NCBI GenBank assembly: GCA_947623455.1
Contig: OX392536.1
Coordinates: 12,767,282-12,831,281 of the forward strand
From: Mimachlamys varia
Lineage: Eukaryota > Mollusca > Bivalvia > Pectinida > Pectinidae
Direction of reading: 5' to 3'
DNA length: 64,000 nucleotides
Below are positions 1 through 64,000 of the stretch, in pieces. The notes under the pieces are model-generated. The model saw nothing but the letters and a program-made list of their open reading frames with translations. It was not told the origin of the DNA and did no database searches. Both the position numbers and the translations under genes were made by a program. How positions within the stretch are numbered: position 1 is the stretch's first letter; the number at the start of each line of letters is the position of its first letter.

Positions 1-235
1 ATATACACATAGATATGGCCATTCGACACTATTAAAACCATAATAAAATTAAATGGTAATATATTTTAGTAGATTTTAAATAAGAAAACAAAGGCTAAGC
101 AACCTTGATAGATCAATCAACTAAATATAATATGCCATTTGTTAATAACTATTATGTGATGTTATGAAAGACATGTTTCAATCATTTGAGCAAAAACATA
201 CTATAATGTTAAGAGCGTGGCTAACTTCTGTATAC

Positions 236-2720
236 CATTAAAGTTGACGAAATATACTTAATATAAAGTTTGTGTATAACAATAACGGTGACAAAATACA
301 ACTAATATAAAGTTTGTGTATAACAATAACGGTGACAAAATATACTTAATATAAAGTTTGTGTATAACAATAACGGTGACAAAATATACTTAATATAAAG
401 TTTGTGTATAACAATAACGGTGACAAAATATACTTAATGTAAAGTTTGTGTATAACAATAACGGTGACAAAATATACTTAATATAAAGTTTGTGTATAAC
501 AATAACGGTGACAAAATATACTTAATATAAAGTTTGTGTATAACAATAAAATTGACGAAATACAATTAATATAAAGTTTGTGTATAACAATAACGGTGAC
601 GAAATACAATTAATATAAAGTTTGTGTATAACAATAAAAGTGACGAAATATACTTAATATAAAGTTTGTGTATAACAATAACGGTGACGAAATACAATTA
701 ATACAAAGTTTGTGTATAACAATAAAAGTGACGAAATATACTTAATATAAAGTTTATATATAACAATAACGGTGACGAAATACAATTAATATAAAGTTTG
801 TGTATAACAATAAAAGTGACGAAATATTCTTAATATAAAGTTTGTGTATAACAATAACGGTGACGAAATATACTAAATATAAAGCTTGTGTATAACAATA
901 ACGGTGACGAAATATACTTAATATAAAGTTTGTATATAACAATAACGGTGACGAAATATACTTAATATAAAGTTTGTGTATAACAATAAAAGTGACGAAA
1001 TATACAAAATATAAAGCTTGTGTATAACAATAACGGTGACGAAATATACTTAATATAAAGTTTGTATATAACAATAACGGTGACGAAATATACAAAATAT
1101 AAAGTTTGTGTATAACAATAAAAGTGACGAAATATACTTAATATAAAGTTTGTATATAACAATAACGGTGACGAAATACAATTAATGTAAAGTTTGTGCA
1201 TAACAATAAAAGTGACGAAATATACATAATATAAAGTTTATGTATAACAATAACGGTGGCGAAATACAATTAATATAAAGTCCGTGTATTACAATAAAAG
1301 TGACGAAATATACTTAATATAAAGTTTGTGTATAACATTATAGCTTGTGTATAACAAAAATGTGACGAAATATACTTAATATAAAGTTTGTGTATAACAA
1401 TAACGGTGACGAAATACAATTAATATAAAGTTTGTGTATAGCAATAAAAGTGACGAAATATACTTAATATAAAGTTTGTGTATAACAATAACGGTGACGA
1501 AATACAATTAATATAAAGTTTGTGTATAGCAATAAAAGTGACGAAATATACTTAATATAAAGTTTGTATATAACAATAACGGTGACGAAATACAATTAAT
1601 GTAAAGTTTGTGCATAACAATAAAAGTGACGAAATATACATAATATAAAGTTTGTGTATAACAATAACAGTGGCGAAATACAATTAATATAAAGTTTGTG
1701 TATAGCAATAAAAGTGACGAGATATACTTAATATAATACTTGTATAACAAAAATGTGACGAAATATACTTAATATAAAGTTTGTATATATCATTAAAGGT
1801 GACGAAATAAACTTAATAAAGTTTGTGTATAACATTAAAGCTTGTGTATAACAAAAATGTGACGAAATATACGAAATATAAAGCTTGTGTATAACAATAA
1901 GGTGACGAAATATACTAAATATAAAGTTTGTGTATAACAATAAGGTGACAAAATATACAAAATATAAAGTTTGTGTATAACAATAACGGTGACAAAATAT
2001 ACTGAATATAAAGCTTGTGTATAACAATAAGGTGACGAAATATACTAAATATAAAGCTTGTGTATAACAATAAGGTGACGAAATATACTAAATATAAAGC
2101 TTGTGTATAACAATAAGGTGACGAAATATACTAAATATAAAGCTTGTGTATAACAATAAGGTGACGAAATATACTAAATATAAAGCTTGTGTATAACAAT
2201 AAGGTGACGAAATATACTAAATATAAAGCTTGTGTATAACAATAAGGTGACGAAATATACTAAATATAAAGCTTGTGTATAACAATAAGGTGACGAAATA
2301 TACTAAATATAAAGCTTGTGTATAACAATAAAGTGACGAAATATACTTAATATAAAGTTTGTGTATAACAATAAGGTGACGAAATATACTTAATATAAAG
2401 CTTGTGTATATCAATAAGGTGACGAAATATACTAAATATAAAGCTTGTGTATAACAACAATAAGGTGACGAAATATACTTAATATAAAGCGTGTGTTTAC
2501 ATGTAACAATAATGTGACGAAATAAACTTAATTTAAGGCTTGTATATACCATTAAAGGTGACGAAATATACTTAATATAAACTTTGTGTATAACATTGAA
2601 AGTGACGAAATATACTTAATATAAACTTTGTGTATAACATTGAAAGTGACGACATATACTTAATATAAACTTTGTGTATAACATTGAAAGTGACGAAATA
2701 TACTTAATATAAAGCTTGTG
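236..2720. repeat. 43/44-bp tandem array
   Basis: About 57 head-to-tail copies (hand estimate) of an AT-rich unit. The spacing between successive 'atataaagtttgtgtataac' words is 44 bp, for example 261 to 305. Three zones are visible. At 240-540 nearly all copies carry 'aacggtgacaaaatat'. At about 540-1740 two variants, 'aacggtgacgaaatacaatt' and 'aaaagtgacgaaatatactt', alternate and form 88-bp dimers. At about 1880-2470 a 43-bp form with 'aaggtgacgaaatatacta' and 'aagcttgtg' is almost uniform. The last few copies carry 'cattgaaagtgac'. Open frames inside it are repeat artefacts. Confidence 0.95.
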
Positions 2721-3299
2721 TAGTTTATTTTGGCCCAACCCTTGAAAAAACTTTGATGAAAATTATAATTTCAATATTTATTGTCAACTTACAGTAAAAT
2801 TAGGGGCCGGAAGCAGTTTCTATCTTATAAAGTTAGACGTTACATTTCATTCATTTGACGATCCTCTTTGTCGGTAAAATGAAGTGTAGCGACTAGTTTC
2901 TCAAACCGGTTTCCTGGCATTTGGTCAGCAATCGGGCCGCAGCTTGTTGTCGATTCCCAATAAGCCCGTACACGAGGCATATGAACTTAATTGACCCATT
3001 CAGGCCGATCAGTATTTTCTATCTGCTCCTTTGTTGTGTTTGATTTGCATCCCTCCTCTGTTAGTAGTACATGTTGGTTTGCTGTTCTAGGTTGTCCAAC
3101 ATTTCCTCAGTTATAAGCATTCGGAAGAATGTATATGGGCAGTTAACCTCTCGTCAACCGGCAGTTCTTCAGGAAGTGTCAGGAATCTCCAATGGGACTT
3201 TCCTCCATTTTCTAGCTTGATGTTTCTGTTTTGTTACGTTACCGAGGTCAGGATCTGCATCTAAATCTTCCTGGGAAATGGGGTATAATTGAGCTAATG
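2721..3299. other. Non-coding stretch, nothing recognised
   Basis: Unique sequence between the first array and the reverse-transcriptase remnant. I see no long open frame, tandem structure or recognisable element. Its right part may belong to the 3' region of the Penelope-like remnant. Confidence 0.5.
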
Positions 3300-4137
3300 G
3301 AATATAAAAAAAAAAAGAAATGAAAAATTCAGAGAATACCAAAGCGTCAACAAAACCATAATCCGAACAAAGGAAAGATTTACATGGAGACTCTCGTAAA
3401 AGCACAAGAGAATAAGACCAGGTGTTCCGGAAGAGTAAGCATCTTTTGCTTCATCGACGACATCCGTCAGGTAAATTTTGGTCACATCCAAGTAAGCATC
3501 AATCCTCAAAATGAGAACCGAGTCACCATTGTCATCACAACAAGTAAACACACTTATACGCAAACTCAAAAACGTCCATCTTCATATCACACAAAGATAT
3601 AGAATATTTCTCGATGAGATCAAGATGGCGACCATAAAACTTGTCCATAGTCTTCATCAACCTGCATATCTCGAATCCCTGTGCCGTAAGTTTGTTCGTC
3701 AGCAGTTGACATCTATCACGCAAATCTCGATATTCAGAGCAAGTCCTAGAATAACGAATCAACTGCGATATGTAAACACCATATGATGGAGAAGCAGGGA
3801 TGTTACTATCAAGAAAGGAAAAGTTCACGATCGGAAAATCGATATCGTGTCAATGTTTATCATACAGCTTAGTAGTAAGTTGCCCGTGTTGGTTATAGTT
3901 TAAGTAAATATCGAGGTAAGAAGCTGATGTAGGAGAGTCTGTTATGTCTTTAATCTCAAGTTCAACATTCTCGTCGTCAGAACCCTGGTTCGCTAAATCT
4001 GGCGTATTTTGGCAAGCAGGATGTCATCTTCTGACTCTGGCGATGTTTTATAGAAACTTTCCGACGACTGTACATTAAGTTCCTCATCAGAGGACTCATC
4101 AAAATCAGCATCACTAAAATGTCATCCTAACCATAAT
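3300..4137 (-). pseudogene. Penelope-like reverse transcriptase remnant (C-terminal part and 3' region)
   Basis: Read on the minus strand, roughly 3950-3540 encodes the C-terminal part of a reverse transcriptase. It starts with VELEIKDITDSP, continues through SASYLDIYLNYNQHG and LTTKLYDKH, meets an in-frame stop near 3860, and goes on with FLDSNIPASPSYGVYISQL, LIRYSRTCSEYRDL and FYGRHLDLIEKYSISL before ending near 3535. The same words occur in the plus-strand copy at 51796-52495, so this is one repeated family. Sequence at 3320-3560 is also shared with 51000-51420 and is probably the element's 3' region. Further 5', about 3990-4080 encodes an acidic stretch (SDADFDESSDEELNVQS) in another frame, of unknown origin. 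The catalytic core is missing. Assignment to Penelope-like elements rests on remembered resemblance (FxTLYTT, MGTNCAPLLADLF, YLDLxL in the second copy) and is tentative; a retroelement RT of some kind is firm. Confidence 0.65.
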
Positions 4138-4456
4138 TCAGTATTTTCCTGACTGTTTGGTCAGCCTGCTTTCTGGTTGCCATATCTGAAATAAAAAGTT
4201 AGAGCATAAAGGTTTATAATAATTAAAATCTTTCGATAATTCTTTATTGATGACGGTGTTGTATGACAGGATAAATAAACATTTAAACATGAGAAAACAC
4301 CAGCCATAGTTAACTATTATCTGATTCTCTGCTTCTGCCAAATAATGTCCACAATCACAGTGTTGATTATATTGACATTTTTGAGGAATGCGCATGTTTT
4401 ACTAATATGCGTTAGTGTTAATTAAAAAGGTTAAAAACAGGATAAAACATTTATGA
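4138..4456. other. 3' flank of the LINE, possibly its 3' UTR
   Basis: AT-rich sequence directly downstream of the LINE stop codon on the minus strand. It probably holds the LINE 3' UTR, but I could not place the 3' end: no short terminal repeat or poly(A) tract is obvious. A stretch reading ttttatttcag followed by ATATGG on the minus strand near 4185-4195 resembles a splice acceptor, without other support. Confidence 0.35.
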
Positions 4457-7400
4457 TTAAGCCAGTGATGTGGACAACCTGGATTTAAAGGTATCCAGGT
4501 TGTCAGAGGTGACAACATCGACTGGTAGGAAGTTCCATTCCCTGATGGTACGTGGATAAAATGAGAACTTCCTATAGTCGCTACTGCTGGGTGGAATTTG
4601 GTAGGACATAAAGTGGGCATTTCTTGATGTTCTAGATGATGGTACAAGTGTGTCTGTGTTGGTAGTCACTAGCTGGCTATGAATTTTGTAAAACATACAG
4701 AGTCTTGCCTGTTGACGTCTGGCTTGCAAAGAAGTCCAACCTAGGTGTTGTATTATGGAAGTGACACTGGATGTTCGTCTGTATGTATTGGTGACATATC
4801 TGGCGGCCCTGCGTTGAATCATTTCAATTCTCTCAATGTCTTTTTGCTGGTGGGGATCCCAAACAGTGCTTGCATATTCTACTAAAGGTCTTACTAGTGT
4901 AGTGTATGCATTGGTTTTGATGTTTGCGGAATTGATGTTGACATTCCGTTTCAGGAATCCTATTGTCCGATTCGCCTTTCCACAGATGTTGCTAATGTGT
5001 TCTCCCCATCTTAGGTCTTGTGTGATGGTGCATCCAAGGTATTTTGCTGATGTTACTGTTTTAAGTGTGTGTCCATGGAGCGTGTAGTCATGATGGATTT
5101 TCTTTCTGTTTCTTGTGATGGTTAGGACTTGACACTTTTCTGGGTGAAATTCCATCTTCCATTGTTGTTCCCATTCTGCTAGTTGGTTGAGATCCTGCTG
5201 TAAAGTGTTCGTGTCTGCATTGGATGTTATAGCTAGGTATGTTATTGTATCATCTGCAAATAGGCGCACTCTGGATGTAATATTGTGTGGCATGTCATTG
5301 ATGTAGAAAAGGAACAGGCTGGGTCCGATCACTGATCCCTGAGGTACTCCGGAGGCTACGTCTACTTGATCTGAAGATTCTCCGTCGACTGCGACAGCCT
5401 GAGTTCTGTCAGATAGCAGGGCCTCAATCCAGGTGTTTATCTTTCCTCTAATTCCATAGTGGTGTAGTTTATGGACTAGCAGGCTGTGGCAGACCTTGTC
5501 AAAGGCTTTCGAGAAATCCATGACAAGGACGTCCGTCTGCTTCCTATCCTCCATGTTCCGGGTGATGTCATCTATAAATTCAAGAAGTTGTGTCTCGCAG
5601 GATCGTTTCTGTCTGAAGCCATGTTGTAGTGGATAGAGGATGTTGTGCCTATCAGCATGGTTCATGATGTGGCTGGTGACTATGTGCTCCAGGAGTTTGC
5701 AGCAGATGCAGGTTAGAGATATTGGTCTATAATTCTCTGCCTTGTACTTCTCGCCTTTCTTATAGACAGGGCTGACGTTGGCCTTTTTCCAGTCGGATGG
5801 TAAGTTACCTGTTTCTATGGAAAGTGAGAAGATGATGGTAAGTATTGGTGAGATGTGGCTGGCCATTTCTTTCAGTAACCTTGGTCTGATGTTATCGGGT
5901 CCAGCAGCTTTGTAGGGGTTCAGGTTTCTTAGTAGGTTAGTTACTCCTTGTTGTGTAATGGTCAGGTCCTCTATGGTGTTGTATTCTCCAGGTATATGAA
6001 TGGTGTTATTGAATTCTTGTCTGTTGATGTTAATCTTCTGTGAGAATGCGGACTGAAACTGTTTATTAAGGATGTTGGCTTTTACTTCAGGATCTGAGTG
6101 GAGGATGCCATTACTTCTGAGTGGTGTGATGTTGGAAGAGTCTGTTTTCTTGTGTTTGATGTAAGTCCAGAATCTCTTCATCCCACTGTACTGGTTGTCT
6201 GTGTCCTTGGGTGTTACAATGTCCTCTACATATTTCCAGTAGGCCCTTCGTAATCCTTTCTGTACAAGAGACTTTGTTTGTTTGTATTGGTCAATGTTAG
6301 ATTGGCATGGTGACTTCTTTTTCTTCTTATACAGTCGGTTCTTTTTCCGGATTAACTTTCGAAGTTCGTGTGATATCCAGGGTGGGTTGTCTTTTGGTTT
6401 AGTCAGCTTCTGTGGAATGTGGGTGTTGGTGAGTCTTTCAAGGTGTAATTTGAAGTGGTTCCACAAGTCTTCTACTGATGTGCCTGAAGCTGCTAGATTT
6501 TGGATATCGGTGTGCAGTATGTCAATATCTCTCCCCATTGTATCCCAGTTGGCTTTGTTATATAATGGTATTTTCCTTGGTGTCTGTCTGTGTTTGGATG
6601 TTGTGATGTTAATGTCACAGAAGACAATGTCATGGTCTGATATACCGGGGATTATTCTTACCCTTTGGAATTTTGATGGTGTATTCGTAAGAATAAGGTC
6701 TAAGGTGTTTAGATCCCTTGTTGGCTCCTCAACCATCTGGGAGAGTCCTTGGTCATCTAGGATGTTGCCAAACTTGTAGTGAATATTGGCATGAGAGGTT
6801 GCTGGTTTGAGTGTTTTAGATTTCCAATTCCATCCAGGGAGGTTAAAGTCACCCCCTATGATTACGGTGTTATGATTGGAACCATTGCAAATGCGCATGA
6901 GGCTAGATTCTAGTTCTAAAATAGGACTTTCATTAGCTGTTTTAGGATTATAAAACGAGCAGAGGTATAGATGTTTTGTACCAACTAGTTGGATCTTGGC
7001 CCAAACAATCTCACAATTTGTTTGAAGCTCAGGTACAGGGTCACTGATTAGGTCTTTTGTGATTGCAATGAGGACGCCACCTCCATTACAGTTTCTATCA
7101 TTGCGGAAGATCTTGTAGTTGGAGGGAAAGATCTGATTGTCAGTGATAGAAGAGTCGATCCATGTTTCTGTACCTAGTACAATATCAGGTTGTGTACTGT
7201 CAAGTAGATTTTTCACTTCTCCTTGTTTGTTCTTAATTGACTGGAAGTTTACATTAAGGATTTTCAGGTGGCGCGATTTTTTAGGGATCTTTTTGGATCT
7301 ATCAGGTGTGGATGCATGTATTGGACGAGGCATGCTTTCTCGAGTGGGCCCGGGGCTGTCTAGAGATGTATCAGACAAAATGCTAAAGTGGTTTGATGTA

Positions 7401-7906
7401 GTTGTAATAAGATCAAAACATACCGAGCTATAGTTAGGGTTTCCACACAAGATACAGTCCCAAGCTATGGCACTGTCATTAACGAGGTCTGTATATGTTC
7501 TGGTGTTTACATCTTGACAGTTAATATGGTACCATTGATTACAAGTATCACACATGACTCCTCTGTCCTCCCACGTAACAGGTTGATCGCATGTCCCACA
7601 TGGCAAAACTGTCGAATTAGGACCAGGGTTTGTTTGGATATCATTTGAGTTTGCCAGTGCAATGATTGTAAGGTAGGCTAATAGCCAACATGGTTTTTTG
7701 GTAAGGTGATCTGATAAGACCGCTTTCTTAATTACTTCAGTGAGTAATTGGAAATTTATTTTCCATTGGAGATGTAGATGTTCGTTACATTGGAATGAGA
7801 AATGATGATCTTTCACATAGGCATGATGAGAAGTGCTATTTCGGAGATATGGAGGCCTGAGTTGAACGACAGAAGACAGGACTAGTACAAGTATGCTCAG
7901 AAACAT
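4457..7906 (-). CDS. Intact CR1/jockey-like LINE polyprotein: 2A-like motif, PHD finger, APE endonuclease, reverse transcriptase
   Basis: This is an uninterrupted 1149-residue protein for target-primed retrotransposition. The first ATG is used because an in-frame TGA lies 9 nt upstream (7916-7918); it has A at -3. Residues 1-15 are hydrophobic. A second hydrophobic patch (about 73-86) leads into a 2A-like motif at 89-96. A C4HC3 PHD finger spans 103-154 (C103, C106, C119, C122, H127, C130, C151, C154). The endonuclease covers about 214-432, with N218/N220, ETW at 247-249, GGDFN at 351-355 and SDHD at 423-426. The reverse transcriptase covers about 660-960: AGPDNIRPRLL, NYRPISLT, QHGFRQKRSC, DFSKAFDKV (D797), GVPQGSVIGP and FADD (D885, D886), so all catalytic residues are present. 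The C-terminal part (YLGCT, VEYASTVWDPH) is typical of CR1/jockey-type elements. No separate gag-like ORF is seen. Lack of any stop or frameshift implies a young copy. Clade (CR1, L2 or a relative) is not settled. Confidence 0.93.
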   Translation of the reverse strand: MFLSILVLVLSSVVQLRPPYLRNSTSHHAYVKDHHFSFQCNEHLHLQWKINFQLLTEVIKKAVLSDHLTKKPCWLLAYLTIIALANSNDIQTNPGPNSTVLPCGTCDQPVTWEDRGVMCDTCNQWYHINCQDVNTRTYTDLVNDSAIAWDCILCGNPNYSSVCFDLITTTSNHFSILSDTSLDSPGPTRESMPRPIHASTPDRSKKIPKKSRHLKILNVNFQSIKNKQGEVKNLLDSTQPDIVLGTETWIDSSITDNQIFPSNYKIFRNDRNCNGGGVLIAITKDLISDPVPELQTNCEIVWAKIQLVGTKHLYLCSFYNPKTANESPILELESSLMRICNGSNHNTVIIGGDFNLPGWNWKSKTLKPATSHANIHYKFGNILDDQGLSQMVEEPTRDLNTLDLILTNTPSKFQRVRIIPGISDHDIVFCDINITTSKHRQTPRKIPLYNKANWDTMGRDIDILHTDIQNLAASGTSVEDLWNHFKLHLERLTNTHIPQKLTKPKDNPPWISHELRKLIRKKNRLYKKKKKSPCQSNIDQYKQTKSLVQKGLRRAYWKYVEDIVTPKDTDNQYSGMKRFWTYIKHKKTDSSNITPLRSNGILHSDPEVKANILNKQFQSAFSQKININRQEFNNTIHIPGEYNTIEDLTITQQGVTNLLRNLNPYKAAGPDNIRPRLLKEMASHISPILTIIFSLSIETGNLPSDWKKANVSPVYKKGEKYKAENYRPISLTCICCKLLEHIVTSHIMNHADRHNILYPLQHGFRQKRSCETQLLEFIDDITRNMEDRKQTDVLVMDFSKAFDKVCHSLLVHKLHHYGIRGKINTWIEALLSDRTQAVAVDGESSDQVDVASGVPQGSVIGPSLFLFYINDMPHNITSRVRLFADDTITYLAITSNADTNTLQQDLNQLAEWEQQWKMEFHPEKCQVLTITRNRKKIHHDYTLHGHTLKTVTSAKYLGCTITQDLRWGEHISNICGKANRTIGFLKRNVNINSANIKTNAYTTLVRPLVEYASTVWDPHQQKDIERIEMIQRRAARYVTNTYRRTSSVTSIIQHLGWTSLQARRQQARLCMFYKIHSQLVTTNTDTLVPSSRTSRNAHFMSYQIPPSSSDYRKFSFYPRTIREWNFLPVDVVTSDNLDTFKSRLSTSLA
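7619..7642 (-). other. 2A-like ribosome-skipping motif in the LINE protein
   Basis: Codons 89-96 encode DIQTNPGP, preceded by a hydrophobic run. The 2A consensus is D(V/I)ExNPGP, with loss of the peptide bond between G and P, here G95 and P96. The usual E is Q and the preceding G is N (SNDIQTNPGP). 2A-like motifs at the N-termini of APE-type LINE proteins are known in several invertebrates. If functional, the motif would release a peptide of about 95 residues from the PHD-endonuclease-RT protein. Activity is inferred, not shown. Confidence 0.65.
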
Positions 7907-8529
7907 TCTGAAGGGTCATTGAGTAACAGGTAGCAAGGTTTTAGATGACATTGATTCTGTAAATAAAAGTTTGATATGATTGATGTTGCACACTCATATA
8001 TATGTTACTGATGTAGACATGTAAATCGAAGTGATTTTGCAAGTAACATGAAGTACATGAATTTACCGGTCGACAAGATTTTGATCTTACCTCCGTTGTA
8101 GTGAGGGGTTTGGGACCGGTGATGACAACACGGGACGATGTTATTTACAATGAGGTTTATTTCTTCGTATCCAGTGCAACCCTGGATCACAGTATGAGAC
8201 ACACAATGATGAAGCAATGTTAGTTATGATGACATATAGTGCAGGGCGTAAATGAATGGGGTCGTAATGTTTACAACGGAAGTGGAATTACCGGCGAGTT
8301 TTAGAATGTCAAAGATGGCGGGAAATGGGAATCTCAATACTGTGAGAACGTCATGATCAGTACGATGTTATTCTGATAATTGCAACAAATTTATGTTATA
8401 TGGATGGTAAATTATTACTACGTGATATATGACAACCAATTGATAGGTCTTACCACCTCTTCAAAACACAAATATTAGAATGAATGTTTCAGTGGTTATA
8501 ATGTTAGAGTTATCTCCCTTAGATTTCCC
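7907..8529. other. LINE 5' flank / 5' UTR region
   Basis: Non-coding sequence upstream of the LINE start codon. It presumably includes the LINE 5' UTR and promoter, but the 5' end cannot be placed. No target duplication was found. Confidence 0.4.
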
Positions 8530-8533
8530 TTAA

Positions 8534-10980
8534 GGGATTTGTGCAACGAAAAATGAAAATTTTATATTTGGTAAAAGTCATGTTATAAAACCATATTCGA
8601 ACACCCAATCTTGCAAGCGTGGTCTGGTTACTTTGTGGTGACACGATTATTAGGTCATTTTCACCGACCTCTAAATTATGCATATTTTGTGACCCAGAAC
8701 GAGGCCAATCCCCCTGTGACGTCATCTTAGTCCGGGAAAATCCAGCTATCGCCATAGTACACTGTTTGCTTACATAAACCTTGTATATGTATAACATGTA
8801 TAACTGTGACAGCAAATATTGTTGTGACAGTTACATACTGATACATACATTACGTACAATATACTTTTTAAAACGAATGCCCATGCATACTTTTAACTTG
8901 TATTGGCCAAAATGGTGTTTTATGGGACATTTGAATGCTAATTTCGTTCGTCATCCCGAAGAAAATAGTAGTCAAGAGATCGACACCCTGTCGAAACATT
9001 AGAAATCACGGGCGTGCCATTCACAAGGGATTAGTGATCTAACACAAGCGTGACACTAATTAGTTGATTGGTCAGTGAATTCACCTTGATAAGACAGGTA
9101 GATGGTAACATTTTACCTTTATACTGCCATCAGTCAGGACGACGAAACCCGTACCAGAGTCATAAAAACGATACACACGTACACCAGGCAACCAACTTTA
9201 TATTTATACCAATTTGACGAAAAATAACAGAATAAATGTTCATTTCCAAATTATTTTCGCATTTTACGGTACGTGTAAAATAGTATGTAATCGGGGCCTT
9301 ATTTGTACTTGTACTCTGTGTATTGAAAACTCCATGTCGAAGATTCCGAAAATAGGATGAAGTGTATACGTATCCAACATTATTTTATTTAGTTTTATCA
9401 CGGACTTAGATTATCCACGGACTTAGATCTAATCTAAGTCCGTGGATTATCTAAGTCCGTGGTTTTATTTAGTGTTCAAATATATCACGGAATTGGATTA
9501 AATTTTGCTATCTAGGTCAGTGGTTGTATGTTTATATGTGGGTTATAGAAAGCAAATAACCGAATAATAATAACTTTTAAGGAAATTCTTTATTTATTTA
9601 TTTATTTTTTTTTTGTGGTGGTGGTGAATTAGGGGGGGGGGGATCGGAACGTCCAGGGTGTCTATATCCGAGTTACAATAATAAACATTTTCTTAATATT
9701 AGATATTACATATATTCTTCAGCTTCATCTTTGCTAGTTACCTAATGCAAATAACCCCTGAGGTCATCACAGGTGTGAAATGACTTACCTGAGATATCAA
9801 AGGGATGCACGGCGGCCGGTAGATGTAAAAAAGACGATCGGTACATGCAAATATAATCTTATACATCTGGTCAATTAACACATTAGGAAAGGTATACAAT
9901 AAATTGACACCCTGTCAAATTATCTCTGATAATAATTAAATGTACATTGCGATGTACATTATTCGCCCACTATACATATATTTTGTATTCACTGGAAAAA
10001 ATATGAATTAGAGAAAAAACATCACTAGTGCAATCGTTGCGATGGATAGGTAAAAACTGTCACCGACATGGAACTTAATTTCCTTCTTCAAATTCCCGAA
10101 TTATCCCACGCAGAGATCGACACGGGAATACTATCGAAAGTCCGGTTTTTCTGAGGCAAATCTAAGATGGGAATGTTCCATACCACAAATAAAATGATCA
10201 CATCTTGAAATTGTTTGCATTTCTGAGCTGACATAAAATAATTGAAAATAAGTACTTTCGTATTAACATTTATCTACGGTGATCCCAACCTTGTAATTTA
10301 ATTCCGTAAAAAGACATGATACATATTATTTATTATACATGTTGTGAATTCCATGTCATAATTGTACCGTATTAATATAAACATGATGTAATATATAATG
10401 TATATTTATGGGGTTCTGATTTCGTTTGTTGGTATTTAAACCGAATACATGTAGAATTTACAATAGCATTTTTAGGTAGTTAGATTGTATTTCCCGTTTT
10501 CGAGTCGAAGTAATATATGCGTTGTGACAATGTTTTCTGTGCTGATGTCGCTTTATCTGGTATGTCTACTTGTCCGTCTCAGAAAACGACAAATAATTCT
10601 GTAGTTCTATAAACATGTTTTATTATGTTGATAAAATATCAAGGCAAACTCTAATGTTACCAACTACATCACTTTATGTATCTGGCATGCTGAATGTTGC
10701 CAAAATTACAGTATTTTAGGTCGGTAATCAGCGGAACTAATACAAGAATGTAAGCCGGTAAGTAAGATTGAGGAGTCGTTGTACTAAGATGACGTCACGC
10801 GATCACGTGACCAACGAACTCATTATCTCTAGTTTCGCTTGAGAGGTCCAAGGCGTATAACCAGAATTTCGTGTCAATGCAAGAAAACCAGACCCGCGCG
10901 ATCGTCATGGCATGTTATTATGGTTTTACAATAATACTTTTACCAAATATAAAATTATCATTTTTCGTTGCACAAATCCT
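8534..10980. mobile_element. Non-autonomous DNA transposon with long inverted repeats and TTAA flanks (piggyBac-like candidate)
   Basis: Both ends read TTAA followed by (G/A)GGATTTGTGCAACG going inward: TTAA at 8530-8533 on the left and 10981-10984 on the right. The first 62 bp of each end match at about 56 positions, and matching continues further in. The 15-bp word tgacgtcatcttagt lies exactly 183 bp from each end (8717-8731 and, inverted, 10783-10797), so the inverted repeats are collinear for at least 198 bp. TTAA duplications are typical of piggyBac-superfamily insertions, but piggyBac termini usually begin CCC, so the superfamily is uncertain. The interior has no transposase-like frame. 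It contains a strong hairpin (9399-9461), an (ATTT)n/T-run near 9590-9614 and a short G-run. Confidence 0.6.
9399..9461. repeat. 63-bp near-perfect hairpin
   Basis: Two 30-bp arms (9399-9428 and 9432-9461) are reverse complements with one mismatch, around a 3-bp loop (cta). Each arm holds two copies of 'cacggacttaga', so the structure is a double dyad. A weaker relative of the arm follows at about 9483-9525. It lies inside the TTAA-flanked element. Confidence 0.9.
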
Positions 10981-10984
10981 TTAA

Positions 10985-12008
10985 TGTCGATTACTGCATA
11001 TTTGTAACGCCAACATAAAATGCTCTGGAAGTAGAAAATTTGATAATACACAGTAAAATATAATTTCCTTATTAGAAAATTGTATATTTATGATCAATAA
11101 TATTATAATCAGTAATAAATGTATTGTGCTCACCCTTTTTATAGTTTGATTTATGAACCAAAATCTGTCATATGTCAGCGATGCTGCCAAGTCACCTTTG
11201 ATCTGATGAAACTTGGCACTGGACATTTCCATCAACGTAGTAGATGTGAGAATGAGCTGTGGATGTGAACTCAAAAAAGGGGTCGTCTCAAAAGTTAAGA
11301 TGAATTTTCTGGTAAAGTGCAGGTTTGTGTGTCACCACGATACATGCTTGAAACTATGCCTTCTACATAACATCATAAATTGTTACCTGGCTCTCTATAT
11401 AAATAGATATTCAATAATTTTTTACTAGTGTCATGGTCATTCCAATGTATTTCATATACAGCCATGAATTTGACCGGTGGCGTCATGAACTAATACACGT
11501 TTCCTTAGAAACGATTGTGCCCAAGCGTAATGTGATCTTGATTAAAGCGTTTTGTTAGGCGACATTTTCTGACTGTAGACATTAAATGTACTTATTGTTA
11601 GACATTTTCTGACAAGCTGTCACAACGCGAAGATAGGTGTTTCGAGAGATTAATGAAAAACAAAAAACTTGCTAAATTCAACAGAATTAAAGTGACACAA
11701 AAGGATGTTCGATGACTTAGAAATGAGTGATGAACAAGGTACAGATTAAATCTAGACCTTTGAATTAAAGGTAACAAACCAGTTAATGCATGCCCTTTAA
11801 GTCAATAGTCTCCAACCTTGGGAAATAGTACAATAGGTTGGACCCAACACCTTGCTAGTTGACATACATTGCGCTTGCTTATCATTGTATCCTCGCAACA
11901 AAGTTAGGGAGTACTGTATATTGATATAACTCAGAGATGTTTGTAAACATATGTCTCTTTTGCATGTAATTTGTTGGTGAAACGGTTAATGGGTTCTTTA
12001 TTATACGT
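10985..12008. other. Non-coding stretch, nothing recognised
   Basis: Unique AT-rich sequence to the right of the TTAA-flanked element. Short open frames here have no recognisable domains or splice context. Confidence 0.5.
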
Positions 12009-12075
12009 GGGGGGGGGGGGGGGGTGTTACTGTAATCGGCTCGTCCGTCCGTCCGTCCGTCCGTCCGTCCGTCCG
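12009..12075. repeat. G-run and (GTCC)n microsatellite
   Basis: A run of about 16 G at 12009-12024, then about eight GTCC/CCGT tetranucleotides at 12042-12075. The same tetranucleotide heads the repeat of about 150 bp at 40470. Confidence 0.9.
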
Positions 12076-12094
12076 TAGTCGAACTTTGTCTTTA

Positions 12095-12615
12095 GTCAGT
12101 ACAATGTGGAGACTTGCCCAACCCCCCAACCCCCATCTCCGAGGTAAATTAGCATTTTCGACCATTTATGGAGAGTTATTTTCTTTTTATGTTAAACATA
12201 ATCATAAGTTATCCGACCTTGCATTCGCTCCATTTTCATTGTTTCTTTTTTTTCAAAATTGTGTGGAAATATTCAGTATAATATGGAAATGTGCCCCCTG
12301 AAATTACCTTGCATCTTGACCCTTTACAATGAGTTATCCCCCTGTTATTAAAGAAATGAACAAAATTGTGTCCGGCTTTGCAGTTGCTCGGTTTACAAAA
12401 CAAGTTTTCATTTGTTTTGTATGAAAAGCCGGTATAAAATGGAGATATGCCCCCTGAAATAGCTTTGAATTTTCTACCCATTATAAAGAGTTATCCCCCT
12501 TTAAATGAAAACAATCTTGTCTGGCTATGCAATCTATCGTTTTTTTACCATATTTCTTTTGTGGAAACGGCTAGCTCAATATGGATTTCTGTCCCCTGAA
12601 TTAATTTTGCGTCGT
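12095..12615. repeat. Degenerate tandem repeat of about 140-180 bp, four copies
   Basis: The words 'tgccccctgaaat' and 'agttatccccct' recur. 'tgccccctg' begins at 12292 and 12448, and a variant begins at 12590; a weaker first copy has 'cttgccca' near 12111. Spacing is about 179, 156 and 142 bp, so the copies are old and differ by indels. It follows directly on the (GTCC)n microsatellite. Confidence 0.65.
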
Positions 12616-14117
12616 GATTAACCTTTGAAAAGGTTTGTATCTTTTATTGACCCTTTTCTCATTTGGGGTGCTGGGGTATTACATGTAGTCAGCCATCCTG
12701 GCGACAGTTCTACTTATTATTAATTCGAACGCCTTGAAAAATCGGGTTTTTTTTTGTCAAAATATGTTTATAAATAATTCATAAGGAGCAGAGAAGTACA
12801 TTTGTATGTACTTTTTGGGAATATTATAAAAAAATGTAAACAAACTTCCCTAAATTGTCCCTCTATGTGAGTATAACACAGTTCGACTGTGGTTGTATGA
12901 TGATACAACAAGGTCGAGTTGTGTTATGGCCAAAGTGAAATTAATTTTACTAAAAATGTAGTGGAATGGTATGATCGACATCGGAGAGCCTTGTCTCACA
13001 CCAATGGAAATTAGACACAAACTCACAGAACAGTACTACTTTTAGTCTGCACGAGAACGCAAACGTTTAATATTTGAACAGTCTTCATTTTGTTTTGTGC
13101 GTTAATATGATCAGACATGTATCTCTTACGGACTTTCCGAGCGCATTGAATGTCACAACATGTACTGGCCAAGACTCAATAACTTTAAAACCCCCGAAAG
13201 AGCTCACATTCACAACTCAATCTCACATTCGACTGTTGGTGGAAATGTCTATTACGAAGAGCCAGCTAAATATGAAACTATCTTCCGCCTTTTTTGTATA
13301 ATTTGACAAAATAAATGAAGAAAAATCAATATCATAATAGGAAATTGCTCTAATATGTTGATTTTAATATATTTTTTCAAATATGAAACAGTGGGCACTA
13401 GAGGGGGTAGTTGTGCGCAGTTTAAGTCAGTAAAATATGTTTCTCGGACGTTTTACTACGATTTTTGTACATTTTCCTAGCCACGTGCTCCTTCATCTAC
13501 TTTTAAGGCTAGTAAGTCTGTCCGCATCCAGTTGAGGAGAAATCATACTCCGCCTGATCTAGGTATATAAATACACTTTAGATAATTTGTTATTTCTCAG
13601 CATTCAGTTAGAAAATTGGGGGAAATAACACAAATAGTAAAGGGACAAAAAATGAAGCACGCTATCCCCTTTTTTTATGACTGTTTTAGGCAGAGAAACC
13701 CATTTATTTCATCCGCTAAATATTAAAAAAAAGTTTAATTGCATTTAAAAGTAAGGGGTAGGGGTAACTCAAATCGATTTCCTGAGTTAATTAAAAAGTA
13801 CCCAGTTAGAGAAATTTGACTTCCATCAAGTAAAAGAAAATACTATTTTTGTCATTCATACATTTCGGATTACAAATTCGGAAGATATTTATGAAGATGT
13901 CCTACAAATTAACTGCAAAATTCATTTAAAAATCACTTATTATGTCATATTGGTATCTTTGACAGATCATAGCACAAAAACGAGCATTAACATCTTTGCA
14001 TTTTCTGCCATGCCTGGAACTCCCTTTTCCGAAAATGTATATGAAAAAAAAGTTTAATAAAAGAAAAATTTGACTTCTAAGAAAATTACATGCTTAAACA
14101 ACCGTAACAGAGCAAAT
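12616..14117. other. Non-coding stretch with one imperfect hairpin
   Basis: Unique AT-rich sequence. The only structure seen is an imperfect inverted repeat at 12873-12927 (ataacacagttcgactgtgg against a right arm ending cgagttgtgttat). No gene is supported. Confidence 0.5.
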
Positions 14118-15532
14118 TATTGTCAGTTCAGTGTAACTCGTGGTAGTGATAAGATGCTGTCAGCTCAGTTTACTTGTGGTAGTGACAAAATGTTGTCAGC
14201 TCAGTGTAACTCGTGGTAGTGACAAGATTTTGTCAGTTCAGTGTAACTCGTGGTAGTGATAAGATGTTGTCAGTTCAGTGTAACTTGTGGTAGTGACAAG
14301 ATGCTGTCAGCTCAGTGTAACTCGTGGTAGTGACAAGATTTTGTCAGCTCAGTGTAGCTAGTGGCAGTGGCAAAATACTGTCAGCTCAGTGTAACTTGTG
14401 GTAGTGACAAGATGTTGTCAGCTCAGTGTAACTTGTGGTAGTGACAAGATGCTGTCAGCTCAGTGTAACTCGTGGTAGTGACAAGATTTTGTCAGCTCAG
14501 TGTAGCTAGTGGCAGTGGCAAAATACTGTCAGCTCAGTGTAACTTGTGGTAGTAACACGATGTTGTCAGTTCAGTGTAACTTGTGGAAGTGACAAGATGC
14601 TGTCAGCTCAGTTTACTTGTGGTAGTGACAAGATGCTGTCAGCTCAGTGAAACTCGTGGCAGTGGCAAAATACTGTCAGCTCAGTGTAACTCGTGGTAGT
14701 GACACGATGTTGTCAGCTCAGTGTAACTCGTGGTAGTGACAAGATGCTTTCAGCTCAGTGTAACTTGTGGAAGTGACAAAATACTGTTAGTTCAGTATTA
14801 CTCGTGGTAGTGACAAGATGTTGTCAGCTCAGTGTAACTTGTGGTAGTGACAAAATAATGTCAGCTCAATGTAACTCGTGGTAGTGACAAAATACTGTCA
14901 GCTCAATGTAACTCGTGGTAGTGACAAAATGCTGTCAGCTCAGTGTAACTCCTGGTAGTGACAAGATGTTGTCAGCTCAGTGAAACTCGTGGTAGTGACA
15001 AGATGCTTTCAGCTCAGTGTAACTCGTGGAAGTGACAAAATACTGTTAGTTCAGTATAACTCGTGGTAGTGACAAGATGTTGTCAGCTCAGTGTAACTCG
15101 TGGTGGTGACAAAATAATGTCAGCTCAATGTAACTCGTGGTAGTGACAAAATACTGTCAGCTCAATGTAACTCGTGGTAGTGACAAAATACTGTCAGCTC
15201 AGTGTAACTCGTGGTAGTGACAAGATTCTGTCAGCTAAGCGTAACTCGTGGTTGTGACAAGATGCTGTCAGCTCAGTGTAGCTTGTGGTTGTGACAAGAT
15301 GCTGTCAGCTCAGTGTAGCTTGTGGTAGTGACAAAATACTGTCAGCTCAGTGTAACTCGTGGTAATGACAAGATGTTGTCAGCTCAGTGTAACTCGTGGT
15401 AGTGACAAGATGCTGTCAGCTCAGTGTAACTCGTGGTAGTGACAAGATGCTGTCAGCTCAGTGTAACTCGTGGTAGTGACAAGATGCTGTCAGCTCAGTG
15501 TAGCTTGTGGTATTGACAAGATGTTGTCAGCT
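14118..15532. repeat. 37-bp tandem array, left part
   Basis: About 38 copies of a unit containing 'tgtcagctcagtgtaac' and 'tcgtggtagtgacaag'. Spacing is 37 bp, for example 15421 to 15458. Variants (cttgtgg/ctcgtgg, aagatgc/aaaatac/aagattt) recur in blocks, which suggests expansion of multi-unit segments. It is interrupted by a LINE at 15533 and resumes at 17299. Confidence 0.95.
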
Positions 15533-16539
15533 ACTACTATCAATATTACCGAACAAGACATTATATATCAGTTACGTCTTCTCAACGCAAGTAAACCTGC
15601 AGGTCCGGATACTATTCCCCCTAAATTTATTAAAGGTATTTCTAATTCGCTTATTAAACCACTGCATGTAATATTTAACATGTCTATTTCTACTGTTATT
15701 CTTCCGACTGTATGGAAACATTCAGGGTTTTTACCTAAAGATTCAACTACTTTTCAACTATTGAATATATATGACACAATTGTAAAACATTTGGATAAGG
15801 GTAAAGAGGCAAGAATGGTTTTCTGTGATATAAGTAAAGCTTTTGACCGAGTTTGGCATGATGGTCTAATATATAAATTGAAAAATATGGTATTAGCGGA
15901 AATATGATTAAGTGGTTTTCATCTTATCTAAACGGTAGGATGCAGAGAGTGGTCGTCGATGGATTCAAATCTTCTTGGAAAACCATTCAGGCAGGTGTGC
16001 CCCAAGGTTCCGTGTTGGGTCCATATCTATTTTTATTATATATAAATGATATATGTGAAAATTTAACTTCAGATTTGAAACTGTTTACTGATTACACATC
16101 TTTGTATACACTTATAGAGGGAGACCGACAGGAATCTGCAAATATTTTAAATTCTGATCTCAGGAAAATGTCCTCATGGACAGACGCCTGGGGAATTGTT
16201 TTTAATCCAGAAAAAACAGTAGCTCTTCTTTTTTCAAGGCGGGTTGACTCCCAGACTTTACATCCTGATCTGGTCTTTAATAACCTTACTATCAAAAATG
16301 TAACAAATCACAAGCATCTTGGTCTCTTCTTTACTTCTATGGCTAACTGGTCGACTCATATCAATTTTATTTATGAAAAAGCATATAAAAGGATAAATAT
16401 ACTCAGGATGTTGAAATACAAAATTGATAGAAGGTCTCTTACAACTATAGATATTTCTTTTATTCGGCCTATCCTAGAATATGCTAGCATTGTGTGGTCT
16501 AACTGTACCCACAGGGACCCGAGAATTTGTTACAACTAG
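15533..16539 (+). pseudogene. LINE reverse transcriptase fragment, inactive
   Basis: Two frames together give a jockey/CR1-type RT. The first has SKPAGPDTIPPKFIKG, then jumps from WKHSGFLPKD directly to a region ending FCDISKAFDRVWHDG; the usual NYRPISL and QxGF segments between them are deleted. A frame change near 15900 leads to WFSSYLNGRMQRVVVDG, GVPQGSVLGPYLFLLYIND and SFIRPILEYASIVWSNC. The active-site box FADD reads FTDY, so a catalytic Asp is lost. The C-terminus is cut off at CTHRD. It belongs to a different LINE family from the copy at 4457-7906. Confidence 0.88.
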
Positions 16540-17298
16540 TTTTGGACCTAAAATAGGGTGTTTAGCGTAATTTTACACATTTGGGGGGTTAAGATCAATT
16601 TTCGATAAAAATGCCCCCTCAGTAGTCATAAAAGCTAAAGGGTGGAAAGCTTTCCAGATCGAAAAATAGACCCCACCTACCTTTCTTGCATCAAAAATCA
16701 CATTTATAGTTGAGGTACAAAAAAACGCTTGGTACCGTTGGAAAGATGGATAATTTTTATTTTATAAACCTCCTAAATGCAAGTCAAATGTATCCTCCTT
16801 CCGCAGAAATAATCTCCATTTCCTCCAAAAACACGCAAAATTTCAGTGTCTCAGAGTTCTCGGCGCCTTGCAGGCCATTTCGTTACATATTCATTAGGTT
16901 GACGTCACCCCGCGTGCTGGGCTTTTGCTGTCAATGGATGGCGGTCTTCCTTTAAATTTAGCCATCCAAACGCTTTATATAAGAAATTAATAACTAATTA
17001 TAATTAATTGAGTTGATTTGAGATTTATTAATCAAGATGTGAACAATGATTAATCTAAGAGGCATTTTGACATGTCTAACATACGCTTCATGATTTATTA
17101 ATGTTCAACTTGCGAGACTCACCGAAATTGTCTGTTTAATCACTATTGTCTTTGCTTAATTACATATATTTTCTAGTTGTGGATTTTATGTATTGTAATG
17201 TTATCAATGTAATCATCAGGAGAGGGCTAATATAGGCGATGCCTGTTGCCCAATTCCCTTTGAATTAACATCTTCAATAAAATATTCTGAAATGAAAA
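15533..17298 (+). mobile_element. 5'-truncated LINE inserted into the 37-bp array
   Basis: The insertion begins abruptly after 'atgttgtcagct' (15521-15532) in the array. It ends with 'aataaaatattctgaaatga', after which the same 12 bp (17299-17310) starts the resumed array. The 12 bp is the likely target-site duplication, although the repetitive target makes it harder to prove. The 3' end carries an AATAAA signal and a short tgaaatga tail, as in CR1-type elements. The body is RT sequence to about 16520. About 16520-17000 shows neither the expected RT C-terminus nor recognisable UTR and may be a further insertion. About 17040-17298 looks like LINE 3' UTR. Confidence 0.8.
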
Positions 17299-17556
17299 TG
17301 TTGTCAGCTCAGTGTAGCTTGTGGTAGTGACAAGACGTTGTCAGTTCAGTGTAACTCGTGGTAGTGACAAGATGCTGTCAGTTCAGTGTAACCCGTGGTA
17401 GTGACAAGATGCTGTCAGCTCAGTGTAACTCGTGGTAGTGACAAGATGCTGTCAGTTCAGTGTAACTTGTGGAAGTGACAAGATGTTGTCAGCTCAGTGT
17501 AACTTGTGGTAGTGACAAGATGTTGTCAGTTCAGTGTAACTCGTGGTAGTGACAAG
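17299..17556. repeat. 37-bp tandem array, right part
   Basis: Seven further copies of the same 37-bp unit as at 14118-15532, in the same orientation and phase after the LINE insertion. Confidence 0.93.
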
Positions 17557-17572
17557 TAATGTACTTTTTATG

Positions 17573-19116
17573 AATTCCCCCTTCGGCTACGTACCGTCCT
17601 TTATATTCCCCCTTCGGCTACGTACCATCCTTTATATTCCCCCTTCGGCTACGTAACATTCCTTTATATTCCCCCTTCGGCTACGTACCATCCTTTATAT
17701 TCCCCCTTCGGCTACGTAACATTCCTTTATATTCCCCCTTCGGCTACGTACCATCCTTTATATTCCCCCTTCGGCTACGTACCATCCTTTATATTCCTCC
17801 TTCGTCTACGTAACATTCCTTTATATTCCCCCTTCGGCTACGTAACATTCCTTTATATTCCCCCTTCGGCTACGTACCATTCCTTTATATTCCCCCTTCG
17901 GCTACGTACCATCCTTTATATTTCCCCTTTGGCTACGTAACATTCCTTTATATTCCCCCTTCGGCTACGTACCATTCCTTTATATTCCCCCTTCGGCTAC
18001 GTACCATCCTTTATATTCCCCCTTCGGCTACGTACCATCCTTTATATTCCCCCTTCGGCTACGTACCATCCTTTATATTCCCCCTTCGGCTACGTAACAT
18101 TCCTTTATATTCCCCTTCGGCTACGTACCATCCTTTATATTCCCCCTTCGGCTACGTAACATTCCTTTATATTCCCCTTCGGCTACGTACCATCCTTTAT
18201 ATTCCCCCTTCGGCTACGTAACATTCCTTTATATTCCCCCTTCGTCTACGTAACATTCCTTTATATTCCCCTTCGGCTACGTACCATCCTTTATATTCCC
18301 CCTTCGGCTACGTACCATCCTTTATATTCCCCCTTCGTCTACGTACCATCCTTTATATTCCCCCTTCGGCTACACATCCATTCCTTTATATTCCCCCTTC
18401 GGCTACACATCCATTCCTTTATATTCCCCCTTCGTCTACGTAACATTACTTTATATTCCCCCTTCGGCTACGTACCATCCTTTATATTCCCCCTTCGGCT
18501 ACGTACCATCCTTTATATTCCCCCTTCGGCTACGTACCATCCTTTATATTCCCCCTTCGGCTACACATCCATTCCTTTATATTCCCCCTTCGGCTACGTA
18601 ACATAACTTTATATTCCCCCTTCGTCTACGTAACATTCCTTTATATTCCCCCTTCGTCTACGTACCATCCTTTATATTCCCCCTTCGGCTACGTACCATC
18701 CTTTATATTCCCCTTTCGGCTACACATCCATTCCTTTATATTCCCCCTTCGGCTACGTAACATTACTTTATATTCCCCCTTCGTCTACGTAACATTCCTT
18801 TATATTCCCCCTTCGGCTACGTAACATTACTTTATATTCCCCCTTCGGCTACGTACCATCCTTTATATTCCCCTTTCGGCTACACATCCATTCCTTTATA
18901 TTCCCCCTTCGTCTACGTAACATTCCTTTATATTCCCCCTTCGTCTACGTAACATTCCTTTATATTCCCCCTTCGGCTACGTAACATTACTTTATATTCC
19001 CCCTTCGGCTACGTACCATCCTTTATATTCCCCCTTCGGCTACACATCCATTCCTTTATATTCCCCCTTCGGCTACGTACCATTCCTTTATATTCCCCCT
19101 TCGGCTACGTACCATT
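17573..19116. repeat. 31/32-bp tandem array
   Basis: About 49 copies of a pyrimidine-rich unit containing 'tttatattcccccttcggct'. Units end in gtaccat (31 bp), gtaacatt (32 bp) or acatccatt; a gtct variant replaces ggct in some. The three end types recur in blocks. It starts 16 bp after the 37-bp array ends. Confidence 0.95.
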
Positions 19117-19957
19117 TCAACAAACAAATCACAAAAGCACTTTGTTAACGCCCTCTAGGTATATCTAGGGAACGACCATTACATGGTATTTATTGACCAT
19201 AACTCGTGTGTCTGACGGGTAAGTCAGCAATGTTTATTTCTCCCAGATCTAACACTTAATTATAGTACGCTCCCTCCATACACATTTGACGTGAAGCAGA
19301 TATGTATTCCCATACCCAATGTTAACACATCCATAGACAAGAGAAGTCGATTTCACGTTGGTCAAGATTCTATAATATAAACGTCGGCCGGCGTTAGTGA
19401 TTGGAAAAAAAGCAAAAACAAAATATGAGATGCCAATATATTGGTGTTTTCTTACATTTCAAGAGAAAGGGACTTTGACAGCCTTGAAGTTGAATCCTAT
19501 ATATAGATACATGTTCATCATAGATATTGTTCGATGCGGGTTGCTATGGCAGTATAATTATGGTTTTAGTGAATCTTAATCGATATATTGGTAACAAGAT
19601 ATGCTGTTAACAACATTATTTTTTTCATCAGTCGTGAAATTTTAATTGAAATATAGCATTTCGAAAATAGCTATTCATTTATGATGGCCGTTGTATAAAC
19701 GCTTTACCATCAGATAATTTCAAATGTGCATTAAAGCCATGGAAAAAGAAGTTTGTGATCTTCAATTGGTTGTATATTTAGACATAATGAATAATGGACG
19801 AAACACTGATCATTCCGGGTAGTCAGGATTTACTATATTACCGGCGTAGTTTCAGTTTGATATTAAGAGATGGAGGGGGAGCATTTAACCCTAGATTGTA
19901 ATAAAGAGTCATGTTTTGCACTGCAGGTAATGCCAGTAGACGAACCCGATTCCCAGC
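19117..19957. other. Non-coding stretch, nothing recognised
   Basis: Unique sequence between two arrays. A 60-codon open frame at 19397-19579 has no domain or supporting context. Confidence 0.5.
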
Positions 19958-21528
19958 TGGTGTAGAGAAATTAGCTGGTGTACAGAAGTTAGCTGGTGTA
20001 CAAAAGTTAGCTAGTGTACAGTAGTTAGCTAGTTTACAGAGGTTAGCTGGTGTACAGAAGTTAGCTGGTGTACAGTAGTTAGCCAGTGTACAAAAGTTAG
20101 CTGGTGTACAGAAGTTAGCTGGTGTACAGAAGTTAGCTAGTGTACAGAAGTTAGCTAGTGTACAGAAGTCAGCTAGTGTACAAAAGTTAGCTAGTGTTTA
20201 GAAGTTAGGTATTGTACAGAAAATAGCTAGTATATAGAAGTTAGCTAGTATACAGAAGTTAGCTAGTATACAAAAGTTAGCTAGTATACAGAAGTTAGCT
20301 GTTGTACAGGAGTTAGTTAGTGTTTAGAAGTTAGGTATTGTACAGAAAATAGCTAGTATGTAGAAGTTAGCTAGTATACAGAAGTTAGCTAGTATACAGA
20401 AGTAAGCTGGTGTACAGAAGTTAGCTGTTGTACAGGAGTTAGCTAGTGTACAGAAGTTAGCTAGTGTACAGAAGTTAGCTGGTGTACAAAAGTCAGCTAG
20501 TGTACAGAAGTTAGGTATTGTACAGGAGTTAGCTAGTATACAGAAGTAAGCTAGTATACAGAAGTTAGCTGTTGTACAGGAGTTAGCTAGTATACAGAAG
20601 TAAGCTGGTGTACAGAAGTTAGCTGGTGTACAAAAGTCAGCTAGTGTACAGAAGTAAGCTGTTGTACAGGAGTTAGCTGTTGTACAGGAGTTAGCTAGTA
20701 TACAGAAGTAAGCTGTTGTACAGGAGTTAGCTGTTGTACAGGAGTTAGCTAGTATACAGAAGTAAGCTGGTGTACAGAAGTTAGCTGGTGTAAAAAAGTC
20801 AGCTAGTGTACAGAAGTTAGGTATTGTACAGAAAATAGCTAGTATACAGAAGTTAGCTAGTATACAGTTAGTTAGCTAGTATACAGAAGTTAGCTGGTGT
20901 ACAGAAGTAAGCTGGTGTACAGAAGTTAGCTAGTGTTCAGAAGTTAGCTAGTGTACTGAAGTTAGCTAGTGTACAGAATTTAGCTGGTGTACAGAAGTTA
21001 GCTGATGTACAGAAGTTAGCCAGTGTTCAGAAGTTAGCTAGTGTACCAAAGTTAGCTGGTGTACAGAAGTAAGCTGGTATACAGTAGTTAGCTTTTGTAC
21101 AGTAATTAGCTTTTGTACAGTAGTTAGCTTTTGTACAGTAGTTAGCTTTTGTACAGTAGTTAGCTGGTGTACAAAAGTTAGCCAGTGTACAAAATTTAGC
21201 TAGTGTACAAAGGTTAGCTGGTGTACAAAAGTTAGCCAGTGTACAAAAGTTAGCTAGTGTACAAAAGTTAGCTAGTGTACAAAGGTTAGCTAGTGTACAA
21301 AAGTTAGCTAGTGTACAAAGGTTAGCTAGTGTACAAAGGTTAGCTAGTGTACAAAAGTTAGCCAGTGTACAAAAGTTAGCTAGTGTACAAAGGTTAGCTA
21401 GTGTACAAAGGTTAGCTAGTGTACAAAGGTTAGCTAGTGTACAAAAGTTAGCCAGTGTACAAAAGTTAGCTTGTGTACAAAGGTTAGCTAGTGTACAAAG
21501 GTTAGCCAGTGTACAAAAGTTAGCTGGT
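19958..21528. repeat. 18-bp minisatellite
   Basis: About 87 copies of an 18-bp unit, 'ttagctagtgtacagaag' and close variants (ggtgtac, attgtac, agtatac, ccagtgtac). The 3' third (from about 21170) is dominated by 'gtgtacaaaagttagc' forms, and a short block with 'cttttgtacagtagttag' lies at about 21085-21165. Scattered cag-to-tag changes break all reading frames, so it is not coding. Confidence 0.95.
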
Positions 21529-22574
21529 GGGTTTTTTAGTCTGCGAGGTTTGCTTGAGCCTCCACAGCCACGATTGATCTCATTTAAGTAGTGGCACGGT
21601 ACACAATATACACATTGATTCCGTAGTACACGATTTGAATTTATACATAACTAGACCCTCCTTCTTCTACATTAGTTTAGCCATTTTGGATTCCAACCTT
21701 TTGGTCCCTAGCATCACTGAGGAGTCCTAGGAGGACGGAACAGCTGTACATGTATAATGCAGTTTTAATTCACTTGATCGGCATACTATACTAAATTTAA
21801 AAGGTACAAAATGTGTGTGTGTTACGTCATCTGTAGCTTGTCTTGGTATGTCCAGTACGTTATGTAGCTGCCAACTGTAACGTTAATATCGTGACACTTC
21901 CCACACTTTCATTTTGTGAAGTTCGCCATTCTGGCAGAATGCCTGGCAGTGAATTTAAAGGAAATCTTTTGTTTCCATTACTCGTGAAAAATCATTAATA
22001 CATGTAGGGATCCGGCTGGTGTATATGTACATCTGTAGCATGCTGTTCCCCTTACTGCTGACGCATTACATTTACAGTTAGATATGCCTTTGGTTAAGTT
22101 ACAATAGACGTCGTCCCGTGTGTGATAAACGAACAAGGATAAAACACAATGGTAATGATATCAATCGATCAGTTCACACACTATAAAAATACTTCGTATT
22201 CGAGAATGTCCAATTCCTCACCAAAATTATTCTCATACATGTAGACCAATATTTCACGGCTGTAATTCGTCATTTAAGGTGTAGAACTATAGACCACTAT
22301 TTTAGGGTTGTTAATCAAGATGCAGATTTTAATTATATTATAAAACGTATGTTATTTTGCGGCTTACAAAGTAAGTTGATTTGTTTCTAAAAAAAAAAAA
22401 AAAAAAAATCTCTTTGCAATGAAGTGCATTAATTGTTTTTTAATTGTTGAATATAGGATTAACCTAGCTCACGTTCCCGGCTATTTACAAACAGCCGAGC
22501 CGCTTTCACGTGCTTGGTTCATTAACCAGTTTGCTCATTTTAAATGTCATATTTATGGTATAAAGTATTAGGTA
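21529..22574. other. Non-coding stretch with an A-run
   Basis: Unique sequence with a run of about 20 A near 22390-22408. No gene or element is recognised. Confidence 0.5.
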
Positions 22575-23755
22575 TCGTACGACAAGAGATGGAAGTAAGG
22601 AAGGGTCCCTGTCCCGTTGCATGACGACGTAAAGAGGGGTCAACGTCCCTCTAGAGAAGGGAGTAAAGAGGTGTTCCCCATCCCTCCGGAGAAGAGAGTA
22701 AGGGCGGGTTCCTGTACCTTTGAAGAAGGAAGAAAGCAGAGGTTCCAATCAATCTGGAATCTGGAAAAGGGAATAATGTGTGTGTGTGTGGGGGGGGGGG
22801 GGGGGGGGTACCTCCCTCTGGAGAAAGGAGGTTCTTGTACCTTTTTGAGGTTGAAGATTCCAATCCATCTGGAGAAGGGAGCAAGGAAGACCCCTAGTCC
22901 CCTTGGAAGAAAGAGAAAGGCAGTGTCCCTATTCTTCTTGAGAAGGGAGTAGGCAAGAGTCCCCGTCCATCTGGAGAAGTGAATAAGAAAGTGTCCCCGT
23001 TCTTTTTGAGAAGGAAGTAAAAAAGGGTCATTGTTCCTCTGGAGGTGGAAATAAGAAAGGGTCCCCATCCTGCTGGAGGAAGAACTAAGGAGGGGTTCAC
23101 ATCCCGCTGGAGAAGGAAGTAAGTATGGGTTCATATTCTTCTGGAAAAGTGAGTAAGGAGGGTTTCACATCCGTCTGGAGGATGGAGTAAGTATGGGTTC
23201 ATATTCTTCTGGAAAAGTGAGTAAGGAGGGGTTCACATCCCGCTGGAGAAGAAAGTAAGTATGGGTTCATATTCTTCTGGAAAAGTGAGTAAGGAGGGTT
23301 TCACATCCGTCTGGAGGATGGAGTAAGGAAGAGTACCCGTCCCTTTAAAGGAGGAAGAAAGAAAGAGTTCCCGTTACGCTTGAGAAGGGAGTAAGGAAGA
23401 ACCCTCGTTCCTTTGGAGGAGGAAGAAAGGAAGGGTCCCGATCCATCTGGAGAAGGGAGTAAGGAAGTGTCTCCATTCCTTTGGGGAGGAAGAAAGGAAG
23501 TGTCTCCATTCCTTTGGGGAGGAAGAAAGGAAGTGTCTCCATTCCTTTGGAGGAGGATGAAAGGAAGTGTCCTAATCCATCCGGAGAAGGGAGTAAGGAA
23601 ATGCCCCTGTACCTCTGGAGAAGGACGTAAGAAAGGGTCCTTATCCCTTTGGGAATAACAATAAGGAATGTTCCCGTCCCTTTGGAGAGGGAAGTAGGGA
23701 GGGTCCCCATTCCTCTGGAGAAGGGAGCAAAAAGAGAGTCCGTTAACTTTGATTT
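22575..23755. repeat. Degenerate 33/34-bp tandem array
   Basis: About 35 diverged copies of a purine-rich unit resembling 'tctggagaagggagtaagga' plus a pyrimidine tail. Spacing is 34 bp (23106, 23140, 23174, 23208) or 33 bp (23472 to 23505). At about 23106-23340 a larger block alternating 'ttcatattcttctggaaaag' and 'ttcacatcc' copies is itself duplicated. A GT-run followed by about 19 G lies at about 22778-22808. Open frames on both strands are artefacts of the repeat. Confidence 0.85.
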
Positions 23756-23904
23756 GCTCATAATGTCTTAATGGCATCCCTACTGTACTAGTCAGCTTTT
23801 ACGGTGAAATACAAAACCTAATGCTAGGTGAGCCAATGTGACAAAACGATGGAGCGTATCATTCATTTAGAAAGAAGAAAGGTCTAGTGACAGAAAGAGG
23901 AGTA

Positions 23905-24042
23905 ATATCTCTGATCCGACAGTGATATCTCTGATCCGACAGTGATATCTCTGATCCGACAGTGATATCTCTTATCCGACAGTGATATCTCTTATCCGAC
24001 AGTGATATCTCTTATCCGACAGTGATATCTCTGATCCGACGT
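23905..24042. repeat. 20-bp tandem repeat
   Basis: Seven copies of 'atatctctgatccgacagtg', with three central copies reading cttatcc. The last copy runs into unique sequence. Confidence 0.93.
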
Positions 24043-24819
24043 GAAAAGACATTCTCTCCGGGTATTCCTTTAAGTCGCCTACATTTCAAGTCACTATCGT
24101 GTGAACTCCTCTTAGTCTGAGGTTTGAATAGTTCATTACGATATCTCAGGGGTGGATGAGTAAAGACCTCATGGTTTGATCCGACGTTGATCAACCTTGT
24201 TTCTCAATCGATGTAAAACAAAGTTTATAAACTGTGCCCTTGTTTTGTACAATCACTATTAGTTTGTGTCTTCTGCAGCGTTTCTCATTTGGCTGCATCA
24301 TATAGAATTAATGAAGCGATAAGTATTGTTTTTGACTTGACTAATAGCTCAACTGTAATTCTATAACGACAGGGCATTGTTTGATGTCGGAGTGCACCCA
24401 CTGATTAATCAGGAAGATACTAAGAAAGTGCTATTAACCAATGATGCGGGTATGTTTGTATCAAGCGTTTCATGTTTCTTTTAAAATAGATTTGTGATGT
24501 AAGCTTAATACGTCCATATTGGTATAGACATGGGCGGGCTAATGACGTGGGCTCTACGGACCGCTGTGACCATATCAAAAGACAGCAACATAATGTCATT
24601 TCAGGTACGTCGAACATGTAGAAACAACAGGATTAAGCGACATGCGTTGCCTATGTAAACTCCCTCCTTCATATGTACATCTATATCAGGACATGATAAC
24701 ACATATTGAATGTACACCGAATCGTTAGTTTTTTTATAATCGGCGCTACAAATGTGACGGAATAGAACGTAAACAGACGAATCAAACCGAATCTGTCACG
24801 ACAGAGCAAACGTAACCAC
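24043..24819. other. Non-coding stretch, nothing recognised
   Basis: Unique sequence to the left of the 11-kb satellite. Short open frames have no recognisable features. Confidence 0.5.
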
Positions 24820-27800
24820 TGTAGTACAATGTAGTACTGCAACCATGTTTTGGTCCGTACCCGCTGTAGTACAAGCAGTACGACAACCATGTTTTGGTCC
24901 GTAACCGCTGTAGTACAATGCAGTACGACAACCATGTTTTGGTCCGTAACCGCTGTAGTACAAGCAGTACGACAACCATGTTTTGGTCCGTAACCGCTGT
25001 AGTACAATGTAGTACGACAACCATGTTCTGGTCCGTAATCGCAGTAGTACAAGTACAATATAGTACGACAACCATGTTTTGGTCCGTAACCGCTGTAGTA
25101 CAATGTAGTACGACAACCATGTTTTGGTCCGTAACCGCTGTAGTACAATGTAGTACGACAACCATGTTTTGGTCCGTAACCGCTGTAGTACAATGTAGTA
25201 CGACAACCATGTTTTGGTCCGTAACCGCTGTAGTACAATGTAGTACGACAACCATGTTTTGGTCCGTACCCGCTGTAGTACAAGCAGTACGACAACCATG
25301 TTTTGGTCCGTAACCGCTGTAGTACAATACAGTACGACAACCATGTTTTGGTCCGTATCCGCTGTAGTACAATGTAGTACGACAACCATGTTTTGGTACG
25401 TAACCGCTGTACTTCAAGTACAATATAGTACGACAACCATGTTTTGGTCCGTAACAGGTGTAGTACAAGTACAATGTAGTACGACAACCATGTTTTGGTC
25501 CGTAACCGGTGTAGTACAAGTACAATGTAGTACGACAACCATGTTTTGGTCCGTAACCGCTGTAGTACAAGTACAAGGTAGTACTGCAACCATGTTTTGG
25601 TCCGTAACCGGTGTAGTTCAAGTACAATATAGTACGACAACCATGTTTTGGTCCGTTTCCGGTGTAGTACAAGTACAATGTAGTACGACAACCATGTTTT
25701 GGTCCGTAACCGCTGTAGTACAATGCAGTACGACAACCATGTTTTGGTCCGTAACCGCTGTAGTACAATGTAGTACGACAACCATGTTTTGGTACGTAAC
25801 CGCTGTAGTTCAAGTACAATATAGTACGACAACCATGTTCTGGTCCGTAACCGCTGTAGTACAAGAACAAAGTAGTACGACAACCATGTTCTGGTCCGTT
25901 TCCGGTGTAGTACAAGAACAAAGTAGTACGACAACCATGTTCTGGTCTGTAACCGGTGTAGTACAAGTACAATGTAGTACGACAACCATGTTTTGGTCCG
26001 TAACCGGTGTAGTACAAGTACAATGTAGTACGACAACCATGTTTTGGTCCGTAACCGCTGTAGTACAAGTACAATATAGTACGACAACCATGTTTTGGTC
26101 CGTTTCCGGTGTAGTACAAGTACAATATAGTACGACAACCATGTTCTGGTCCGTTTCCGGTGTAGTGCAAGTACAATGTAGTACGACAACCATGTTTTGG
26201 TCCGTAACCGCTGTAGTACAATGTAGTACGACAACCATGTTCTGGTCCGTAACCGCTGTAGTACAAGAACAAAGTAGTACGACAACCATGTTCTGGTCCG
26301 TTTCCGGTGTAGTACAAGAACAAAGTAGTACGACAACCATGTTTTGGTCAGTAACCGCTGTAGTACAATGTAGTACGACAACCATGTTTTGGTCCGTAAC
26401 CGCTGTAGTACAATGTAGTACGACAACCATGTTTTGGTCCGTTTCCGGTGTAGTACAAGAACAAAGTAGTACGACAACCATATTTTGGTCCGTTTCCGGT
26501 GTAGTACAATTTAGTACGACAACCATGTTCTGGTCAGTAACCGCTGTAGTACAATGTAGTACGACAACCATGTTTTGGTCAGTAACCGCTGTAGTACAAT
26601 GTAGTACGACAACCATGTTTTGGTCCGTTTCCGGTGTAGTACAAGTACAATATAGTACGACAACCGTGTTTTGGTCCGTTTCCGGTGTAGTACAATATAG
26701 TACGACAACTATGTTCTGGTCAGTAACCGCTGTAGTACAAGTACAATATAGTACGACAACCATGTTTTGGTCCGTTTCCGGTGTAGTACAAGTCAATATA
26801 GTACGACAACCATGTTTTGGTCCGTAACCGCTGTAATACAAGTCAATATAGTACGACAACCGTGTTTTGGTCCGTAACCGCTGTAGTACAAGTACAATAT
26901 AGTACGACAACCATGTTTTGGTCCGTAACCGCTGTAGTACAAGTACAATATAGTACGACAACCATGTTTTGGTCCGTTTCCGGTGTAGTACAAGTACAAT
27001 ATAGTACGACAACCATGTTTTGGTCCGTTTCCGGTGTAGTACAAGTACAATATAGTACGACAACCATGTTTTGGTCCGTTTCCGGTGTAGTACAAGTACA
27101 ATATAGTACGACAACCATGTTTTGGTCCGTTTCCGGTGTAGTACAAGTACAATGTAGTACGACAACCATGTTCTGGTCCGTAACCGTAGTAGTACAATGT
27201 AGTACGACAACCATGTTTTGGTCCGTTTCCGGTGTAGTACAAGTACAATATAGTACGACAACCATGTTTTGGTCCATTTCCGGTGTAGTACAATGTACTA
27301 CGACAACCATGTTTTGGTCAGTAACCGCTGTAGTACAATGTAGTACGACAACCATGTTCTGGTCAGTAACCGCTGTAGTACAATGTAGTACGACAACCAT
27401 GTTCTGGTCAGTAACCGCTGTAGTACAATGTAGTACGACAACCATGTTCTGGTCAGTAACCGCTGTAGTACAATGTAGTACGACAACCATGTTCTGGTCA
27501 GTAACCGCTGTAGTACAATGTAGTACGACAACCATGTTCTGGTCAGTAACCGCTGTAGTACAATGTAGTACGACAACCATGTTCTGGTCAGTAACCGCTG
27601 TAGTACAATGTAGTACGACAACCATGTTCTGGTCCGTAACCGCTGTAGTACAATGTAGTACGACAACCATATTCTGGTCCGTAACCGCTGTAGTACAATG
27701 TAGTACGACAACCATGTTCTGGTCCGTAACCGCTGTAGTACAAGCACAATGTAGTACGACAACCATGTTCTGGTCCGTAACCGCTGTAGTACAAATACAA

Positions 27801-28020
27801 TATAGTACGACAACCATGTTCTGGTCCGTAACCGCTGTAGTACAATATAGTACGACAACCGTGTTTTGGTCCGTAACCGCTGTAGTACAAGCACAATGTA
27901 GTACGACAACCATGTTCTGGTCCGTAACCGCTGTAGTACAAATACAATATAGTACGACAACCATGTTTTGGTCCGTTTCCGGTGTAGTACAAGTACAATA
28001 TAGTACGACAACCATGTTTT

Positions 28021-29900
28021 GGTCCGTAACCGCTGTAATACAAGTCAATATAGTACGACAACCATGTTTTGGTCCGTTTCCGGTGTAGTACAAGTACAAT
28101 ATAGTACGACAACCATGTTTTGGTCCGTTTCCGGTGTAGTACAAGTACAATGTAGTACGACAACCATGTTTTGGTCCGTAACCGGTGTAGTACAAGTACA
28201 ATATAGTACGACAACCATGTTTTGGTCAGTAACCGCTGTAGTACAAGTACAATGTAGTACGACAACCATGTTCTGGTCCGTTTCCGGTGTAGTACAAGTA
28301 CAATGTAGTACGACAACCATGTTTTGGTCCGTAACCGCTGTAGTACAAGTACAATATAGTACGACAACCATGTTTTGGTCAGTAACCGATGTAGTACAAG
28401 TACAATATAGTACGACAAACATGTTTTGGTCCGTAACCGCTGTAGTACAATATAGTACGACAACCATGTTCTGGTCAGTAACCGCTGTAGTACAATGTAG
28501 TACGACAACCATGTTTTGGTCCGTAACCGCGGTAGTACAATGTAGTACGACAACCATGTTTTGGTCCGTTTCCGGTGTAGTACAAGTACAATATAGTACG
28601 ACAGCCATGTTTTGGTCCGTTTCCGGTGTAGTACAATGTACTACGACAACCATGTTTTGGTCAGTAACCGCTGTAGTACAATGTAGTACGACAACCATGT
28701 TCTGGTCAGTAACCGCTGTAGTACAATGTAGTACGACAACCATGTTCTGGTCAGTAACCGCTGTAGTACAATGTAGTACGACAACCATGTTCTGGTCAGT
28801 AACCGCTGTAGTACAATGTAGTACGACAACCATGTTCTGGTCAGTAACCGCTGTAGTACAATGTAGTACGACAACCATGTTCTGGTCAGTAACCGCTGTA
28901 GTACAATGTAGTACGACAACCATGTTCTGGTCAGTAACCGCTGTAGTACAATGTAGTACGACAACCATGTTCTGGTCCGTAACCGCTGTAGTACAATGTA
29001 GTACGACAACCATGTTCTGGTCAGTAACCGCTGTAGTACAATGTAGTACGACAACCATGTTCTGGTCCGTAACCGCTGTAGTACAATGTAGTACGACAAC
29101 CATGTTCTGGTCCGTAACCGCTGTAGTACAATGTAGTACGACAACCATGTTCTGGTCAGTAACCGATGTAGTACAATGTAGTACGACAACCATGTTCTGG
29201 TCCGTAACCGCTGTAGTACAATGTAGTACGACAACCATGTTCTGGTCAGTAACCGCTGTAGTACAATGTAGTACGACAACCATGTTCTGGTCCGTAACCG
29301 CTGTAGTACAAGCACAATGTAGTACGACAACCATGTTCTGGTCCGTAACCGCTGTAGTACAAATACAATATAGTACGACAACCATGTTCTGGTCCGTAAC
29401 CGCTGTAGTACAATGTAGTACGACAACCGTGTTTTGGTCCGTAACCGCTGTAGTACAAGCACAATGTAGTACGACAACCATGTTCTGGTCCGTAACCGCT
29501 GTAGTACAAATACAATATAGTACGACAACCATGTTTTGGTCCGTTTCCGGTGTAGTACAAGTACAATGTAGTACGACAACCATGTTTTGGTCCGTAACCG
29601 CTGTAATACAAGTCAATATAGTACGACAACCATGTTTTGGTCCGTTTCCGGTGTAGTACAAGTACAATATAGTACGACAACCATGTTTTGGTCCGTTTCC
29701 GGTGTAGTACAAGTACAATGTAGTACGACAACCATGTTTTGGTCCGTAACCGGTGTAGTACAAGTACAATATAGTACGACAACCATGTTTTGGTCAGTAA
29801 CCGCTGTAGTACAAGTACAATGTAGTACGACAACCATGTTCTGGTCCGTTTCCGGTGTAGTACAAGTACAATGTAGTACGACAACCATGTTTTGGTCCGT
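28021..29900. repeat. Higher-order repeat inside the satellite, 1,568-bp offset
   Basis: The unusual unit 'ccgctgtaatacaagtcaat' and at least the next 250 bp starting at 28021 recur in the same order at 29589, an offset of 1,568 bp. The preceding 270 bp also correspond, including units with 'caagcacaatg' and 'caaatacaatat'. A weaker relative begins near 26819. Another marker, 'caatgtactacgacaacc', recurs near 27293, 28637, 30357 and 32577. Confidence 0.85.
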
Positions 29901-29979
29901 AACCGGTGTAGTACAAGTACAATGTAGTACGACAACCATGTTTTGGTCCGTAACCGGTGTAGTACAAGTACAATATAGT

Positions 29980-32900
29980 ACGACAACCATGTTTTGGTCA
30001 GTTACCGCTGTAGTACAAGTACAATGTAGTACGACAACCATGTTTTGGTCCGTAACCGCTGTAGTACAAGTACAATATAGTACGACAACCATGTTTTGGT
30101 CAGTAACCGATGTAGTACAAGTACAATATAGTACGACAAACATGTTTTGGTCCGTAACCGCTGTAGTACAATGTAGTACGACAACCATGTTCTGGTCAGT
30201 AACCGCTGTAGTACAATGTAGTACGACAACCATGTTTTGGTCCGTAACCGCTGTAGTACAATGTAGTACGACAACCATGTTTTGGTCCGTTTCCGGTGTA
30301 GTACAAGTACAATATAGTACGACAGCCATGTTTTGGTCCGTTTCCGGTGTAGTACAATGTACTACGACAACCATGTTTTGGTCAGTAACCGCTGTAGTAC
30401 AATGTAGTACGACAACCATGTTCTGGTCCGTAACCGCTGTAGTACAATGTAGTACGACAACCATGTTCTGGTCAGTAACCGCTGTAGTACAATGTAGTAC
30501 GACAACCATGTTCTGGTCAGTAACCGCTGTAGTACAATGTAGTACGACAACCATGTTCTGGTCAGTAACCGCTGTAGTACAATGTAGTACGACAACCATG
30601 TTCTGGTCAGTAACCGCTGTAGTACAATGTAGTACGACAACCATGTTCTGGTCCGTAACCGCTGTAGTACAATGTAGTACGACAACCATGTTCTGGTCCG
30701 TAACCGCTGTAGTACAATGTAGTACGACAACCATGTTTTGGTCCGTTTCCGGTGTAGTACAAGTACAATGTAGTACGACAACCATGTTTTGGTCCGTTTC
30801 CGGTGTAGTACAAGTACAATATAGTACGACAACCATGTTTTGGTCAGTAACCGCTGTAGTACAATGTAGTACGACAACCATGTTCTGGTCCGTAACCGCC
30901 GTAGTACAATGTAGTTCGGTAACCATGTTTTGGTCCGTTTCCGGTGTAGTACAAGTACAATATAGTACGACATCCATGTTTTGGTCAGTAACCGCTGTAG
31001 TACAAGTACAATGTAGTACGACAACCATGTTCTGGTCCGTTTCCGGTGTAGTACAAGTACAATGTAGTACGGCAACAATGTTTTGGTCCGTTTCCGGTGT
31101 AGTACAAGTACAAAGTAGTACGGCAACTATGTTTTGGTCCGTTTCCTGTGTAGTACAAGTGCAAAGTAGTACGGCAACCATGTTCTGGTCCGTAACCGGT
31201 GTAGTACAAGTACAATGTAGTACGACAACCATGTTCTGGTCCGTAACCGATGTAGTACAAGTACAATGTAGTACGACAACCATGTTTTGGTCCGTAACCG
31301 GTGTAGTACAAGTACAATGTAGTACGACAACCATGTTCTGGTCCGTAACCGATGTAGTACAAGTACAATGTAGTACGACAACCATGTTTTGGTCCGTAAC
31401 CGATGTAGTACAAGTACAAAGTAGTACTGCAACCATGTTTTGGTCCGTAACCGCTGTAGCACAAGTACAATATAGTACGACAACCATGTTTTGGTCCGTT
31501 TCCAGTGTAGTACAAGTACAATGTAGTACGGCAACCATGTTTTGGTCCGTAACCGATGTAGTACAAGTACAATGTAGTACGGCAACCATGTTTTGGTCCG
31601 TAACCGATGTAGTACAAGTACAATGTAGTACGGCAACCATGTTGTGGTCCGTAACCGATGTAGTACAAGTACAATGTAGTACGACAATCATGTTTTGGTC
31701 CGTTTCCGGTGTAGCACAAGTACAATATAGTACGACAACCATGTTCTGGTCCGTAACCGGTGTAGTACAAGTACAATATAGTACGACAACCATGTTTTGG
31801 TCCGTAACCGATGTAGTACAAGTACAAAGTAGTACTGCAACCATGTTTTGGTCCGTTTCCGGTGTAGTACAAGTAGTATGGCAACCATGTTTTGGTCTGT
31901 TTCCGATGTAGTACAAGTAGTATGGCAACCATGTTTTGGTCCGTTTCCGGTGTAGTACAAGTAGTATGGCAACCATGTTTTGGTCCGTTTCCGGTGTAGT
32001 ACAAGTAGTATGGCAACCATGTTTTGGTCCGTAACCGCTGTAGTACCAGTTGTACGGCAACCATGTTTTGGTCCGTTTTCGGTGTAGTACAAGTAGTACG
32101 GCAACCATGTTTTGGTCCGTAACCGGTGTAGTACAAGTACAATATAGTACGACAACCATGTTTTGGTCAGTTACCGCTGTAGTACAAGTACAATGTAGTA
32201 CGACAACCATGTTCTGGTCCGTTTCCGGTGTAGTACAAGTACAATGTAGTACGACAACCATGTTTTGGTCCGTAACCGCTGTAGTACAAGTACAATATAG
32301 TACGACAACCATGTTTTGGTCAGTAACCGATGTAGTACAAGTACAATATAGTACGACAAACATGTTTTGGTCCGTAACCGCTGTAGTACAATGTAGTACG
32401 ACAACCATGTTCTGGTCAGTAACCGCTGTAGTACAATGTAGTACGACAACCATGTTTTGGTCCGTAACCGCTGTAGTACAATGTAGTACGACAACCATGT
32501 TTTGGTCCGTTTCCGGTGTAGTACAAGTACAATATAGTACGACAGCCATGTTTTGGTCCGTTTCCGGTGTAGTACAATGTACTACGACAACCATGTTTTG
32601 GTCAGTAACCGCTGTAGTACAATGTAGTACGACAACCATGTTCTGGTCCGTAACCGCTGTAGTACAATGTAGTACGACAACCATGTTCTGGTCAGTAACC
32701 GCTGTAGTACAATGTAGTACGACAACCATGTTCTGGTCAGTAACCGCTGTAGTACAATGTAGTACGACAACCATGTTCTGATCAGTAACCGCTGTAGTAC
32801 AATGTAGTACGACAACCATGTTCTGGTCAGTAACCGCTGTAGTACAATGTAGTACGACAACCATGTTCTGGTCCGTAACCGCTGTAGTACAATGTAGTAC

Positions 32901-34340
32901 GACAACCATGTTCTGGTCCGTAACCGCTGTAGTACAATGTAGTACGACAACCATGTTTTGGTCCGTTTCCGGTGTAGTACAAGTACAATGTAGTACGACA
33001 ACCATGTTTTGGTCCGTTTCCGGTGTAGTACAAGTACAATATAGTACGACAACCATGTTTTGGTCAGTAACCGCTGTAGTACAATGTAGTACGACAACCA
33101 TGTTCTGGTCCGTAACCGCTGTAGTACAATGTAGTTCGGTAACCATGTTTTGGTCCGTTTCCGGTGTAGTACAAGTACAATATAGTACGACATCCATGTT
33201 TTGGTCAGTAACCGCTGTAGTACAAGTACAATGTAGTACGACAACCATGTTCTGGTCCGTTTCCGGTGTAGTACAAGTACAATGTAGTACGGCAACAATG
33301 TTTTGGTCCGTTTCCTGTGTAGTACAAGTACAAAGTAGTACGGCAACTATGTTTTGGTCCGTTTCCTGTGTAGTACAAGTGCAAAGTAGTACGGCAACCA
33401 TGTTCTGGTCCGTAACCGGTGTAGTACAAGTACAATGTAGTACGACAACCATGTTCTGGTCCGTAACCGATGTAGTACAAGTACAATGTAGTACGACAAC
33501 CATGTTTTGGTCCGTAACCGGTGTAGTACAAGTACAATGTAGTACGACAACCATGTTCTGGTCCGTAACCGATGTAGTACAAGTACAATGTAGTACGACA
33601 ACCATGTTTTGGTCCGTAACCGATGTAGTACAAGTACAAAGTAGTACTGCAACCATGTTTTGGTCCGTAACCGCTGTAGCACAAGTACAATATAGTACGA
33701 CAACCATGTTTTGGTCCGTTTCCAGTGTAGTACAAGTACAATGTAGTACGGCAACCATGTTTTGGTCCGTAACCGATGTAGTACAAGTACAATGTAGTAC
33801 GGCAACCATGTTTTGGTCCGTAACCGATGTAGTACAAGTACAATGTAGTACGGCAACCATGTTGTGGTCCGTAACCGATGTAGTACAAGTACAATGTAGT
33901 ACGACAACCATGTTTTGGTCCGTTTCCGGTGTAGCACAAGTACAATATAGTACGACAACCATGTTCTGGTCCGTAACCGGTGTAGTACAAGTACAATATA
34001 GTACGACAACCATGTTTTGGTCCGTAACCGATGTAGTACAAGTACAAAGTAGTACTGCAACCATGTTTTGGTCCGTTTCCGGTGTAGTACAAGTAGTATG
34101 GCAACCATGTTTTGGTCTGTTTCCGATGTAGTACAAGTAGTATGGCAACCATGTTTTGGTCCGTTTCCGGTGTAGTACAAGTAGTATGGCAACCATGTTT
34201 TGGTCCGTTTCCGGTGTAGTACAAGTAGTATGGCAACCATGTTTTGGTCCGTAACCGCTGTAGTACCAGTTGTACGGCAACCATGTTTTGGTCCGTTTTC
34301 GGTGTAGTACAAGTAGTACGGCAACCATGTTTTGGTCCGT
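29980..34340. repeat. 2,220-bp near-identical tandem duplication inside the satellite
   Basis: From about 30060 to 32120 every unit recurs in the same order at +2,220 bp (about 32280-34340), including rare variants such as gtagttcggtaacc (30911/33131), gttgtggtccg (31641/33861) and gtaccagttgtacggc (32042/34262). By eye only about four substitutions separate the copies (near 30560, 30900, 31087 and 31687). At the left edge the second copy has one extra 51-bp unit, shifting the offset from 2,169 to 2,220. Confidence 0.9.
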
Positions 34341-35805
34341 AACCGCTGTAGCACAAGTACAAGATAGTACGACAACCGTGTTTTGCTCCGTAACCGCTGT
34401 AGTACAATTTAGTACGACAACCATGTTTTGGTCCGTAACCGCTGTAGTTCAAGTTCAAAGTAGTACGACAACCGTGTTTTGCTCCGTAACCGGTGTAGTA
34501 CAAGTAAAATATAGTACGACAACCATGTTTTGGTCCGTTTCCGGTATAGTACAAGTACAAAGTAGTACGGCAACCATGTTTTGGGCCGTTTCCGGTGTAG
34601 TACAAGTACAATATACTACGACAATCATGTTTTGGTCCGTTTCCGGTGTAGTACAAGAACAAAGTAGTACGGCAACCATGTTTTGGTCCGTAACCGCTGT
34701 AGTACAAGTACAATATAGTACGACAACCATGTTCTGGTCCGTTTCCGGTGTAGTACAAGTACAATATAGTACGACAAACATGTTCTGGTCCGTTTCCGGT
34801 GTAGTACAAGTACAAAGAAGTACGGCAACCATGTTTTGGTCCGTAAGCGCTGTAGTACAAGTACAATATAGTACGACAAACATGTTTTGGTCCGCTTCCG
34901 GTGTAGTACAAGTACAATGTAGTAAGACAACCATGTTTTGGTCCGTTTCCGGTGTTGTACAAGTACAAAGTAGTACTGCAACCATGTTTTGGTCCGTTTC
35001 CGGTGTTGTTCAAGTAGTATGGCAACCATGTTTTGGTCCGTTTCCGGTGTAGTACAAGTAGTATGGCAACCATGTTTTGGTCCGTTTCCGGTGTAGTACA
35101 AGTAGTACGGCAACCATGTTTAGGTCCGTTTCCGGTGTAGTACAAGTAGTACGGCAACCATGTTTTGGTCCGTTTCCGGTGTAGTACAAGTACAAAGTAG
35201 TACTGCAAACATGTTTTGGTCCGTTTCCGGTGTAGTACAAGTAGTATGGCAACCATGTTTTGGTCCGTTTCCGGTGTAGTACAAGTAGTACGGCAACAAT
35301 GTTTTGGTCCGTTTCCGGTGTAGTACAAGTAGTACGGCCACCATGTTTAGGTCCGTTTCCGGTGTAGTACAAGTAGTACGGCAACCATGTTTTGGTCCGT
35401 AACCGCTGTAGTACAAGTAGTACGGCAACCATGTTTTGGTCCGTTTCCGGTGTTGTACAAGTAGTACGACAACCATGTTTTGGTCCGTTTCCGGTGTAGT
35501 ACAAGTAGTATGGCAACCATGTTTTGGTCCGTAACCGCTGTAGTACCAGTTGTACGGCAACCATGTTTTGGTCCGTTTCCGGTGTAGTACAAGTAGTACG
35601 GCAACCATGTTTTGGTCCGTTTTGCGGTGTAGTACAAGTAGTACGGCAACCATGTTTTGGTCCGTTTCCGGTGTAGTACAAGTACTACGGCAACCATGTT
35701 TTGGTCCGTTTCCGGTGTAGTACAAGTAGTACGGCAACCATTTTTGGTCCGTTTCCGGTGTAGTACAAGTAGTATGGCAACCATGTTTTGGTCCGTAACC
35801 GCCGT

Positions 35806-37211
35806 TTCTTCGGCGACATAAACAAATCGACAAGGTGATACACTCCAGCAATTATCTGACGACTATGCTTACACTTTTTAATGATATTTTGTAAAAGCAC
35901 ACTCGAAGTCTCCTTTTCTTTTTTCGATATTGCAGAAAATAAATGTGAAAGTCAACCAAAGCACTGCAAGCGGAGATATGATAAGCCACTCGGACCCTAC
36001 CAGAAGTAGGTTAAGATGTCAAAGTTAATGGCAAAACAGGTGAAATAACACTTTAAACTGTACACTGTACTAGGTTGTCTAGTTTTGTACATAAAAACAA
36101 GCAAAAGCAACCTCCTTTTCTACAACTATTGTAAATATTGTGAAACAAAAAAGCGATTAAAAAAAATCAACTTCATGTTATAATGATTTAGCCTACCAAT
36201 TTTGAAAAAAAACGGTTGAAAACTGTGGGCGAAGATATCCATACAATCAAATATTTACGATCGAAACGCATTTTCTACATAATGCTCATATAGGGCAACT
36301 TTGCAATGCTGTTACGCAAAAAGTTAAAACAATACAACAACATCTACAATCCATGTATATTTCATCATTGTTGCTTTTTGAGTATCATACATTTGAAAGG
36401 AAATGACGAAAACACAATACAGTTACAAATACAAAGTCCCAAAGGGCCATAACTCTAATTTATATAGTTTCAAATCCAACTGACGTTTAAGAAAACACAA
36501 CTTCATGTCATGATAATTGCGCCCATCAATTTTGAAAGATATTAGTTTTAAAACTACATGAGGAGATATCAGGTCATACAAAAGTGTACGACAGCCACGC
36601 ATTTTCTACATACAAATGTAATTACCATATTCTCGTGATGCGAGATTATACGATATGCATGTTTTCATATGATACCCATCATTCCGAATTATTCTGGCAA
36701 ATACTTTGGGGCTAGTTGTGCCCACAAGAAACCAGAAACTTAAGTCACCAAGGGCAATAAGTCCAATACCACGGAAAGTTCATCCCTAACATACAATTGT
36801 ATGCTACACATTATTGCTTTTATTGATAACATACCGAATTTAAAGGGAATTGAAAGAAACACACACATTTTGTTTTTTAAATTTTCTATATAATTTTCAT
36901 ATATAGAAATCAAAGCATCACTCCGCCAAAATATATTTAAGTTTTTACTATGAATAAATGAAGCAAAACCCCATACCATAATACGTCCCGTATAAGCGTA
37001 TAAGAATAAAGAGTTAATATCGCTATCAGCTTCGTATGGATTCAATCGGTCAATTTGTTCTTCGTTTAATTTGCACTATGATTTGATTTTTATTCAAGAA
37101 ATAAGATTTTGCTCCTTTAATTTATGTATAATTTGATTCCGAAACATTTGGAAATAATTCATAATTTTCCAAGTCTGCATTCGATGTCAGATAAGCATTG
37201 CAACGGTTTTG
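35806..37211. other. AT-rich non-coding stretch with an old internal duplication
   Basis: No gene seen. The segment at about 36169 ('caacttcatgttataatgat', then 'cgcattttctacat') recurs in diverged form at about 36498, a 329-bp offset. A third, weaker relative may lie near 36750. The phrase 'aagggccataactctaat' at 36445 resembles a common dispersed bivalve repeat; this is from memory. Confidence 0.5.
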
Positions 37212-39555
37212 AAGAAGGAGCTGTGTACGGTTGTGAACACGGAGTTGTGTACGGTTGTGGACACGGAGTTGTGTACGGTTGTGAACACGGAGTTGTGTAC
37301 GGTTGTGAACACGGAGTTGTGTACGGTTGTGAACACGGAGTTGTGTACGGTTGTGAACACGGAGTTGTGTACGGTTGTGGACACGGAGATATGTACGGTT
37401 GTGAACACGGAGTTGTGTACGGTTGTGAACACGGAGTTGTGTACGGTTGCGAACACGGAGTTATGTACGGTTGTGAACACGGAGTTGTGTACGGTTGTGA
37501 ACACGGAGTTGTGTACGGTTGTGAACACGGAGTTGTGTACGGTTGTGAACACGGAGTTGTGTACGGTTGTGGACACGGAGTTATGTACGGTTGTGAACAC
37601 GGAGTTGTGTACGGTTGTTATAACGGAGTTGTGTATGGTTGTGAACACGGTGTTGTGTACGGTTGTGAACACGGTGTTGTGTACGGTTGTGGACACGGAG
37701 TTGTGTACGGTTGTGATAACGGAGTTGTGTATGGTTGTGAACACGGAGTTGTGTACGGTTGTGAACACGGAGTTGTGTACGGTTGTGGACACTGAGTTAT
37801 GTACGGTTGTGAACACGGAGTTATGTACGGTTGTGAACACGGAGTTGTGTACGGTTGTGATAACGGAGTTGTGTATGGTTGTGAACACGGAGTTGTGTAC
37901 GGTTGTGAACACGGAGTTGTGTACGGTTGTGAACACGGAGTTGTGTACGGTTGTGAACACGGAGTTGTGTACGGTTGTGGACACGGAGATATGTACGGTT
38001 GTGAACACGGAGTTGTGTACGGTTGCGAACACGGAGTTATGTACGGTTGTGAACACGGAGTTGTGTACGGTTGTGAACACGGAGTTGTGTACGGTTGTGA
38101 ACACGGAGTTGTGTACGGTTGTGGACACTGAGTTATGTACGGTTGTGAACACGGAGTTATGTACGGTTGTGAACACGGAGTTGTGTACGGTTGTTATAAC
38201 GGAGTTGTGTATGGTTGTGAACACGGTGTTGTGTACGGTTGTGAACACGGTGTTGTGTACGGTTGTGGACACGGATTTGTGTACGGTTGTGATAACGGAG
38301 TTGTGTATGGTTGTGAACACGGAGTTGTGTACGGTTGTGGACACGGAGTTGTGTACGGTTGTGGACACTGAGTTATGTACGGTTGTGAACACGGAGTTAT
38401 GTACGGTTGTGAACACGGAGTTGTGTACGGTTGTGATAACGGAGTTGTGTATGGTTGTGAACACGGAGTTGTGTACGGTTGTGAACACGGAGTTGTGTAC
38501 GGCTGTGGACATGGAGTTGTGTACGGTTGTGAGCATTGATTTGTGTACGGTTGTGAACATGGAGTTGTGTACGGTTGTAAACACTGGGTTGTGTACGGTT
38601 GTGGACACGGAGTTGTGTACGGTTGTGAACATGGAGTTGTGTACGGTTGTGAACACGGGGTTGTGTACGGTTGTGGACATGGAGTTGTGTACGGTTGTGA
38701 GCATTGATTTGTGTACGGTTGTGAACATGGAGTTGTGTACGGTTGTAAACACTGGGTTGTGTACGGTTGTGGACACGGCGTTGTGTACGGTTGTGAACAC
38801 GGGGTTGTGAACGGTTGTGGACATGGAGTTGTGTACGGTTGTGAGCATTGATTTGTGTACGGTTGTGAACATGGAGTTGTGTACGGTTGTAAACACGGGG
38901 TTGTGTGCGGTTGTGAACATGGAGTTGTGTACGGTTATGAACACTGGGTTGTGTACGGTTGTGGACACAGAGTTGTGTACGGTCGTGAACACGGAGTTGT
39001 GTACGGTTGTGAACACGGGGTTGTGTACGGTTGTGAACATGGAGTTGTGTACGGTTATGAACACTGGGTTGTGTACGGTTGTGAACATGGGGTTGTGTAC
39101 GGTTGTGAACATGGGGTTGTGTACGGTTGTGAACATGGGGTTGTGTACGGTTGTGAACACGGGGTTGTGTACGGTTGTGGACACGGAGTTGTGTACGGTT
39201 ATGAACATGGAGTTGTGTACGGTTATGAACACTGGGTTGTGTACGGTTGTGAACATGGGGTTGTGTACGGTTGTGAACATGGAGTTGTGTACGGTTATGA
39301 ACACTGGGTTGTGTACGGTTGTGGACACGGAGTTGTGTACGGTTGTGAACATGGGGTTGTGTACGGTTATGAACACGGGGTTGTGTACGGTTGTGAACAT
39401 GGGGTTGTGTACGGTTATGAACACTGGGTTGTGTACGGTTGTGGACACGGAGTTGTGTACGGTTGTGGGCACGGGGTTGTGTACGGTTGTGAACACGGGG
39501 TTGTGTACGGTTGTGGACACTGAGTTGTGTACGGTTATGGACACGGGGTTGTGTT
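37212..39555. repeat. 24-bp minisatellite
   Basis: About 97 copies of a 24-bp unit containing 'gtgtacggttgtgaacacgg'. The length is eight codons, so frames on both strands stay open for hundreds of codons (VVYGCEHG and TELCTVVN types on plus, TTVHNSVF type on minus). Higher-order blocks are marked by 'ggacactgagttatg' (37789, 38125, 38365; spacing 336 and 240 bp) and 'gagcattgatttgtg' (38531, 38699, 38843; spacing 168 and 144 bp). The right half (from about 38510) has mostly gaacatgg/gaacactgg variants. Simultaneous openness in several frames and the absence of flanking gene structure argue against coding. Confidence 0.95.
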
Positions 39556-40465
39556 TGATGTTATAATTGGAAATGAGGGATGGATACTTTTGCTCACATA
39601 ATACATTGGCATATCAAAGGAACACCAAGGCGAATCATTAAAATAAGGAATTGGGAATTAAACCTCGGTATGATTACTTGGGTACAGTAAAAAACTGATA
39701 ATATCTTTTTTTTGTATCAGGCCTTTTAAACGCCTTAAGGGACAAAATATCAATAAAAGTGCCGAGCATGATTACCTTATAATTAGTATAATTTATTCGA
39801 ACGTTAGAGACATCTGTATTAGTTTCAACTTAAACATTCATACTGTAACGGACGGGGCACTGAATTAAGATTCTGTCAGTTTAAGAAGCGCTTCGAAAGA
39901 AGGATCAAGTGGAAATATTGAAGAAAATAAAGAGTTGTTGATAATAATAGACATTTGGAATTCAATACGGCTGATTCTAGAATGCATGTATCTGACGTTG
40001 ATTTGTTTGTTTAGAATCAAATATGCGAACCATAGAAACAATATGTGTCTTGCAACCTTAGATAAAAGAAATTTAAAGATAAAAGAAGATATTGTTGAAT
40101 ATTATAAGAATCATACGAAACAATGTTAACAGATGAGTTTAAATCAATAACGCAATGTCTTATTTCTTCAAATGCAGGAATGGTTGAAATATTGTCCTCG
40201 TATTTGTTCGTTATTTATGTACATGTAAATTATAGCGGGTCGCATTTCAGTTGTCCACTTGTAGATTTCCAAACTATTCTTCATTTCCCCTTTTTTATCA
40301 TTCTAATTCCAATTAAGCATTTTATGTATTAATTTTGATTTTTTTTTGGTATATTGGTTTCTTACCTTTTCCATTTTTGAATATGCAATTTGGATTAGTA
40401 TTCAACCCCATCCCCCACCCCATCCTCTGCAACGAAGTTTGGGGTTATATATACTGGAATGAGCT
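39556..40465. other. Non-coding stretch, nothing recognised
   Basis: Unique AT-rich sequence. Open frames of 64-69 codons at 39935-40529 overlap one another and show no domains. Confidence 0.5.
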
Positions 40466-40469
40466 TGTC

Positions 40470-41000
40470 TGTCCGTCCGTCCGTAGAAAACATTTTATCC
40501 GGACAACTCCTCGTGCACATATGGACTGATTTCAATGAAACTGCACAGAAATGCTGGAGATAATGCGTCTGCATGCAGTTTTTCTCGTCTAAAATTGTTG
40601 TTACCAAGGTAGACTAGGTAACTATACATTTTGGGAAAAGTTTGTCCACACAACCCCTCATAAACTTTTGAACCGATTCCAGTTGAACTACACAGAAATG
40701 TTAGGGACCATGTGTAGATGTAAATGCAGATTTTTCTGTCCAATGTTTGGTTACCTTGGTAACCAGGTCACGTTACCCAAGTTCTTGTGGAAAACTTAAT
40801 AAGGACAACTCCTCCTAAACTAATGAACCGTTTTCAATAAAACTGCACAATATGATTAAAGGGACAATGTGTAGATCTGCAAGTAGATTTTTTTTTATTA
40901 GAAATGTAGGTTGCCTTTGTAACCAGGTCACTATAAACAGGTTTTTGTTGGAACATTTTGCCCACACAACGACTATTGTGTGCAAGAAATAAACATTTTT
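40470..41000. repeat. (GTCC)n followed by tandem units of about 150 bp
   Basis: Starts with 'gtctgtccgtccgtccgt' at about 40468, then four diverged units marked by 'ggacaactcctc' or 'cacacaacccctc' at about 40504, 40651, 40806 and 40967 (spacing 147, 155 and 161 bp). Each unit also has 'ttaccaaggtag' or 'gtaaccaggtcac' and 'tgcacagaaatg'-like words. The same layout, a GTCC microsatellite followed by units of about 150 bp, occurs at 12042-12615 with different unit sequence. Confidence 0.7.
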
Positions 41001-41803
41001 GTGAATAAATTCTGGCACATTTATAAAATGCTAATGAAGGCTTTTCAAAGCTTTATCAAGCAAGGTACGCCTGAGCAACAGACAGCTACGTGCGACCTTA
41101 TGTTATAAACGAGCAACTTTGGTCCAACCGGTTCAACCGTTAAAACGAATGCATGCTACCGACTTACTTACATTGTACGTCACACAAGTTTTGCAAAATC
41201 GACACATCGATTTTGTTCAAAACAATATATAAATATAGTATTGGTACAATGTGTAAAAACATTTTTTCAATACTTATCCATACATAAGGCCCTAAATGTA
41301 ATGAATATTCCTGTCGATGGACGGTTGGAAAGCCCAACGTGATTTTGAAACAAATGTTTAGAGTTACTGCCCCTGTTGTCAGGTAGCACATCACGGGTTA
41401 TTTGGAATTTGGTTAAGTAAAAAATAAAACGTAGTCCGTTATTGCATGACAATCATACAACGTAATGGGGCGCGCCGATAGTTCAATACAGCCGAGTAGT
41501 GTAGAAACAGAATCACAAGCCAGCTCATAAATGTCACATTTTCTGACGCGTATACGCAATTGAGGAAGAACGATGTGTATACATGATACGTAGGCTCATC
41601 ACTTGACTAGCCCGAAATCGAGGGTCGCTTAATTTCATATTTCTTCATCTTCTAGAATGTGAAGACGATGTTATTGTATGTCGATTTAGACGAGAAACAA
41701 TGCGTGGTTCGAAAGGTTTACCTGAGATAATTACATGTAGGAACCAAATATATACAAGGGATAAGTAAAAACCTAATTTTCACAAGGGAAAAGTATAAAA
41801 CAG
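41001..41803. other. Non-coding stretch, nothing recognised
   Basis: Unique sequence with no supported gene or repeat. Confidence 0.5.
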
Positions 41804-42717
41804 ATCGCACAACGTTACACGATGTGCGGTGGGCGCACGATGGGCAAACGGTGTTTGCACGATGTGCGAACGATGCGATCCTGGGTGATTATGTCAAACG
41901 CACATGTGGGCGCACGATAAACTAACATTGTGCGGTGACAATCGTGGTTGATGTAAATTTAGAAATGGTTTAACAATATATACGGTTTCGCGCTATTTGT
42001 TTTAAATATATTTCTATATTTTAACTATTTTACATAAGCTGATAGTTCTATCTATATATTTCTTAAAATTAGTAATAGTCTTTCTGTAGTTTTTGAAACA
42101 AACCAAATAGACACAACACATATTGACAAGTTCTCATCAAGTAAATATTGCCAGTTTTTACCAAGTTATACACTGCACCTGTACATGGAAAATATATGTA
42201 GATGTCTCTGGCCGGGGCCCTTACAACACTCGCCTAGGTGTGAAAACACAGGGTAAGTGGTGGGGAGTGGAGGGGGTTTTCAAATAACTAATTATAAGAA
42301 TCAAGTTTGTTTTCATAACGGTCGCTCGGTAATGGCTGTCGTAGCGTATCGCCGCACACGGGACAGGTTAAACTCTGGCATGTTATTTACCTATTCTGTT
42401 ACATGTACCTGGTAGCTAAACCCACACTTGGCTGTCTCATGGTCACTGTAATACTGTTTACTGTATATTGTTAAATTGACATAATTCCAATAAATATGAT
42501 GTGAATTTAAATAGTTTTTATGAGGGTTCCATATGTTTTTAATTCCGTAATATGTATCAACCAATTGTACCAAATCGTGCGTGTGTGCGATTCTAATTAT
42601 AATCGCACCTCATAAACGCACGATCGTTAGATCGCCCAGTTGTGCGCACCATGGGCGAACGATGTGTACACGATGTATGCACGATGCACGCACGCAGTTT
42701 TTGGTGCGTTGTGCGAT
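41804..42717. mobile_element. Possible small DNA element with GC-rich subterminal repeats
   Basis: Ends match as an 11-bp inverted repeat, ATCGCACAACG at 41804-41814 and its complement at 42707-42717. Just inside each end is a cluster of 'cacgatg', 'gcgaacgatg' and 'gggcgcacg' words (41815-41945 and 42600-42700), inverted relative to each other. The middle is AT-rich and non-coding. No target duplication was found, so this is only a candidate. Confidence 0.3.
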
Positions 42718-43310
42718 ACCACAACTGTGCATTGGGGGGTAAATAAAAACAAAGTGCTTTTCTTAGTTCGAATTCCTTGCATACTGGACGTGACAAGATC
42801 GAACTAAGCCTACACTGGTTTTTATTTGGACTGGGGTTGTCACAGACACACGAAGTAGGAAGTATTTGCAATGCTATTGTTGTTAGGCTAATCTGTCAAT
42901 GAAACAGGTTTCATTAGTAAGAATTCAAATATTAGTGCATATTGTCACTTTCATGGCTTTCTGTATTGACATAAAACTGACAGTCCTTTAACGTATTTCC
43001 TTTGTAACGTTTGTGTGAAAAACAAGCGTTCATAATTACATGTTTAGCCAGTGTAGCAACTGTGGTTTCATAATACCCTGTAGTACGTACACCTTTAATT
43101 TTCAGTTACATTTTTGAATTATTTGCTAATGCTATTATGTTGGTATTTGGTATTGTACTCATTTTTTATTGCGACTGAGGGTAGTTTGCAGGTCCTCTGT
43201 AATGATTTCTTTGATATTAAAGCTTAAAATAAATCAGTTAAGTGGTATTCTTAGCGCTGTCAGCTCAATCAGTTAAGTGGTATTCTTAGCGCGATTTGTA
43301 TGGTAAAGTG
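42718..43310. other. Non-coding stretch with a short direct duplication
   Basis: Unique sequence; 'atcagttaagtggtattctt' is repeated 33 bp apart at 43235 and 43268, just before the 50-bp array. Confidence 0.5.
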
Positions 43311-43730
43311 TAGACATAAAAGTCATTTGAAACATACACTCTTATATTTGTATTGTTAAGTATATATATAAATCATTTCAGACAAACACTAATGTATTTG
43401 TATTGTTAAGTATATATATAAATCATTTGAGACATACACTCTTGTATTTGTATTGTAAGGTATATACATATTAATCATTTGAGACATACACTCTTGTATT
43501 TGTATTGTAAGGTGTATATATATAAATTATTTGAGACATACACTCTTGTATTTGTATTGTAAAGTATATATATAAATCATTTGAGACATACACTCTTGTA
43601 TTTGTATTGTAAAGTATATATATAAATCATTTCAGACATACACTCTTGTATTTGTACTGTAAGGTGTATATATATAAATCATTTGAGACATACACTCTTG
43701 TATTTGTACTGTAAAGTATATACATATAAT
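43311..43730. repeat. 50-bp tandem array
   Basis: About eight copies of a unit containing 'gacatacactcttgtatttg' and 'gtatatatataaatcattt'. Spacing is 50 bp (43561 to 43611). It lies in the presumed intron about 85 bp upstream of the splice acceptor of the membrane-protein exon. Confidence 0.92.
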
Positions 43731-43789
43731 CGATTGCGAATGAAGTCGAAATGTGACTCTCTCTGGTAGTTACTGATTTGTTTGTTTAA

Positions 43790-43859
43790 TTACGTTGTTA
43801 TTCTTTTCTTACAGACTTGCTTGTCTTTGGTCGGAATATGACCTTGGCCCGGTAAACAA
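43790..43859 (+). promoter_or_regulatory. 3' splice acceptor and short upstream ORF
   Basis: A pyrimidine-rich tract 'gttattcttttcttacag' ends in AG at 43814, a good metazoan 3' splice site, 45 nt before the ATG at 43860. Between them a five-codon ORF (ATG 43838, stop TAA 43853-43855) ends four bases before the main ATG and could dampen its translation. The main ATG has C at -3, a weak context. An upstream exon is implied but not identified. Confidence 0.5.
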
Positions 43860-44225
43860 ATGACGTCAGTCAACAGTACGTTTTCAGAGGAAACTGCTGC
43901 CCGCGTCTCGTTGCTTTGGTTACCACATGCTCTCATAGCTTTCGGGTTCATAAGCTTTCTTGGAATAAACTTCTATTGTTATCACAAGAAATACAAACAA
44001 AGGTATCAACGGAAACTAGAAGTTACCGAAACACGCGAGAGAATGAGAGAACGGCGCCGAATTCTGAACTTAATTCGACTACGTTATGTGGTGAATACGG
44101 AAGTAGCACAAAACGGAGGCGCGAGTTCGGGAGATCACTTGTTTACGACCGTACACGCCCACCCATGTGGATCTACCAGTGTTGACTGTGACCCGTGTGT
44201 AGACGAAAAGATAAGTTCAGTTTGA
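43860..44225 (+). CDS. Predicted 121-residue single-pass membrane protein, unknown function
   Basis: The only host-like coding candidate in the window. The N-terminal 16 residues are polar with a possible N-glycosylation site (N5-S-T). Residues about 17-41 form a hydrophobic helix (LLWLPHALIAFGFISFLG). It is followed by a strongly basic stretch (HKKYKQRYQRK) and a charged, probably helical region (ETRERMRERRRILNLIRLR), then a Cys/His-containing tail. The positive-inside rule predicts the N-terminus outside and the C-terminus in the cytosol. No signal peptide is needed in this topology. The ORF starts 45 nt after a good splice acceptor and ends at TGA 44223-44225; an AATAAA lies near 44805. 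I do not recognise the family. The composition is unlike the surrounding repeats. The assignment as a real gene is inferred; transcript data would settle it. Confidence 0.55.
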   Translation: MTSVNSTFSEETAARVSLLWLPHALIAFGFISFLGINFYCYHKKYKQRYQRKLEVTETRERMRERRRILNLIRLRYVVNTEVAQNGGASSGDHLFTTVHAHPCGSTSVDCDPCVDEKISSV

Positions 44226-47035
44226 GTTAACATAATTGGTGTACACAAATGGGCTAGTCGGTGGGAGGATACAAGATTATTCCGAAACTAGAAATGCTAT
44301 CTTCGATGATACTATTAGTAATATGTGACAGCGAATACTTAATTCGAAGTATTTTATATCGGACATCCCATTGCACTAGAGAAACACTCTTAAAGATGAT
44401 GGACAAACAAAAACCATGTCAAAGCTAAGATATACTGACAGCAAATGACAAATTGTGTGTCCATAAAACAATCAGTTCGGTAACAATGTTTGGATAAGCA
44501 TGTGTAAGCAATCAAGAATGGGAAGGACACGCAGCTCGATGACCATTAGAATTCATTGGAATCAGCCAGATAATTGCCTATCTGCAATCGTTACAATATA
44601 TAATATAAAGAACACTGTCAGAAAGCAAAGGACCGAAGAGTTTCGTAGACTCTGAATTCAAAAGTTTTTAAATCGACCATCCTGACAGAAGAATACAAGT
44701 AAGCGTTTCAAAAGAGCATTGGCGAAGACAAATCCGGATAACGTTCAACCCATAGAATGTTTGTCAGGCAGTCCCTTACTTTTCGTGTAAGGGTCGGGCT
44801 TGACCAATAAATAACCGCCTTACGCAACTACAGTTGGGCGTTCTGAACTTAAAGGCCGTATTAACAACTCCTGCGTGAGACTTCGCTTTTCGCTGCATGT
44901 TACTACTTTTGTAGGACCCTTTACGCTGCATGCTACTACGTGTACTTGGGTAGGACCCTTTTTGCTGATGGCTGTGGAGATATAACACGGCGTAGATGGA
45001 CAATGGAAGGGCAGATAGAACAGAGAATGGCAATGATATTCATCTCTCTTTTGAATGCTGCGATGTCGATCCCGATCATGCGCGATGCTTTGTCATTCAA
45101 TAAGATAGTATGGTATTGGTGACACGAAACTTGCTGAGATTGAAGCAAAACATTCTCCAGGATCGTGTCTCCTCGAGTTTGCCACGCTTCGGGACAGACA
45201 AAGATGAGTCAAGCCCTTCAACTTTAGGATCAGATTACCGGATTTCGATTTTCCTGCTTGAAGGTCTCGTTCTGTCTCGGCCAGGTCTTTAACTGGAATG
45301 ATTTCTCCTAATAATTCTCTCTATTATGGAAGTAAATGCGAATGTTTGGGGACCTGATACCCGGCTTATGCGAAGACAATTTTCGTTCTTTATTATTGGG
45401 GTCTACAGAAATGGCTGTGGCCGGCCGACACACAAGGCGTCAATTCTGAATGCACTCCCGCCTTTTATTCTAATTTTTTTTATTCGAAAAAATCAAACGC
45501 CTTCCTTTCAATCAACATAGTTTAGTTTTTGAGGTATTCTCGACGTCCTGGTAAGTGCGTATCCACTTCGTACCAGGATTCTCGTGGTGTTCCGTCTTTG
45601 TAAAGTTTAAACTTGTCATTGTGGAAGACATTCTTTCATTAAATAAGTCGATTACTGTGACTAGCGATTAGAGACCATGATTTCTGTTTTGTTGTTACAA
45701 CCCTAACAGTGTATACATACATGTATGCTATAATGATTGGGTGAGACATTTACATCGAAAAATAAACGTATGTATTACAGCATTGTGTTCTAGGTGAAGA
45801 TGCTTTGGGGCGAGACAGGAGGATCTCAACCTGAAGGGTAAGATTCTTATGTTGCCAAACACGTGGCTCTGCAACTTCATAATTTTCTTGCCAGGAAATG
45901 CACTGACCATACTTGTATGGAAATATACAATTAAGGACTTCAGTAAAGGTTAATCCCCGATTGATAGCCTCAATTTTGTTCAGACAATGTCCGTAATACG
46001 GGATAGGTCGAAACTGAATTCCACAATAATTGTTTTAGTATCTGACATTATACAATGAGATTACAAGAACATGTAATAATGTACATGTCAGAGACACATG
46101 TATTGTACGGACCAAATGGGTATCACATATTCTGTAAGAGGACTTAGCACACACAATTTTAGATTAAACTAATGTGATGGTTAATTGAAGTAAATAGTAT
46201 ACCATTTGCACAATCGACGTCATGCATAGCATATAGAAGTTAAGTATTAAATGATTCGGAAGTAATTGATTTTATTTCCCTTGGCATATTTCAGAAGCAG
46301 CTATTTAAACTTTTTAAATATTTAGCAGATGAAAAGAAAATGGGTTTCTCTTTCTAAATTGTCGATTTAATGTTTAAACTGGTTAACTTCCTGTTATCTG
46401 ATTTCTATGGACATCAGGCATAGCACATGTGCTAACAAACAAGGGGCTTTATTCGGTATGATGCAGCTATCTATTAGCACACATATGACGTAGATATTAC
46501 ATAACACACATGTGCGAGTATGGTACATCAACTGAACCAACAATATTATTATCAGTCTAACAATATTAACTACTACAAATACCATTCCCTTTTCAGAAAG
46601 CAATAGTATGCCTGATTTGCAGAGTTTTTAGAATAAGAATTGTCCTTAAGAACAGTCATTTATTTATTTATTTATTTATTTGTTTTGCCTAATACCAGAA
46701 TTGAACAAACCATCTAACCACAACTAATAAACATTTATCAAATCAAATTATGATTTGTTGTCACTTTAGCTCTGAACACAATTGAAAATAAAATATTAAA
46801 CCCTAACCTGATGTAGACTGCCCCCAATCCCACAGGAGTACAAGGATTGATCTACCCTTGATCACTACCCCTGTAGGTAACACTTAACAGCGTAGTGTTT
46901 CAGTCGTGTTGGTAGAGTGACAGGTCCCTCTAGCCGAGTGTTTGCAGTGCCTTATGACGACACATCTCTTGACACGAACGATGGAATTGGTTTCTTCGGT
47001 GTAGAACAAATCCTCTCATAAAGTTTCTGTAGGAG
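44226..47035. other. Non-coding stretch with an (ATTT)n microsatellite
   Basis: Probably begins with the 3' UTR of the membrane-protein gene. A short (ATTT)n run lies at about 46655-46682. Many open frames of 60-85 codons overlap on both strands and none shows a domain. No transposon ends are visible to the left of the mariner. Confidence 0.45.
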
Positions 47036-47037
47036 TA

Positions 47038-48365
47038 CGAGGGGTGTTCCATAAATAATGTCATCTGTGCTTTATTTCGCGGAAATCGTGCAATTTATGC
47101 ACAAAACCACCTCGTGTCGATTGAGTGATCACTGGCTCGTGACACAGGTAAATATCTCGTTCACACGTTCACTGGCCTCGGTACAGTGTACATCGTTTCA
47201 TGGCCTATTCGTTAGACTAGACACAAAATGACAGGAAAACAAGCTGAAAATGTTCTTGAAATTAGGGCCTATATAAAAGGTAGGTCATTACTCGGCATAA
47301 AGGCTGTATATATTCACCGCGAGGTGTGTGACATTTATGGGGATGGCTAAATGTCTCACAGGACTGTTTGTAGGTGGGTAGGTAAATTTAGTGCTTGGCA
47401 GCAGCAACTTAAAGATGCTGCTCACCCAGGTCGTCCTGCAACAACTACGACCAAAGGTAACATAGAAAAATATCCTCCAAACTGATGCTCGATTCACCGT
47501 AAGACAATTGGCTCGATTGACAAACTTGTCGTTAGCAAGAGTTTATGCAATTTTGAAGAAACACCTAAAAGTTAGAAAGATAAATGCAAGATGGATACCC
47601 CATTTGTTAACGGATGAGCAATAGAAGACGCGTGTAACAATGGCAAAAAAACTTCTCAAAATGTACCCAAAATAAAGTAAAAAGGCTTTTGATAATATAG
47701 TCACTGGTGATGAGACCTGGGTGTATTATTTTGAACCAAAGCGGAAGGTTGCCAACCGAATATGGGCCACTAAAAATGCTAGACGCCCAAGTATTGCCAA
47801 ACGAATACGAACGGTAAAGAAGGTTTTGTATGCTATTTTTTTCACTAATAAGGGTCCAGCTATTCAAATCCCGGTGCCAAAAGGCAGAACGGTCACAGGC
47901 AAGTTCTATAAAAACGTTGTTCTGAGAAAGTTGAAGAACTACTACAAAAGCCCGCCCCAAAACAGGACTTAAGTATGTCCGACTTTTGCATGATAATGCA
48001 CCCGCTCACAAGGCACGTATTGTGACTGACTTTTTGGAGTCAGAGAAGGTTACCGTCCTTCCGCACCCTCCGTATTCGCCAGACTTGGCCCCCTGCGACT
48101 GTTTTCTCTTTCCAAAACTTAAATATCATTTATCTGGAAGGAGATACAATTCCAGAAATGCCCTTGGATCTGCTGTTTATCAGTGTCTGATGGGAGTACC
48201 TATTGAAGAGTATGAAAAATGCTTCCAAAAATGGATTGACCGACTAAAAAGGTGTGTTCTGGCTGGCGGAGAGTATTTTGAAGGGCAGCGCAAATCAAAA
48301 TGAACAAAAGCACTTCCGCTATATGAGCAGCGATGCAAGTGACATTATTTTTGGAACACCCCTCG
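47038..48365 (+). mobile_element. Mariner-family DNA transposon, complete ends, decayed gene
   Basis: 1,328 bp bounded by inverted repeats that begin CGAGGGGTGTTCC and match for 25 of the first 26 bp. TA dinucleotides at 47036-47037 and 48366-48367 are the expected target duplication. Size, ends and the encoded DD34D transposase are all typical of mariner. Confidence 0.93.
47228..48303 (+). pseudogene. Mariner transposase, DD34D type, broken
   Basis: Starts MTGKQAENVLEIRAYIKG at 47228 and can be followed to the stop at 48301-48303 through three frames. Breaks are an in-frame stop at 47348-47350, a frameshift at about 47460-47475, stops at 47622-47624 and 47673-47675, and a second frameshift at about 47950-47970. 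The N-terminal part has the helix-turn-helix region (MSHRTVCRWVGKF, HPGRPATTT). The catalytic acidic residues survive: D in GDETWVYYFEP (47709), D in HDNAPAH (47992) and D in SPDLAPCDCF (48097). The last two are separated by 34 residues, the mariner signature. The copy cannot make a functional enzyme but its ends could still be mobilised by a related transposase. Confidence 0.92.
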
Positions 48366-48489
48366 TACTAGTGGTAACCGTTTTCTTCACATCTCCTGAT
48401 TTAGTCGACGTATAAGTATTTGGTTTGAACGCTTGCATATGTCAGCGGTTTCTCTGATACACACCCTGTGGTGTTCTGACTAGATATGA

Positions 48490-50990
48490 TCATATATTTA
48501 TATCTGCATGTTCCACTACACCAGAGTTTTTCATTGTCGAGGTTCAACGTGACTTAATCTTCGACATCCAGATCAGGTAAAGGTTTAATGTCGTTTCTTC
48601 GATTGAAATAATATGCACAACGCTGTGTGTACTCACAGTCATTTCTATTAATATCCACTGGGTTTGGCCATTTTGGGACCGATTTCTCTGGTACGACAAC
48701 TGGTACTGTTGTACGAAACATGATCAGTTAACACAGATTTGCGCCTGTTGCTTTGACCTGTGTGGCAAGGTACGCCATCAGCGCTGCGAATATGTCGTCT
48801 TGAGATAGTATTCTTTTTGGCTATATATACCCCACTTTCCGCCTCACCGTTACTTTGGAGATAATTTGGTTTGGAAAAGTTTTGTTGAAGTCCACAGTTC
48901 TTTGCAAACTTTCTGAACTCGTGTGACGTAAATTGTGTAGTATTGTCTGATACGAATTTCTCTTTAACACCCCAATGTGCAAAAATGATCTTTAGTCTAA
49001 TAATAACCTGGTTACTTGCGATATTTTTAAGGTGAACAATCTCTATGCATCGTGAGTAATAATCTGTCTGGATGAGGTTAAGTTTCCCTTGCTGCAAATC
49101 AAACAATTCAGCAACCCCTTTCTCCCAGAGTCGTAATGGAAGCTCGGTGACCTTCAATGGTCCCTTACGTTGTATTGATTTGTTTGCTTGACAAATTGGA
49201 CAAGAGGTAATTTTATCCTTAATGCTTCTGGTGGTTCCTGGCCACCAAACTGTAGTTTTCGCTATGTCATAACACTTCACTATTCTCATATGACCTTCAC
49301 GTATACATTTAATGATCTCATTCCTCAGTTCATCTTGAATGGTGACTCGTTCTTTGAACAAGAGTACGCCATTACACACTGACAGTTCATTCTGTGATAG
49401 GAAGTACTCGCATGCTATTTCATCTACGCCATTTGAGTTGCTTGGCCATCCATATTTGGTATATACAAAAGCTTTTTGAACACTTGCGTCTTGTAATTGA
49501 GCTTCTCTAATTTGCTCGAGTCTTACATCCGAAATGGATTGTAGGGACTCCACTAAATTGGTGTAAAGTTCCACTTCATCATTTGAACTGTTATCACGAA
49601 TCTTCATTAGACTCCGCGAAAGCCTATCCTGGCATATGTTCCGCGACAGAACTGAACCTCTGTAATCGCATCAAGAGACGCTGATATCGCAATGGAGTTT
49701 CGTCGAGATCTTGCGTATTGTTCACATGTATTAGAGGTTTATAATTTGTCAATAGTTTAAAGCTCTCCAACCAAAATAGATACTGTTCAACTCCCCACGT
49801 GCATACACTGAAGCCAGACACTCTTTTTCTATTGCGCTACTTGGTTTCTGGCGGTATGATGGTGCGCGAACAAAACGCAACCGGCTTGAGTTCGCCGTCA
49901 TCACCTTTCTGATATAATGCTGCCCTTTTGCTGAATCTGCTTGCGTCTGCGCTCACTGCAGTTTCACGCTTCGCGTCATAAATATAAAACTTGGAGTTCC
50001 CGTCAACTACCGCATAACTTCACCGAACGCGTGTTCTTGCATAGGAGTCCATGCTCGCACTTTGTCTGATTTGAGTAAATCAGTCATGGGTTTCGCTAGT
50101 ACTACAAAGACCTTATAGGAAGTGTCCTAAGTAGTTGATCATTCCTATGATGCATCGCAACCCTGCGACGTCCTTCGGAGCATACAGCTTTCGTATTGCC
50201 TCTATCATTTTAGGTATTGGTGAAATTCCGTCATAACTAATCACGTGAACAAAGTATTCGATACCCTACTTTCCATATTCGCACTTTACTGGGTTTAGAT
50301 TTAGGCCCCCTTGGCTGTTATTCTGTACATCCATCACATTTTTAAGACGTTCGGCATGCTCCTTAACATCCTTGCCATATATCAGAGTGCCATCTACATT
50401 TTTATTGCACGTGTATGATGGCTACCACACCAAGAATCTAAAGATCATCTTTCTCTGGAAAATCCCCAGGGCTGTTGTGATACCGAATGGGACGCGGCGA
50501 AAGCAATAACACCCAAATGGTGGAATAAAGTTCGTCTTGATGTAGCGGTATTTGGTAGAAACCGCTGCTAGTATCTACTTTGAAAAGACTTTAGCACCAA
50601 CGAGCTGGGGAAAATATCGTCGAAACTAGGCAACATAAACACATGTTTTGTATCTCACGCTTTACCCCTTCGTTCAGTTTCTTCAGATCGACACAGATTC
50701 TGACATCACCGTTCTTTTTAACTACTGGTAATATTGGTGCCCACCAATTTGTAGGTTCTGTTATTCTCTTTATTATTACTTCTCTAGATACATGTACATT
50801 GTCGAGCAGTGGAAATGGAACATGTCTTGGTGACACAGTATGGTTAAAATTGTCTCTCTGTTTATTTAATATACACCGGACCATAATTGAGTAGACCAGC
50901 TAGAGGAATACTGATGAGTTGTTGAATTTCACGCAATTCTGGTGTCAAGTCCATATTTCATCGCTGCGTCGCGACAAAGTAGATTGTGTG
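48490..50990 (-). pseudogene. Ty3/Gypsy retrotransposon pol remnant (RT, RNase H, integrase)
   Basis: On the minus strand the usual Gypsy order is readable. RT runs from about 50884: PRHVPFPLLDNV, EPTNWWAPILPVVKKNG and ICVDLKKLN, then in other frames SSGFYQIPL and SYDGISPIPKMIEAIRKLY. The YVDD region near 50400 is disrupted. RNase H is at about 50000-49624: WGVEQYLFWLESFKLLTN and QDLDETPLRYQRLLMRLQRF. Integrase forms a 319-codon open frame at 49607-48648: a zinc-binding region (EGHMRIVKC, VWWPG, CPICQAN) and a core with DYYSRCIEI, VSDNTTQF and NGEAES. C-terminal remnants (FNRRNDIKPLPDLDVED) reach about 48490. Gag, protease and LTRs are not identified. Many frameshifts and stops show it is inactive. 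Confidence 0.88.
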
Positions 50991-51420
50991 TGTTTTGTCC
51001 TGCCACTACGTAGCAAAAGAGAATATCAAAGCGTCAAGAAAATCATAATCCAAACTCAAAATCAATTAAACTAGAGGCAAAATATAAACAAAGGAAAGTT
51101 TTTACACAAAGATCATCTTAAATTTTTTTTAGAGAACACAGAAGCTTTAACAGAAACTTAATCCGAACTCAAATTGATTAATCTAAGGGCAAAATAAGAA
51201 CAAAGGACAGATTTACATGGAGACCCTTGATGGAGTACGAGAGAATAAGGTTAGGTGTTCCGGAAGAGTAAGCGTGTTCTGCTTAATCGACGACACTCGT
51301 CATGAAATTAGAATCTTTTTCACATCCAAAAGTTCTCGAAATAAGAACCGAGTCATCATTTTCAATCACAACAAGTAAACACTCTAATAAGCATACTTAA
51401 AAACGTCAATTGCATATATA
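50991..51420 (-). mobile_element. Fragment of the Penelope-like family 3' region
   Basis: Sequence shared with 3320-3560 in the same orientation: 'gatttacatggagac', 'aggtgttccggaagagtaag', 'atcgacgac', 'cacatccaa', 'cacaacaagtaaacac'. At 3320-3560 this lies just downstream of the RT remnant on the minus strand, so here it is an isolated minus-strand 3' end. Its left half contains a diverged internal duplication about 130 bp apart ('aatccaaactcaaa' and 'aatccgaactcaaa'). Confidence 0.7.
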
Positions 51421-51795
51421 ATTCAGGGAAGTAAGGCCCCCATAGTGTTGTCTATGTGGATAGTTTTAAGTTGCACTCTCGTTAAATCGTAATCTTTATG
51501 TTATACCGTATGCCGGATATAGAAACGTAATCCTTATGTTGGACCGTATTTTGTATACAACGTGTATATATCAAGAGGCCTAGAGGGCCTGTATCGCTCA
51601 CCCGAATACAGATGTATCAAAACCATCAGGGACAAAACATGGACAGTATCCTGTCATTCCTTAGGAAGAAGTAAGATGTTAAAGAAATTGCTTTCTCTCA
51701 TCAAAGGATACATCAAACCAAATATGGCACAAATGCTTTTAAAGTAGAATTCGCTTCACTTCCCCGGCCTTGTTGACCTCATCTCTCAGGCCCCT
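51421..51795. other. Junction region with a dispersed-repeat end
   Basis: Non-coding. The phrase 'aggcctagagggcctgtatc' at about 51574, with a short palindromic core, resembles the start of an abundant dispersed repeat in bivalve genomes; this is from memory and not verified. Confidence 0.35.
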
Positions 51796-52495
51796 TTGAG
51801 TGTATACCTCCATTTACATCTTGAACACCCTCTCCTTAAAAATGTCTTTTCGGTCAAAACATTTGATTTTTCCACCCTGTACACTACCATAACGCATACA
51901 AAATTGAAGGAACGTCTTCGATCACTTGTTATGAGAGCTTTCTTTTCCATGAAAGGCGGACGACGATACAATTATATGGTTGCGAGCTATTTTTGAGCAT
52001 ACTTTATGAAAAACACAACAAAAGCTTAGAGGAAATATACTGAAGAATGATTGAATTCCTGGTCGACAATAGTTCGGAGGAAAGATTTTCCAGCAGACTG
52101 TTGGCATTCCCATGGGAACAAACTGTGCCCCACTCTTAGCTGACTTGTTTTTGTTTTCATACGAGGTTGAATTTGTGGAAGGGCTAATCAGGACAGGTAA
52201 CAAAAACCTTGCCAAATCTTTAAATTTCACTTTCAGAGATATCAACAATGTGTTGTTTATAAACAACAAGACGTTTGCTGACCATGTCGATCGTATATAC
52301 CCTTCTGAACTTGAAATAAAGGACACAACAGACTCTTCTTCACCAGCTGCTTACCTCGATCTCTACTTAAACTACGAACAACATGGACATCTTACTACTA
52401 AGCTATACGATAAACGTGATTTCAATTTTCCGATCGTGAAGTTTCCATTTCTTGATAGTAACATCCCTGCTTCTCCAACCTACGGTTGATTCGAT
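51796..52495 (+). pseudogene. Penelope-like reverse transcriptase remnant, plus strand
   Basis: Reads in two frames. At 51850-51996: FSTLYTTITHTKLKERL. At 52112-52489: MGTNCAPLLADLFLFSYE, then FRDINNVLFINNKTF where the RT active box should carry two Asp, then YPSELEIKDTTDSSSPAA, AYLDLYLNYEQHG, LTTKLYDKRDFNFPIVKFP and FLDSNIPASPTYG. The active-site Asp pair is read as Asn-Asn, which would abolish polymerisation. Between the two parts there are stops and a frame change. After TYG a small deletion removes a few codons and shifts the frame (a trace of LIRYSRA follows). Same family as 3300-4137 but opposite strand. The N-terminus and any GIY-YIG endonuclease are absent. Confidence 0.75.
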
Positions 52496-54389
52496 ATTCT
52501 AGGGCTTTATACTTAATATCATTGGAAAACTAGTATTCTCTACAAACTTCTATCTTCTAGAATTCTCTAAACCACTGTGATAAACACAAACAAACATGAC
52601 CATAAACAACTTATTACGTAAACAGAATATTACAGAATCTACCAGAAAACCTTGATAAACAAACAAAACAGCATGGCCTGGTATTCGCTACATAAATCTA
52701 GAAAAATCCAGAAAACTCTGCCACACTATCATAATATATTATGTAACTTCAAGATCATCTCTCTAGCAGACGACAACAATGCCGAGCCTCCAATGCCAGG
52801 AGTTCGATTCGATCAAGTGGAACAATTCATACAACAGTTCCGATGTAACGTTAAAAAATGACCCAGGTGGAAAACTACCCACCGTTGAGTTCTACGGCGG
52901 GTCTTTTTTCTTCACTGAACGAATTACAGAAATATTGGGGTCATTTTTTCTATATATAGCCGTGTAAGATTTCTACTGTAGAATAACGAACTCGGGTAAC
53001 TTTTATCACGTAGAATAATGACCCCGGGTAGTTTTTATTTTTATGTCGGGTCACTTTTTCACGTTACACTGACAAAACATTATATGCTCACTGCAAAATC
53101 TTATATTTTCACTGCTCATCACTGCAAAATTATAATCCTATGATTTAGTTAACGCTTCGGTATTCCCTAATTTATTTTATTATTATCACCGCAAAATAAT
53201 GAATCTGTTTGGTATTGATGTCACATTGATCTATGCCTCCTTCGAAGAACAGGGGGTATATATATATATATTGGTTTGCATTAGTCGGTCGGTAGACCAC
53301 ACCTTGTTGATAAATATCTTAAAAACCCTTTCCTTGATTTCTTATTATATTTTATATGTTGGTTAGTCATAGGAAGTAGATGACCCCCTAAACATTTTAA
53401 AATCAAATGGTCAAAGGGGTTTAATGCAAACACATTTAAAACAATCATTTTCAGCACAACAAAGGTGTACCAAATGTGATAACATTGGTCCCTCACTATA
53501 ACAATAACTGACCTATCTACTCGTCTGTTTCCATGGAAAGAAATAATCATTTGGAAAAACACAATTACTTTTCCGGGATGCAACATACCGCAAAATTGCT
53601 TTTCCGGAATACCACATATAGCGGGGGATAATGCCACGTTTTACGGCTCTTTGTTAATTGTGAGATAAAAGAACGATATTGACCAATCATTTGACATATT
53701 TAGTGAGATCATATCACGTCTCGAAACATTGGCATATCGTGGATTTGTACCCTGTCGATGCCATTCTTAATGGTTAGTTGTTCTAAACAAAGGATAACTA
53801 CCGTGCTGAATTAAAACACCTTCCTCACTCACCATGAAGTTCTGAAACGATAAATACACGAAAACACACAATAAAATGTCTCGTTTGGAGTGAAGTCCGA
53901 CCGAAATAGGCACTTCCACTTTCAAATACTATGTTTTCTTTATCAACAAAAAAAAACATATTGGATGTATTTATGCTAAGTCAGTACTGGGAAAGGTTGA
54001 TAAAGACCTACACTAGTTTGGTATATTGAATCTATATACTGGACAAGGTGATCATATCGAATAAATTGATGACCCATAATCAACGACGCATCAAAATAAA
54101 TTTGGTTGAAATCCAACATAGCATGCGGTTAAAGAAGAGTTTTAAAGCTAATTCAGTCACCCCCTCCCCCATTTAGGCCCCGCCTCTTACCCCTAGGTGT
54201 TGAATCAAAATTCAGAATTTAAGGAATGATTGCCTCAACCCAATGATCAAATAGTCCAAAGGTTAAATCCCCAAGGCATTTAGGAGGAGTAGCATTTAGG
54301 AGTACCATTTCGAAGGAAAAGTTAACATACGGAGGACGGCGCATGACGACGGACGAAGTACGATGACATTAACCAGTAAAATCAAAAGT
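52496..54389. other. Non-coding stretch, probable dispersed repeats
   Basis: No gene seen. At 52855-53070 the words 'atgacccaggtgg', 'ggggtcattttttc' and 'tgaccccgggtagttttta' occur in both orientations, suggesting the ends of a small inverted-repeat element. A (TA)n run is near 53260. At 54310-54370 'gacgacggacgaagtacgat' resembles a common molluscan dispersed repeat; this is from memory. Confidence 0.4.
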
Positions 54390-55095
54390 ACTGACGGATG
54401 CGTTACTCGGATGTTTGGACATGGATTGAAGGAGGCGTTACTCGGATGTTTGGACATGGTACTGAAGGAGGCGTTACGCGGATGTTTGGACATGGTACTG
54501 AAGGAGGCGTTACTCGGATGTTTGGACATGGTACTGACGGAGGCGTTACTCGGATGTTTGGACATGGTACTGAAGGAGGCGTTACTCGGATGTTTGGAAT
54601 GGTCCTGAAGGAGGCGTTACTCGGATGTTTGGACATGGTACTGAAGGACGCGTTACTCGGATGTTTGGACATGGTACTGAAGGAGGCGTTACTCGGATGT
54701 TTGGACATGGTACTGACGGATGCGTTACTCGGATGTTTGGACATGGTACTGAAGGAGGCGTTACTCGGATGTTTGACATGGTACTGAAGGAGGCGTTACT
54801 CGGATGTTTGGACATGGTACTGAAGGAGGCGTTACTCGGATGTTTGGACATGGTACTGAAGGAGGCGTTACTCGGATGTTTGGACATGGTACTGAAGGAG
54901 GCGTTACTTGGATGTTTGGACATGGTACTGAAGGAGGCGTTACTCGGATGTTTGGACATGGTACTGAAGGATGCGTTACTCGGATGTTTGGACATGGTAA
55001 AAGTACTGGAAGTACTGAAGGAGATGTTACTCGGATGTTTAGACATGGTAAAAGTACTGAAGGAGGCGTTACCCGGATGTTTGGACATTGTAAAA
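54390..55095. repeat. 36-bp tandem array
   Basis: About 19 copies of a unit containing 'ggcgttactcggatgtttgg' and 'acatggtactgaagga', length 36 bp, so frames stay open. Single-base deletions at about 54599 and 54775 shift the frames, and the last two copies have extended spacers ('gtaaaagtactgg'). Confidence 0.95.
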
Positions 55096-58000
55096 GAATG
55101 AAAGGTGCACTTTTTTTTAAAAATGCAAACTGGCTGTAAAAAATTATCAGGTCCCTGCGTTCACTGTGCCACTTTGTATCACCACTCTGATCGGCCAGTT
55201 TCTACGATTAAGATCAAAGGGACAATAATGCATTAAGTAACAATAACATTAAGTTCATTGAATAACGTATATGATTTTGGTATATTTGAATTGAAGTAAA
55301 GTATAAAGTTCTGTGGCTTAGTTGTCGGACAAAAAAAATCAAAGTAATACAATAACTGAAAACGATCATTATTGTGAAGTTATTTTAAAAGATTAAAGTT
55401 TAAGATATAACAGACTTTTTGGTTGGATCATTTAAAGTGAACTTTCACATTAAAGGTGATATTTTGTTAATTAATTTGATTAAACGTATACTTTCCCATT
55501 TACATCATAAAAATAATATTTTTTTTTATTGAGCATCATAATAGAGAAACTCTCTATTCGTGTATTTCTATTTTCTTAAATTTAATATTCCCGGCGGTTC
55601 TCAGGTAAAACATGATAAGGCAACTTCACAGCAATGTTTATTCAGTCTTTCTTTTGTCTCACCGCAAATTTCGACATATTAATTTATTCTGAGTCAAGAT
55701 ATGATAAACGTTTCATCACAGATAAATATTTAAAGCAATATCCTTTTTGAGAATCGAGCTTGAATTACCGGTATATTCATTGTTTGGTACCGCGCCTATC
55801 TTTGTCACATGTGTGTGAGTGTTCGCCCGATATTTCCTGCTTTAGCTAATACAAACATAACCCATTCAAGTGTTGCTGATTACGATACATCTAATCGATT
55901 ATTAACTAATTTACAACATACAAACTCTATGTTATCGGAAGTTACTTTAAGGAAGGAAAGTTTCACCTCACTTTGACTGTCTCGGCGTTTGTCAGAACCA
56001 ATCGGAAATATTCTACTTTCGTTTCTAGATACAAATATATCCACAGGCGGGAAATTTAACTTCGGGACTACCGATTGAAAATTACAATTTTGTCGCAATT
56101 AACAGTAAGAGCCGTTTTTATCAATACGACTTTTGTCATGATTAGCAGCAAAAGGGTTTTAATCAGATGTGAAGTTTCGACAATCACTATCGCTGCTTTA
56201 TATACAGTGTATATTTCAAAGTCTGTGGTTGGTAGCGAACATTTATACGTCAGCAATATTGGATGGGTTTTACATTTACCAGAGAGTGTAACGGTAAACC
56301 GGTCTTCCTTATACATGTATGGTCATTCTGCATGATTCTATAACGTTCAATCCAAAACGTTTAAATTGAACGGAGTTAGATTTAATCATATGGTACATGT
56401 AAGTTTATGTAAGATTCATGTAAGAAGTATTCCGCTTGTCCGTATTTAGCCAGCTGTCCGACAGTATTCTGAACTAAGCATCAGATACACTAAAGTTGTT
56501 TCCCTTATTTAGAGTATTTGTCACGTTCGTATAAATGTTTGTATTTGTTTTCATGTATATTTGTGTCATGTATGTTCGTTGTTCCTTGTGAGTGACCGTA
56601 GTTTTGGAGAGAGTGACCGGAAATGAGTAAGTCCAAGCGGGACATTTTGAGGCGACAGAAATTTCGCTAGTTTATTAAGGAGGCTCGACCGTTTCGCAAT
56701 TAACCGCTAGATTTCGTTAAAACTTTCATATGTTGACTATGCTACCAGGTAGAGATGATTTTGTGAAAATCTAAGCATTCCTATGACTTGTTTCATTTTT
56801 GGTAAAAAACACCAAAAAATGATTTTTCTCAAAATTTGATGTTTTTTCTATTTTTTTTTTCTTGTGAATGTTGTTGAAAATTACAATCATACAATAAAAT
56901 AAAAAAAGAAATCAATAGCTACCTCAAAAATATTTCATTTGTGGAAAAATGGACAAAGCGATTGTTACAAAGTGTGTTATTTTTATATCTAGCGGACAAA
57001 TTTCAGTATTCTCATTCAAATTATTTACATGAGCAGGCACAGATAACAGGCTGTGGTGAGTATTTCTTCACTATATATATGTATTTCTTTGTCTGTTTTT
57101 GTAGCCCATTTGTGGATAAAATATCTATGTAAACAACTGTTTGTTCGTGCGGTTCAGTCATGCGTTTCATTGTATATGATGTAGTGTTAGAGACAGTATC
57201 TGTAAATATCAATATTGTTGATTACATATATCAATATGAATGTATGTCTATTTGTAAGTCCAGGTATTAGAACGCATAATTATGTTATGTTTATAGTAAA
57301 GTGTGTTCAGGTGAGTGCGTATGCGTGTGTGAAAAAGTATGGAAGCCATGAGTGGCCAAATCTAACTTTAAATTGTTATATAAATAATGTTCTTGTTACT
57401 ATTTTCAAAGCTTCATGTGACGGTTACGAGCACCAACTATCTCTATCAGGGCCTTTGAGTTGCGGCAACCGGACCGACACCAGTCAAGGTCAGCCTACAA
57501 CAGAGAAACAAGTCAAGAGCATGTCTATGGTGACTTGAGGAAAGAAGCACTACCGTGGCCATCAGCCGACACAGCTCTGACTTGTCGGAGGCTTCAGTGT
57601 GTATGTCTTTGTTACCAGTAGATGGTGACTATTGTGTATTACGCCAATATATATGATATCCTAGGTGGATTTCATTGTATTTTGTGGTAATTGGTGTCCT
57701 GTGTGGAACCTGTGATCCTTTGTGGAACTTGATGTCCTTTGAGGACATTAGTCAGACCTATCTGACTATCATTTGCTTGTCATTGTGGAGGAAGAGGAGA
57801 GATATGGACGCTATCGCAACACTGTAACATTCTCATGTTGTTTAAGAGACTCTTAGTGTATATTTGATATTGTGTGAAACCCAGTATGTTTGCGAGTATG
57901 ATTTGTGTATATTGTAAATAAATTGTAAATTGTACTTAAGTCTTGTTTATATTTTCCGTATAACTACTCAACGCTCATCCTACGTTACAGTAATAACGGA

Positions 58001-58129
58001 GATTACCGCTAGGTGATTCAAACTCCGTAGAACGAGCTGTTTTTATGTTACCTATTTCATCAACAGAAAAGTCCTTTAAAAAGTTTTGAATTTGGCGGTA
58101 AAATTGTACAATGTCCCACTCGGAACTCA
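55096..58129. other. Non-coding stretch, no supported gene
   Basis: AT-rich unique sequence. A 107-codon open frame at 57215-57538 has no recognised domain, and paired antisense frames at 56068-56335 look accidental. The region ending near 57950 with aataaattgtaaattg could contain a processed 3' end or LTR-like sequence, but no direct terminal repeats were found. Confidence 0.4.
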
Positions 58130-58138
58130 TCAAATAAC

Positions 58139-59370
58139 GGAAGCATGAAGTTGGTTCCTAGTTCCTAGTTCCGTGTTCCGTTTAATAAACGGAACTAGGG
58201 ACTAGACCCTAGTTCTGTTTAACATAAACGGAACTGGGAACCAGACCCGAGTTCCGTTTAACATAAACGGAACTGGGAACCAGACCCGAGTTCCGTTTAA
58301 CCTTAAACGGAACTGGGACGTTTACCAGTTGATCTAACAAAACAGATACGTGCGATGATCATATATTTCATATTTAAACCGAACACAGGAATCGAACCCA
58401 GACCCTTTCAGACAAACAATAAGACCTAGAAAAGCATTCTTAAATGAATTTCTGTTATACGGAACTCATATCCAAACTCCAGTTCCGTTTAACCTTAAAC
58501 GGAACTGGGAACCAGACCCGAGTTCCGTTTAACCTTAAACGGAACTGGGACGTTTAACAGTTGATCTAGCAAAACATATACGTACGATGATCATATATTT
58601 CATACTTAAACCAAACACAGAAATCGAACCCAGACCCTTTCAGACAAACAATAAGACCTAGAAAAGCATTCTTAAATGTATTTCTGTTATACGGAACTCA
58701 CATCCAAACTCCAGTTCCGTTTAACCTTAAACGGAACTGGGAACCAGACCCGAGTTCCGTTTAACCTTAAACGGAACTGGGACGTTTAACAGTTGATCTT
58801 ACAAAACAGATACGTTCGATGATCATATATTTCATACTTTAACCAAACACAGGAATCGAACCCAGACCCTTTCAGACAAACAATAAGACTTAGAAAAGCA
58901 TTCTTAAATGAATTTCTGTTATACGGAACTCACATCCAAACTCCAGTTCCGTTTAACCTTAAACGGAACTGGGAACCAGACCCGAGTTCCGTTTAACCTT
59001 AAACGGAACTGGGACGTTTAACAGTTGATCTAGCAAAACATATACGTACGATGATCATATATTTCATACTTAAACCAAACACAGGAATCGAACATAATGG
59101 AAACCACAACATTAAAAAAAGACAATAAGACGTTTATAGTCTTGGTAAATGAATTTTTCTTGAACGGAGTTGACATCCAAATTCCAGTTACGTTTTACCA
59201 TAAACAGAACTAGGAATCAGAACCCAGTTCCGTTAAACATGAACGTATATAGTTTGATTTCACTGTCTTTCTCACAAAACAAAGAAGTACGATGGTCATA
59301 TTAATACTCGTACCTAAAACAAAACACAGGAATTGAGCGCAGAGCCTTTCAAACGAATAACAAGATGTTT
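58139..59370 (-). repeat. Left inverted arm: about five units of about 233 bp
   Basis: Units read 'ggaactgggaaccagacccg', 'gttccgtttaaccttaaacg', 'gatgatcatatatttcat', 'aggaatcgaacccagaccc' and 'gcattcttaaatgaatttct', the reverse complement of the right arm. The outermost 180 bp are short palindromic fragments only. The unit nearest the core (59190-59370) is strongly diverged, while the outer units are nearly identical. Confidence 0.92.
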
Positions 59371-60115
59371 ACATCCTTTGACGTTACCCCTGGGGGAGGG
59401 CTTGAAGTTGACTATAGTTTATGTAGGAAAGTGACACTTTTTGGTATATTGGATATTATTCATACTTTATTTGAATTCTATCCTGGATATGTCAGTTCAG
59501 TATTGGAAAAAGTTTGTCATGTATTGCATGGCCCGTACATGTCCGGATTTCCATCTTTACTGGCATCCACCATCGCCCATTGGGTAGCGTGGCCAATCCG
59601 CCTCTCATGTCAGCCTATTCGGCATTTTCTGGGGTAACTCCAGCCCCGCGATACTTGGGGTTTGGTCTCTCTCTGAACTATGATTTTTGCTTCGTGGACA
59701 GTCACTATTGATCTCCGAATCTACGAGTGCTGGCTACTTAGCTAACACTCGCGGCAAGTTGCTTGACGAAAGGAAATTATTCAGCAGTTCTTAACTCAAT
59801 ATATGGCTACCTGTTTGTGTGGAAGAATGTTTATTCCTTTGACTACAAAGATGGTTGAATGAACTGTTACATTTTTCGAGGTATGTAGGGAAAACTACTA
59901 AAAAGAAAAAATTTAACGTGACTGTCGCGCTAGAAAGGCGGCTAGAAAATGACCCGTGTACACCGATACACTTACACATACCGCACGTGCTACCTGTACC
60001 TATACCGCCAATCCGATTGATTAAGAACACTCGGTAACGTCCGTATCGAACCGATAAGACAAATTATTCCCGCTATTCTCCGAACCGCGGGAATATATTA
60101 TACATTGTACCTTAA
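59371..60115. other. Unique core of the foldback element
   Basis: Non-repetitive sequence between the two arms. A 90-codon open frame at 59365-59637 straddles the edge and has no recognised domain; two overlapping antisense frames at 59791-60037 are unlikely to be coding. I find no transposase motif here. Confidence 0.6.
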
Positions 60116-63100
60116 TCTATGGTCTGGTTCCCATGTCTCTTTAAGGAACAACTGGAGTTTGCATGACAGTTCTGTCAAAAAAATCCTTGAAAAAGTCCTG
60201 GGTTGTCTTATTTATTTGTCTTAAGATATTATCGGTTCGATTTCTGTACTGCATTGCGTTTGCAACTTGGATAGGGATAACCAAAGAATGTGTTCATCAT
60301 AAACGGAACTAAAGTCGGGTTCCAAGTTCCCTTTAAGATTAACGTAACTGCAGTTTGGATGTCAGTTCCGTTTCAAAGAAAGTCATTTAAAGAGGCTATG
60401 TACAGTGTGTGAATGGTTGTATGTTCGATTCCTACGCTTGATTGGAATTTACATATGATGGCCATACTTAATTCGTTTTGGGAGGTAGACAGGGAAAAGT
60501 AACCGTATACGCTTAGCTTAAACTAAACTGGGGTTTGTTTCCTAGTTCCGTTTCACGAAAAAAGTAACTGGAGTTTGGATGTCAGTTCCGTCTGATGAAA
60601 GCTGTAATAGTATCTGAAAGGCTATGGTTTCGAATCATGTGAATAAATTATGATCATCGCACTTCTATGGTTTGCTATATTTACAGGGTAAATAAACCGT
60701 AAACATTAAGCTTAAACGGAACTGGGGTCTGATTCCTAGGCCCGTTTACAGTAAAACATAACGGGAGTTTGAATGTCAGATCCGTATAACGGAAATTCTT
60801 TTATGAAGACTGCAACAGTCGTATTGTTTGTTTAAAAGACTCTGGGTTCGATTTCCTATATCAGATTTAGATATAAAGATGATCATAATACTTATATGTT
60901 TTGCTAGATTGATAGGAAAAACAAACCGTATACCTTATGTTAAACGGAACTCGGGTCTGGTTCCAAGTTCCGTATAACGTTAAACGTAACTGGAGTTTGG
61001 ATATCACATCGGTACAACAGAAATTCATTAATGGATATTGTAATAGTCTTATTGGTTGCTTTGGAATGCTCTGGGATCGATTCACACGTTAGATTTACAC
61101 ATAAAGATGATCATCGTACATATGTTTTGCTAGATTGATAGGAAAAACATATCGTATACGTTTTCGTTAAACGGAACTCGGGTCTGGTTCCCAGTTCCGT
61201 TTAAGGTTAAACGTAACTTGGGTTGGGATGTGAGTTCCGTTTAACAGAACTTCATTTAAGAATGCTGTTTTGGTCTTTTGTTTGTTTGTAAAGCTCTGTG
61301 TTCGATTCCTGTGTTTGGTTTAGGTATATATATATGATCATTGCACGAATATGTTTTGCTAGATTAATTTAGGAAAGAAACCGTATACATTTATGTTAAA
61401 CGTAACTCGGGTCTGGTTCCCAGTTCCGTTTAAGATTAAACGTAACTCGGGTCTGGTTCCCAGTTCCGTTTAAGGTTAAACGGAACTGGAGTTTGGATGT
61501 GAGTTCCGTATAACAGAAATTCATTTAAGAATGCTTTTCTAAGTCTTAGTGTTTGTCTGAAAGGGTCTGGGTTCGATTCCTGTGTTTGGTTTAAGTATGA
61601 AATATATGATCATCGTAAGTATATGTTTTGCTAGATCAACTGTTAAACGTCCCAGTTCCGTTTAAGGTTAAACGGAACTCGGGTCTGGTTCCCAGTTCCA
61701 TTTAAGGTTAAACGGAACTGGAGTTTGGATGTGAGTTCCGTATAACAGAAATTCATTTAAGAATGCTTTTCTAAGTCTTATTGTTTGTCTGAAAGGGTCT
61801 GGGTTCGATTCCTGTGTTTGGTTTAAGTATGAAATATATGATCATCGTACGTATATGTTTTGCTAGATCAACTGTTAAACGTCCCAGTTCCATTTAAGGT
61901 TAAACGGAACTCGGGTCTGGTTCCCAGTTCCGTTTAAGGTTAAACGTAACTTGGGTTGGGATGTGAGTTCCGTTTAACAGAACTTCATTTAAGAATGCTG
62001 TTTTGGTCTTTTTGTTTGTTTGTAAAGCTCTGTGTTCGATTCCTGTGTTTGGTTTAGGTATATATATATGATCATTGCACGAATATGTTTTGCTAGATTA
62101 ATTTAGGAAAGAAACCGTATACATTTATGTTAAACGTAACTCGGATCTGGTTCCCAGTTCCGTTTAGGATTAAACGTAACTCGGGTCTGGTTCCCAGTTC
62201 CGTTTAAGGTTAAACGGAACTGGAGTTTGGATGTGAGTTCCGTATAACAGAAATTCATTTAAGAATGCTTTTCTAAGTCTTAGTGTTTGTCTGAAAGGGT
62301 CTGGGTTCGATTCCTGTGTTTGGTTTAAGTATGAAATATATGATCATCGTAAGTATATGTTTTGCTAGATCAACTGTTAAACGTCCCAGTTCCGTTTAAG
62401 GTTAAACGGAACTCGGGTCTGGTTCCCAGTTCCGTTTAAGGTTAAACGGAACTGGAGTTTGGATGTGAGTTCCGTATAACAGAAATTCATTTAAGAATGC
62501 TTTTCTAAGTCTTATTGTTTGTCTGAAAGGGTCTGGGTTCGATTCCTGTGTTTGGTTTAAGTATGAAATATATGATCATCGTACGTATATGTTTTGCTAG
62601 ATCAACTGTTAAACGTCCCAGTTCCGTTTAAGGTTAAACGGAACTCGGGTCTGGTTCCCAGTTCCGTTTAAGGTTAAACGGAACTGGAGTTTGGATGTGA
62701 GTTCCGTATAACAGAAATTCATTTAAGAATGCTTTTCTAAGTCTTATTGTTTGTCTGAAAGGGTCTGGGTTCGATTCCTGTGTTTGGTTTAAGTATGAAA
62801 TATATGATCATCGTACGTATATGTTTTGCTAGATCAACTGTTAAACGTCCCAGTTCCGTTTAAGGTTAAACGGAACTCGGGTCTGGTTCCCAGTTCCGTT
62901 TAAGGTTAAACGTAACTTGGGTTGGGATGTGAGTTCCGTTTAACAGAACTTCATTTAAGAATGCTGTTTTGGTCTTTTTGTTTGTTTGTAAAGCTCTGTG
63001 TTCGATTCCTGTGTTTGGTTTAGGTATATATATATGATCATTGCACGAATATGTTTTGCTAGATTAATTTAGGAAAAAAAACGTATACATTTATGTTAAA

Positions 63101-63986
63101 CGTAACTCGGGTCTGGTTCCCAGTTCCGTTTAAGATTAAACGTAACTCGGGTCTGGTTCCCAGTTCCGTTTAAGGTTAAACGGAACTGGAGTTTGGATGT
63201 GAGTTCCGTATAACAGAAATTCATTTAAGAATGCTTTTCTAAGTCTTAGTGTTTGTCTGAAAGGGTCTGGGTTCGATTCCTGTGTTTGGTTTAAGTATGA
63301 AATATATGATCATCGTAAGTATATGTTTTGCTAGATCAACTGTTAAACGTCCCAGTTCCGTTTAAGGTTAAACGGAACTCGGGTCTGGTTCCCAGTTCCG
63401 TTTAAGGTTAAACGGAACTGGAGTTTGAATGTGAGTTCCGTATAACAGAAATTCATTTAAGAATGCTTTTCTAAGTCTTATTGTTTGTCTGAAAGGGTCT
63501 GGGTTCGATTCCTGTGTTTGGTTTGAGTATGAAATATATGATCATCGTACGTATATGTTTTGCTAGATCAACTGTTAAACGTCCCAGTTCCGTTTAAGAT
63601 TAAACGGAACTCGGATCTGGTTCCCAGTTCCGTTTAAGGTTAAACGGAACTGGAGTTTGGATGTGAGTTCCGTATAACAGAAATTCATTTAAGAATGCTT
63701 TTCTAAGTCTTATTGTTTGTCTGAAAGGGTCTGGGTTCGATTTCTGTGTTTGGTTTAAGTATGAAATATATGATCATCGTACGTATATGTTTTGCTAGAT
63801 CAACTTTTAAACGTCCCAGTTCCGTTTAAGGTTAAACGGAACTCGGGTCTGGTTCCCAGTTTCGTTTATGTTAAACGGAACTCGGGTCTGGTTCCCAGTT
63901 CCGTTTATGTTAAACGGAACTAGGGTCTGGTTCCTAGTTCCGTTTATTGAACGGAACTAGGAACTAGGAACCAACTTCATGCTTCC
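60116..63986 (+). repeat. Right inverted arm: about 16 units of about 233 bp
   Basis: Unit starts such as 'ctagatcaactgttaaacgt' are 232 bp apart (61631, 61863; 62365, 62597, 62829). A second unit type, with 'acttgggttgggatgtgag' and 'ttagattaatttaggaaa', recurs at 61217, 61950 and 62916, giving higher-order periods of 733 and 966 bp, i.e. three or four units. Each main unit contains two hairpins (GTTCCGTTTAA, two bases, TTAAACGGAAC) and a GGTTCGATTCC word. Units at 60116-61100 are diverged; those to the right are almost identical. Confidence 0.93.
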
Positions 63987-64000
63987 TCAAATAACAAGTA

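Follow-up and report, generated by a model that had tools for sequence, protein, structure and literature searches.

A foldback-type transposon with inverted arms of 232-bp tandem units in the scallop Mimachlamys varia

Introduction

Foldback elements carry long inverted arms built from tandem repeats, an anatomy typified by FB/NOF of Drosophila melanogaster, which also has a 9-bp target-site duplication. One end of the window, the whole 64,000-nt stretch of Mimachlamys varia DNA analyzed here, holds two tandem-repeat arrays facing each other across a short core. Is this structure a transposon, what kind of transposase would move it, and how did its arms acquire their present form? A sequence-only reading had proposed a complete, undescribed foldback-type transposon, and we compare its claims with our results below.

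Results

The structure is bounded by perfect inverted ends and an exact 9-bp duplication. The element proper occupies positions 58139-63986 (5,848 bp); the span first proposed, 58130-63995, captures a real structure but is wider than the element itself. When the termini are compared with each other, they are perfect inverted repeats over 36 bp, with GGAAGCATGAAG ends, and TCAAATAAC lies directly outside both of them, as in foldback-type (FB-like) transposons with terminal inverted repeats (TIRs). Both observations had been made in the sequence-only reading and hold without a mismatch. The duplication is exactly 9 bp and cannot be extended because the bases on either side differ; the window extends 5 bases past the right copy. 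With base frequencies taken from 2.1 kb on the left side, the probability that two specified 9-mers agree is 8.6e-6. The 20-bp end occurs in the window only at the two termini even with up to three mismatches permitted (0.02 occurrences expected by chance). These are the marks left by cut-and-paste insertion at a cut staggered by 9 bp, and the intact duplication makes a recent insertion plausible. The nine bases abutting the left duplication, CGGAACTCA (58121-58129), recur within the 232-bp units (e.g., near 58692), possibly by chance or through a target preference. The parts of the element are as follows.

58130-58138, no strand: left 9-bp target-site duplication TCAAATAAC (direct sequence comparison)
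58139-58318, plus strand: left terminal domain, 36-bp perfect inverted end and ladder of 39-bp hairpin modules (TRF, hairpins, 36-bp run)
58319-59014, minus strand: left arm, young 232-bp units L1-L3, 96.6-98.7% identical to the outer consensus (BLAST, unit alignment)
59015-59365, minus strand: left arm, old diverged units L4 (84%) and partial L5 (73%) (BLAST)
59366-60120, no strand: unique core, about 755 bp, no Pfam domain and no transposase (Pfam search, BLAST)
60121-61382, plus strand: right arm, old diverged units R14 (partial) to R9, 60-84% (BLAST, unit alignment)
61383-63813, plus strand: right arm, young 232-bp units R8-R0, eight at 97.8-100% (unit alignment)
Within 61383-63813, plus strand: divergent subtype R6 and R2b, 87.8% to the consensus (unit alignment)
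63814-63986, minus strand: right terminal domain, 39-bp hairpin-module ladder followed by the perfect 36-bp inverted end (TRF, folding)
63987-63995, no strand: right 9-bp target-site duplication TCAAATAAC (direct sequence comparison)

From either terminus inward the order is the same: the 36-bp end leads into 39-bp modules arranged as a ladder (58171-58318, TRF period 39, and 63814-63958), which in turn gives way to tandem 232-bp units. The longest gapless inverted match between the arms pairs 58161-59014 with 63118-63971 (854 nt, 96% complementary, 4,103 nt between them), in a register shifted by 7 bp relative to the perfect ends. With one unit as query against the window, BLAST located complete or partial units at 58319-59365 and from about 60121 to 63813, plus shorter matches within the terminal ladders; sequence outside the element gave no match. 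Inverted arms built up from tandem repeats are the structural mark of the foldback-type (FB-like) TIR class, and with the exact ends, the 9-bp duplication and the 854-nt match they bear out the proposed foldback architecture and completeness. The inverted tandem arms proposed earlier are real, but their unit is 232 bp rather than about 233 bp, and the arms are unequal: about 1.2 kb on the left, with four units and one partial, and about 3.9 kb on the right, with about 16 units of which the innermost is partial. FB arm repeats measure 10, 20, and 31 bp, against 232 bp here, a comparison by description only.

Two 40-bp modules, each an inverted repeat in its own right (AAACGGAACT...AGTTCCGTTT), are present in every young unit. 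A degenerate pattern of the module matches the plus strand of the element 40 times and the rest of the window not once. Exact 10-bp stems with loops of 10-18 bases number 55 in the element; 20 base shuffles gave 1 at the most, and the 5,848 bp preceding the element on the left contain none. Folding as single-stranded DNA surpasses shuffled sequence in all three stretches evaluated, one unit stretch and both ends (z of -6.6, -6.8, and -9.3).

The units differ in apparent age along the arms. We defined 22 units by hand from the BLAST matches and aligned 21 of them after dropping one short piece (R8x, 61383-61417); the inner neighbors R14p/R13, R13/R12, and R12/R11 share a few bases, and the alignment leaves out the 40-bp stretches 62112-62151 and 63078-63117 as well as the terminal ladders. 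Near the ends, 11 of the 13 outer units match the consensus at 96.6-100% (three on the left, eight on the right), while those adjacent to the core reach 60-84% in the right arm and 73-84% in the left. The diverged set comprises L4, R9, R10, R11, R12, and R13, and L5p, R14p, R6, and R2b belong neither to this set nor to the outer consensus. In the right arm, units farther from the right end show lower identity to the outer consensus (Spearman -0.77, P = 0.0005, n = 16 units); the left arm alone gives no significant gradient (Spearman -0.70, P = 0.19, n = 5 units). The gradient is not smooth, because R6 and R2b (88%), a subtype related to R9 (96%), interrupt the homogeneity of the outer right arm. 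Self-comparison of the right arm also gives a match offset by 966 bp (61418-62942 versus 62384-63907, about 1.5 kb, 98.2% identity), the pattern that recent duplication of a four-unit block would leave.

We considered a tRNA or SINE origin of the unit and rejected it. The motif GGTTCGATTCC, which we take to be identical to a form of the tRNA B box, is exact in 9 of the 11 young units, in both arms (e.g., 62768-62778), and differs by one base in R0 and L2; our motif script under-reports inexact matches, and the L2 variant was found by reading the sequence. ARAGORN predicts no tRNA gene in the window, and the 50 Rfam matches listed for 58000-64000 at E <= 5 include no tRNA model; all fall below their gathering scores, and most are microRNA models placed on hairpins. 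The B-box-like motif is also not exceptionally conserved in the diverged units, where it ranks 25th among 222 sequence windows.

The core has no recognizable coding capacity for transposition. With stops read as X, no Pfam family matches any of the six frames of 59094-60650 at E <= 1, including THAP, PHD finger, and MULE DDE domains, and the copy seen here is therefore non-autonomous. This agrees with the earlier description of a core without a transposase, but the core is smaller than it appears, since diverged inner units reach to about 59365 on one side and about 60121 on the other. The 110-amino-acid open reading frame (ORF) at 59305-59634 has no homolog at E <= 1 in the protein collection, and a spurious 57-amino-acid ORF of the unit, used as a probe of predicted proteins, yielded no candidate. 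Elsewhere in the window, six-frame searches of 7900-16000 and 40000-58138 found no MULE, P, or hAT transposase at E <= 0.01, the matches being reverse-transcriptase, mariner-type, and Gypsy-type only; positions 1-7900 and 16000-40000 were scanned as single ORFs, and the arms were covered in six frames within 59094-60650.

A 1,152-amino-acid ORF of a non-LTR retrotransposon (4457-7915, minus strand) carries an endonuclease, a reverse transcriptase, and a PHD match just under the Pfam cutoff. Among its relatives (best 120 of 260 listed), two are from Pinctada imbricata, the better with 53% identity over 92% of the query; the other named relatives among the matches listed are one from Branchiostoma and two from bacterial metagenome-assembled genomes (Sedimenticola and Candidatus Thiodiazotropha), the latter two presumably bivalve-host contamination. 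Taken by themselves, these relatives make a mollusc, probably a bivalve, the likely source of the window. A second, broken reverse-transcriptase fragment lies in two overlapping frames at about 15467-16539 (plus strand), at the end of the 37-bp minisatellite listed below. Broken remains of a mariner-like transposase (about 47290-48162, plus strand; HTH_48, Transposase_1, and DDE_3 in different frames) are followed by a Gypsy-type fragment (about 48650-50000, minus strand; RNase H, integrase zinc-binding, and integrase core domains in different frames). The stretches 52306-52486 and 3778-3964 are related in inverted orientation (84-88%) across 48 kb, and the ORF at 52073-52486, which has no Pfam match, presumably resembles a Penelope-like reverse transcriptase. 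The largest of the window's many minisatellites spans 11 kb (24823-35802; 51-bp unit, about 229 copies by TRF), and further ones are listed here.

229-2722: minisatellite, 44/132 bp
14121-15532: minisatellite, 37 bp
17574-19116: minisatellite, 31/64 bp
19955-21529: minisatellite, 18 bp
37203-39554: minisatellite, 24 bp
54388-54999: minisatellite, 36 bp

Discussion

We regard the transposon nature of the element as nearly certain. Inverted satellite arrays joined by an inversion, a palindromic duplication, or a misassembly could in principle mimic a foldback structure: both arms are tandem arrays, the right one bears signs of recent array amplification, and other minisatellites abound in the window. 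Such an origin is nonetheless very improbable, as the terminal sequence common to the two arms breaks off at an identical base in both, each time directly beside the same 9-bp word, and this terminal sequence is found nowhere else in the window. The arms also differ in length and in unit sequence, unlike those of an assembly palindrome.

The kind of transposase is a separate question, and the length of the duplication bears on it. Target-site duplications usually measure 8 bp for P, 7 bp for Galileo, 8 bp for hAT, and 8-9 bp for Merlin elements, mostly different from the 9 bp found here, which lies outside the 7-8 bp of the P superfamily to which Galileo belongs. MULE duplications measure 8-11 bp, and 9 bp is the length listed for Rehavkus and several MULE groups (PMC6446971). 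It is also the commonest length in Tm1, a Mutator/Foldback element of root-knot nematodes with a transposase similar to those of Mutator's Phantom subclass (PMC3169594). The element shares with Rehavkus both the 9-bp duplication and a tandem repeat within or beside the inverted termini, although we do not claim membership in that group. Mobilization by another superfamily (P/Galileo-like, Merlin, or hAT), with 9 bp as an outlier or a family trait, draws some support from Galileo, a P-superfamily element of Drosophila with very long, internally repetitive inverted ends (PMC3688188), and from the view that foldback structure may evolve in different lineages (PMC4079207). The core contains no transposase that would decide the matter, and given the duplication lengths we consider another superfamily unlikely. 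From duplication length and architecture, the superfamily is likely Mutator, and the element is probably a complete, non-autonomous foldback-type TIR transposon mobilized in trans by a Mutator (MULE)/Rehavkus-type transposase.

Under this preferred reading of a Mutator-type foldback element, the ends would be recognized by a Mutator (MULE)/Rehavkus-group DDE transposase whose gene would lie at another place in the host genome. The tandem repeats in the ends of Galileo have been shown to be multiple transposase-binding sites (PMC3688188), and by analogy the repeated hairpin modules may serve as such sites here. The excised element would be pasted into a staggered 9-bp cut whose repair would leave the duplication. 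The arms may then grow and homogenize in their outer parts through repeated unequal exchange and through conversion between repeats and between arms, and inner units that escape these processes would be stranded as old units beside the core. Unequal exchange and conversion confined to the outer parts appear to be the simplest account of the arm ages.

The architecture itself has close precedents. Tetris of Drosophila virilis, for which a Mutator affiliation has been suggested, is likewise built from an outer flanking domain, repeats of about 220 bp in tandem, an inner domain, and a non-coding middle; its duplications are 8-10 bp long, and no transposase was found for it (PMC4079207). By description rather than by sequence, our element differs from Tetris in its 232-bp unit, paired 40-bp hairpins, short terminal domain with a 39-bp ladder, and host. 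Rehavkus-1_TC of Tribolium castaneum, 9.5 kb long, has inverted termini with short tandem arrays of a 164-bp monomer, repeated mostly five and eight times (PMC10218199), and is larger than the 5,848-bp element described here, again compared by description only. The Rehavkus group also has a minisatellite before its 3' end and transposases with a PHD finger, a domain that gave no match in the core of our copy but that an autonomous relative could carry, and its listed hosts are arthropods and annelids (PMC6446971). Tm1 shares composite inverted ends with tandem motifs, but these are about 14 bp long rather than 232 bp, with asymmetric 7-bp terminal motifs, and its copies are both non-coding and coding, some encoding a transposase (PMC3169594). 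Galileo differs in its THAP/P-type transposase (PMC3688188).

The claim that the family is undescribed fares unevenly: the architecture is well described in Tetris, Rehavkus-1_TC, Tm1, and Galileo, while the sequence gave only a chance match in virus and prokaryote contigs and no counterpart in the molluscan literature listed, which is a weak test. An 18-base end matched one viral contig, and we take this as chance because identity stops at the pattern and does not continue inward. Exact matching found neither the module pattern in viral and prokaryote genome contigs nor the 20-base end in prokaryote genome contigs, collections in which absence says little. MULEs occur in all mollusc genomes analyzed in a survey of bivalve transposons, the available text of which does not contain the word Rehavkus (PMC10294476). 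No molluscan foldback element appeared among the literature matches listed, a search that lay outside most subscription literature and does not establish absence from print, and the bivalve satellite literature examined uses "foldback" only in a reference list, for Tetris. The element looks like a new family of an already known foldback kind. More tentatively, and with considerable doubt, it could represent a novel molluscan lineage of Rehavkus-/Mutator-type foldback elements in which the arms would be growing satellite nurseries, the 40-bp hairpin pairs repeated transposase-binding sites, and the right arm a generator of 966-bp higher-order blocks, with units homogenized across both arms near the ends and the oldest kept as a fossil record beside the core.

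The locus provides a structurally complete, satellite-bearing foldback copy in a mollusc; Rehavkus has been placed only in arthropods and annelids in the portions of PMC6446971 and PMC10218199 drawn on here. In other respects a pattern already known gains a new host. Since its units are graded in age, the element makes it testable whether growth of foldback arms takes place in their outer portions and whether such arms seed satellite DNA.
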